A stretch of 64,000 bases of DNA from Diplonema papillatum. Lineage: Eukaryota; Euglenozoa; Diplonemea; Diplonemida; Diplonemidae. The notes beneath the pieces were generated by a model. That model ran no database searches. It saw nothing but the letters and a program-made list of their open reading frames with translations, and was not told the DNA's origin. Both the position numbers and the translations under genes were made by a program. This document shows positions 1-64,000 of the stretch, one piece after another (the first letter of the stretch is position 1; every line of letters starts with the position of its first letter). The DNA lies in NCBI GenBank assembly GCA_030068145.1, contig JAPJBO010000671.1, forward strand, positions 1-64,000, given 5' to 3'.

Positions 1-3000
1 TTTGCGGGTGGTTGGCGTTTTTCGGGGGGCTGGGGGGTTTTCGCGGCTGCCTGCAGCTTGAGCGCCTGTGTGTGTGGATTGGGGCCTTTTGGTAGCCCTT
101 GCTTTTTTGGTGGGGGTCGACCTTTTCCGGGGGGATCCAGGGGCTTCGAGGTGGCCGGGGCGGTCTCCCCCTTGCGGACCTGCGGCTTTGGGGTTGGACC
201 GGCCGGTGGCAGCGGCGGCACGACCGACGAGGATGGCCCATCCTCGACCCCCAACGGGTCCCGCTTGGTCCCCATCGACCGCGGTCTCTGCCTGTACGGC
301 TCGGACGGGGTTGCCCTCGGGGGTGCGCATCGCCAGCCGTCGCGCGACGACGCCGTGCCCGCCCTGCCTGCTTCGAGTGGCTTGAGGATGTCCTTCCTCG
401 TCGCCTCTGCCTCCTCGACCTGCATGTTGGTGTCGTGTTGGATTGGGGGGTGCTGTGAGGGGCCTCGGATCCCGCTCCCTGTTGCCCCAGTACCCGCCCT
501 CGAGTCCACTTGACTCGGTCCCCTCTTGGGGTTCGCCTTTCCAGCCTGCCTTGGGCGCAGGGGAGCCACCCGCACTCCCTCTGCCGGTCCGGCCGCGGCG
601 TGCTGGGGGGGCTGGGGTGCTACTGTTTCTTTTGGGGGTGCGGGTGGCACTGGGGGTGTTGCCGTTGAGGGGGGGACTTCGCCTTCCCGTCGCGTCGCCT
701 TCGGTGGCTCGACGTCAGCCTGCGCGCCGTCCGAGGCCGGCATCTCCTCGTCTTCCGGGACGGCTGCTTGCTTCTCCGGGGGCGTCCGCCCCGGCGCACC
801 CTCCGTGTCCCCAAGGAGGGAGCCACCCTCCCCAGGGACACAGAGAATGCGCTCCTCCGGCGCTGCTGCGGGCCCTGCCGTCTGTCCGGCCGCCGCTGGT
901 GAGCCCCCCCTAGGGGGCACCGCTGGACTTCCCTCCCTGACCCCCGAAGGCCGGTGCAGGAAGTCGCTCTGCCTAGCAAAAGGGTGGTAGAGCCGAACCC
1001 CTCCGCCCCCCTGGGTGTGTGTGTTGGTGGTGGTGGTGTGCATGCCGGGTGCCCTAGGTCCGGCATGCGTGTGGTCGGTCGTGACGGCTGGCCCGCTACA
1101 GCTCGCACGTGACCCGGGTGTGTGGCGCTGGGTGGTGAGGGGGGGGACTCGGGGGATCGGCTCTACCCCCCCAGTGATCGGCATCACTTCCCCTTGCACC
1201 TGCCCCCGAGGGGCAGCTTGGGCGCCGGGCGCTCGTCCCTCATCTCCCTGTTCTCCCTGCCCCCCCTCCTGTGGTTGTTCGTCATTCGGGGGGGGGAGGG
1301 GCGGTGGTCCCTGCGCTGCCGGGGCCTGCGGTCCGCCGGGGGCGCCTCCGCCTCCGCCTTCCGGGGCGCCGCCGCCGCCTCCGCCGCCGCTCGCGACGCT
1401 GCTGCTGCTGTTGCTCCTGCTGCTGCCGCCCCCGCCGCCGCTGCTGCTGCTGCTGCTACTACTGCTACTGCTGCTGCTGCTGCTGCCTGCCCCGTCGTCC
1501 GTGGAGACTTCGTCCAGCTCGAGTTCGCCTTCCTCCACCCTTCGCGCCCCGAGGTGCACGTCCGCGTTCACGAGGGCGATGCGGGCCACCGCCCTTGCCA
1601 CCACGAAGCTGAGCCTGTGGAACGCTAGGTGGGAGACCGCCGCGTAGGTCTCCCAGTCGTGCCTCCTGTGCACTGCGTTCACTAGCGCCCGCAGCTCGGG
1701 CAGGGCCGACTCGCCCCAGGCGCCGAAGGTGTCCACCACCATCGGGACCAGCAGCAGGTCCTGTTGCTCAGGAGCCTCCGCCAGGATGGGGCCGTCGTAC
1801 GTCCGCCGCTTGACGGCCTCGTACTTCGTGGCCGCCCCACCCTCGGTCTCCGCCGCCTTCTTCACCGCGTTCGCCTGTAGCGGGAAGGTGATCGCCACGT
1901 CGATCAGCCTCCTCTTCTCTCCGCGCGTGTACGCTACGTCGACGCGCTTGTTCCTGTGTGGGTGTTTTGTGAAGGGCCGGTCCTCTAGGACCGGGCAGAG
2001 AAGCGCCTCCCTCGCGAGGGCGCCCACCTCGTTGCGGAGCGCTGTGTGCGCCCGCGTGCGCAGCCCCGCGTTGAGGCACGTCAGGGAGTGGTCCCCGAAG
2101 CGGTCGGCCTCGGCCGCCCCGCAGAGCCGGCACTCGCGTGCCTGCGGCGCCAGCTGCATCCCCAGCCGCAAGCGCACTGCCACTGTGAGCTCGGCTGGGG
2201 ACATCCAGAGGTCGTCCGGGGCGTTGTGCGCCCCGTAGAGCCACGTGGAGGCGTGCTTGGCGGCACAGCTGCGGATCCTCGCCTGGCCCCTGACCCCGAC
2301 GAGCGGATCCCTCAGCAGGCCCGCCTGCCTGGCCCCGGAGATCTTCCCACTCCATTCCTTCTGCTTGCGTGGCGCGCCCGCTGCCCCTGCTTGCAGTGAG
2401 TCTCTGACCTCGGTCAGGACTTCCGGAAAGAGTGCAAGTCTGGGGCAGGCGAGCGACGCCGCGCATACGGAGTCCTGTGTGAGTGTGATTTGAAGTGGCC
2501 CCCCCCCGGGGGCTCTCGTCAGCAGCGGCAGCCCCTTGATGCCCTCCAAGGTCGCCGCCACCCCTGCCACGGCCGCCGAGTCGGCGCACGAGTGCATCCC
2601 TAGGCCGCCCAGCCTCAGGGGCAGCGAGGCCTGCACCCACTCGGTGTCCCCCAGCTCGGCCCCGAGGGTCCTCGCCAGGGCTCGCCGCATGAAGGCGTCC
2701 ACCCTCCCGTAGTCCGCCACCGGGCCCGTGGCCCGCATGAGGGAGACCACGCAGACGAACCCCGCGCACGAGTTCAACAGGGCCAGGGCCGTGTGTGGGT
2801 CCGGGAGGCTGGCAATGGCCCTTGCCCGCTTTTCGGCCCTGTCCAGGACCTTCGCCACCGCCTCCCGTACCGCGGCCTCGGACCCACAGGGTGCCCCCAG
2901 AATCTCCCAGCTCTCCAGTGAACACCGGGTCATGGCCGCGAACTCGTCCGGCACCCGCTCGCCCGCGAGGCAGACCACCTCGCTCTTCCCTCTGTTGAGG

Positions 3001-5035
3001 TGCATCCCCACCGCGCCCCCCTCCAGCTCGAATGCGGCGAGCCACACGATCAGGTGCTCCCATAGCCCCGCCGCGGCTCCATCATCCAGGTAGAACGCTC
3101 GCGCGTCCAGCTGGGACACCCGCAACGGGTCCGGTTGTGCTGGGGGGGCCGGCTCCTGTACCGGGGGGGCTGGTTCCTGTATCGGGGGGGCTGGCACCTG
3201 TACCGGGGGGGCTGGTACCTGTACCGGGGGGGCTCGGCCCGCCCCTGCCCCGTCCACCTCCATGTCCTGTTCCTGTGGTTGTTGTTGTTGTTGTTGTTGT
3301 TGTTGGGGCTGGGCCGGGGCCAGGGCCCCCTGCGGAATATCATCGGCCCCCAAGGGTGGCAGCCGCTCGGCCAGGGACAAGTCCACTCTCCGCAGGACCT
3401 TCTCCAACACGAGACAGAAGAACAACGGCCCGAGTGGGTCCCCCTGTTGCACTCCGCACTCGGACCAGACCACTTCCTCCCCGAAGGAAAGCCGTGACCT
3501 GCGCCCGTACGCCGCTATCGCGTATGGCAGGAGGCCTGGGGCGCTCTCGGCCACTGCCTGCAAGATGGCCTCCCTGCTCACCTTGTTAAAGGCGTTCTGC
3601 AGGTCCACCTTCAGGATCCCCCGCCCTTGGCCGTCGCGCCGGTACGCCTCTCCCACGCACCGCATCGCGCAGACCATGGCGTCGGCGCCGGACTTCATCC
3701 CGACCCCGGTCTGGCCGCACCTCTCCAGGATGGGCTTGACCGCCTGCACCACGGACTTGTCCCTGGCCAAGATCTTGGCCGCCATCCTCCTCAGGACCTC
3801 TCCACAGGCGATGGGCCGGAGACCCCCGTCCTTCTTCTCGAGGGCCACTAGCCTGGCCCCAAACCCGTGCGGCCGGGCCTCGTCCGGGAGGCTCCCGGTG
3901 GCGATCCGCGCGATCACCGCCACCAGAGGGGCCCTTATCGGCGAGCCCGGGCTCACCAGGTCCAGCAGGTGCTGCGCCGACAGCCCTGACGGCCCTGGTG
4001 CCGTCCCTCGGGGGAGCGCCCTCAGCGTCTTAATGACGATCCCCCAAGAGACGTCGATCTCCGCGTTCGCCTGTGGTGGTATTGGGGGGAGGGGGGGTTC
4101 TGGCGCCTGTGGGTGTTTTTCCCGCATGACCCCCAGTGTCTCCTCGTTCACTGGGGCCACCTTCGCCGCCGAGAGCGCGGCCACCGCCTTCCCGAACCAT
4201 CGGGCCTTCGTCCTGCGAATGACCTGCTGGACGGTCTTCGCATCCAGCTGGTCGGCGTCCTCCACGTCTGTCGCCAGCCCGACGAACCGCCCGATCTGGT
4301 TGTCGTCCTCGTCCATCACGAGGAACCGGACCGGGGGCACGCCCGCCTGCCTCCTGCCTGCCGCCACTTCCTGCGCCTCCGTCCAGAGCTCGCCGAACCT
4401 GCCGTGCGCCCAAAGGTGGCAGCGACTCCTCAGGGCGGCCGCCACCTTCTTCCTCCCCCCTCTGCGCGGTTTGAAGAGGACGAGGGTGGCGAAGGAGTGT
4501 AACCGGAGCCACCCGGTTACGCTCCCCGTGGCCGCCAGCTGTAGCGCCTTCGCCAGCTGCGCGGCCACCACCAGCTGCGCATCCAGCGGGATCCGCTCCA
4601 GCTTGGGCACAGCCAGCGCGCTGATCTCCGCGAACGAGAACGGCATCTCCTCCTCGAACGCTGCGTGGGCCGGCCCCGCCGCTGGGTCGGCTGCCTGGCC
4701 TGCCGCCGGGGCCCGGCGTCGGTGGTTGTTGGCCGGTGGTGCCGCCGGGGCTGCGTCCGGGCGGTACGCCCGCGACAGGGGGCACATGTTCCTGTGCCTG
4801 CCCTGGACTCCCGGCAGGCGCCCGCAGAGGCAGACCGGCGGCGGGGCGGCTGGGGCCGGTGGGGGGGGCGCGGCGGGCCCCGGGTGCGGTTCGACGCATC
4901 CATCCACGGTGAGGTCGTCCCCACCGCGCCCCAGCGATCTCGTTGCGGACCTGTGTGTGTGTCCCCCCTTCCCCTTCCTGTTGGGTGTCCTTTCTGGGGG
5001 TGCCGCGCTCGCCGACGAGCGGCCGAGCGCGCTCA
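1..5035 (-). CDS. Element A ORF2: zinc knuckle, reverse transcriptase, restriction-like endonuclease (partial)
   Basis: ORF2 copies element RNA into DNA at a nicked target. In one minus-strand frame one reads, N to C: a knuckle CLCGRLPGVQGRHRNMC (about 4783-4832); RT motif A KVDLQNAFNKV (near 3590-3612); motif B GVQQGDPLGPLFF (near 3405-3447); and motif C FYLDDG (3078-3095). These are followed by CRLCG...DHSLTC (about 2076-2132) and a nuclease core with KRVDVAY and RLIDVAIT (about 1885-1960). A disordered stretch with eight or so Gln codons and PAPPVQ repeats separates motifs B and C. After the nuclease the frame stays open to base 1 as a Ser/Gly/Pro-rich tail of over 500 residues with no stop. 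The only early in-frame ATG (4787) lies inside the knuckle, so translation probably begins upstream, perhaps by a -1 shift from ORF1. The end coordinate is nominal. Confidence 0.85.
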
Positions 5036-6433
5036 GCCGCCTGAGGTCTTCGGCCGCTTGGCGGGGTTCTCGGCACCAGGGCCCGGCCCCTGGGCCTCCC
5101 CCATTGGCGCGTCGCTCCCCGGGTCCTTGTGCTCGCCGGGTTGGGGGGGGTCGGCCTCTGGCCGCTGCGACCCCATGAGGACGTCGCAGCCCGGGGGTCC
5201 GGGGGGATCTTTTTTGATGGCAAGGGCGGCGAGGGCGAGGGCGAGGCGGCGCTCCTTGTCCTCTTTCATTTGGGCGAGGGCCTCTGTGGCCTCCGCCGCC
5301 TCCAAGAAGGCGACGTCCCTCCTCCCTTCCCTCTCCCCGACCTGCAGTTGCAGGGATCTGCGAGGCCACTGCCTCGCCTCTTCGAGGGTGATTCCCTCTC
5401 GCTCCCTCCCCTCGCGCGTCATCTGCGCCTTCTGGGCCTCGTACTCCTGGGAGAGTACGAGAGCCCCTGCCGCGTGCGCCCTCAGCCCAGCCTCCATGTA
5501 CCGGACGCACGTCCCGTACATGTTCCCCCAGGCCCGGGCCGCCACCTCTGCCCTGTGCATGGCGGAGTGGTGCTCCACCTCTCCCCGGGTGGCGACCACC
5601 GCCCCGCAGCCCGGGCAGACCTCGCCCGCGAAGCCCAGCTCCGTAAGCGCGAGCGGCTCGGACTCGCGCATGGCTGCCCACAGGGCGGCGGCTTCCGTGA
5701 GGGCTGCCCACCGGATGGCGGCCCTCAGCTCCTCCTCCTTGAGCAGGAGCGCCTCCCCGGGGTCGAAGGGGCTGTCCCACCTCCACTCCGGAGCAGGCTC
5801 CGCCGGGGGGGAGGCCCGCTCCGTGGGTGCGGCGGGCGGCTCCGGGAGCTGGCGAGAGAAGGCCCACGGGGCTACAGGGGCGGCCTGGAACCGGGCGGCG
5901 ACCGGGGAGGACCCGGTGGCTTGGGGGGGGGAGAAAGTGGAAGACACACCGTCGACTGGCTCCCACCTTCGCGGCAGACGACCCATCAGCCGTGGGTCCT
6001 GCGGGTGCGCCGCCTCGCACGCTGCGTCGTTGCAGCCTTCGACGTCGCACGCTGCGACGTGGCGGTGCCGGCACCCGGCCCGACGGCACCCCAAGGCCGT
6101 CAGGGCCTCGATGCAGGCCGGTGTGGGCACGTGCCTGAAGCGGCACGGCTGGCGGCTGCATCCGCCGGGCGAGTTGAACTCGCGGCAGAGGGGGCGGTCC
6201 CCCCTGCGGTCCTCCTGCGGCGGGGGCGCTCTCCCGCCGGCCTTCTGCGGTGCAGCCGTCGCTGCCCTTCTCGATGCGGCCTCTCCGGGCCCCTGTCGTT
6301 GCTGTGCGGTCGTCACCGCCTTCGACGTCGGCTTCGATGCCGTCGGCTGCGCGGCTTCCGCCTTCCGCCCCTCGCTGACATGCGGGGGCTTGCGGCCAGG
6401 CGATCCGACTGTTTTCCAGCCGGATCGGGTCAT
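5033..6433 (-). CDS. Element A ORF1: CCCH/C2H2 zinc-finger protein
   Basis: The 466-residue frame starts at ATG 6433 and ends at TGA 5033. It has three CCCH-like fingers in a row: CREFNSPGGCSRQPCRFRH (residues 83-101), CIEALTALGCRRAGCRHRH (107-125) and CDVEGCNDAACEAAH (129-143). A classical C2H2 finger, CPGCG...HHSAMH, follows at 273-293. The second half is Ala/Glu-rich and probably helical, and it ends in a basic KRPKTSGG tail. Such fingers in R2/NeSL-type elements bind element RNA or target DNA; that role is inferred here. The ORF2 frame is open beneath the last several hundred bases of ORF1 and is reached by a -1 shift. Confidence 0.8.
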   Translation of the reverse strand: MTRSGWKTVGSPGRKPPHVSEGRKAEAAQPTASKPTSKAVTTAQQRQGPGEAASRRAATAAPQKAGGRAPPPQEDRRGDRPLCREFNSPGGCSRQPCRFRHVPTPACIEALTALGCRRAGCRHRHVAACDVEGCNDAACEAAHPQDPRLMGRLPRRWEPVDGVSSTFSPPQATGSSPVAARFQAAPVAPWAFSRQLPEPPAAPTERASPPAEPAPEWRWDSPFDPGEALLLKEEELRAAIRWAALTEAAALWAAMRESEPLALTELGFAGEVCPGCGAVVATRGEVEHHSAMHRAEVAARAWGNMYGTCVRYMEAGLRAHAAGALVLSQEYEAQKAQMTREGREREGITLEEARQWPRRSLQLQVGEREGRRDVAFLEAAEATEALAQMKEDKERRLALALAALAIKKDPPGPPGCDVLMGSQRPEADPPQPGEHKDPGSDAPMGEAQGPGPGAENPAKRPKTSGG

Positions 6434-6643
6434 CCTGGGGGGCGCGCGTTGTGTGTGTGTGCGTGGTTCTTTGTGAGTGCGTGCGGGTGTGTGCGTGTGT
6501 TCTTTTTTTTTCGTGCGTGTGTGCGGGGTAGTAGGTGGTGGGGGTAGGTGGTGTGTGAGTTGTTAGCGCGCGTGTGCGAGCTAGGGGTGAACACAAAGTG
6601 CGGGGCTTGCGTCCTGCACTGTGCGCCTCTCTAGCTCGCTTCC

Positions 6644-6671
6644 TTTTTTTTTTTTTTTTTTTTTTTTTTTT
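6644..6671 (-). repeat. Poly-A tail of element B (28 A on minus strand)
   Basis: A run of 28 T on the plus strand lies about 80 bases past the stop codon of element B ORF2, where a retrotransposon 3' tail is expected. It directly abuts the 5' leader of element A. Confidence 0.8.
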
Positions 6672-6752
6672 GTCGGCCGCCCAATGTCCACTCTCCTTAC
6701 TGTCTTTCTCCTTTCCGCTAGTCGCCTTTTTCACTGTCAAATCAAGCATGCA

Positions 6753-9700
6753 CTAATCGAGATATCTCAAAACGAGGGATGACCAACGAGCCGCGAGCGG
6801 GTCGTCACATAGCGCTTTCACGCGCCTGGCCACGTGGCGGATTGTGGGCCTTCGTCTTGTCGCAAAGTCTTCGAGGAGTCGCCTCAGATGTGGTCGGTCT
6901 TGTGGGTATGCTTCCATGATATCAGACACATCATTGTGCGTCGCGTCGTCTGCCAGCAGTACATGCTGGGCGGTTGCCATCTCCGCGCACCGTATACAGT
7001 TGACCTTTGTGCCTCGAGGCATTACCGCACGCCGCACGATGGACTGCAGGAGGTCTGCCGCCCCGGGTATGGTCTCGAGGGAGCCGAGGGTGCTTCCCTT
7101 TGTCGTCTTTGCCGATGCCAGCTCTCGGATACTCCTCATGGCCGTCTTCGTGCGGCGGTGACGCCAGACGCGCCGCACGAAACGGATGGGGCTCTCCAGC
7201 ATCGGGAACTCCTCAGCCACGAGACAGCACACAGACTTCACCCCGTTTAAAAGGTGGAGCAACTCCATGCTTAGACCCGGTCCTCTGTCCCGGAGTGCCT
7301 GGGTCGCCGCCTCGTCCGCCCGGTTGATGAAGGCGTTGTCGGCGTGCCCCTTACTCCATCGAAGGCACTGCGCGTACTCGCCTACTGCGTTGGCGACGGG
7401 GTCGCCGGGCTCTCCGCGGCGGACACGCAAGATTGCGGCCTCGCTGTCGCTGTACCACGTGACACGGTCGGGTGCGACTTCACGCCGCCGTAATGTCGTC
7501 GCTAACAGGTAGATGGCGGCCAACTCGGTCTCCGTACTCGATGTCACCGTGCCCCTCACCATGCAGCCGAACGACGTCGTGCCAATTGACACCCCGGCGG
7601 ACCCGCGTGATTCGTCTTCCAGGAACCCCCCGTCGGTCGCCACCACCATTTCCCGCGGCTCCGAGAATTCATCCGTCCCCAGTAGCGCGTCTAACCGTTC
7701 CAAAACGTCCTCTCCCTCGACCGTCGGGTGTGGCGGCCTTCGCCGGAATCCTTCGACCGGCAGTGCGCTTTTCGCCTCGTCAGGTCGATGAGCCAGTACC
7801 GCCCGCGTTCGTTGTAGCGCCGCATATGTCTCGACATTTTGGCAGGCAAAGCCGTCTTTGCACCACGCGAAATCCTTTATCCCCCTGCTGTGGCGATGCT
7901 TGGGAAAGAGACTCGCGTGGGCTGCAACGAGCTTCGGCGCCCGCGGGTCGAAGCAAGACGAAAGACAGTGCATCGATACGATGGGGAGCACGTGGCTGCT
8001 GAAAAAGGCGCATTTTCGCCTTGTGGAGCGGTGCACGTGGGAGTTTGTGAAGTCGACGAGGCGCGCCAGCCTTTCCATGCACTTGGCGTCATTGTCGCAC
8101 CCACTCAGTCGTCCGCCCGCATGGATACACACGCCCAGCAGTCTTGCCCGGTTGGTGGTTTCACGGATGGGATCCGAGCTCCATGCGAAGGAAGACCTCG
8201 CCAGTACAACCGTCTTTTCCTCAGCCAACTCCAGGTCTTTCGATGTCGCCCACTTCTTTAGGGCCCTGTACGTTCCTTGGAGTCTTGATCTCGTCGTACG
8301 TGCAACCAGGTCATCGACGTATGCCCGTGTTTCATCCTCGGGGGGAGGCTCGCAGGTATACAAGATGTACAGCAGCACGCTGAGGGGTGATCCCTGGAGA
8401 ACGCCGCGTTTCATGCCAACCGGCGGGGTGAAACCGTCATAGTGCACAATCGACACTTCCTGATCCTCGATGACCCTCGCTATCGTCCTCGCCCACTCGG
8501 GACCAAGCAACCTCTCGACCGTCCGAACCAGCTTTTCATGCGGTATCGTGTCAAATGCCGCGAGAACGTCGACTAGCAGCAGCAGGTGTTCATCGTCGGG
8601 CTCCGTGCCTGAACCCGATTCCAGCCATTCCTTCGCATAAAGCACTACCTGTGCTGCCCCGCTCCGGCTGCCGCACCCGAACTGGAATTTGTACCTGAGG
8701 ACCACCGATTGCACGAGCGGCTTCATCTTCTGGTACAGCGTCGAGTGCAAAAGCTTTGCGAATAGGGGCATTATGGCGATCGGGCGATACCCCCTCGGCT
8801 CCGACCTTCGCAGCGCCTTTCCCTTCCAAAACAAGAAAATCCACGACAACCGCTGGCGCGCCGGGACGCCTTCACGAACCCATCTATTCAGCTCATCCGT
8901 TGTTGATTGTACGGCTTCTTCAGACATAACTCTTAAAAACTTCGGTGAAAAATCTGCCGTTCTCGCGGTGGGCCGGATGGCTTCGATTGCCGTCCTGAGG
9001 TCTTCGGTTGTCAATGCGACTGCTTCGGTGTCCGGGGGTATGATTATCGGGGGACTGGGCGTGTCGGATTTATACTTGTTTCGGAGGAAAGCTGTAAAGG
9101 CGTCGGGATTTTCCAGCAACGGAGGCTGGTACGGAGTCGTCAGGTTGGGCGGCCTCTGCTTCATCGCGACCACGTCCAACTTCTTCCGTACAGATCGTAT
9201 CTCGGCGTTCAACAACTTCTTTTGCTCCGGGCCGGCCGCGCTTCGGAGAAGGATCCGTCGGTAGAGAGCGTCCTGCAGCCTCGCCACCTTCGTGCTTCTG
9301 GGTCGCGGTGGGGGGCTTGCACCCGTTTCATCCAGTGTGTTCAGCAAATCGGAAAAGGCCGTCTGGTCGAGGACTTGTCGCTTCGATGGGTAGATCATGG
9401 CCGGAGGCTTCTTCAGGAATTTGTCGAATCGGAGGATTAGTACGGCGTGATCGCTTCCACCGGTGAACCGTATTCTGTCCAAGCTCCAGCGCGATCTTCT
9501 CGGTACAAACGCCCTATCCAGGGATGACGCGGCGTTGGACCTCGCGAACGTGGTTTGCGACCGAACCAGCTCCTGCAGATTTTCCCTCCGTACTCGAATC
9601 TCTACTTGGGGGGTTGTCCGCGGATTAAAATCCCCGACAACTGCAACATCAGTCACACAGTCCCGAGCTCGCGACGCTATCCAGTCTCCAAGTCGATCCG

Positions 9701-10013
9701 TCAGGGCATCACGTTTGTGGCACGGAACGTATACACTTACCACTCGCAATGTCTCGCCAGCCACCTGCAGATCCGCGCTGCACGCCCCGTACCCCGAATA
9801 GCACTGTGATAGTGTAATCAGGGATTGCTTCTTTATCAGTATCGCCGTTCGGGCCAGGGGGCGCCCGTTCGCGTAGGGGCACGTACCCACTACGACGACA
9901 CTCCATCCAGCACGCTTCGCGTATTCGCGGAAATTTGTGGGCTCACGACCAATCTCGTTCACCGCCAGGATATCGCCGGCGGGTAGGCGAGCGAAAAATC
10001 TCTCAAGACACAT
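6753..10013 (-). CDS. Element B ORF2: AP-like endonuclease, reverse transcriptase, RNase H
   Basis: A single 1086-codon frame. The N-terminal endonuclease/exonuclease/phosphatase fold shows AVNEIG (catalytic Glu), VGDFN near residue 126, SLDRAFV, and GGSDHAVL near 188. The reverse transcriptase follows with VDVLAAFDTI, GVLQGSPLS and AYVDDL (near 565). The RNase H has VVATDGG (about 790), TETELAA (about 826), YSDSEA (about 854) and WSKGHADN. A C-terminal CIRCAEMATAQHV resembles the terminal zinc motif of I-type elements. The listed first codon is ATG, but the frame continues upstream (reading LVLLSCNASSKM), which looks like the start of the nuclease fold, so the protein probably begins some residues earlier. 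No stops or frameshifts interrupt it. Confidence 0.9.
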   Translation of the reverse strand: MCLERFFARLPAGDILAVNEIGREPTNFREYAKRAGWSVVVVGTCPYANGRPLARTAILIKKQSLITLSQCYSGYGACSADLQVAGETLRVVSVYVPCHKRDALTDRLGDWIASRARDCVTDVAVVGDFNPRTTPQVEIRVRRENLQELVRSQTTFARSNAASSLDRAFVPRRSRWSLDRIRFTGGSDHAVLILRFDKFLKKPPAMIYPSKRQVLDQTAFSDLLNTLDETGASPPPRPRSTKVARLQDALYRRILLRSAAGPEQKKLLNAEIRSVRKKLDVVAMKQRPPNLTTPYQPPLLENPDAFTAFLRNKYKSDTPSPPIIIPPDTEAVALTTEDLRTAIEAIRPTARTADFSPKFLRVMSEEAVQSTTDELNRWVREGVPARQRLSWIFLFWKGKALRRSEPRGYRPIAIMPLFAKLLHSTLYQKMKPLVQSVVLRYKFQFGCGSRSGAAQVVLYAKEWLESGSGTEPDDEHLLLLVDVLAAFDTIPHEKLVRTVERLLGPEWARTIARVIEDQEVSIVHYDGFTPPVGMKRGVLQGSPLSVLLYILYTCEPPPEDETRAYVDDLVARTTRSRLQGTYRALKKWATSKDLELAEEKTVVLARSSFAWSSDPIRETTNRARLLGVCIHAGGRLSGCDNDAKCMERLARLVDFTNSHVHRSTRRKCAFFSSHVLPIVSMHCLSSCFDPRAPKLVAAHASLFPKHRHSRGIKDFAWCKDGFACQNVETYAALQRTRAVLAHRPDEAKSALPVEGFRRRPPHPTVEGEDVLERLDALLGTDEFSEPREMVVATDGGFLEDESRGSAGVSIGTTSFGCMVRGTVTSSTETELAAIYLLATTLRRREVAPDRVTWYSDSEAAILRVRRGEPGDPVANAVGEYAQCLRWSKGHADNAFINRADEAATQALRDRGPGLSMELLHLLNGVKSVCCLVAEEFPMLESPIRFVRRVWRHRRTKTAMRSIRELASAKTTKGSTLGSLETIPGAADLLQSIVRRAVMPRGTKVNCIRCAEMATAQHVLLADDATHNDVSDIMEAYPQDRPHLRRLLEDFATRRRPTIRHVARRVKALCDDPLAARWSSLVLRYLD

Positions 10014-10252
10014 CTTCGAGGAGGCATTGCACGACAGTAGGACTAGGCTTCTTTCGGAAGGGAGAAAAAGGCGGACGTTAGTGGACGGTATGATCAGAGG
10101 AGGCCGTGGACGTAAGGGACCGGTTGTTTCGGTTGGTTGTTGTGACAGGGAGGGATTGACTGATGGGCTGGGTGATATTTCGAGGGAGGAATTGACTGAT
10201 AAGGTTGACCTGACGTTGTTGGGGTTGTTTGTTTCCGTCTTATAGACCGTGG

Positions 10253-11368
10253 CTAATAGGAGCCCATCGGGTCGTCCCCGGGGCGCGGGTTTTCAAGCGG
10301 TGACGTCCCCCCGCCGCCTTCTCCAACCCGCTCCCCAGGCTTGCTCTTTGCCGGTGGCGACACCGACATCTCGCCCTCTCGTTCTAGACCCCTCTTCGCT
10401 CCAACTGCGTCCTCTTTCTCCGCCCTTGCCTTTGCGCCTGTCTTCTCCTTCTCCCCTTTTCCCTTCTTGCCGGCTCCTCGCCCTTTCGGCGCGCCTCCCT
10501 TCCCTTTTTCGGTTACCTGCACTCCCTGTGGCCTGCATTCCTGGTCATTTCCGCTCTTCGACCGTTCGTCCGCTGCCTCGTCATCGGATGCGCTCGTCTC
10601 TCCGCGACTCGCTGCTCGGGCGTACGTTCTGGGGGTCCGCGGGGCGCCCGTCTCTCCCTCCACCAAAACGCCCAGTTCCCCGAAGCGTAGCTCCCTGGCT
10701 CCAATCTTGATCTGCAGACTCTGCAGTAGGGCCTCCTCTTCCTCCTCCAGCCCTTTCACCGCAAAGGTCGTCGTTGCCCGCGTTAGACCGTACGCCGGAA
10801 TCAGTTCGAATCCGCTTGTCACCCCAGCGTGGTTCAGGGCTAACTGGACTTCGTAGTCTGCCAGCGTCCTACTGAGTCCCACCACCCCGAATTCTCCCTT
10901 AAGCCTCTCTCTGTACGCCTCCTTGTCCCTCGCCGCCTGCTCTTTCGATTTAACGAAAACCCCATCCCGCTTTACCGCCATCCCTGCCGCGTCCAAACGC
11001 TCTGCGAAGGCGCCAATCTTCCCCTCTGACTCCCTGTCCGCGAATACTCGATACCCGGTGGCCGAGTGGCGCATAATCGCTGCCCGCATGCCTACCTTCT
11101 CCATGGCCTCGATGATGTCCTTGGGGGGGTTCGAAAACGGGTCCTCTCGCGCGGTTCGTCTCTGAAAAGCCTCCAATTCGATGCCGGGAGGGGGCGTGAT
11201 GATCCATGCCGCGGGGTTGATTGAGAAACGATGTTCAGCGGCCACTCTTGCAAGCAGGTCCAGGTCGCACCCGTCCTCCATCTCCAGCAGCTTGACCACG
11301 TTTCCTTTGTAGTAACCACCGGCGCTACGCACCTTCGACACTCCGGCCACCTTTCCAATGCTCTCCAT
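10253..11368 (-). CDS. Element B ORF1: nucleic-acid-binding-like protein, family not recognised
   Basis: The frame ends at TAG 10253 and is open to 12238. The first ATG downstream of the A18 run is 11368, giving 371 residues. I do not recognise a known domain. The first two thirds are an ordinary globular-looking mix with acidic and hydrophobic stretches. The last third is Lys/Gly/Glu-rich and low in complexity (GKGKGEKEKTG-like), suited to RNA binding. Position before ORF2 on the same strand marks it as ORF1 of element B. If translation starts upstream instead, the A18 run is read as six lysines. A function in element RNA packaging is inferred from position only. Confidence 0.6.
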   Translation of the reverse strand: MESIGKVAGVSKVRSAGGYYKGNVVKLLEMEDGCDLDLLARVAAEHRFSINPAAWIITPPPGIELEAFQRRTAREDPFSNPPKDIIEAMEKVGMRAAIMRHSATGYRVFADRESEGKIGAFAERLDAAGMAVKRDGVFVKSKEQAARDKEAYRERLKGEFGVVGLSRTLADYEVQLALNHAGVTSGFELIPAYGLTRATTTFAVKGLEEEEEALLQSLQIKIGARELRFGELGVLVEGETGAPRTPRTYARAASRGETSASDDEAADERSKSGNDQECRPQGVQVTEKGKGGAPKGRGAGKKGKGEKEKTGAKARAEKEDAVGAKRGLEREGEMSVSPPAKSKPGERVGEGGGGTSPLENPRPGDDPMGSY

Positions 11369-11468
11369 GACCTTCCCAACCTCCCCCACCTCGCCGCATA
11401 GTGAATACACCTTCGCCAACGCCTCATGCAGCTCGTCGTCTCCTATCAGCAGTACCTCCCCGTCGCTC

Positions 11469-11486
11469 TTTTTTTTTTTTTTTTTT
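11469..11486 (-). repeat. A18 run at the 5' side of element B
   Basis: Eighteen T on the plus strand directly precede (in minus-strand sense) the ORF1 body of element B. It is either the poly-A tail of an older unit lying to the right or an internal Lys-coding run of ORF1. The first reading would mirror the A28/element A junction at 6644. Confidence 0.5.
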
Positions 11487-12600
11487 GGCCTGTTTGTGTT
11501 TTTGCTGGTTGCATGGTGAGGGGGGTTGTGGGTGAACAAAAGAAAACCGCAAACCTTTGTGTGGCTTCTTGGCCACGAAAACAAAAGAAAACAGCATACC
11601 CTGAACCAAAACAAAAAAGGGCATACCGCACACAGGAGGCTGAAAGGGAAGAAACAGTGAACTGAGAGGAAACGGGTGGGGATGGAAGGGTGAACAGCAA
11701 AAGAAATGAACGAGAGAGACCCCCCAAAGGACTCCAAGGCAAAAGCGGTGAGGGTCCTGTTGTTTCTGCCCATCTCTTTCGCGGCCTCGCCCGTGTTTCG
11801 AATTCTTTTTAACACAAACAGCAAATGGCACAACCACACCACTGGCAGGCGCAGTTTTTGACCGCACCGGTTCACATTGAACCGGCGCCTGCCACCGTTT
11901 TTTTTTGAGCGGTAAGCCAGTGAAGTACCCATGTGCTGGCATCTGTGGTTCCTGTCTTTGGCCTTGCTGCGAAAGGGGCCTCCACGCTGCAGCTTTTTCT
12001 TTTCTGGGGGTTCAGCTGGGAGCCTGGAAAGGCCGCCGCTTCGCCACAAGCAACCCTTTCTCGCACAGACACAGGAAATTCCACAACTTTGGCCCCGCAA
12101 GAAAAGCCAAGCACCAAAGCAACCTCGCCTTCGCAGCAAGAAAGACCCACCGGGGAGTCCAGCCTTCCGGAAACGGAAACAGTTTGTCAAGCCGCTTCTG
12201 CCTTCGAGCCTTCGATATTCAACCTCTCCGCCCCACAAGGGGGCAGAACCAGCCTTCGGGTGAGGAAACGGTTTGTCAAGCCGCTTCTGCCTTCGAGCCT
12301 TCGATCTTCAACCTTTCCGCCCCACGAGGGAGCAGAGAGGTACTGCTTGCCTTGGCCGCGTTTCGAAAAACACGTTTCCAGGGGACACCGCGAGGAGGTG
12401 GCAAGTCAGATTTTGTCCCCCCCACGAGGAAGCAGAGAGGTACTGTGTGTCGAGCTCGTGCCATCAAGGCTTCTAAAGGCAAGTCCCTTCAAAAAGTTGG
12501 CTCACCAAGGCTTCTAAAGGCAAATCCCTTCAGAAAAGTTGGCTCACATCAAGGCTTCTGAAGGCAAGGCCCTTCAGCCAGGCCCTTGACCCGGCCAGTC
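11487..12600. repeat. Repeat-rich stretch: direct repeats at 12178-12330 and 12466-12580
   Basis: There is no convincing gene. A segment containing gtttgtcaagccgcttctgc and gccttcgat occurs twice, about 88 bases apart (near 12178-12235 and 12266-12323). The neighbouring 'cacgagg(g/a)agcagagaggtactg' appears again near 12420. A second array has three imperfect ~40-base units beginning 'aaggcttct(a/g)aaggcaa' (about 12466-12580). It could be the body of an older retroelement whose tail is the A18 run. Confidence 0.5.
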
Positions 12601-13430
12601 ACTTCAGGAACATTGATTCCATACATTGATTGTGCAAAAACCCGCCACAAAACAAGCCCGACAACCCACAAAGGACCCTACATCATCCGGAAAATGTCGC
12701 CAAAAAGCCAGGACCCAATCAAGACCCAAGGGGGATCCCAAATTGCCGGAAGAAGAAGGGGTAGCCAGAAACCCTGGAATCCAACAACTTAGGTGCCCCA
12801 AATCGGGCTGGAATTCCAGAAGAAGTGGTCGGATGGTGGTTTACTCGGATAACACAAAGAAGAGCCGGGCTGTCCCCAAAGTATACACTTCTGAGTTTGC
12901 AAAGCCTCCAGGCCTCCCTTCACATCCCAGCAAGATGTGCTGAAAACAAGAACGTCTGAAACACAAGTCTACACAACGGTCACCTGTTGTGACACCATAT
13001 CCCATTTTAGAAAATCAGAGGCGGACATGTAGACCAAGAGCCGATAAGGACCCAATCAGGACCCAAAAAGAACCCGATGAGGAAGCCAAACCCCAAATGG
13101 ACCTAAGAGGAACATATGAACGACAAGGCACAGATAGTCGAGGTAGATGCACCGCCGACCGCATGCTGCACTCGTGGTCACTCTGGGTGCTGTGTATGAC
13201 TGTGCCCGAATGCCTTCGGGTACCGAGACTGTGGTGAAGGTGGTGCCGGTGAGATGTAACAAGAAGTGTGCATCTGTTGATTAGTGCACGTGTGGTCTCA
13301 ATCTGATAAATTTGAGGACAAGTAGTACATTCAGTATAGCAAGAGAGAGGAGAAATGTGGACGAGAATGTCAGTCAGTGACCAGATGGAAACAGGAACGC
13401 ATCGTGAGAATTGTCTTGTAACACAATATG
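12601..13430. other. No gene recognised; downstream flank of eL29
   Basis: Short frames only, with no motif I can name. The part adjoining 13431 would hold the eL29 3' UTR and polyadenylation signals. Confidence 0.4.
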
Positions 13431-14612
13431 CTATTCCTTTGTCTGCCTGGCTTTGATCGAACCTTTCAAGGAGAATCTCTGGTTCTTCCTGAGCTTCGGC
13501 TCTTGACCTGTTGCATGTATTTTGTGTACTGCATTGCGAGCAAAAACAAGAGTGCACTATGGCTTTGTTGAACAACTCTTACGTGAAGCTTTCTACTGTT
13601 AACCCCTTGGAGCCCTCTGAGGGGTGGAGGTTGTTCGAGGCGTGCGGAAAGCCTCCTGCGAAACTCTGGGCCGAGCTCAAGAGCTATGTAACGCCACTAC
13701 AGGGAAGCTGGTTGAAAAGATGTCTGAGGAAATATCTTCACAGCGGCAAACATGGATTATTCATGTGTCTCCAATCTGTGAGCACAGTGACCGAACTGCA
13801 GTGACCGAACTGCAGTGAGGCTTCACAGTACTGCCCGCCTGCCAACCCAGCTGAACAACCCGGCAATAACTAAATATGGGTAGGAGTGAATTAGAAGAGT
13901 GCTAGGCCTGTGCGCTTTCGGCACTCTGCTTGTGACTCGTGAGATGGCCTTGCATGCAGGGATCTGCACTCAAGAAGTGGAGGCAACGCCGAGAAGAGAT
14001 GCTTGAGACGAGATTGAAGAAGACTCTGATGAAGACCACAGCACTGTGGTTGGTAGCCGCAAAGCTTACAGAGCCCTTCAAAATCGGTACCAGCACCATC
14101 AAGACCTTCGACAAAACCCCACCGTGATCCAGTTTGAGCAGCCTTATGGCCGTACACGGTGAACTCCAGCAACTTTTGCTCGAGTGAAACCAGACTCTCC
14201 GCAAGCGGGTGTGCCACACCCGCAAATAGGGTGTGCCACACCCGGAAATAGGGTGTGAATAGGGTTTGCACACCCTATTTCCGGGTGTGGCCACACGCAC
14301 TTGAGGCTGGACTTTAGCTCGAGCCAAAGTTGCTGGAGTTTACCGTGTAGGACACTTTCCGAGCTATCAGGTATAGACTGACTCGATACGAGTCAGGAGC
14401 GTTAATTGGTCAGTCTATACCTGACAGGGTCATTTTCATTAGATATTCGATACGAGTCAGGAGCGTTAATTGATATCTAATGAAAATGACCCTGCAAACA
14501 AAGTGTACATACCCTTCTTCGAGATATAGCGCTCTCGCTTCGGCTTCTTAATGCCGTTTCGGTGCGCCTTGTAGTTTTGGTTGTGGTTCGTGTGGTTCTT
14601 CGACTTTGCCAT
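13431..14612 (-). CDS. RPL29: 60S ribosomal protein eL29, two exons
   Basis: This is a small basic protein of the large ribosomal subunit. Exon 1 (14612-14513) starts with ATG and encodes [20 protein letters not shown] and then [13 protein letters not shown], an almost exact match to the conserved eL29 N terminus. The intron begins gtatgt at 14512 and ends caacag at 13508 (1005 bases). Exon 2 (13507-13431) reads [19 protein letters not shown] and ends in TAG. The joined protein has 58 residues; yeast eL29 has 59. The phase is consistent (33 codons plus one base, then two bases plus 25 codons including the stop). The gene is too short and too split to show up as a long frame. The intron carries a MITE and two hairpins, annotated separately. 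Transcription is leftward, away from the foldback element. Confidence 0.95.
14155..14347. mobile_element. MITE with ~30-bp inverted repeats and TA flanks, inside the eL29 intron
   Basis: The left end begins cacggtgaactccagcaact and the right end is its inverted copy with two or three mismatches, each running about 30 bases to a ctcgag site. TA dinucleotides flank both ends (14153-14154 and 14348-14349), as in Tc1/mariner-type insertions. The interior is itself palindromic: gggtgtgccacacccggaa faces its complement near 14262-14290, so the whole 193 bases can fold. There is no coding capacity. A related end (ggctggagttcaccgtgtat) lies near 17612-17633. Confidence 0.75.
14367..14494. repeat. Twin hairpins with different stems and an identical 26-nt loop
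   Basis: Hairpin 1 has arms 14367-14382 and 14409-14424 (16 bp, tcaggtatagactgac and its complement) around loop 14383-14408. Hairpin 2 has arms 14425-14446 and 14473-14494 (22 bp, beginning cagggtcattttcattag) around loop 14447-14472. The two 26-nt loops (tcgatacgagtc...ttaattg) are identical base for base, while the arms are unrelated. Hairpin 2 starts on the base after hairpin 1 ends. The array lies 17 bases inside the 5' splice site of the eL29 intron. Confidence 0.95.
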
Positions 14613-14874
14613 CTTATTTTTCTTTAATACCAGTGACTATGCTGTTCGGGTTTTAGTGAGGATATAAGAGAAAACAGCCAGGGATTCAAGAGAAAACCTT
14701 AGGGAATATTACCCCCCAAATCTCCTTTTTTTGGCGGTGATTACGCTCGAGTATGCTCGATCAGGCTACACACCACGTGTGAAGAGATAACCGCACCGTC
14801 GGCGATGCAGATTATCGCCACAGATTCTTTGCATTCTAACCCAAACGATCATGTTTTTATTTTTATTTGAAAAG
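14613..14874. promoter_or_regulatory. Upstream region of eL29 (presumed promoter)
   Basis: About 260 bases lie between the eL29 start codon and the foldback element. A motif 'ataagagaaaac' near 14662 recurs in the palindrome at 19453-19486. No TATA box can be assigned with confidence. Short self-complementary parts (gcgatgcagattatcgcc) are present. Confidence 0.35.
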
Positions 14875-16668
14875 AGACAAAACCATATCGGAAGCACTTA
14901 AGTGGGGAAAATATTTATCGGAACGTTTCCGATAAATATTTTTTTGTTTCCGATAAATATTTTTTGTTTCCGATAAATATTTTTTTTGTTTCCGATAAAT
15001 ATTTTTTGTTTCCGATAAATATTTTTCTGTTTCCGATAAATATTTTTTTGTTTCCGATAAATATTTTTTTGTTTCCGATAAATATTTTTTTGTTTCCGAT
15101 AAATATTTTTTTGTTTCCGATAAATATTTTTTGTTTCCGATAAATATTTTTTGTTTCCGATAAATATTTTTGATACGGGTTCCTGGGGACTAGTCCCCAG
15201 TGCGAAATGTGCCCAAGGGGAGTCCCATTGGGCAAGCAATTTCATTGGATTTTGCGAGGACCCTAAGTAATCCGGAGCCAGTGTGATAGACCTCTGTGAT
15301 GTGGGCCGCTTCACTGCTCGTCTGCATGTGGACTGCTCTGTACCTGTGCCTTCTCCGCGCTTGCAGCTTTTCAAGCCGGCCACGCCTGCTTTCCCTTTTC
15401 TGTCTTTCGACCTCGGTGATCCCTCGCGGGCGTCCTGCTGTGCCATCTGAATCTCCTCGCCTTCCTTCCTGGTTTGCTTGGCACCCTCTGCTCGCGCAGC
15501 TTGCGGCGCGGGTCTCTTCAGAGCCGGTCGTCTTCGTGTGCGCTGTTCTGTCATCGCTTGCCTGTGTTGCTGATTTCTGCAACAAAGGCAGTTTTGGCCC
15601 GTGAAATGGGCTAGTCTTTATTGTGTGAGTGCTTTTGTCTCCAGGATTGAAATGAGGCTGACGCGGAAAATCCTACCGTCCGACATGGCACAAGTCAAGG
15701 GAAACAAATATTTTACGGGAACTAGTATGCACGGCAGCCCCGATACTACTAAGCCCCGTTGGCATACTTACACTCCATGGCTGCCTCGATGGCACCAAAT
15801 CCGTAGTCGTGGTTAGACATTTTCAGGTAGGAGGATGTTACCTGGTCAGGACCGCATGCAGTTTTGTCGTATTGGGGCCGCGTAGGACCCGGATGAAGTC
15901 GTTGCGAATACACACAACAGATCAACGAAGGGTAGAACTGGGGAACATGCAGATCAGACGGAAGTAGAATGTGCAAACTTATCCTTTTCTTGACTTGCCG
16001 TTCTGAAAGCTGTTGAGGGGCCCCTACGTAGGTTCTCGCATGATTCGTTCGCCTTTGTAACACTATCCGTTTGTAGTAAGCTTTGCAGTTGTGTTCTTGC
16101 AATATCTAGCCGAATGGTGGGTGGCGGATTTCCGCGCTCGTGCGCAAGACGCAGTTTTACTGCAACTGCAGTGTAAGCCGAACCCGGTTCGTGACCTTTG
16201 TCGCGGTGAAGTGGTACAAAGTCTTCAGCTTTCAGATCCGGATACTGCTCAATGCAACCAGATAGTTAGATGTCACTTGATGGATACCCGTGTGCTGCAT
16301 TCGAAAAGGTTTGCGTATCTGGTGTTGAAAATTGAACAGCCTTTGCTGGGGAGGCTTTCGACCCGAAACTAGATAGAAAAACGATCGTATTTGGCTTCGT
16401 CGCGGTCGTCCACGGGACGAAGTAGGTGAACCTACTGTCAAAGTGATCAATACTTATCGGAAACAGAAAAATATTTATCGGAAACAAAAAAATATTTATC
16501 GGAAACAAAAAATATTTATCGGAAACAAAAAAATATTTATCGGAAACAAAAAAAATATTTATCGGAAACAAAAAAAAATATTTATCGGAAACAAAAAAAA
16601 TATTTATCGGAAACAGTTTCCGATAAATATTTTCCCGACTTAAGTGCTTCCCTTATGGTTTTCTCCGT
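14875..16668. mobile_element. Foldback-type element with terminal arrays of a ~20-bp repeat in inverse orientation
   Basis: The left arm (about 14907-15172) is a tandem array of roughly 13 copies of gtttccgataaatattttt. The right arm (about 16452-16634) is the same unit inverted, 8 or so copies. Beyond the arrays the ends also match in inverse: aaaaccatat.ggaagcacttaagt on the left and acttaagtgcttcc.ttatggtttt on the right. Units differ mainly in T/A-run length. The 1.3-kb centre (15175-16440) has short frames in both directions but no transposase I recognise. The structure is that of foldback/long-TIR elements mobilised in trans. Confidence 0.8.
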
Positions 16669-16734
16669 TTATTTTTTTACTTGGCTGCTTTTGTCCATGA
16701 AAGAGAAAGGACGGGGTGCCTTAAGAAGAGGAAG

Positions 16735-17124
16735 AGGAAGAGGAAGAAACGGAAACATATTTGCAGTGCAACTTTTGTGGAAAAAAAACTGTGGAATTCT
16801 CGATGGCTGCCCATATCGACGCAGCACATCGCGACCGCATTCAATGCCACTGCATGGCTGAATGCCCTGAATGTCGTGCAGCTGGAATGAGTCAGCATGT
16901 CCAAAAAAAAAGCATCCTGTGCTCTCTTCGATGAGCCTCTTCGATGCAAGCTGTGCTGGAGAAAGCTTGGATCAAAGGGTGTGTACATCCGCCAGCACAT
17001 GACAACTCGCTCTGATCGAAGACTTGATCTGTCCTTCCTTTGCAAGTTCCCAGAAAGTTATGCTATGTTTGCTTTATCGCCGGTTGTTCTCGAGTCCTTT
17101 TTCTCCTTGTTGTTGTCCACCTGC
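16735..17124 (+). pseudogene. Broken C2H2 zinc-finger gene fragment
   Basis: One frame reads CNFCGKKTVEFSMAAHIDAAH, a clear C-x2-C-x12-H-x4-H finger, followed by CHCMAECPEC and SQH. It stops shortly after an A9 run near 16903. The neighbouring frame continues past that run with CKLCWRKLGSKGVYIRQH, a further finger-like unit, then ends near 17124. No start codon precedes the first finger in frame (a TAA lies at about 16722), and an acidic Glu run leads into it. It looks like a decayed DNA-binding gene, possibly from the retroelement remnant to its right. Confidence 0.5.
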
Positions 17125-17739
17125 TGACGCACGCTCCAGACCGCCGCCACAAGAAATCCCCCACAGTCTGCAGTTTGGGGTCCACACAACGGTGGATAAC
17201 GGTGGAACCCCACGATCTGTCAAAGTTCCGAATCACACTATGAGATCACTGCTGTTGCACATAGAGTCTAACAATCAAGAAAAGGTAGACACAGCAAAGA
17301 ATGCGTAATTTTGTTGTTGACACCCAATAAAACCAGGGCCCCAGTAACAAGCGAAACTGGCCCTACCCCATGAGAGAAGGGAACTGGGAGACGTATTCTG
17401 AGGTTACTCAATCAAACAAACATGATCCAGAGGGGTTTGAGGTTCAAAAGGAATGTTGCATTCCAAAAGAAACAAGGCCGGTCCAGAATACCGATGAGTA
17501 CCAAGGAATTTCCACCGAAATCCCCTGTTTCCACGCCCGCTTTGCGGATGTCACATGCCCTTTGCGGGTGTGACCACACCCTCTCCTAGGACCTCCCGAT
17601 CCAATCCATCTCAGAGGCTGGAGTTCACCGTGTATGGGTCGACAACATCCGATATGCCGGAAAAAGGTCGAAGGCTGGACCAGACCGCTGTTGATTGCGA
17701 TCTGACGTGGAAGCCCTCCGACTCGCAGACGGCAGCCAC

Positions 17740-18535
17740 GCGGTATGAGTTCATCGGGGTCGATTAGACCATGCTGCTCACTGTGTTGCAGTCTCGCGGA
17801 AGCTATGTCGGAAGCTTATGGAAGCGCGTTACACGCTGAAGTCGTCGTCAACAATGCGGGTTTCCGAGCTCGAAACTCTTGGTGGTCGTTTGCTGCAGTT
17901 GCTGGAATCTTTCCAGGCTCTTTTTGGTTTGCACTGAAATTCTTTCGGCGTGTTACTAACTCTTTGAACCGGGGTGCACGACTGCCCTCTGATACGGTGG
18001 AGGTGTCTCCCTGTGTGCGATTGTCCCTTCAAGAGTGGATCGACTCGGTTGAAGCCGAGGGCCGTCCCCGTTCTGCAACAATCCCCGCGCATCACGGCCT
18101 TTGTGGACGCGATCAAGTAAGGCTGGGGCGGTATTCTTGTCGATTCGAGGACAATGGAGGTGACCGTCCTGGGGGGGTCCTGGAATTCCGCAGAGCTTGT
18201 TGCATATCAACGAGCTGGAGGCAATCGCTTTCAAGTTGGTTGTCCTCGCTCTTCCAGTTTCGGTTAAAGGTGGGAGAGTCGACACACAGTGGAAGGAGTC
18301 CCGTAAAGGGTCCTGTTTGAAGAGTGCCGTGTTGAATGATGCGGTAGTCAAAGGACTGGAACGTGTGCGTTCCTTAAACTGTGCTCTTTCCGTGCGATGG
18401 GTCAGGAGTGAAGGCAACCCTGCGGACTTGCCATCACGCGTGCCACTGAGCATGATTGGCGCTGATGCGCTCGATTCAATTGTACTTGCGGTGGGGCAGT
18501 TTCTCACTGGCGTTGTGGTGGATGGAAGGTGACCT
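17740..18535 (+). pseudogene. Decayed reverse transcriptase/RNase H region, DIRS-like
   Basis: Conserved pieces appear in alternating plus-strand frames, so this is a relic. In order: EFIGVD, then a Lys/Arg-rich connection ending VSELETLGGRLLQLLESF, then TAFVDAIK.GWGGILVD (the RNase H first strand). After these come LHINELEAIAFKLVV and LSVRWVRSEGNPADLPSRV (the closing NPAD.SR motif). This order is typical of the RT connection and RNase H of DIRS-like and related retroelements. At least three frameshifts or stops interrupt it. The tyrosine recombinase expected for DIRS is not recognised downstream, so the family call is tentative. Confidence 0.45.
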
Positions 18536-19099
18536 CGCCCAAGCTCGTTTCCCCGGGTTGAGGCAGTCACTCAACATTCCCTTCCACTAGTGTTATCAGC
18601 TACAATGACGTGTTCTTACTTTTCCCTTTCTTCTAGGCAGTTCTCGTCAGACAATACAAAGAGCAGAAAACTCCACCTTCTCGTTATTTTCCGCTGCGAA
18701 AAGACGCTGGAGTGGCTCATCTGTGACTTGAGGATGGTTCTGTTTGCGGAAAAGCTCGATCGTTGTGACTCTTCAAGCAGTACGTCGAGTCCCCCAAGCT
18801 GTGGAAACTTTAGGATTGGCGAGACAAGCTTTCGCAAGACAACGGGTGGGCAGACGAGCTCACCATCTTCTTGGCAGCGGTTGTCTTCATCATTTCGGTC
18901 CTTATGGCCAGATCCTCCCCCAGGATCTCCATGTGCACAACTCTGCCGACCCACTTGCGACAATCTACTTGGTTCACGAGGATGACCTGCTGAAGGAGAA
19001 GTGTGCAGGATTCCGTTGTACCAGCGCTTCGAAACCCGTCTTCAGTGATACCCTACCACACCTCGCCCACAATAGAATAGTGCCCTTTGTTCACCTTTA
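18536..19099. other. No gene recognised; possible continuation of the retroelement relic
   Basis: Only broken short frames are present. A plus-strand stretch near 18750-19000 could be a decayed continuation of the RT/RNase H relic, but no motif can be named. Confidence 0.3.
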
Positions 19100-19295
19100 T
19101 CCATCACGCGCGCCCGCTCCCTGCTCACCATCAGTCACGTGCGCCCCCGACCTCTCTCACACCACCATCAATCACGTGCGCCCCGACCTCCCCTGCTCAC
19201 ACCACCATCAATCACATGCGCCCCCCACCTCCCCTGTTCTCACCATTATCATCAATCACGTGTGCTTCCCTCTCCTGCTCACGCTATCAGTAATG
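19100..19295 (+). repeat. Tandem array of ~50-bp units (caccatcaatcacgtgcgcc)
   Basis: Four to five imperfect copies of a unit containing accaccatcaatcacgtgcg and cccgacctcccctgctc. Any frames in it are repeat artefacts. Confidence 0.7.
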
Positions 19296-19452
19296 TGAGT
19301 CCTTTCCCCTGCCATCACCACTTCGCCACTGCCCCGCAACTTTCGCCAATCGTGTGCCTTTCCACTTATCGAACCAAATTCCAGCCCAACTGTACTCAAT
19401 TTTACTCAGGACTCCTTTTCTCTTATATCCCTAAAGAGTATCCTTAATGCCA

Positions 19453-19486
19453 TTCTCTTATATCCCTAATTAGGGATATAAGAGAA
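19453..19486. repeat. 34-base perfect palindrome (ttctcttatatccctaa and its complement)
   Basis: A perfect inverted repeat with no spacer. The half-site also occurs singly at 19421-19437 and, in part, near 14662, so it may be the end sequence of a small dispersed element. Confidence 0.75.
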
Positions 19487-19866
19487 AACTTTTTCAACCC
19501 TAGGGATAAGGTACTCACCTAAGAGGACCGGCTCTTGATATGTATCTTATCTTGTGGCAGCTGGCTCTCTCCCATCTTTCTGATATGATCCGAGATGTAA
19601 AAGTGACAAGTTGGCACCCGCAAACCGAACCCACAACCCCAGGAAATTGGTTGCCTGGTTTTCTCATCAAAGCATCGTTTGAGCATCTCCGGTGGTGTTG
19701 AGCTGGGCTGCACTGTGTAAGACAAATAAAAACCAACAGAACATGAAGTTTGCGGGCTAGAAATGGAAGGTGTCAAGTGGTGGTTCAGCTTGACCACACT
19801 ATTCAGCACCTGATGGATGCGGTTACAACCGAATGTGGCCAGGTGAGTAGATTGCTGTGATCGTCA

Positions 19867-20762
19867 TCAGCGTATGAAAGTGTCAAGAAAGAGGTACCGG
19901 GAGACGCTGCATGAGGAAACTGGTGATGCTGTCAGCACGTGCCACGCTTGCACACAGGATGCGAGGGCCAGAAATGCGCTTTGATTGGTTGCAGACTCAA
20001 AGGCGATATACGACACAAAGACAGCCGGGAAGCCAAAAGCAAGGAGATAATCGCCATGGCATCTTGTGTACTCGAAGAAGTCTCGTGTCACTTTCAGGCC
20101 TTTCGTGTGGCAGCCGAGAGCAAACGAAAAGGTGCCCAACGTGTAGGAGAGACTATCCCATAGCAGAGGGCTGTAGCGCACCAGAAACTGGCCAAACGGC
20201 TGAAAGATTTCCGGCAAAACCAGGAAGAGCACATGGAAGATATACGAAACGAGTGTGCCGAACACAGATAAAGCGATGGAATACATTATCAAGTACAGTG
20301 ATGCGCCCAGGGGAATCGAAGGTATTTTTCGCTCCTGAACAAGTGCGGTCGCAGTCAGGTATGCTGCCCATAGCTTGGTGCACGAGTGGAAAACAATGAG
20401 CTGGAGCCACCAGTCAAACCCAAAAAGGCACAGTAGCAACGGGAGAACACCAAAGAATGAAGCCCTGAGCACAGGCCCTGACAACCTGGCCGAAAAAAGA
20501 GCCTCAAAAAACTGATCGAATCGTAGTGCATCGCTCACACCGTGCCGGAGCGCTTCAATCCAAGCACATTTATCGGAGAGACCATGTTCGATCATAGCTT
20601 TCCCCACCTGCTTTAAAGGTTTGTTTCTTGGTAAGGCTAGAATTCATTGGTCCTGATCCATATTTCAGTCAGATCGAACAGGCTATCACAGAAGCGGTAC
20701 AAGCGTGTTGTGACCGAAGTAGAAAACCGTCGTAAAGAATCCACCTAACAAAAAAAGGCGAG
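19867..20762 (-). CDS. EI24-like multi-pass membrane protein (5' end incomplete)
   Basis: The main exon runs from about 20606 to TGA 19867. It is preceded by a splice-acceptor-like ctttaaagcag, so the GTG at 20607 is not a start; an in-frame ATG lies at 20595. The product has four or five strongly hydrophobic segments. The C-terminal block FSFALGCHTKGLKVTRDFF followed by YLLAFGFPAVFVSYIAFES matches the pattern of EI24 (FNKGIE ... YYFGFGLPLAFLTA). EI24/EPG-4 is an ER membrane protein with a role in autophagy in animals. A likely upstream exon at 20762 to about 20690 reads RLFLLGGFFTTVFYFGHNTL, resembling the first EI24 membrane segment, but the join between the two was not resolved. The EI24 assignment rests on remembered family pattern only. 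Confidence 0.5.
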
Positions 20763-21393
20763 CTGCACCACACGGAGTACTTCAAGTTCTTTCACCATGT
20801 GAGACTGAGCAGATTCGCAGCAGCAAGGTTCGCAAACTCGCAGAGCATTCTATGTGCAAGCAATTCGTTTTTGAAGATGAAAAAGCGTATGAAGCACAGG
20901 ATACTGAATATTTTCTATTTTTGAGAAAGCGGGAACGATCAAGAACGCGCGTACCTAGCCGCAGCCGGGTCGTGTGAGTTAAGACAAGACTAATTTACCA
21001 CGTGTGCAGGGAGGGACTTTAAGGTTCAACCGTCGGGATAGACGGGTACACGTCCCCATGAATGAAAACGAGAGCAAGCCTCCTCTGGCAGCTACACCGG
21101 TACACAGCTACTACTTCTGCTCTTCCGTTTCCATTTGGCACACAGCGGTGCAGTGCACCGACATCCGCTTGCTGTAGGTAAGTTGATCAACACTGTAGGC
21201 CCAGACTCACCTTTCGAACGGACAGAAGGTGGCTGACAGAGGATCGTACTATGAAAAGACACTCGTTTCAAGGCTGGAAGCCTAGTTCTCTCTGAATCCA
21301 CACGAGAGATAGTTAAACAGCTGATGCTTGTTTGAGCTAGGCTAAACACCCCGTTAGCAGCTAGATGAATTGCCAAATTGAACCGAGTCATGT
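20763..21393. other. Intergenic; no gene recognised
   Basis: Lies between the EI24-like gene and the stop codon of the kinase gene. It should hold the kinase 3' UTR and the promoter of the EI24-like gene. Minus-strand frames at 21092-21397 look non-coding. Confidence 0.4.
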
Positions 21394-24300
21394 TCATTCA
21401 ACAACATCCAGCCAAGGATGACCCAAACTTTGACGAGGCGAAGGCCGTTTGGATGCATCAAACTCGAGCATTGGCCCAATGAAGTCCACCAGCACCTCAG
21501 CCTCATCGGCTGTCATGACAGTGTACTTCGCAACAATGAACTGAGGAAACGTGTAGCGCTGGAGCTGCTGAAAACGAAAGGTGCCCGAAGACGAAAAGTA
21601 TCGGCTGGTATACTTCCCGGATAGAGTCTGCAAGTGCTCGATGGGAAACGGTTCGAGGATCTGCTGGAAGAGCATCCAGTGGTCTGTGTGTATGTTTGGT
21701 TTCTTTGCTTGAGAGTGGATAACCTCGTTGAAGCAAAACAATCCTGTCCCGAACACAGACACACCAGCTGGTTCAACTCCCCAAAACCGTAAAAGGTACC
21801 TTTCCACCGTCGGCCGTTGGCCGTTTCTGACTACTCCACTTGAATTCTAGTCCAACAGAACCCTACAAAAGAAATGGCACGTACAAATGTCGATGTCAAC
21901 TTCGCTCTGTCGTTTTGGATCAAACAGGAAGTCGCCTGTCAACAGCTCGAATATGACACAGGCCAGCGACCATGTGTCGATGCGCGGAGTCAAAGCTTGA
22001 ACGCCAAGCAGAACTTCGGGTGAACGATACTCGCGGGTTTGCAATGTGTCGACGGGATACGTCTTCTTCAGCCAGCGTGCAGCGCCAAAGTCAGAAACCT
22101 TTACTTTATAACATCTGTTGAGCGCTTCCTCCAAGGACTCACCTTCGTGGCGTGTGTAGGCTCCCTTCAAAACACGCTTACTCTCATCGCAATCTCTTTC
22201 AAGTTCCTCAGGATCCCTACAACCGAGAGCACTTGCGATCGCCCGTTGCACACTTTCGGTCTGGATTTCCAGCAAAATGTTCTCAGGCTTCAAGTCCGTG
22301 TGGATTATCTCCATCTCTTCGTCGAGGAACTGCAGTCTGTGCATTAGGAGTTTTCGTATTACGGTTTGGCAGCTGTGTCCTACTTTGGATTCGGTGTCGC
22401 TTATTGGTGTGTGCGCAAATAAAAGATCTTGGCAGCATGTGCGACACGCGCAAAACAACCGAGAGAGATAGACGAGGCAGGGACCATCTCCGAGGAGTTT
22501 CCTCACAACGACTCGTACTTCCAGATGGACGTAGGTCCTTCCGTCAGAGACGCGGTGCGGCCGCGGCCTCGACTCCGTGGATGGCATTGACCCAGCCGGT
22601 GGTGTTCTGGCGGCAAGCGAGCCCGCCTCGCGTGGGAGCGTCGTCGTGATGTGTCTTCTTGACAACCGCACGGCCTGGTATCTTGATGGGAACTGCAGCT
22701 TCCATTCAAAGAACATACGCATGAAGGATATTCTTCGTGATAACGCGAACGATGTTCGCATGGATCCCATCGAAGTTGTGCCCAGTGATGAGTTTCAGTA
22801 AGTCCGGTCCAAGCAACTCCATCACCATGCTCATATGAACACCATTGGGTCCCCGAATCTCAAAGTAGTCGAGAAGCCGTGTGAGATACCCGCCATTCTC
22901 GGTATGCGACAACCTGTGGATTTGTTTTGGTTGCGCAACTTGAGTAAGCGTGCTCCGAACTCAGATGTTGCATTCCTTCGAGTGATTCGCGTTTGAACAA
23001 AAAAAGGCAGTGATATGGTCAAAGGTTCCGGTAGAGGTGAATTAGGCACTTAACTAAAGACGTCTACCTCTACGAACTAAGACGAAAGAAGATATTCATG
23101 TAAACACCACATACATCAGTTTCTCGGTCATCTTCTGCAGAATATTAACCTCGTAAGCGGCTGCTTTTCTGAACTCTGGAGTGGCCTTACATATCTTCAA
23201 TGCTGCCAATGATGGGAATGGGCCTTCAGTGGGTGACCCCCGCCGAGTCCTGTCATTTACAAGCCAAACTGTTGAAAACTGACCCCACCCGAGCTTGCAC
23301 AACACTTCATATCGGTTGTTGAAGACTTCACCGAGGGCCACACGGTGGTAACCCCCCACGCGATATTCAGACTCGCCTTCCTGCTCATCGCACGTGTGCC
23401 ACAGATGCGGCTTCGGGGACGGGGTTGGCGTTCGTGACAGTGTGACTGTTTTCTTACGCGTGTCGTCCAAAGGTTCGCTAGTGTCACTGTTGGTAGGAAT
23501 GGATGCTTTGACAGCTGTCGCAGGAGTCAGCAAACTGGTAGGACGGGACCGCTCCGACGCGAGTTCCACGCTGTCATCTTGTTCGACGACAGAGCTCGGG
23601 GTGCTTGCAGAGGTGATTTCACTCATCAAATACTGGGCACCTGAGGGCATCCCGTTCTCGAGCGAGTCATCTTCTGGTTCTCCAATGAAATCCGGCGCGT
23701 GCTTTGCGTCAAAGGAAAGAGCCGCTATTTGTGAAGCCGGTCGCTTTGGGGTGTTGATGTTGAGATTGGATGGCACATGCTCATCAAGGTCGTCTGTGAC
23801 ATACGTTCCCTGTGCATCTGCTCCGGAAGTCGAAGTAACCGTCATCGAGTGCATCACGTTCGATTCAACATCACCAACACTCTGTTCCACTCTGTTGTTC
23901 GCCACCCAGAAATCTTCTCTCTGCCCGCTTGCCTTCACCGTTCTCGTAGCTTGCACTGTGCCGGCAATATACACTCTCTTGGTCCACCAACTCAACGCAA
24001 GTAATGCACCCCATCCTGCAAACACGACCGCCAATGCAATCCAGGCACTGCGCACGTGAAAAATGCGAGGCCCTGTTACGAAGCTTGTCAAAGCGGCCCA
24101 TATGACCATGCTATATCCAAATGTTATCCACGGGTTCACTGACGGTGTGGTACTGGGCCCGAGCCGGGTGAAGATGGTGGAAGGTGACCACTTACTCCTC
24201 CGTGACTGTGCTGCTAACAGGGCATGAGACGCGATGAAGACGACGGGAATCATGATATCGGCTGCATGTGTGCCTTCAGAAAGAAGAGCAACCGCGATGC

Positions 24301-25927
24301 ACACAAACTTTAGTCCGCGGTCAGCTACTGTGTGAATCGGAGAGAAGAATGGTGCTGGACCGAGCCAAAAGGACTCAGGCCCTGGTTGGTAGGTCGTAGC
24401 TCTCTCCGAGGCGGTTGGACTCATTGCAGTAGGGTTCAGGTTCAGGTTCAGGTTCAGGCTCAGAGGGTTTCCCCCTGTTATGTTAACAGCTCGAGGGGAA
24501 GACGATGAGGTTGCGGTGGCCATGCGCACGTCGATCGCAGCGGGGCTGTATTCAGCTGTGGGTGTTTGTAAGCTAACGGAACCACAAGTTGCACTGTGCC
24601 CCGCGCTAGGCGGATGTGGATTCCTGTCATCGTCGTGAACCTCAAAAACTCGGACAGACGGTGGCACTTCAGTCCCATCGATTTCAGGAAGCCCCTCACG
24701 CTGGCCAGGCTGCACTCTTGCTCCCCCAACCTTCCCTGTCTGAGGGACAAAGTCGCTCCTCCTTCGCGCAATCGCTTGGCACACTTCGGACAATGCTGTG
24801 AATACCACTGTCGCCGCGAAAGCGCCCTGCAGTACCCAGAGGCACACATACACTTCCCCCACATGTCCCTGCGACCAGCATTGAAGCTCACTGCCACGGT
24901 CTAAATGCCTCAAAAAGACCAAATGGCTCACCTCTTCTCCGGAGCGATCAATCTGTGCTTGCGCCTCTAACGGTAGGCGGAAGCAGAGAAACCCCTTTGC
25001 CACAGCAGTGCAGGACGTGACAAACAATAAGTTCATGCCGCATGTCGCAGTGCATGCAAGATTCGCGTACAATTTCTCCCCACGCATGCTGAGGAAGCTG
25101 CAGATACATGTTGTTGCCAGCCACGCGACCGTCAATGTTGCAACCAGTGACAGGATGAGGAAATGTGCAGCTGTATGGTCGAACTCGAGGTAAAGATAGC
25201 GGAATGGATTCTTCTCGAAGCCTTCGTCAGAGTTCTCACTGGAGCTCGCTGTAAACGCCACAAAGCATAACGAGGAAATCTGGACGGCCTCCAGCAGAAT
25301 AGAAGCCAGTGTCAAATAGTATGCAAACGACCGTTTTTCGTTTTCAGGCAACCGTGGGAGCTTCAAAGAACGCGCTTTGAGCGCGGTCGTGGCTAAGGGT
25401 GGGCACACGGTGAGAGAGAAGAGTACGATCGTTAGTACAAGGGAACTTCTCTCTCTCTGTCTTTTCGAACCACCAGCCACGATACTGATACCGATGATGG
25501 GCAACGCATATACTGCGAGTTGCATGAGGAGGACGATGGGTAGAGTTTTGTACTTTCGTGCATGCCACGATATGCGCGCCTCGGTGCCACTGTCGGACAC
25601 AATCAGCTGCATGAATCTATTCTGGACATACTGGGAGAAGCATAGGCAAGCCACCAAGCACGCCACTCGCTCGTTTTCTGCCCATGGCAAGACACCCCTC
25701 AGCCAAGGAGCTTTCGTTTCTGCCTTCCTGTCTTCCTCGTCGGAGTCATGCTCGGTGACACCGCCCGGCAGATGGTTTGCCACTCTCTTCTTCTGCAAGC
25801 GCCGCGCAGGCCACCTCGCGGTGCTTCCTGTCTGTACACTAATGCTGGCAATCTTCTGTGCCTTCAGTTCTTGGTCTCAAAGTGATTGGTTTACCTCCCC
25901 CTGTAAGTGTTTATAAATGAGACGCAT
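21394..25927 (-). CDS. Multi-pass membrane protein fused to an SRPK-type protein kinase, five exons
   Basis: The modelled exons are 25927-25895, 25792-23115, 22913-22719, 22336-21885 and 21683-21394. Donors are gtaaac, gtatgt, gtatgt and gtacgt, and all phases agree, giving 1215 residues. Residues ~95-350 hold about six hydrophobic membrane segments. After a Ser/Pro-rich stretch, three more lie at ~507-613. A long disordered linker leads to the kinase from ~839. The kinase has GWGQFSTVWL (the SRPK glycine loop), ALK877, Glu892, IIHTDLKPEN (Asp983, Asn988), SDFG (Asp1051) and TREYRSPEVLLG. It ends at HPWLDVVE. A ~60-residue insert follows KPENILL. SRPKs phosphorylate Arg/Ser-rich splicing factors and are normally soluble. 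Here membrane segments and kinase N-lobe are in one uninterrupted exon, so the fusion is not an assembly of separate frames. Localisation is unknown. Confidence 0.85.
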
Positions 25928-28900
25928 AACTGCACAGACAGTGGTAGCACCTCCAGGTGAAAAGGGTTGACCTGGGTTTACTAATTTTACAAACAGTACA
26001 GCTCTCACTGCAGACAAGTCGACAGCGTCAAAAAGAATATTTGTAGGCGTTCGAGCGGCTGGTTTACAAAAATTGGTAGTTTGAGATGCTTGCGCGCTCT
26101 GGCCGTGCTGATCAGCAGGGGTGAGACGAGAAGCGTAGATGCCGAGCAGGGTCAAAGCTTTTTTTTCCGACTCGAATATCCAAATTGTATCCACCCCTGC
26201 TGTGTAGTGCTACTGCATGCTGGTGATACCACTACGCAGTGCATACGTACTAGCAGAGGAGGATGCTACGTAGCTATACAGGCCGGGTTTGCGGGTTTGC
26301 GAGTTTCAGCCACAATATGCGGGCTTGCGGCGTTTGCCGGTAAGGGTACGCGGGTTTGCGGAATCGGGTATGCGGGTTAGGGTATGCAGGTTTGCGGGTT
26401 CGGGTATGCGGGTAAGCGGGTTCGGGTATGCGGTATTTGCGGGTTAGGGTTTGCGGGTTCGGGTATACGGGGTTTGCGGGTTAGGGTTGGCGGGTTCGGG
26501 TATGCGGGTTTGCAGGTTCGGGTTGGAGTCGGCACAAGACCCGGAGAAATTATCTTCCACCCCCGTACTTTTGTTCTTCGCTTACACCACCGTGTGTTGT
26601 TTTCTCACTCAGGATTTTTTGACCTGTTGTGTTTGTGTGACTTATCGTGTAGGGGTAGACCCGCATGACCTCACGTCCGTTCAACACGTGGTTCGGTAGT
26701 TACAGCACTTGGGATCCCTTCGGTTCTTTGTCGGGCAGCATCGTCGAGCATTTCCTTTCAAGCTGGCGCTTATGCAAAAAATTTCCACCCCCCGACATCG
26801 GTTTTATACCCCCCGATTAATACTCTATATCCCCGGATTCTCTTTACCCCCCGTTTTTCGGGGGTTGAAAGTACGTGTCGGGGGTAAAAAGTAATTCACG
26901 GGGGGCAGTGGCGGCTGGCTAATTCCCGGGAGTGGGTTGATCAGTCCCACCGGGGGGTATTTTCTCTTGAGTGCCTGTGAGTTCGTTTTGGTTCCAGGAT
27001 CGTTTTTTGGGGGCCCCCATAAACCCGCAAACCCGCTGCTGCATGGCGAGCTTTCAACCACAAGAAAAAACGAGATTATGGTCTCAACTGGTAGAGAACG
27101 GTGGAACAAGAGGCAAAGGAACGTGTGGGGATCGAGGGGAAAGAAAGGAAGAATGAAAAAAACAGGAGGCGTCTGGTATCCTTCAGCAGACAATACTTGG
27201 TGGTGTTTGTTCGTATATTTCTCCTATTTCCTTTGCAACAATCCTTTCCATTTTCGTGTTTTTCGGGTGGCGGATCACAAGAACCACACAATGGCCAGCA
27301 GTGTTGCCATGCAAGGGTGTGCCGATACCACCAACGCTTCGTTTGCGCACAACTTGCTTGTTTTCGATGTTTGTGCAGTTAGTGGTTGCTTGGAAGAATG
27401 CAGGACTGAAGTTCATACTAGAATGCGTGGGAAAAAAAGTGAACGGGGGTAAAGGGTGCAGATGCTGTCGGCTACAAAACATGCAGAATGCTTCAAAAGG
27501 ACGAACCAAGTGGTGGATCTGTCTCGTACCTAGCATAAAACACGACAGAATGCAGGATTCCGCCAGCACTAACTTCACTGACTTCTGGGCTTTCCTTGTT
27601 GCATGGTTAAGTTGGCAGTTTTGCAGCAATTTGCTTAGTATGCAAAGCTGCGAGGCTTCGGTAAATCTGTTGCGGGAAAGCACGGAGCAACTGAAATCCA
27701 CACAGAAAGGACCTTGAGGCGTGTTCACCATAAGGTATGACTATTCCCATGCTTAGAATCTAAGGAGGCGGAGATGCGTGGCAACACTATGCCCTCTCAC
27801 TGTGGTTCGGTTTTGACATACTGGGGGCGGAACCAACACTCAGAACCGGAGTGGCGTAAGTCTGGAGGAAAAGAACGGGCAACAAAAAATGAGCTGCGCT
27901 GAGTGGCGGGTGAAAAGGTATACTCATGAAGCGATCGTTCGAAGGACTAACGACTGTGCCATACAGGGTATCAAAGAGGTTGTCGGCCATCGCTAGCCCA
28001 ACCGCAATCATACAGGGACATCACGGTTTATCAATGTGTACCGGTATACGAACTCTGGTTGGCAGGAACAGGAGTTGTGGCATCAGGTCGATTGCATGAT
28101 GTTTTTGATCCGGATCTTGAATAAATGAGTTGTGATGACTGCCTCAAAAGTATTAAGGTTATTAGGCGTATCCGTTTGCAGTTCGGCAGCACCCAAATCG
28201 AGAAACAGAGACGGCTCTAGCAAACTGAGGATCGGGGACGGAAGATACTGCAGAAACAAAGACGATAGGTTCCAGAATAGAGAGGGACAGCGGGCTGGGT
28301 ACCGTCTGTAGGACTTCGTTCTTGGAGAATGAAAAACACAAGGTTTCGCTAACACGTGCTTCGGTGGTCTCTTGGGGAAGCCACTCTTAGTTTTAAAACA
28401 ACAAGCAAAGAAGGAGTTTTGGTCAAGAAGAATTTTGGTTTCTCTAGGTATCATTGCTTGCCACCAGTCGTTCTCAGCCATCTTCTTTCCTGCTGCATCC
28501 TGATTAACCCGGGTAGAAAACCGCGTGTTCTACATTTGGGTAAAAGCTTAATCTCACTGATAGAGAAGTTAGCAAAGGAGCGCAGAAAGTACGTTGCACC
28601 GGGATGCAATTGTCGAGAGAGTGGTTGCAAGACTTTGTCGAATCGTGCACTTAATTTTGTATCAAACTCGTTTTCTTTTGATTCGTATGCACTCGCTTAT
28701 GTCACCGCGAAATACCAGCGACATATCCATAATTATACTTTAGTCGTTTACCCCCGGCCCCTCTCCTTTGGGGCCGAAAATGGCGAAGGGGGGTAAATGA
28801 CAACGATATCGACAGATAAGAAAAAGAGAAGCATGGATACGTGAGGGGCTTTTTGCTTGTGAAAAGTCCCCAGAAAGTCACTGCTTTAAAAACAAAACGG

Positions 28901-29744
28901 ACTCTAGGAAGCATCCAGAAGGCGTACTGCACGCGATACGGAGCTTGAGATCTAAGGGTGGGGTTCCTGCGATTTCCTTTTGACAGGAGAAGGCGTGTAC
29001 CAAAAAAAAGATAGTTGCTGCAAGCTAAGGGCTCATAAGCTCTGGTAGCCACAGCATTAGAAAAAAACAAAGGGAGAGAGAGAACGAACACGCAAGACAA
29101 GTCAATGGGCGTGGGCCCCCACGTCAGGTGGGCCAGGCGGCTCCCTGAGCCTTGCACATGTGTTCGCTCGGACATCGCTACCGCGTTGACCCTTCCCGAT
29201 AGAGATGCAGGTGCAGGACTATCTCTGAAGTCTCCGCACTAGTATGCCGGGCGCCAGTTGTTTCGTCGGAGGGTGCTGGCCCACGGCTCAGGTACGGTGG
29301 AGACAGCGCCAAGCCGAGGGCTAACAAGCAGGTGAATTCGTCTATTGTGGGAAGCCACGGTCTTGTTACCTCTTCTTTTTGGCTGCTACGCGAGAGACAA
29401 CTCTCACCGCCAAACAACAGGTCCTGGTCGTAAAAGACGGACACGTATGTTATTGAGGAAACAATACGACGTATCCGGGACGAGAGCTGAAAGAAGATAC
29501 GCCAATTAACGCGGGTGCAAGCTTCGCATGCTCGAGCCACAAGTGACTACCGCCCAACAACAGCACCATGCGCAGCGCACCTTGGGGCACTGAACACATT
29601 ACCCGGAGCGAATCTCTACGATCATTGTAAGCAAACCGAGACTTTTGTCAAAAGCTGAATAGGCTCTATGAAAGAAGAGGGGGAAGTGACAATGCAAATA
29701 ATGAGCAAAATACCCTTTTCGAGAAAAGGAAAATTCATAGATCG
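25928..29744. other. Gene-poor DNA with repeats
   Basis: No gene is recognised. It includes the G-rich array at 26283-26530. A stretch near 26780-27060 is rich in ccccccg and cgggggt runs and carries aaacccgcaaacccgc (about 27018-27034), an inverse match to that array. A short inverted repeat sits around 28750-28795 (cccccggcccc / ggggccg). Frames of up to 182 codons near 27183-27731 have no recognisable motif. Confidence 0.4.
26283..26530 (+). repeat. Degenerate G-rich array (gcgggttcgggtatgcgggtt)
   Basis: About 250 bases of short interspersed units built from cgggtt, tgcggg and gggtat, with some ttagggtt. Only G-rich on the plus strand. It resembles degenerate telomere-like satellite, but no clean telomere repeat is present. 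Confidence 0.6.
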
Positions 29745-29873
29745 CGACAGTATCGGATTTGGGCCCAATATCGGATGTTGCCCCTGGGCCCAAATGATCG
29801 GTTTTAGTATCGGTTATATCGGCCACTATCGGCTACTGATGATAGGCCGATGCTGTAGCTATCGGATGGCATG
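29745..29873. repeat. Cluster of tatcgg motifs with an internal inverted repeat
   Basis: The hexamer tatcgg, or its complement, occurs at least seven times in 130 bases. A central stretch can fold: tcggatttgggcccaa faces gggcccaaatgatcgg. Confidence 0.6.
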
Positions 29874-30687
29874 AACAGTAGTAAAAGTCTTGACACCAGA
29901 CTCTTCATAGACCGCCTCCTTTGAACTACTTTGTGTATATGCATCGCGGTTTCGTGGCGGTTCCGGGAACGAAAAGGGGATGTGACCAGGGGAGGTTGGT
30001 GCTGTTCACTGCCACAAACAAGGCTTTGAGTGGAAAGGTTCCTGCGGTGTGCTTGGACTCACTCGACACACAGCTGCTTTGCTTATGATCCTATTCGTTT
30101 GCATAGTGCCAGTGGCTGTTATCGAATCCTGGCCAGAAAGCTGGAGTTCGACGACTGGAAGTGCCAACACATGGAAACCGCCGTCAAGCCATCTGCTGAA
30201 AAGCCTCCAGCAACCCTGTTTCATTGGATCACGTTTTCACAACAGCAATGCCAGTTTCCACACACAATCCTGCTCAGGAAAGGACTCAGACCAAATCCTC
30301 CCAGTGCGGCGAAGGTCCTGATCAAGGAGCTCAGTGTGCGATGGGACGGGAGGCGTATTGGAGCGGCCTCATCCATCAGGCCACACGTCGTGGCTATAAA
30401 GGCCACAGCACAACTACCCGTACACCCCAGGTACTTTCCAAGTACCCCCGTGTACACCCGGGTATCTCCTTTCGATCACGCAGAATTATACTTCATTACA
30501 AGAACAGCGAAAAAAGCAAATCACTGACTAGTTTGCACCCTGTCTTCTGTAATCTTCTTTTATTCCGACGCGATGTGTGGCGTTGGCTATTGTACGGTTC
30601 GAGACCTTTGCGTTGGCAAAAAGACAAGTACTAGAACCCGCTGGCAAAGAAACCGCCCACGCAGTAAGCACAACGCGAGAGGCGTGA

Positions 30688-31221
30688 TTGACAGGCAGAC
30701 AACACTGGCAATTAGAATTGCCGAGATCTTCAAGTGACACGAGTATTGCAAGAAACTGGCTGAAACTCAGGGATTTCCGATCTACAATGGGATGCGCAAA
30801 AGGCCAGCACAGTTCTCACCGCGAAAGATTTGTTTTACAGGGTCCAGCAGTGCTTATTGCGGATGGGTGGACGTCTGCCACTCATGAGGCCGGTCAACCC
30901 CAGACTGTATTACCCCTGCCCTGCTGGGAAATAGAGGATAAGGTACGCATTGGCCACATCCTGCTGTACGATTGTGAAGCAGCTTCGGTTATGCTATGCT
31001 ATGAATGCTACAAGTTAAAACTACTGACAGCATCAAAAGGCACTTCTCCGAATCCAACCAATACATCAGCCAGCCAGTTGCATTACCCGCTCCGCACGCG
31101 TGTCAAGAAGATGAAAAGATCGAGTTTCAAACACACCCTGTTGTTGTTACTTTCTAGACGGTTTCGTGTTTTAACAGAACTGAGGCCTGTTTGTTTATCC
31201 CGCTCTCTAACAAGCGGGTAG
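30688..31221 (+). pseudogene. Possible hAT-type transposase fragment
   Basis: A plus-strand frame includes AVLIADGWTSATHEAG, close to the DGWT block of hAT-like transposases. Nothing else in the frame is diagnostic, no inverted repeats or further transposase blocks were found, and the start codon is doubtful. It could be chance. Confidence 0.2.
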
Positions 31222-32119
31222 GCAGTTAGAACTACCGACAACAAGGGAACACGCTCTCAGAGTCGTACTTTCCGGGAAGAGATCTAAGAGAGGGAGAAAT
31301 AGAAAAAAAAATGAATGGGGATGAGCCTTCATCTTCAGCGTTCCGTTTCATGTCTGGAGTTCTAAGGTGTTAAAGCAAAGGGTAGAGTAGGGTTTTCTAG
31401 TGAAGGCAGTGTAGGCGGTGTATTTACAGTCAGTCGCCTAGAAAGGAATATTCTTCACTCTGCTGGCCAGAGTACATGCCTTACTGCAAAGTACCAGAAA
31501 TGCCTACCCTCGGATTTTTGATGTCTCTTCTATCGTTTTCACCTTGGTCTGGTACTGGCAACTCCTGACCTCATTTTCATTCAATTTCGCATTGAAGCAT
31601 TGCGGTTGTGACACAGAGGCTGTAGGCACAGCCCGGGTTGTCCATTATTTTCTCTTGAAAAATGTTTGGTCATACAAATACCAAAAACAACCCGTTCGAA
31701 TGTAAAAGAAAGGGGAGGGAGGTTAAACTTTGAAAATCTAGTGAGGGGGCAGGCGGGGACTTGACGACGATGGCAACTCACGATGGCAACTCAGCATGAC
31801 AGTAAAGTCGAAACGCACAATGTTAGTGTTGGAACAACACTGTCCACTGTCAATAGTCACACGACAGGGGATCAGCCTGAAGGGGGATGAATCGGTTTCC
31901 TACAAACACGCAGACAAGCTTTCTCACTTAAACTGCACGGTGTACAACGACTAGCAGCATTGGATGCGACGAAGACAATATTCCGAGTCTAGAGGTTGGT
32001 AGATTTGAAATTCTCAAATATAGCTCTCTAGCGAGCTATCCCACTTTTCTGGGGCAGGCCATGGGGTACCCCCCCACCCCGGACATTTCTCTACCGGTTT
32101 TCTTTGTATTTTTGAGAAT
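31222..32119. other. No gene recognised
   Basis: AT-richer sequence without long frames, motifs or clear repeats. Confidence 0.4.
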
Positions 32120-32235
32120 TCACAATTCGTCGAAAAAATTTCTCGCGGCGGACAACGGCGTGGCACAGTCGTCAGTGGACGCCCTTCCTGGCCAACAGGT
32201 GAGAGGTTCGGTTCCCGCCGGTGGACTTTTTTCCG
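32120..32235 (+). repeat. tRNA-like SINE head
   Basis: The sequence has tggcacagtcgtcagtgg, close to a pol III A box, and ggttcggttcc, close to a B box, about 50 bases apart. The acceptor and T stems do not pair properly, so this is not a functional tRNA. A tRNA-derived SINE is the simplest reading. Confidence 0.4.
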
Positions 32236-32444
32236 GGTCCGGACTCAGCGCACTCAGCATCAACCCCAGGTTCCCCAGGGGGGCCCTCCCCCCTGGATAA
32301 GGGCCCCCGACTTGCCATCATCCCGAACTTAGCATCAGGGTTTTCCGGGGGGGTCCGGGGGGTACGCGCCCCGAACTTGCTATCATCCCAAACTTAGCAC
32401 GAACTTGTCACCAAACGCCGAGCTTGGCATCATCAGGGTTCAAC

Positions 32445-32690
32445 GGGTTCGGGCTTGCACCAACGCCGGACTGGACAATAAAAAGGTGCGGGTTTGCACC
32501 AACGCCAGACTGAGCAAAACGTTTCGGGTAGGACAAACGCCGGACCGGCAAAAAGGTTCGGGTTTGCACAAACGCCGGACTGGGCAAAACGGTTCGGGTT
32601 GCACAAATGCCGGACTGGCAAAAGGTTCGGACTGGGCAAAAAGGTTCGGGTTTGCGCAAACGCCGGACTGAGCAAAAGGTTACCTCTAGA
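32445..32690 (+). repeat. Tandem array of ~35-bp units (acgccggactg.gcaaaa.ggttcgggtttgcac)
   Basis: Six to seven imperfect units differ by small deletions and substitutions. Frames of 80-100 codons exist on both strands, as expected for a repeat whose unit lacks stops; they are not taken as genes. Confidence 0.8.
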
Positions 32691-33047
32691 CTCGCTATGG
32701 GTCCTAACACCCATGTACTTAGAGTTTAAGTTCGCTTGAGACTATTTATGCGCTGCTAATGCTAAGCGAGCCACGTGCGGAAGGAGGCAGTTGAAAATGG
32801 TAAGATCTTGAGGATGCATGAACTACATAATAGTGAACTGAAAAGAGTAGAAAGTGGGAAGTGTAAGGTGCCGGGTGGGGTGTCCGAAAGACTTGGTTGA
32901 TGAATTTACGCCTCCCTTGGGCGTACTGACATAAAAACAACAGTTGAACTATGACTCTTAGAGGTTTGAAGGACCGTCAAGCTTCAGGTTGTGCATTTGT
33001 TTTATTTGCTTTACTCAATTTCTTCGGTGAGCGCCTTGTTTGCTCTC

Positions 33048-35552
33048 TCAAAGAGGCATGGGAACGAGAGACGGTAGGGCCTGCATCGATTCGACCAGTT
33101 GCGGCGGTTGCGGGTATTTCTGAAAAGGCAACTGGGTTTTTCTGGAGACTTCCTGCAGGGCTTCGACAATCCGGTTACAGTCAGCTGGGGCATAACCCAA
33201 GGATGAGAGGGCTTGGATAGCCAATGCCTTGGGTGTCGTCATCAGAACGGGAATGCTTGGGTGCTCAAGAGCAGGCTGTTTTTGCGCCGTGCACAGGATC
33301 GTCTCGCGAAGGTTCAAAAGCCATTCTTGATTTGACATTTCAACCAGCGGAGGGGGTGCCTCTTCGAGAATGTCAGAGCTGCGCGATTGTTCTTCGTCAC
33401 TCATCGATGCTGCCGAAGAAGCTGCTTTGCGGCCCGGAGACGATACTGTCAGTGACTCCTTTAGCGAACTCAGACTTGCGCTCAGGCTACTGAGCTGCTC
33501 GTAATTCATACAACGCATCGTCGAGGCCTTGTCCACGTCAGCGTCGTGTCCCTGCGAGGGTTCGGACACGTGCTCAAAAGTTGATGTAGGTTGTTCTTCC
33601 TCAGCCTCGTTCAACGTTTTTAGCAAGCTGCGCATAGTTTCATCTTCTTCGCAGAGGTTGACAACACGGTAGTCGATAGTGTTGGAGCGCTGGTTTAAAG
33701 GAGTGTTCCGCTGGCTACCCACAGCACGGTCCACACTTTGTGCACCGTCATATGCGCTGCCATCGGCCACATAGTGGCACGTGGTTTTATCGGGTGACCG
33801 CGTCTGTGTCAGAAGCGGGGAAGGTGTGAGACCCATCATCGTAGATCTCGTTTTCGGAGTAATCATTGCAGCCCGGGCTGCTGGGGGTGAGCTGAGTGGG
33901 GGTTTCTGCGTGAGTGGGTCCATGTGCCGGTGCAGGTTCCGTTTATGCGGCGACGTCACGGCGAAGTTCTGTTTCATTTTCGCGACAAAAAGATGCTCGG
34001 CGATGGCTGCCGGGTTTCCGCTGTCGTCACTTTCGAAGTCTTCCAAAAGTGATGGGAGCGCGCTCTTTTCAGGTGACGGGTAGTGGTCTTTCTTTTGCAG
34101 TTCTGTCACTTTCTCTTGTACGGTGCCGTTTTGAATCATGCTGAGTGCGTTTTCGGTCGGGTTGACGGTGAAAACGGGTGCGACAAGGCCTGGCATCGGT
34201 GGGTGGCTAGCCGGTGGGGCGGTGGTAAGGTTGTTGAACGAAGAGTGATTCGAGGCATATGTGTACGATTGTTGCTGATAAGACTGCTCGAAGTTTTGAT
34301 GAGTCGGTGGAGGGCAACGTGTCTTGTTTGCCTGGTCCGCAAACCACAGCTTTTCCTTGCGAGACGAGGGGTACAGGAGTACATAGCGCTTGTCTGTGAT
34401 GTTCGCACGGTCTTTCGCTTGTGCGATCAAGGCTTCTTTCCTGTCCGCGAATTCGATGATGGCTGACCCTGATGGTTTTCCGTCCTTGCCAGTGATGAAC
34501 AAGACGTTCTCCTCTTTTAGCTTCAATGGCGAGAAAAACTGAATGACGGTTTCACTGGAGGAGGTGTATGGCATTCCAGTAATCTTCACGAACTGACCCA
34601 CGTCGTCGTGGTCATGCACGTAGCGACACTTATTCCCAAGGGAGCAAAACCCCTTCAGAAAATACACACACATGCCGCCAGGGGTGCCCGGTTCGAATTG
34701 GTACACTGGCTGGCCTTCGGCAGTGCACTGTCTTTCCTTCGCCATACCTGGGGAAGGCTGGCCTTTTCCCGCCGGAAACGCTGATCGTTCATTCCAGAGC
34801 AATGCGTTAGCTTGCCTCTGCCCCACAGAAACCCCTTGCATCAGTGATGCGTCGTGTGAGGCCGGGTTTGTGTTGTCAGGCCTTTTACACTGCAAGCCTT
34901 GTGCACAGCCGGCGGCGACTGCGTCCGCAGCATCGCGCATGCGGGTGCTGTTCTTTTTGATGTTGATGTTTTGAATGTGCATTTCCAAGCGAGCCGACTC
35001 GGTGACCTCCATGCGGTAGATCTTGTTCCGGGCAAGCCTCTCCTTAGTCAGGAGGACGCGGATCTCTTCGACAGGAGACAACATGCCTGGTGTGCCCTGC
35101 TGACCACGGATGTGGATGTCAGCAATATCAACCACACCGTTTGAATGCAACTGCATATGAACGTCACCTGGCGACTGCCACGAGTCAGAGCTCAATTGAT
35201 GAGAAACACCAAGCGTGTTTCTACAGTTATGCTGAACCTCTTGCAGCACGGTTCTCTGCTGTGGGATCGACATACACTTGCTGTTGTACTGAACAGGTGT
35301 CGAGCGCAAGCTATCATGCGTCGCCGGCATGTCACTGAAACTCGCGTGTGAGGCGCCAGCAACGATCTGGCTGTACCACTCGCTCGATGGGGGAACACCC
35401 CTCATCTGCTGCTGTTGCTGTTGCTGCTGCTGCTGCTGCTGCTCGAGGGCCTTCAGGAGGAAGTCCAGACGCTGTTGATTCTGCTGCTGCTGCTGAAATT
35501 GCATCATCTTTTGCTCTATGAGGAGCTGCTGCAGTACATCCGGGTGATACAT
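33048..35552 (-). CDS. CCCH zinc-finger/RRM RNA-binding protein with poly-Gln N terminus
   Basis: A single exon of 834 codons starts at ATG 35552 and ends at TGA 33048. The N terminus is Gln-rich, with a 12-Gln run at residues 38-49. A CCCH finger CVYFLKGFCSLGNKCRYVH (C-x7-C-x5-C-x3-H, residues 295-313) is followed at once by an RRM at about 320-396. RNP-like blocks there are FVKITGMPY and GSAIIEF, similar to hnRNP F/H-type RRMs. The rest is Ser/Pro-rich and disordered. A helical block near the C terminus (ALAIQALSSLGYAPADCNRI) looks UBA-like. The product is probably an RNA-binding regulator; the target is unknown. CAG-type codon runs underlie the poly-Gln and may vary in length between isolates. 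Confidence 0.85.
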   Translation of the reverse strand: MYHPDVLQQLLIEQKMMQFQQQQQNQQRLDFLLKALEQQQQQQQQQQQQMRGVPPSSEWYSQIVAGASHASFSDMPATHDSLRSTPVQYNSKCMSIPQQRTVLQEVQHNCRNTLGVSHQLSSDSWQSPGDVHMQLHSNGVVDIADIHIRGQQGTPGMLSPVEEIRVLLTKERLARNKIYRMEVTESARLEMHIQNINIKKNSTRMRDAADAVAAGCAQGLQCKRPDNTNPASHDASLMQGVSVGQRQANALLWNERSAFPAGKGQPSPGMAKERQCTAEGQPVYQFEPGTPGGMCVYFLKGFCSLGNKCRYVHDHDDVGQFVKITGMPYTSSSETVIQFFSPLKLKEENVLFITGKDGKPSGSAIIEFADRKEALIAQAKDRANITDKRYVLLYPSSRKEKLWFADQANKTRCPPPTHQNFEQSYQQQSYTYASNHSSFNNLTTAPPASHPPMPGLVAPVFTVNPTENALSMIQNGTVQEKVTELQKKDHYPSPEKSALPSLLEDFESDDSGNPAAIAEHLFVAKMKQNFAVTSPHKRNLHRHMDPLTQKPPLSSPPAARAAMITPKTRSTMMGLTPSPLLTQTRSPDKTTCHYVADGSAYDGAQSVDRAVGSQRNTPLNQRSNTIDYRVVNLCEEDETMRSLLKTLNEAEEEQPTSTFEHVSEPSQGHDADVDKASTMRCMNYEQLSSLSASLSSLKESLTVSSPGRKAASSAASMSDEEQSRSSDILEEAPPPLVEMSNQEWLLNLRETILCTAQKQPALEHPSIPVLMTTPKALAIQALSSLGYAPADCNRIVEALQEVSRKTQLPFQKYPQPPQLVESMQALPSLVPMPL

Positions 35553-37626
35553 GGTCCTTTTTTATGTTGTGTTGCGGGAGCGCGCGCGGACACCAGTGAA
35601 AGCGCGGAAGTTGGAGTATGATGCTATTCTTTGTTTTCGGGTTGATTGGGGTGTTGCGAGTACCTAAGTTGTTCCTTGGTTTGTCGGCGACAAGGTAATA
35701 CTTGGATAGACATTTGGGAGGGTCTGAAACGATTCGAACATTTTTAGTTGGATTGTTGACGATGGCGGCAGCACAGACGACCAAACGCAGGTGTTTGCAA
35801 GATCCCCGAAACATCGAGGTTCGGGCGACTGAGGCGGAGCTTGGTACTGAGTGGGCTCACAAGTGTCAACAGTCCACCCCTCAGATAACTCTGTGTCTGA
35901 AAACCCTGGGTAGAACTCTTCGTTCCCCACGCCTTGTCAAGAGACAGGTATCACCGTGTCACACAGGGAACACGCTACAGCTTGAAATTGACACGAATAG
36001 GTGTCCCAATTACAGAGGGGAGCTAGACACGCTGGTCTCGTTCTCAGTCACTAACAGGGGGGTCGTGAGACAGGTTGGGTTTATCCCCAGTCGGCAAGCA
36101 GCTGGTGCATGGTTAACACAACTTGTTTTTCGCGTACTTGTTCCTCGTACGGTGGGTGCATCGGAAAAACTAGCTTTAAATTCCGCTCCTTCGAGGGGGT
36201 CGCTCGGAGCCGTTGCTCCCTCTCGTCCCGCGCATTTAACGTACGTTTAATGCCGCTTCGCCCGAACAGATTCTGCGGTTACGGTCCTTAGCTGGCCTGC
36301 TAAAGCTGTGGGACAGAGCCGACGGCGCAGCCGCTGCAGCAGGGGCGGCCTGTGCGGGACTGACTAAGCGACGGAGGCAGGTGCGCAACCGTGGCTTCGT
36401 CCAACGGTGGGCGCATCGGAAAAACTACTGAAACAAATGCTGTAAGTTGGAACAGAACACGAATTACACGAGCCTCTGAAAGGGTCGGGGTGGGTGAGCC
36501 AAGAATCGGACAAAAAGAAGACTGCAGTGGACGAGCTGTGCAGATGAAAGGTTCGCTGCATGGGGGACATGACCAATACAGCAATATATAATTTAAGTTG
36601 ATGAGATCAAAATCTTCTATGGTTTGCCGACAAGCAACGAGAAAACAACCAACGGAAAAGGAATCAAAAGAAACCCAAGAGAACGAAAGAACAAGATTCT
36701 GTCAGAATATGCTGTCATCAGTGTGACAACGCGATACCGACGATAGAGAGTGTCGTATCCTGCCGGTTTGCGAACACAGCGGAAGCTGACTCACAGCTCT
36801 CTTGCAACAAAAGTATCAACCTGCACGAAATCACCACGCTTCGGTTGTTACAAAGCTTAATGATCGCGTATTAGCTGAAAAGAGAAGGAAGCTGGAACCG
36901 GATGATGCGGGTATTGAGTTTTAGCCCTTGAATGCTTTGAAGGCCACAAGATCTGGAACCGGAACTGCTCCCCTCGGCTACCTTGTTGCACTAAAGCTGT
37001 ATTGCTACTAAAGGAACTGGAAAAGAAAAAGAGCGCGAAACGGCAAAGAATGTTCGTTCAGGCAAGTTGTGCCTGGCAAACAGACTGAGGTGTGCTCCAT
37101 TCCTCAGCTGATACTTATGCTGTTGCCTGTATTTTGACTGCTCTCGTGAAAAGCGTGAAAAGAAGGAAAGATTGGCGTGATAATGGGAGGGTTGCCGATA
37201 CGAACCCTATCTGGAGACTTTCGTGTCCGGCCTACATAAGAGATGCCGCAACCCACGGATAACCGCACAGATGTCGAAAGCATACGCGCCCTGCTTCAGC
37301 TTACGCAAGGAAGGCGCCCTGTTGGGTCTTGTCGATCTCGTTCTCAATTTCGCACGTCTGGCAACTGTTGTACGATTTACCGCAGCAGGATTTGCGTAGG
37401 AACGGGCAGTATTTCCCGAGGCTCGGCGTCTTGTCACCCATGCTTTATGTACCATCTTTACCCCTTGTGGACGAATTACAGTGTAACTCGTCGAAAACAG
37501 TTTTTTCAACAACCAGGATTTCCTGGTGTTCGTATAGGTCTATGAATACACTAAGGCCCTGTCATGGGTTTTCAACCCCCACTCTCCGCTACAAAGCGTA
37601 AACTCGGCTCCCTGTAAGGGATTGTT
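35553..37626. other. Intergenic; no recognised gene
   Basis: Upstream of the CCCH/RRM gene. A divergent plus-strand frame at 35702-36250 has no recognisable domain. A short motif (ggtgg(g/c)gcatcggaaaaact) is repeated near 36150 and 36404. The rest holds nothing I can name. Confidence 0.35.
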
Positions 37627-37652
37627 GGGGGGGGGGGGGGGGGGGGGGGGGG
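37627..37652 (+). repeat. G26 homopolymer
   Basis: Twenty-six consecutive G at the outer edge of the long-inverted-repeat element that follows. A matching C5 lies at its other end (39174-39178). Confidence 0.9.
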
Positions 37653-39178
37653 TGCGACTCTGGTTAGGAACCTTGTACGTTTAATTATTTTCAGTGTATT
37701 TTCGTACTCCTGAGGCGTGCTCGGGGGTTTCCCCCCCCGGAAACAGGTTGTTGGCGACTTCTGACCCCAAGGCTGGTGAGGGGGACGCCGAGAAACACGA
37801 AAGAAGGGCTAAAAGTGGTGAAAATGGGGCATTTTGGCCAGTCTGGCAGGGTGGCTAGATGCGGCTGATTCCCAATGTGATCCTTGGAACACCCGCGGAA
37901 CACCTTCGAGCGTCCCCGGAACACCTCGGAGTGTCCCCCGGAACACCTCGGAGTGTCCCCGGAACACCTCGGAGCGTCCCCGGAACACCCCGGAGTGTCC
38001 CCGGAACACCCCGGAGCGTCCCCGGAACACCTCGGAGCGTCCCCGGAACACCTCGGAGCGTCCCCGGAACACCCCGGAGTGTCCCCGGAACACCTCGGAG
38101 CGTCCCCGGAACACCTCGGAGCGTCCCCGGAACACCTCGGAGCGTCCCCGGAACACCCCGGAGTGTCCCCGGAACACCTCGGAGCGTCCCCGGAACACCT
38201 CGGAGCGTCCCCGGAACACCTCGGAGCGTCCCCGGAACACCTCGGAGCGTCCCCGGAACACCTCGGAGCGTCCCCGGAACACCTCGGAGCGTCCCCGGAA
38301 CACCCCGGAGTGTCCCCGGAACACCCCGGAGTGTCCCCGGAACACCTCGGAGTGTCCCCGGAACACCTCGGAGTGTCCCCGGAACACCTCGGAGCGTAAC
38401 AACAAGCACGCGTACAGGATGGGTATTATGGAAGGAATCATGGAAGAAGTAGGGATCATGAAAGAAGCAGGCGTGGAGATATTTACTATTACTATTGATG
38501 TTAGGTCCAATGACGATGTGCTCTTGCTTCTCTCCCTTTTCTTGGCTGTATACGCACAACAGAAATCCGAGGTGTTCCGGGGACGCTCCGAGGTGTTCCG
38601 GGACAGGCCGCACCGGGCCTACCCGGCAGCCGAGGCAACATAGACCGCACCGGGTCTACCCGGCAGCCGAAGCAAGATAGGCCCACCGGGCGGCAGGGGA
38701 AGGTGTTCCGGGGACACTCCGAGGTGTTCCGGGGACGCTCCGAGGTGTTCCGGGGACGCTCCGAGGTGTTCTGGGGACACTCCGAGGTGTTCTGGGGACA
38801 CTCCGAGGTGTTCCGGGGACGCTCCGAGGTGTTCTGGGGACACTCCGAGGTATTCTGGGGACACTCCGAGGTGTTCCGGGGACGTTTCAAGCTGTTCCGG
38901 GGACGCTCCGAGGTGTTGCGGGGGTGTTCCAAGGATCGCATTGGGAATCAGCCACATCTAGCCACACTGCCAGACTGGCCAAAACGCCCCATTTTCACCA
39001 CTTTTAGCCCTTCTTTCGTGTTTCTCGGCGTCCCCCTCACCAGCCTTGGCATCAGAAGTCGCCAAAAACCTGTTTCCGGGGTGGAAAACACCCGAGCACG
39101 CCTCAGGAGTACGAAAAAACACTGAAAATAATTAAACGTACAGAAGACCCCTAGTTAAATGGCTGGAGTCGCACCCCC
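37653..39178. mobile_element. Foldback element with ~21-bp tandem repeats in both inverted arms
   Basis: The two ends are inverted copies: tgcgactc ... gtacgtttaattattttcag at 37653-37692 and its complement at about 39125-39173. The ~200 unique bases inside each end also match (for example the acgccgagaaacacgaaag block). Inside these lie arrays of the 21-base unit ggaacacctcggagcgtcccc. About 24 copies run one way (37880-38398) and about 17 the other way (38566-38930). A 165-base unique loop (38400-38565) separates the arms. Units alternate cctcgg/ccccgg and agcgt/agtgt. Long frames on both strands here are products of the stop-free repeat. No transposase is present. Confidence 0.85.
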
Positions 39179-40400
39179 TAGGCATACATCCGATACGACT
39201 CGTATTCTCGCATATTCTCGTATTGGGGGGTCGCGGCCCCGATTCTCGCAAAATTCTCGCATATTCTCGCATGATTCTCGCACATTCTCGCACGTGCGAG
39301 AATATGCGAGAATGAGGTTACTCACAGTACGGGATGCTTGAACACATGAGAAACCGGCAGGAACCGACGTTTTAGGTCGTCTCCGAGGCTTCTGCGGCGC
39401 ATTTCTCCGCCACTGGGCCTCCGAACTTCTCCAGCTGCTGCTTCTTCTGTGTAGTGAACTTTCCTTTCCTCCTCTGCCTTCGCTGCCACAGTTCGTTTCG
39501 TCTGTTCGTGGATGCAGGCTTTCAAAGCTGTTTGTGAACTCGGGAACCGGATTTGCTTGTGCTTTTAGCGTTACTTGTGGAGTTCACTTTCCTTTCCTCC
39601 TCTGCCTTCGCTGTCACAGTTCGTTTCGTCTGTTCGTGGATGCAGGCTTTCAAAGCTGTTTGTGAACTCGGGAGCCGGATTTGCTTGTGCTTTTAGCGTT
39701 ATTTGTGGAGTAGGTCTCCTTGACTCGCTGTCACTAGGCTCGCTAGATTCCAAGGGCTCGCGGACGTACCTGCCATCCAGAGAGCCTGCAGCTTAATAAT
39801 GCACCTGCAAAGGCGGTCAACATTCAAAATGCCGGTGCCTCTTAAGTCAGAGGCAATTGAATCTTAGCCACTCCACGAAACGAGCTGTGGCAGAGGAAAT
39901 TGTAGAAGAAAACACAAGAAGTCGAAGCTGGAGAAGTTGCGGGCACAGTGGCGGACGGAGCACTTGTTGTGAAGCATGTTTTCGACCATTATTCAAGCAC
40001 TGAAAGCAATACCATGGAGCAACCAGAGTTGTTGTCGACAACATATTGTGTTGAGGTCTCCTTGTCTTGAAAGCAAGACACAATGCCAGCTGCAAGCTGC
40101 AGTTGGCGTAGCCTTATTTCGTTCTTTTGCTATCTCCACTTGCCTTGAAAGCAAGACACAATGGCAGCTGCAAGCTGCAGTTGGCGTAGCCTTATTTCGT
40201 TCTTTCGCTATTTCCACTTGGTATTTCTGTCGGAGCCTCGGATACTGGTCAAATACATGGTTCTTGAGTGGTTTACACGTTCTCGTATTTCAGTCGTATC
40301 ATTCTTGCATGCGAGAATATGCGAGAATTTCATGCGAGAATCATCATCTCGCATACGAGTCGGATCGGATGTATGCCTGGGGGGGGGGGGGGGGGGGGGG
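39174..40400. mobile_element. Second inverted-repeat element with cgagaatatgcgagaat subrepeats
   Basis: The left end is ccccctaggcatacatccga followed by tacgactcgtattctcgcat. The right end is the inverted copy (gagtcggatcggatgtatgc, then cctggg). The arms carry several attctcgca units and a local palindrome near 39290. The inside contains two direct duplications: about 130 bases (39455-39583 and 39584-39710, around ctttcctttcctcctctgcc), and about 70 bases (40068-40137 and 40140-40210, around gcagctgcaagctgcagttg). The element shares its C5 terminus with the preceding element and ends in a G22 run. No coding gene recognised. Confidence 0.75.
40379..40400 (+). repeat. G22 homopolymer
   Basis: Twenty-two consecutive G at the right terminus of the second inverted-repeat element, counterpart to its C5 left end. 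Confidence 0.9.
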
Positions 40401-43303
40401 TTAAATACAAGTGTCTTGGAATAGAATTGTGTCCTTCACTACAATCGACTTTTTTTGCCAGTTTCAGAGTGTTGTAATACAGTTGCTTGGGTTGTAGTTG
40501 CCTTGGAACTCAAATGTGCATACGGTGACGTTGTCTAATCGCAAGTCATCCATACAGTGACTTGTTGAGAAGAAAACGAGTGATTGCAATGGTTCAGGCT
40601 CAGCATGTCTACAGCAGTTGCCTGGCAATGTGACACAGAACAGGTGTCAACAGGATGATCGGCTGACTCAGTGTGGGCGCCTGACTTGGGAACGGAACCA
40701 GCTCGTGCGGACTGTCAAAGGTTCGTTCACGGATTTGAACTCAGTTCAGCCGTGTCATTGCACTGCCAAGGCTCAACCCGTACTAAACGCAGCCTCAGGC
40801 TGCCGACTAGAAGAGGCACAGCTGGTCGACTGGTGTGTCGATGAAGTGGCGATGACTCAGTGAGTCTGTCACGATGAGTCAGAGGGCGAGCGGCCTGAGC
40901 CGGAAATGTCGCGAATGCCAAGAATGACTTACCCAAGCAGAGCACCCTGAGTGCCTGACTGCGCCGTCTGCCGGATCGTCTGCGCCAGACTGTGCGAAGA
41001 CCTACCACCTCTGCAGAAACAATGTATTCCAAGACTTCTATTCAACAACTGTGAAGTTCTGCCGGGGCACGAATTGGCATGCGTGCTTTGGAATACAGTT
41101 GTGCACAATCGTATTTAGCCCCTGTATCTGCTGGTAAACAGGTTGTGCTACCTTCCAGCGAGAGAATTTCTCCGCCTGGGAAGGCCGCACGACTCATCGG
41201 AAACAAGCTTCCTATGGTTCCCCTCTTTGGTTGATTGTTTTGGTTTCGATGGCAACGGTGCTGCCTACCTACTACTCTTGTACGCGGTCAGCCGAAGTCT
41301 CTTTCGGCTTATGCTAAAACCTCCCAGCGAAAGAGAGAAACCCGAAGCGAGAAACAACATCAGCGAAGATGCTGCAGCTGACGACATCTGTCCCGCATCC
41401 TTGACGAATGGAAACGAAGAATACATCGATCAGTCTAAGTCGTTGTCATTTACCCTGGGGGGATTGCATCATTGGTGCTTGGAATGGATATGTACGCAAC
41501 ACCGCACTCGTCCCATCTGCAACGTGTTTCGGTCCGTTAAGCCACGGATACCTGAGGCAGACTCCTCATCAGCGCAGAGTCTGAGTGTCTGCAGACAGGA
41601 CAGCGGTGTGTGGCTTGTCAGGAAACCCGTGTCGAGCAATCACTGCCATTGCAATTAGTATAGCGCTTCTCTTGTTTGTGCACACAAGCGGAACCTGCTT
41701 TGGTAAGTTCCATGTCAGTACTAATATTGAGCACCAACAACGCATGGTTACCCCAAGAAAAATCTTGGAGCCCCCGCCCCGATTCTGCGACTCGGTAAAC
41801 GGTCTTCTTTTTACGGTGGCAATCTGCGAAGTAAACTCCTCAGAGCACAGTCCGTGCAGCACCAATGGTCGAAGCACCAACCCACCCGCTAGTGCGCACA
41901 AACAAAAGAAAGCGCCATACTAATTTTCAGTACCAACACTTGTTAACACAAAAAAGTGCAAGCTGAGGGCAGATGGCACAGCCTGCGAGGTACTCTTCGC
42001 GTCTGCAGGCAGCACTGGGCAGGCAGCACTGGGGGGGTGTAAATGACAACGAGCTTGACCGATGATATATTAGTGAAAGCGAAGGCCGATGCATCAAAGT
42101 CATCATGATTTCCGGAACGGAACTACTTTTACTTTAGACCACCCTCGAACCTGTTCCGTGAAGCTTCGCGTCTGGGCAAGCTTTTTAACTTCCGCTTTGC
42201 ATTAAACCTTTGGCAGTACATTTTCGCACGGCAGAACACATAGTAAGACTTGCGAAAAGTGTCAGGGGGTGCCCTTAAATCGCGGGGCTTGAAAGGTGAC
42301 TGAAGATGTCGCCCAGGACTTTAAACTTTGCGGCAATGAATGTCGCGGTGTATATAAAGATTGGAAGCACCCAAAGACTCAAACCAGCCGAATGGGAGCG
42401 GAAAGACAATGCGGGAGTCGAAAACCTAAACCGGAATGCAGGGGAAGGGGGCAGGAGGAACAAAAGAGGAACTGTCTTGGTTTTATTTTACTTTCCGTTT
42501 TTTGCGCGTGCTTGTGGCTTGCTCAGATCTCTGAAGGGAAGAGGCCTACACTAATACCGAGCCTACGTCTCTGGAACACACTACTTTTGTGAGGTTGACT
42601 TGGCTTTCGGTCGGAGATGCAGCGAATACCTAAGCAGGTGTCAAAGGGGTATTGTGGCCACAAACCTCACCGAAGGCGGGCTTCGAAGTCGATCTGATCC
42701 CCATTCTGCCATGCCCCGAAGAGCACTTGCAGCTATCAACAATTGTGCACTCAGGGTAGCAGCCATGCTACCCAAGTAGCGGCGCAGCACCTTCGTAGCC
42801 TTAAAAACTTTCTGAGCTCCTGTAGAAAGACTCACTATGCTGAGCGACCACAAATCAGTAAAGAGATCCATTCAGAGGGGAGGAACCCAGAGGTGACAAC
42901 AAAAAAAAGTAGGCAGTATACACGCGCGGAAAAGTACATTTTCTGTGTTGCGTTGGTAAGCCATAGCGTAGAAGGCCAACCTTTCATTGACGAGACGGCG
43001 TGAGATAGGCCATCTTTGGGAACCGCATTGAACGGTTGCCATCATCTGTTAGGCCTTCTATCACTTTCTTTCGCATTCAGAGTTCTAGCGTTAGTTCTGT
43101 CAACGAATCTCGGTGATATGCGCCTGGATGTCTGTGCTTCAGAATACCATGGTCGCGTCTACAATTTTAAAGGTTGGGTTGAAAACTGGGAAACCTGAGT
43201 TGCTAATGTACCGATCCCTTTGTTTCAAAAAAAGCACCTGAAACTAGCTGACCGAGGCCCGAGAGGCCGCGGAGGTTCGCAGAGGCATGGGATACGATGA
43301 TGC
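40401..43303. other. No gene recognised
   Basis: A plus-strand frame at 41143-41658 (TTG first codon, one hydrophobic segment) and some shorter ones have no recognisable domain. The motif 'aatacagttg' recurs near 40480, 41025 and 41093. Confidence 0.35.
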
Positions 43304-45265
43304 TCAAGAAGCACACTTTTTGATGAGAAGGCAGGCAACTACGCCGAAAATGGTTGCTACGACCGCGTAGGCGATCAGGATCCAGAGATCGCCGCCCTGG
43401 TTCACTGAATCGTCTTCTCCCGGTGCCGGTTCGTCCGTGGTCTCTTCCCAGATGCTGAGGAACGCGTCGTTCCACGCGAATGCCATTGTAGAAGAGGCAA
43501 CACCATCAAACATGAGCGCTAATGGGTCGGCAATCTTGTTCTCAAGCCCGCAGCATGGCTGGCCCAGAGGGCCCGGGCAGCAGCACCAACCGCTTTCCTT
43601 CACACGCTGAGTAATAAGGATAATCGCAATGGCAAGCGGGATCGTCAACAAGGCGTACAAGAACGCCACCAAAATCTTCGTCCCACCGCCAAGGTTGTCC
43701 TTGATTAAGTGCGAGAAGAACTCATTCCAAGCCACGCCGCATATGAAACCGAAGGTGATCGGCGCCCAAAGCACCAAACCCAAGAAAAAACAGTTCCAAA
43801 TAGTCTGGCAGGGCCCCGGACACTTCGAACGACAGCTCGCAGATTGCCAGAAATCGTATAACTTGAACACCACAATCAAGCCGATAACAAGCGCAAATGT
43901 AAGGCCCAGAGCAATACCAAGCAGCGGCCACACCTCCTCGCTCAGGGTTATCACGTCAAGCCAAGAACTCGCAGAGAGGAGGCAGAACGCCACTTTGAAC
44001 AACTGTACCATGGCTTGAGCTCGGTCCCCGCCGGCTCTCGCTTCGACAGCCGTCTTCAGAATCCCGATCACAAAAATGGAAAGAAGCGACGCCAGCACCG
44101 CGTAAGCAACGACGGCCCCAGGACCAATTCTGTTTTGGAATATAGTTTAAACGTGAATTCGACCAGACGCTATTTTTTATAAATTGCAATGGCAAGGCTC
44201 AGCCGCTTGTACGCAAAACCTATCCTGCTTGCTGTAGCCTTTCGTTCTACGCGAAAGGGGACACTTTTCGGCCCCCGAAGCACGGCCCCGCCGGCAAGCC
44301 GCAAACGACGCGCGCCTTGCACGGCCGGGGTCGCACCCGCATCCGCGCTGCGCGCACGCGCTCAACGCACACCGGTGTCGACGACGGCGGCACTCGCCGG
44401 TCAAAGCAATGGTAAACTCACTAGGCATAATGCGCGCAGACGTTCTGTAACTTCAGCAGTGCCTATCCAACCCGTGTCAGATCAACGTCAATGCATGTAG
44501 GTGTTGGTGCCACATGAAAAGGTGGGGACCATGGTTGCGACCATTTCTGCCTGCGTCCAATTGCGACGTTACTATAATCGTCCGGGAGCGTTGTTGCCGC
44601 CAGGCTTCTCGCGGCAGCATGACTCCGCAACTCGATGGCTTATATCGCATGTACCCTACGGCAGAGTTTTCCGGGCTGTTCGGGGATGATACGAGCGACA
44701 GGGGCTGGCTGTTGTGGCTTGCTGACTAGCTCAGGCTGGCTGGGCTGGCTGGGAGCTGGCTCCGAAATATATTTCCCTTGATCAAATTGCAGAATTTGTC
44801 ACCAGAAAGAAACCCTCGGATGAAAGCCGACATCCGTGGGTCCAAGCAAGCTCGGACAAAACGAGACGGTCACTGCTTTCGTGGTTAGCGCAACAAATGC
44901 GCTCTCAATTGTGGTCTGGCACCTTCTGAGTTGTGAGTTGTACGATAGTCTGGATAACGCTCGGGCTAAAGACCCTGCTTCGGTATTCGCGTGATTCTCT
45001 TTGAATGAGGAACAAACCACCGGGCCCAGCTTGTGCCTGCATTACCTGTCCACACCGCTCAGTCCCTTGCCGACCGCCGCTGTGGGATGGAGCTTGGGGA
45101 ACTCGGGTCTACCAGTTATTTCAGTCAGAACCAAGGGACATACTCTTTAAATGTTGCTTTTAAAGCCTCGTTCAAGGCCAAAGCGCCGACCATTCCGGTG
45201 GCTGCACTGGCCAACTGTTTCAGCGTTTTGATCGCCTCATTCTTATCGGGGCAACATGCCACCAT
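43304..45265 (-). CDS. Membrane protein with three DUF5654-like repeats, two exons
   Basis: Exon 1 is 45265-45144 (ATG 45265; donor gtatgt). Exon 2 is 44129-43304 (acceptor aaaacag; TGA). Phases agree and the product is 315 residues. Three units share an A-(W/L)-N-(E/D) helix followed by a strong membrane segment: GALALNEALKATFKEIGPGA (then VVAYAVLASLLSIFVIGIL), GVAWNEFFSHLIKDNLGGG (then ILVAFLYALLTIPLAIAII), and AFAWNDAFLSIWEE...GGD (then LWILIAYAVVATIFGVVAC). The unit resembles the short bacterial/viral family DUF5654 as I remember it. A Cys-rich patch (GWCCCPGPLGQPCCG) lies before repeat 3. The first repeat is split by the intron. Exon 1 may begin earlier, as an acceptor-like tctctcag lies about 20 bases upstream of the ATG. 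Function unknown. Confidence 0.65.
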
Positions 45266-45695
45266 TGCTTCTTTGTAAATCCCGCTTCCTGAGAGATGGG
45301 CTTTCGTGTCATCAAAGAATAGCAAACCCGCCTCTTTTTATTTCCACGAGTTGGGTGGAAGAGAGACGGTTCATGCGGCGTCTTACTCAGACCGACGTGC
45401 ACCCGAATGAGGCCAATGGGGACAAAGACCTTGTCTGCAGGCTGACATTTTCCGACCATGACAATGCTCGTCGGGATACTGCTGCGGCGAACGCCACCCA
45501 ATGCAACGCAGTCCCCGGTTGCGTCCACCCGGCGCGCGAACCGACGCAAACGCGAAGAAATGTGAAAACGGGTTTTTGCTTAGAGGCTTTCGTGTTATTT
45601 TGCAAATGCTTTGAGCTATCATTGTGTCTGTGCTTTCAGTCATCTTCTTAACCATGGTTAAGTGTGCAAATGGAGTCAGCCGCCCACGTTATGTT
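45266..45695. other. Intergenic; no recognised gene
   Basis: The upstream flank of the repeat membrane protein. A plus-strand frame at 45256-45651 has no known motif. Confidence 0.35.
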
Positions 45696-45742
45696 TGTTC
45701 AGCATTGAGTTCTTTTAAGTACATGAACCACATGGATTAGCA
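45696..45742. repeat. 47-bp direct repeat, left copy
   Basis: Begins tgttcagcattgagttcttt and matches 46671-46717 with two differences. The pair flanks the zinc-module gene. Confidence 0.85.
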
Positions 45743-45763
45743 TGCACTGCCTTGAAAGTCAGG

Positions 45764-46699
45764 TTATCGGATGACGTCGTCACCTGCCATCGCGTCGTCA
45801 AGGTCGAGCATTTGTGGAGCTAGCGGGGTTTGGCTTTCTTGCGATTCCAGAGACTGAGTCGGCGAGTACGAGGGCGGGCACGTGTGCCCGTTTTTCACTT
45901 TCGAGGGCATTGGCGTGCCCGTGGTCCCCGGTCGCTTCTGAGAGCTGCTTGCCCTCGGTACCTTCTTTTTCCTTCGATGCACCCCTGAGTCGGGTGTGGT
46001 CGCCTTCGTCTTCTTCCGCTTGCGGCCGGCGATCGGGCCTTCCTTCGGGGTGCCGAGCACCCTCTTCTTCAGCGCTGGTCGTTCGCTGGTTCCTGGCGTT
46101 GGTGGCGGCCTCTTGGTCGCCCGTCCGGTCGTCGCCGTCTCCTTTTTCGTTGCCGCGAGCGGCGCTCGCGCCGCTCGCTTTCCTACTGGTGTTTCCCGTT
46201 GTACACTCACCTGGGTGGGTGAGGAGGGCCTCTTCTTGTTGCGTCCGGGGGTTGACTGGACGTTCGGCTTGTTGGACTGGTGGTGGCCGCGGCTGCAACA
46301 TGCCGCCGGTCGCCTCTGCGTCAGCGTAGGGTGCCTTTTGCACTCTTGGCAGGTTCCTCTGCCATGCGTGCGGCAGGCATGATGCCCGCTGCGGCAACAC
46401 GCCGCCGCCGTCTTGCACTCGCCGCACTTCGTCGTGCTGTGCTCTGAGCACACCGCGATCGGCTGCCCATCGTTCGCGTGGTGATGGTGCCGGCAGCACA
46501 TCTCTACCGTGGGAGCGTCCCTTCGGACGAGTGCTCTGCACGCCTCACACTTCCCTTTGTGATGGGTCGCGCACGTGACGAGTGCCTTCTCTATACCGAC
46601 ACCCGGCATATGCACGGGGTCTGGGTGAAGTTGTGGTGGTGCAGGCAGGGCCCACCTCGCCGCTCTCCCGTGTTTAGCATTGAGTTCTTTTAAGTACAT
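45764..46699 (-). CDS. Protein with three tandem CxxHx4CxxC / CCxxHH zinc-like modules and a basic tail
   Basis: The start is ATG 46699 (an upstream GTG frame is ignored); 311 residues. Three copies of C-x2-H-x4-C-x2-C are present: CATHHKGKCEAC, CSEHSTTKCGEC and CRTHGRGTCQEC. Each is followed after a spacer by CC-x2-HH (CCRHHHH, CCRSGHH, CCSRGHH). Each module can supply two zinc sites. I know of no named family with this pattern. The C-terminal two thirds are Lys/Arg/Pro/Thr-rich and disordered (KRKKTKATT, HRRKKKVPR), as in nuclear or nucleic-acid-binding proteins. The first codons (MYLKELNA) lie inside the right-hand copy of a 47-bp direct repeat. Its left copy lies just after the stop. Confidence 0.65.
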   Translation of the reverse strand: MYLKELNAKHGRAARWALPAPPQLHPDPVHMPGVGIEKALVTCATHHKGKCEACRALVRRDAPTVEMCCRHHHHANDGQPIAVCSEHSTTKCGECKTAAACCRSGHHACRTHGRGTCQECKRHPTLTQRRPAACCSRGHHQSNKPNVQSTPGRNKKRPSSPTQVSVQRETPVGKRAARAPLAATKKETATTGRATKRPPPTPGTSERPALKKRVLGTPKEGPIAGRKRKKTKATTPDSGVHRRKKKVPRASSSQKRPGTTGTPMPSKVKNGHTCPPSYSPTQSLESQESQTPLAPQMLDLDDAMAGDDVIR

Positions 46700-46717
46700 G
46701 AACCACACGGATTAGCA
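46671..46717. repeat. 47-bp direct repeat, right copy
   Basis: The right copy of the pair (other copy 45696-45742). It overlaps the 5' end of the zinc-module gene and supplies its start codon. Confidence 0.85.
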
Positions 46718-48120
46718 GCGGCTGCCAAACATACATCCCGTGACACGGCGCGAGGTGGTAAAACGCTCTTGTGTTTTCTTTTCGATTGCTTTTGATGGGG
46801 CATGCAGGCCTGAAACGAGCGACGAGTCATCCAACGATGGCTCCGGCCGGAGGCCACAACGACACCCACACGTAGGCCGCCCCCGCAGCGGCGGAACAGA
46901 CGCGTTCCATCTGCTGTAACGTAGACACGGAGAATAGTGCGTTGCTCAGGGTAGTCGAAGGCCTGACAATCACACTAACGCAACAAAATTACAACTACTG
47001 CCGGTCGGTTTCCCAGGGGGACCCGGACAGCTGTTCCAGGAAGCAGTCGCCCTTCGGCGCCAGGCGGGTGCGCGACTTGGCGTGCGGCCTTCGTGTCGTC
47101 CCACGTGTGGACGTCGATGGCTTGCGAGTGAGAACTACGTGCGCGAGCGGGACCCGTCGCCGGACTGCCTCGTGTCTCAGTTCTATCTTGCACGAGTCGA
47201 ACCTCGAAAGACAAACAGGCGCCCCACCCCCAAACCACCGGTCCGACATGAGTCTTGATTTAGTGGACCGCTGTTGTGCGTATGCCTGGCTCTCGCTTCA
47301 ATCGGGCGGTGGTAGTGCATGTACGCCCTCACGCATAGAGGCTGGTCATTGCATGGGCACAAGCATTGTGTCATACATGAACGGGAGTGAAGGAGTCCCC
47401 AGCAGTTAGTTTGGAGTGGGTGCTTCCGAGTTAATGCACGGCAGCGAACTGCGGACGCAGTATGGAATCCTTACCGAAAATTAAAGCACGTAGTGTGAGC
47501 TATTTCCAACTGAATGCTCCATTGCTCTCTTGAAGGAAACCAAATACGAGCACTTGAGCAAGTGACGCTGCACGAAAGCAAAGGACGATGCTAACCCTGT
47601 ACAGAAGGACCGAAGTGTTGAAAAAGGTTGACACCGTTACAACCAATATCTTCCCGGAATTCGACCTCTTTGTGTGAAAAACACCACCAACCAATACTTT
47701 GTGTGAAAACACCACCAACCAATGTATGCAGCTGTTCAGGATGTGGCAGATAAGCCTCTTGGCATGTTTTACCCAGGAAGAATTCCGTTCAACAGAGAAG
47801 ATAGAATGGCAAATTGATGAGCATTCCCGAAATCGACTTCGATTCGACATCACTGTGCAAGTTCGTTTACCTTGTCCAACGATCCAAAAACGGAGAAAAA
47901 GAAAGGTGAGAAGTAGAAGTCATGCGGTTTGCCTTCGTGCCTTTCTCTGAGACCCGAAGAGTGTCTGAAGATACGCCAATTCTCCCGACGCAGCCAAGAA
48001 AGAAACATGAAGATGCGCCAAAAGCTAATCGGCATCCGTCCAGCTCAGCGTACCAGGGCGTTGTTGCTGGCGGGGTTGAATTTGCGGTCTCCCCGAGTTG
48101 CATATCCGCCACATCTTTGC
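46718..48120. other. Intergenic; no recognised gene
   Basis: Overlapping frames at 46942-47409 on both strands have no known domain. A short duplication (tttgtgtgaaaacaccaccaa) occurs at about 47668-47720. Confidence 0.35.
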
Positions 48121-49865
48121 CTACTTCGTGTCCATTTTATCATTCGTTTTGTCCTTTTCAGTGCCTTCCTTCTCCTTTTCCTTTTCCTTTTCTTTGTCGC
48201 CATCCTTGTCCTTCTCGTCCTTTTTGTCTTTGTCCTTCTCGTCCTTTTTGTCTTTGTCCTTCTTCTCGTCCTTCAGAAACTTTCCGGCGCATTTATCGAA
48301 AAGAGCATCAATTACTTTGTGCAAACTTTCGAGCGTGCCGACTGCGTCGGTGAACAGCAAGTCCTTCGTGTCGTCTGGGTGCACGATGAGGCAATGATGT
48401 GCTTGGTCCAGAATACCTTTCAACTTATCGTCCAGGATCATCTGGGACAACTTGCTTTCGATGAGGGTGGGGGCAAGCTTGATTTGCTCCGCAAGGTGGG
48501 CAATTTCGACTCGCTCATATGGCTCGATTACCCGCAGCAAATGCTTCTCGAGCAACTCGTTGTAGAGGTCGTCCAAATGCGTTTCCGCGATGTCGTCCTC
48601 AGCGAACACGCCCGCGTGCACCTTGCGTACTGAATTGAATTTGTGCAGGTCACGTGTCTTGTACGCCTCGGCTATGTCTGTCATCGCGGTAACAGCATCC
48701 AATCCTCTGTACTGTGTCACGCTCTTCTGCTGCAGAACCTGCGACATGTCGCTGAGACTTGCATCGAGAATCTGAGGGATTCGGTAGGCTGTTAAAGAAC
48801 CGAGAAGTCAGGCTAATTCCTCAAAGTCGAGGTTCATCAATCAGTATGCGAACATTAGTATCGACAAGCCCGCAAACAAAGGTGGTAATCATAAAAAGAT
48901 GCTACCGGTAGAAAGAAATTGAACTTACGTAGCACACGAGAATCCGCATCTGCTTGTTCGAGTTGTCTTCGTGTGCAGTCTCTGTCCAACACTGACAAGC
49001 GATACGTTTTCAACACTTGCGGCTGGTCATGAAGGTAAAGATCACAGTGTTGATAGAAACTGGATACCTTGGACATCAACATGTACTTCAGAGCGGCCTC
49101 TGCATCGGGGCGGTGCTCGCCGGTGCCGTGGAATCCTTCGAAGGACTCAAAAAAGTAGCTGTACGCGACTTTGAAGTCTTTCTCCTCCGCAGAAATGATA
49201 CCAGACTGCATGTCGATCTCGGCTTGGGTCAGCGGTCCGACGTAGATGGAGTGAGCTGCTGTTCGAGCGGCAACCAACGCGGCCTTTGCCTTCGAGCTGT
49301 TCTTCAGGGCGTAGTACAACCTCGATTCGAGGACGTGGACGTCGACAAGCATCTGTTTGTCGTCGAGTCTGCGTACTTCGCGCAAGAGAATGTTGACCCC
49401 CTGCAGCGCTTCCATGTATCGATGGAGTTGAAAACGAAGCTCCCCGAGGCGGGTTTGAAGTCGCTGGCGGAGAAAGGACCGCTTCTCGCGCTTAGCCCAC
49501 GCGATCATTTCCTCGACGAGGACTAGTTGATCTTCGTGGGACACCCCACTGGCAGAAAGCATGTCAAACAGTCTTCTGATGATGCGCGCCGTCCGCGACT
49601 TGGCAATGAGGTCAAAAAACGGGCGCACGTCAGTCAGCAGGTTCCGCATGCCCTCTACATTCTTCTCGGCCACCAACAGCTTCCCCAAGCTAAAGACGGC
49701 ACTTTCTTTCGCCCTTACCGCGCGAACGTCATCCGCACTCGCTGTACAGGTGATGATCTTCTTGTACAGTTCCTTGTCCTTCGTCGCTGCGGCTTCCCCC
49801 AGCTGGATTTCGAGCTCGTGCGGCTTTTCTTCTTCAACGTCCGTCATTTCGACATCTCCTGGCAT
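48121..49865 (-). CDS. 26S proteasome lid subunit Rpn6 (PSMD11), two exons
   Basis: Exon 1 is 49865-49068 (ATG; 266 codons) and exon 2 is 48771-48121, with donor gtatcc, acceptor ccctcag and phase 0. The 482 residues compare with about 422 in human PSMD11. Exon 1 carries the helical-repeat region (for example KREKRSFLRQRLQTRLGELR and YALKNSSKAKAALVAARTAA). Exon 2 carries the PCI/winged-helix part with ETHLDDLYNELLEKHLLRVI, EPYERVEIAHLAEQI and SKLSQMILDDKLKGILDQ, all diagnostic for Rpn6. Rpn6 clamps the lid to the core particle. A Lys/Asp/Glu-only tail of about 50 residues (KKDKDKKDEKDKDKK-like, from about residue 430) is added at the C terminus. The frame also reads on past the exon 1 donor, but that extension does not match Rpn6. 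Confidence 0.95.
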
Positions 49866-52800
49866 TTTTCTTGTGTTGGTTCGCCCTCCTTTTCCTTTGC
49901 TGCCCAAAGGTCAATACAATGGTTGAGCCTGCCACAGGGCCCTGGGTAGAAGCAAAGTCGTTCTTTCCCAACTGCTGGAACTGTGTATCGCCCGATTTGC
50001 AACCACTCACATGAGAGGCGAGTTTCGTCAAGTGGAAAGGAGCGGCACCTTTGAAGAAAGTACGTCAGAAGGCAGATGAGGATTGAAGAAGAAAAGAAGA
50101 TCTTTAAAAGAAGTGAAAGATTGAGGGGCGCAAAGCAAGAAAAGAAAAAAAGGAGAAAAAGAAGAGCAAAGAACAAGGTTAAAAAAAAAGAGGATTCTCG
50201 TTAGAAAAGTAGTCCGCGTGTCGTCTGCTCTTAATGTCGGTGCTTTCAATTCTCACGGCTCGCGCATGTTTCTTGCATTTTTTTCTTTTCCTACTTCCTT
50301 TCTGCTGTATTTTGCAAAATGATTCGTTGTCCTCTGGTTTCCTCCTTTGATCTGCGTCTGGTAGGCTTCACTTCTTTTGATGGGCCGCTTTTTTCATCTT
50401 TTCAGACTGTTTTGTTCGTTCGAAGAGGAGAACACACCACGAGCCGACTCGTGTTCGAGTGTAGCGCAGTGTCTTTCTTTACTATCTTCGACTGATAGTA
50501 TGATAGCGCAGTGTCTTTCTTTACTATCTTCGACTGATAGTGTGATAGCGCAGTGTCTTTCTTTACTATCTTCGACTGATAATGTGATAGCGCAGTGTAT
50601 CTTCGGCTGATAGTGTGATAGCGCAGTGGTCTACTTTTCTTTAGCGGTCCGCAGGTGTTTCCATACAAAAGACAACCGACCGTATCAACGGTACAAACTT
50701 GGGGTTTGCTGTGAACAAGCGCCTGCTTCATAGCTAACGCGCAGAAACCGGGTGACCCCCGAGCGTCTCTTCAGATTCTCTTCATAGCAACGAAGTCAGC
50801 GGCGGGTGCTAAGGTAAACAGGGCAACTGCGCATCGTTGCACAGAAACAATCTGCTTCTTTCCAAGATCTGGTGGACATTGTGCAGGAAAGCTTGCTTTG
50901 AGCACATAGACTGACGGTCCCCGCGGTTGGTGCCAGAACAAGGAACCCTCAATATATCCCTTGGCTCAACAAGGGGTCTTCCGTGCTCCCGGAGACGCGG
51001 TGGAGCTTTCGCTTTTCTCACGAAAGAAGACGGCGTCCAAGCGAGATGCCTGGTCAGATTCAGGCATCTTTCGTTCCTCCTTTCAGAGAAATACTACCTC
51101 TGTCTCTTGCAACAACTTCCCGAGAAGGATGCGCTAAGAAGACAAGAACGCAGCAATTTAATGAATTGGGTGGGGGGGCGGGGAGTGAGCTTGAGTAAGG
51201 TGAAGTAAGAAAAAATGTGAAGCAGGGACGGATGGTCCAGCAGGGTCTACTGAAGGTAAGAAAGAAACCATGGAAGCAAAGTGACAAGGATTGGTGTCGG
51301 CAAAATCTGATGCATCTAATGAAGAAGAGAAAGCTGAAAGAAAAGAGACAGAAAAAGGGGGGAGAGGGCCGGGGTTAAAAAGAAGCTGAAAACCGCAAAA
51401 CAAGTAAGGCTGGATATGGATAAAACGCTCTTTGAGCTCCAGCATGGAAAGTCCAACCTTCTTCTTTGGCTGATTTCGTGCTCTTTTTTCAGATCGAATC
51501 CACGGTTTGGGAAAAACAAATCGTTGTTCTTGTTTGTGCAACAAAAATATGGCGCAGGTTTAACTTGCAACAAATTTCATCGAGCAATGCAAATGGGCGA
51601 GCGATGGGCCAGACGGCAACACGTTTACAACCGTTTAATATACCATACCAACCAGAAGCCGTCAAGCGGTGCAGCCAGAAGCCAACCCCAAGAATCCGTG
51701 TCCTGCTATAGGCGGCAATCGGCAACCGTGAAGTGATCACCAGCGCTCCACTACGACCTCGTGTGCTCTCCGACCACAAAATAACAATAAGATTGACCTC
51801 CTACCTTTCTAAGTCCAACTTTCTCAGGTCGGACCCTGCTTCGGAATTCTGCAAATGCCTGAATGACTGCATCGTTTCACAAGCCGTGGTAAATGGTTTC
51901 TCTTCTAAAGATGGTTTATCTTTTCTGTTTGCGACCGGCGGTACACTTGTCAAGTCCTTAAGTTAAGATCGCTTCTCGCTGACGTGGTGGAGGCTAGCTG
52001 CCTTGGATGGGAGGCGAACGCCCAGGTAGAAAAGGATCGTTGTCTCAGTCACGAGGAGGACACGCAATGAGGAAATCTAGCCGCTCTCGTTCCCACCATA
52101 CGACATCTGCCACCCACCGCGGCTCTCTTCAAAAGCACGCATATGAGTGAGTGTTCGTGGGGGTCGATTCGAGAGCTTTCTAGGGTGAATCTCTATGGAA
52201 TCTTAGTTTAGTGTGAGCGGCGGCGTTAACTCGGTCTCATGAATAACAAAGTGCGGAACGAGGAGAGTAGGGTGTGGTACCGCCTGGGTAGGAGAAAGCT
52301 ACGATGCTGCGCCGCCCGCAACCCGTTCGCTCTGTTCTGTAGTTAACCGTTTCTACAGGCTTGTGTTCAGCACAAGCCAAGCTTCAAGGTTCGCTGTGGC
52401 ACTGTTTGTGCTTTGTTCGAGTCGAAGACTTGCGCGGGGTAACATGCAGTGAAACCCCCACACTGGCAACAAAGCACTTTATTTTGGGGTCAGAGTTTTG
52501 TTGAACGGAAAGAAAAAGAAGAAGTGAAGTGGTTTAAAGAGGAGTCAACGAATCGAGGCTAGGGTGACGGGGTCATCTGATGATGGGACAACTGCTTGGC
52601 AGCCGAAAAGACTTGTCTGAGCTCCAGGTCGACCGGACGTGAAAGAGAAGAATATGTAGTACTTTAAATTGCAACTCCCCCCCTGAACCGCCCCCACTCC
52701 CCCCGGGTCCCCCCCCCAAACACTAAGCTAAGATTTTCCCACCAAAGAAATGAGTGTGTCTTTCCTTTGCGGGCTCCGACTTTCCCGACTTTCTGCCTCG

Positions 52801-53231
52801 GCTTGAAGCCTTTCAGGGCTTCCTTCTTTCGAAGCACAAGCTGTGCGAGTTTCTAGTGGCTAGTGGCTGGCTTAAAAACGGGTTCTATCTTGGTTTGCAA
52901 GAGAGCGGTGCAGCAAATCTAAAAAATATGCGCGCGCGTCCCGTGATAGCAGCTACTGTGCGTGAAGTAAGCAACGGGTCGGGGAGCGTTGCAGCGAAAG
53001 TACACGACTTTCGTTTCAGTAGTGGAAATGCGCTCGAAACTCCGGAAATATTGAGTCTCTGGGTGGCTCTCGTTTCTTCTATTCGCAACACGTTGATAAA
53101 GGTGGTTGATGAGAGAGTACCGTTTCGGCCATTATACACACCGTTCTGGTAGGCCCTCAGCATGTTGCCGCTGTAGGCTTTAATTACCCCCTTTGACTAC
53201 TTTCTTGCAAAGAATGGGGAGCACAAAATGA
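49866..53231. other. Gene-poor region
   Basis: Begins with the Rpn6 promoter side (a purine-rich minus-strand leader near 50050-50200). It contains the tandem array at 50460-50632 and a C-run-rich patch at 52675-52720. Frames such as 52754-53152 (plus strand) have no recognised motif. Confidence 0.35.
50460..50632 (+). repeat. Tandem array of ~43-bp units (tagcgcagtgtctttcttta)
   Basis: Three full units and one or two shortened ones, each with 'gatag(t/c)..gatagcgcagtgt' and 'ctatcttcgactgatagt'. Each unit contains the inverted pair actatcttcg.ctgatagt, so transcripts could form a string of small hairpins. Confidence 0.75.
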
Positions 53232-54096
53232 ATATCACTCATTCCACGAAAACGTGTGCAACAAACAAGAGCTATCCACGGCAAGTATCGGCACCTTTTT
53301 GGAACTCGAAATAGCCAAAAATCTGCCCAGATGGCACTTTAGACGTGTTTGGGCCGATTTTCGGTCCTCAAAAAAACACACTCCTCGCAGGAATCGAACC
53401 AAGTACCCCCAGAACCACAAGTGGGCGTGCTACCCGTTAGACCACGGGCGAAACGCGGGCGATTTCATTTTCTGTATTTGAACCATCCTTCCGGAAGCTC
53501 GCGTGACGCTACACCACCAGTGTAGCAGAACACGCACTACGTGCTCCAAAATGCTCGACGCCGCGAGGAATCGAACCAGCGACCTTTTTGGTGGTTCGCG
53601 AGGAAAGAAGTGCGTAGTTTTTTTCTTTTTTTTGGAGCGCGGGACACTGTACTGTGTTTTTCTTTTTTTTTTTTTTTTGGGTTTGCCGTCAGTGCACTCA
53701 ACCATGACTCTTTTGGTCGCCGGTTCGAGTCCCACTTTGGACGCTTTTTTTTCTCGAAAAATTATTCGTCGTTTCCGCCATCCGCCAGGAGGAGGCACAA
53801 TCTTGGGATTTTCCGCCAGAATTTTGAGGAATCGCGTAGTTCTGCCACGGGACCGTATCAGCACCCCCGTAGAATTCTGTGGCGAGTCAAATCTGACTTG
53901 TTCCTGCATGCCGAGAAAAGAAAGGTCGATTTTCAGACCCCATTTTTTGGAGACCCGGAAAGCCCTGTCCTCGGCGGATTCAATCGTGTCCTCGAAATCT
54001 TGAAACTGACCATTTTCGCACCTACAGATGGCAGAAATCGGCAGAAAGCCAAAAAAAGTCGTTTTTCATGACACTTTTTCGTGGAATGAGTGATAT
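53232..54096. mobile_element. Non-autonomous TIR element (865 bp) carrying tRNA-like motifs
   Basis: Perfect 21-base inverted ends: 53232-53252 (beginning atatcactcattccacga) and 54076-54096. If the ends are read as TCACTCATTCC..., each is flanked by TA, as in Tc1/mariner-type insertions. Inside are three pol III B-box-like motifs: ggttcgattcc on the minus strand near 53390 and 53570, and ggttcgagtcc on the plus strand near 53722. The first also has a D-arm-like ggtctaacgggtagcac. Stem pairing is poor, so these are tRNA-derived remnants. Long T-runs follow (53680-53690, 53746-53752). No transposase. Confidence 0.75.
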
Positions 54097-54853
54097 ACTG
54101 TGCTTGTTTCTCGAAGAAATTCAGATTCTGGCTAGCGAATTTCGGGTTACGTTCTCGTTTTCAGAGTGAATGTTTGCTCGTTCTCCGAGTGCAATTCGGT
54201 GCTGACACACCTGGGGGGATAGCAAAAGACTGGCGTCAAGCACGAGCAAGGTAGCTGGCAGTGTTCAAACACATCCAAACTTGCTCAGAAACGCACAAAG
54301 TCGCTCTTTTGATCACGAACGCAGACGTGCACGTATGTTGCAGGGTTCACAAACAAGTGGGTGCGGGTTCGCTTTGCTGAAGCGATACTGTTCCCTGGGC
54401 GAAACGCGTACGTCCTCAATGCATCAAGAGGTGTTCTCACCCTGCATTGACCTTTTATATCGCCCATCGAGCTTTGCTTGCATCTATTTTAATACCGAAC
54501 TTTCTGCCGGCAAACTGCCTGCATTCCCTGGGGCAAGCGGGCGACTTGCTGCACAAAACCTCTAGCATCGATCAGCCGCCTCGAGACAGTGCATTGCTAC
54601 TGCTGCTGCTGTCTTGCGTGCATCTGCCAGGTTACGAGGTACGTTTGAAAAACGAAAGTATACGAAGACTTGAAGTAAGCGATGGCGAACTACAAAGACA
54701 CGTGCTGTAACCCTGTAACCCTTCTTGCTACTGCAGGTTGCTTTCGTCCTATGTGCAGCAGGTCAACAACAAAACCAGAATAGCAGGATTCGCTTTGGGA
54801 CCTTTTCGTAACGAGGGCCGAACAGTTATTGGTGAGAGTAAGTGGCAGCGTAC
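54097..54853. other. No gene recognised
   Basis: No motif-bearing frame. Further 3' exons of the minus-strand gene to the right could lie here but were not found. Confidence 0.3.
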
Positions 54854-55065
54854 CTGAGCTAGTCCGGCAAAACTACCGATGATACCCGGCCCGCTGCCGA
54901 CGGCGGTGGAAGCGTTGGAGTGGTTTGAGCTGGGTGGGCCAATGCTGCCAAGGGAGCCAGGAGATTGCAGGAAAGGGAGGCGCGAAGAGCTGGTGTCTCC
55001 TGATGTCTGATCATGCCGGTGGTGCTGCTGTTGCTGGGGCAGAGGCGCCTGCCCCATCATGTATC
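54854..55065 (-). CDS. Probable coding exon, Gln/Ser/His-rich
   Basis: A minus-strand segment bounded by an acceptor (cccaccacag before GAT) and a donor (ctcag before gtacgc). It is open throughout and reads MMGQAPLPQQQQHHRHDQ and GSLGSIGPPSSNHSNASTA. The acceptor motif cccccccaccacaggat is present twice, 52 bases apart (exon starts 55065 and about 55117), so alternative 5' ends are possible. It may be an alternative 3' exon of the DnaJ-like gene, whose composition is similar, or part of a separate gene. Confidence 0.35.
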
Positions 55066-55306
55066 CTGTGGTGGGGGGGGTCGTTGTGTAATGGTTTAGC
55101 TTGAGGGACTTGGAAAGGTTGATCCTGTGGTGGGGGGGGTGGTGCATTTGAAAGCTGGCGAGAACAGCTTAAAAAATACACGGAGAGCGCCTGCTTCCGG
55201 AGCTCAGAAGAAATAGCAATTGTAAACATTCTGGAAAAATGCAGACTCCTGCCGCCCGGACAACAGCCAAACAATGAATACATGAGCATCGTAGGGTGAG
55301 GTCAAG

Positions 55307-61990
<6,684 letters not shown>

Positions 61991-62011
61991 GATTCTGACT
62001 CTGTTACGCAC

Positions 62012-64000
62012 GTTGCAACCCTAACGCCTCTCTCACGTAATAAGTGCAAGCTGATGAATTGCGCCTACGAGGCAATCCTCTTTCAAGGAGAAAATTTGCT
62101 CTCGTCGATCCTCGCGACGCGAGTCGTTGTCAAAATATTTCCCATCCTCTTCAAGATAGGTAGCCGGAAGGCCCTCAAACTCGTTTAAAGCGTCCGTGTG
62201 GTGCGCGTGCAACCTAGGACACTTAGGAGCATTACTATCACATTTTCCCGGCCCTCTATTCACAGACTCGCTCTATTTATATTGGCTCGCTCTTCCGCAC
62301 GCCCATAAGTCACGCGAAGCCCCCTGAGGAAGTAGTGCACGTCTCGAGTATGCAGTATGCAGCTGCCGATGCCAAAAGGCACTCCCTAGTCTATCAAAGG
62401 CAATGTCTTTGCAATGAGTGCAAGGGCGTCAGCCCCTGGAACTCTCGCCCTTTCAGTGCGACGAATGCAAAAGAACGAACTATGAAAGCAACAAGTAACT
62501 GAGAGATGGCCGGACGGACGTCCACGAGCCAGAGCGGCGCAAAAACCGTTCGGTCTACGTGTGGTGTGAAGTAAAGGGCATCCTCGTAGCAACACGAGGG
62601 ACAACATCCATTTCTTTCTTTTCCGTACGTCGAATAGCCGACACGAAGAACAACACAACTTTTGCTACTGTATCACCCGTGCGCCTTAGCGTCACCCTGA
62701 GGCAAAAAGCGAGGTGGTTCACTCATGCACGGTAGACGAGGCCTCGGCAGCCTGCAGCCTCGAGAGAACCACGTGCCGCGCGTACCTGATCCAGCATTGA
62801 CATTTAACCGAGGTAAACGGCTACTGGTGTCCTAAGGTCGCTCCTTCCGACACTCTTCTTTCCTGCAGTAGACAAACGGGAGCTTCGGCTGGCTGCACAG
62901 CGGGCACGTGTAGAACACGTGCTTCTTCTTCATGGTCGACCACACAGCATCACCTTCCCGCCGCAATCGAACGCGGTTCGGCGTGTTGTTCGTCGTCTTC
63001 TGTCCAGTTCGCGTGTTCCATCTGTGCGGCGGATTTTCAATGTATACATGTTACCCCCGGCGGGGGATGACAAAAAACGACGTAGGTTCCGGGATCAGCC
63101 AGGAAATTAGGTCATGGTGCTTCACGGGGGCCACGGAGGGGATGTCCACCAGGAATGGAGTCCTGGCCACGGGCGTATATAGACGGGCACCGAAGCCAAC
63201 ACCAAGGAAGTAGCTTGCAGACGCGGGAGGGCACAGACGAACAAGTAAAAAAGAGGGTCTTGCGTGTTCCGGCAGCAAATCAGCAGCGGGAGGCAAAGAC
63301 GGGCAATGGAAATGGTTGATGGGCAAGGAAACGGGCAACGCGAGTACTAACTCTTGACGTTGAAGCTGGAAAGCAGACAAAGAACAAACGCACGGGTCCA
63401 CCATTTTTCGCTGTCAGCTTCGGAGTCCAGGCACACTTTCGGAGTTGCCCAAGCGACCTTGCACGTCCTCGTTCAGTCGAATTGGGGAAGGATGGCGGGG
63501 GTCATACCGCGCCTTCGCTTGTTGTCGCTAATGACACTCATCTGCGCGAAGTGGAAATCTACCCTCAACTCAGCAAACGAAGTGGAAGAGAGACAGAGCG
63601 CGCTTGGTGCCTCTGCCGGACCGGCTTCATCAGCAGCGCATCGACGGTTGTTGCCACTGCACAAACAACAAACAACACGTGCCTTTTGTGGCAGTTGCTG
63701 CATTTACTCTGGATTTCAACGGGGATTCACAGGCTACCCCTGGGAAACCCTGTGATCGTCTGTTACAAAACTCCAGAGGGTTCCAAGTGAGGAAACAAAA
63801 AAACTAGCTGAAATGGAAGCGCGCACCATCTTCAAGCAGCTCCGAGTCGACTTCGAGCTCATCCGAAGCCGAGTCGCCTGCAATACACTGCAGCTATCAG
63901 GCGCAACATGTTGCCTGATGCCAGCAAGGTCGTGTACGAGAAGGCATTCGACGATGTCATCACCACTGCCCGCATTTCTGGGGTGATTAGTCCAGGGTGC
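62012..64000. other. No recognised gene; possible 5' parts of flanking genes
   Basis: The first few hundred bases should hold the 5' exon and promoter of the DnaJ-like gene. A 33-codon minus-strand frame at about 62834-62932 reads FYTCPLCSQPKLPFVYCRKEEC, zinc-ribbon-like but too short to call. A plus-strand frame from ATG ~63812 to the edge (MEARTIFKQLRVDFELIRSR) could be a first exon; its family is unknown. Confidence 0.3.

What the first reader, a model, noticed from the sequence alone, without database searches (positions are those of the whole stretch)
21394..25927. SRPK-type kinase fused to a multi-pass membrane domain
SRPKs are soluble cytoplasmic/nuclear kinases that phosphorylate SR splicing factors. 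Here about nine hydrophobic segments and the kinase N-lobe (GWGQFSTVWL, ALK) lie in one stop-free exon. Three more exons with matching phases complete a kinase with all catalytic residues. A membrane-tethered SRPK would put SR-protein phosphorylation, or a new substrate, at a membrane. The Ser/Pro-rich loops and linker look like regulatory targets.
Basis: partly seen in the sequence, partly recalled or inferred. Interest (0 to 1): 0.85.

Follow-up and report, generated by a model that had tools for sequence, protein, structure and literature searches.

The report
Membrane-embedded SRPK-type kinase of euglenozoans
A marine single-celled flagellate carries a kinase, related to the soluble enzymes that act on RNA splicing factors, built onto a large membrane-spanning domain, and several relatives have the same combination, which suggests that this kinase line was re-used at a membrane.

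Summary
Minus-strand gene 21394-25927 encodes about ten membrane segments, a disordered linker and a complete SRPK-type kinase. The fusion is not a mis-join: twelve further proteins have membrane segments ahead of a related kinase, among them nine EukProt transcript-derived ones, a second D. papillatum gene and, more weakly, Perkinsela. Membrane-domain homology exceeds all shuffled controls for a core of nine, one of them prokinetoplastid; for P0120 and P0127 it does not. With three EF-hand-type forms the kinases form a lineage apart from ordinary SRPKs (100/98). Two acidic docking residues of SRPK1 are replaced in the membrane forms, while the same genome holds SRPK sequence that keeps them, so phosphorylation of SR proteins by the usual docking route is doubtful. 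Best reading: an old euglenozoan membrane kinase derived from the SRPK line, kinase in the cytosol, substrate unknown. New variant of a known kind.

The parts
21394..25927 (-).
   Evidence: joins, translation; identical to P0001 from residue 72
25895..25927 (-). Proposed first coding exon (ATG 25927); unverified
   Evidence: GT border; absent from the deposited protein; favour a start upstream of 25612
25610..25612 (-). Start Met of the deposited 1144-aa protein; probably too far downstream
23115..25792 (-). Exon 2: membrane domain, linker and kinase N-lobe in one stop-free frame
   Evidence: match to residues 1-834 of P0001
23990..25552 (-). Polytopic membrane domain, 10 hydrophobic segments (model residues 92-612)
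   Evidence: homologous in relatives
25610..25669 (-). Possible extra N-terminal helix (residues 53-72); weakly hydrophobic here
   Evidence: Alignment with relatives, helix 46-66 of the P0002 model; hydropathy at most 1.14
24338..24781 (-). Long loop between segments 6 and 7, predicted cytosolic
23381..23983 (-). Low-complexity linker between membrane domain and kinase, probably disordered
   Evidence: (pLDDT below 50, in a poor model)
23115..23323 (-). Kinase N-lobe in exon 2 (FNNRYEV, GWGQFSTVWL, ALK)
22719..22913 (-). Exon 3: kinase
21885..22336 (-). Exon 4: HTDLKPEN, short spacer insert, DFGAARW, QTREYRSPE, TGDFLFDP
21394..21683 (-). Exon 5: helix G to the end of the kinase; the E571 equivalent is Gln (21661-21663); the D564 equivalent, Tyr, is split by the 21885/21683 junction

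Best explanation
A membrane-integrated protein kinase that descends from the SRPK line and is old in Euglenozoa. About ten (perhaps eleven) N-terminal helices anchor it; the kinase hangs on a disordered linker in the cytosol. Shown: sequence anatomy, intact catalytic residues, recurrence in relatives. Inferred: topology, localisation, activity. It is predicted to phosphorylate Ser/Thr proteins at or near that membrane. It probably does not capture substrates by the standard SRPK docking of an arginine-rich motif, because the acidic docking groove is remodelled (inferred from sequence); soluble SRPK sequence with that groove exists in the same genome and would serve SR proteins. The membrane domain may also sense or carry something and so control the kinase (inferred, untested).
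For: Kinase: SRPK1, SRPK2 and Sky1 are the best PDB matches; the fold of relative P0002 matches the same enzymes first (ranks 1-26). Beta-3 Lys, HTD Asp and DLG Asp kept in 13 of 13 membrane forms; R515 and R518 equivalents in 13 of 13. Fusion: 13 proteins with membrane segments ahead of this kinase. Membrane-domain homology above the best of 6134 local-shuffle controls for nine linked proteins. Tree of 42: membrane forms plus three EF-hand-type forms on one side, 100/98; one origin of the membrane forms not rejected, p-AU 0.432. Topology: with the kinase side set as inside, inside loops have 14.8 K+R per 100 residues and outside loops 9.1, over seven proteins; the loop between segments 5 and 6, then outside, has two Cys in 5 of 7. 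Docking: D564 is D or E in 25 of 26 soluble forms and in 0 of 13 membrane forms; E571 is E in 25 of 26 and in 0 of 12 scorable membrane forms. D. papillatum L013 keeps both in RDEDHLALVIELLG.
Against: D548 of the docking groove is kept in 13 of 13. The membrane parts of P0120 (best 30.4 bits) and P0127 (20.4) stay under the best control (32.7); P0119 and P0207 exceed it only against each other. The best tree does not show one origin: two of the membrane forms fall with the three EF-hand-type forms (weak, 80/17). Topology labels were set by the hypothesis. The docking residue of P0207 is unsafe (unspliced end) and those of P0120 and P0127 less sure. L013 is a 264-codon piece, not a whole gene, with Glu at the D548 place. 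No localisation, RNA or activity data. The membrane domain matched no Pfam family and its fold could not be searched apart from the kinase.
Confidence: 0.72

Rival explanations
1. A true SR-protein kinase tethered to a membrane (for instance ER or nuclear envelope) that phosphorylates RS-domain proteins there.
For: Kinase aligns with SRPK1 over its length; R515, R518 and D548 equivalents kept in 13 of 13; SRPK1 phosphorylates the RS domain of the lamin B receptor (title and abstract of PMC4841541 in a search listing; that this is a membrane protein is recalled).
Against: D564 and E571 equivalents lost in the scorable membrane forms; SRPK sequence that keeps both is present in the genome.
Confidence: 0.15
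2. Two products from one gene: a soluble kinase from transcripts that start after the membrane part by spliced-leader addition, the membrane form being minor.
For: Spliced-leader addition is shared by all Euglenozoa (passage of PMC10161547).
Against: The deposited protein and nine EukProt relatives carry both parts in one ORF; the kinase N-lobe lies in the membrane exon.
Confidence: 0.06
3. Gene-prediction artefact: a membrane-protein gene and a kinase gene wrongly joined.
For: None found beyond the lack of RNA data of this species here.
Against: Membrane segments and N-lobe share one stop-free exon; the same order in proteins of other species and in the second D. papillatum protein P0115.
Confidence: 0.01

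Closest known systems
SRPK1/SRPK2/Sky1 (soluble SR-protein kinases, CMGC group)
   Same: Kinase domain over its length (3beg E 9e-59), GGYH motif before it, catalytic residues, QTR.YR, D548
   Different: Membrane domain; 62 residues between HTDLKPEN and DFG against 187 and 271 in two ordinary SRPKs; D564 to Tyr, E571 to Gln; DLGNACW replaced by DFGAARW
P0115, second D. papillatum gene (contig C99, locus L009), named SRPK in NCBI
   Same: Membrane segments (eight in a 1075-codon frame) and a kinase of the same lineage
   Different: 44% identical kinase; longer loops and linker; 1419 aa
EF-hand-type kinases P0124, P0196, P0213 and D. papillatum L010
   Same: Same kinase lineage (P0124, P0196, P0213; L010 60% identical to P0196)
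   Different: No membrane segments at threshold 1.6. The EF-hand label rests on the precomputed PF13405 of P0213 (name recalled); a Pfam scan of P0124 gave kinase families only
Receptor-type kinases of other protists
   Same: Membrane domain ahead of a kinase
   Different: Recalled, not compared here; the trypanosomatid kinome paper reports few kinases with transmembrane segments (passages of PMC1266030)

Membership tests
SRPK (SR-protein kinase) | Kinase domain closest to SRPK1, SRPK2 and Sky1 | tested here: met
   The best 13 PDB sequences are these, E 9e-59 to 2.6e-57; fold matches 1-26 likewise, with the model of relative P0002
SRPK (SR-protein kinase) | Intact catalytic residues | tested here: met
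   Lys, HTD Asp and DLG Asp in 13 of 13 membrane forms
SRPK (SR-protein kinase) | Acidic docking groove (D548, D564, E571 of SRPK1) | tested here: not met
   D548 kept 13 of 13; D564 acidic in 0 of 13; E571 Glu in 0 of 12 scorable. Residues named in passages of PMC11809128
SRPK (SR-protein kinase) | Long spacer insert splitting the kinase | tested here: not met
   62 residues between HTDLKPEN and DFG; 56-62 in four membrane forms, 187 and 271 in two ordinary SRPKs. That the long spacer defines the family is recalled
SRPK (SR-protein kinase) | Soluble, without a membrane domain | tested here: not met
   model of P0002. Sequence prediction only
SRPK (SR-protein kinase) | Groups inside the ordinary SRPK clade | tested here: not met
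   Other side of a branch, 100/98 against 99/97 for 24 ordinary SRPKs; no outgroup, midpoint root
SRPK (SR-protein kinase) | Phosphorylates RS dipeptides of SR proteins | not testable with these tools
   Needs an enzyme assay
Membrane SRPK-type lineage of Euglenozoa (named here) | Homologous membrane domain ahead of the kinase | tested here: met
   Nine of 13 proteins, this one included, linked by matches above every control; four of 13 not linked to them

The most novel reading that the evidence does not exclude
A polytopic receptor or transceptor kinase: the ten-helix domain senses or carries a ligand across a membrane and directly controls an SRPK-derived kinase, a signalling class that arose before diplonemids and kinetoplastids split and was lost in trypanosomatids (their SRPKs were not examined here).
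Probability: 0.25. Interest if true: 0.82.

Novelty: new variant of a known kind. Interest (0 to 1): 0.62.

Why it matters
SRPKs are known to me as soluble enzymes of cytoplasm and nucleus (recalled). A conserved lineage in which the kinase is built into a polytopic membrane protein, with a remodelled docking groove, would show how a splicing kinase was turned to work at a membrane. Diplonemids are among the most abundant marine microeukaryotes (abstract of PMC10161547 in the listing), and D. papillatum is called genetically tractable (abstract of PMC8611851, same listing), so localisation and loss of function can be tested. Searches for a membrane SRPK or for diplonemid kinases (10 of 608 papers listed; 1 of 1; 12 of 19) listed no paper that names it by title or abstract start; they cover open-licence PMC papers only and I did not read those papers for it.

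Tried and rejected
Profile search with the membrane parts of seven proteins returned only P0001; the six other members of the alignment were not returned, so it says nothing about absence of kinase-free relatives. Search of the own genome with the membrane part alone did not complete, so whether it occurs without a kinase in D. papillatum is open. First structure job (P0001, 7 rows) was poor, mean pLDDT 41.6; the second (P0002, 13 rows) 76.4. The 50 listed PDB fold matches were all kinases, and nearly all named ones in the viral list of 50 too; the membrane fold stays unidentified. PDB profile search with the membrane part: one match at E 2, noise. Pfam on the seven membrane parts: three families, one member each, best E 0.061. 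Internal two-fold repeat by hhalign: none. RS-rich linker: not supported. Alveolate or algal source: rejected. Rfam: no match at gathering score. Script one search stopped half way on a motif not found; its first lines are used, the rest was redone.

Full report
What is there. On the minus strand, 21394-25927 reads as five exons with GT..AG borders and kept phase, 1215 aa. Residues 92-612 hold ten hydrophobic segments (threshold 1.3); a low-complexity stretch follows, then a protein kinase. Pfam (E up to 0.01) gives kinase families only: Pkinase E 2e-32 and PK_Tyr_Ser-Thr. Against the PDB the kinase part matches SRPK1 over its length (E 9e-59), ahead of CLK and DYRK.

Organism and deposited model. 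The own genome, 271 Mb in 2910 contigs, fits the ~280 Mb of PMC10161547, whose passages also say that most introns are GT-AG and that spliced leaders are added by trans-splicing. The stretch before 25612 is only weakly hydrophobic (at most 1.14).

Is the fusion real? One search (114 proteins) gave six EukProt relatives, P0002-P0007, 42-53% identical over the kinase; all six have membrane segments ahead of it. A search from P0007's kinase (best 120 of 533 listed) added P0115 (second D. papillatum gene), P0116, P0119, P0120 (PhM-4), P0127 (Perkinsela) and P0207. Of the 218 proteins in hand, 212 had a recognisable P-loop; 12 of these have four or more segments (hydropathy 1.6) ahead of it, two have two (P0127 and P0114), five have one, 193 none. 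P0114 is a fungal hit at E 1.6e-7 with another precomputed Pfam domain; I left it out of the 13. The set was gathered from members of the lineage, so these are not frequencies in nature. Species names of P0002-P0004, P0116, P0119 and P0207 were not shown; that they are diplonemids is inference. P0007 and P0120 bear the PhM-4 tag; that culture, a prokinetoplastid, was fed a bodonid and its data were cleaned of prey (passages of PMC7052976 and PMC7859406). They group with Perkinsela (100/93), which argues against contamination.

Membrane domain. With seven proteins the best pair reaches 91.7 bits and the best of 2099 local-shuffle controls 31.2; reversed sequences reach 23.5. With all 13, 21 of 78 pairs exceed the best of 6134 controls (32.7). 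The window protein, P0002-P0007, P0115 and P0116 are linked this way; P0119 and P0207 only with each other; P0120 and P0127 not. Among 12 proteins (P0127 left out), the commonest residues include a Gln in segment 3 (9 of 11), D, R and K of a DR..K motif in segment 7 (9 of 12 each) and G and W in segment 10 (11 of 11, 11 of 12). No Pfam, PDB or internal-repeat match explains the domain. With the kinase side set as inside, K+R is 14.8 per 100 in inside loops and 9.1 in outside loops over seven proteins, and 5 of 7 have two Cys in the outside loop between segments 5 and 6; the window protein has one there, P0116 none. The labels follow from the hypothesis, so this is support, not proof. AlphaFold on P0002 with 13 rows has mean pLDDT 76.4 and eleven long helices before the kinase, the first of low confidence.

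Kinase. A 42-row tree (398 columns) puts the 13 membrane forms and three EF-hand-type forms together (100/98), apart from 24 other SRPKs (99/97); two long rows, P0099 and P0106, lie outside. Holding the membrane forms as one clade costs 2.35 log units (p-AU 0.432): one origin is not rejected and not shown. Catalytic residues are intact in 13 of 13. In the docking groove named for SRPK1 (passages of PMC11809128), D564 is D or E in 25 of 26 soluble forms (P0099 and P0106 included) and is Tyr 7, Phe 2, Leu 2, Trp 1, Cys 1 in the 13 membrane forms; E571 is Glu in 25 of 26 and Gln 9, Arg, His, Asn in the 12 scorable; D548 is kept in 13 of 13; K615 (number recalled) is kept in 3 of 13. P0207 runs into an unspliced end here, so its residue is unsafe; without it the D564 count is 0 of 12. 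The alignment of P0120 and P0127 at this place is less sure. The three EF-hand-type forms also lack D564 (0 of 3) and have lost D548 (0 of 3), with Glu at E571 in one.

Paralogues. The own-genome search with P0001 (44 matches) and ten fetched loci give: the second membrane gene, L009 = P0115 (99.7% over 373 residues), with a 1075-codon frame holding eight segments; an EF-hand-type gene without segments, L010; and pieces of ordinary SRPK on two contigs, L012 (N-lobe) and L013 (264-codon piece with RDEDHLALVIELLG and Glu at the D548 place). One genome match on L013's contig has a stop inside, so L013 may be split by an intron or broken. Loci L011 and L014-L018, divergent SRPK-like, were not pursued.

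Linker. Over 10 of the 13 linkers [ST]P occurs 87 times against 49.9 in shuffles (four of ten at 5 of 500 shuffles or fewer), RS/SR 24 against 32.0; this protein's own linker shows no enrichment (3 against 2.6).

Literature. Trypanosomatids are reported to have two SRPKs and few kinases with transmembrane segments (passages of PMC1266030). The last common diplonemid ancestor is reported to have had expanded kinase families (passage of PMC10161547). Searches for a membrane SRPK and for diplonemid kinases listed nothing on it, within lists of 10 of 608, 1 of 1 and 12 of 19 papers.

Verdict. Architecture shown; kinship of the kinase with the SRPK line shown; cytosolic kinase and altered docking inferred; substrate and role of the membrane domain unknown. 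By the docking, spacer and membrane tests it is not filed as an SR-protein kinase, though it may well work by the same catalysis.

Noticed in passing
window 3-6752 and 6756-10292 (-): Two long frames with reverse-transcriptase domains (RVT_1), probably of retroelements.
   Followed up: no
window 19870-20643 (-): 258-codon hydrophobic frame just downstream of the kinase gene, no Pfam match at E 0.01.
   Followed up: partly
window 37940-38355 (-): Two tRNA-Pro calls by ARAGORN lie inside a 21-base tandem repeat (37896-38397) and look like artefacts.
   Followed up: partly
window 33051-35561, 43307-44146, 48858-49910, 56378-62020 (-): Frames with CCCH zinc-finger-like (below Pfam's cut-off), DUF5654, proteasome RPN6 and DnaJ matches, on the minus strand like the kinase gene.
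   Followed up: no
window 26344-26526: Degenerate tandem repeats (such as CGGGTATGCGGGTT on the + strand) just upstream of the gene.
   Followed up: no
L010 (contig C282): D. papillatum gene of the same kinase lineage with another N-terminal part in place of the membrane domain; Leu replaces the Arg of QTR.YR (QTLEYRA).
   Followed up: partly
L013 (contig C2564): Ordinary SRPK piece beside a 1901-codon open frame on a 14-kb contig; one genome match there has a stop inside.
   Followed up: no
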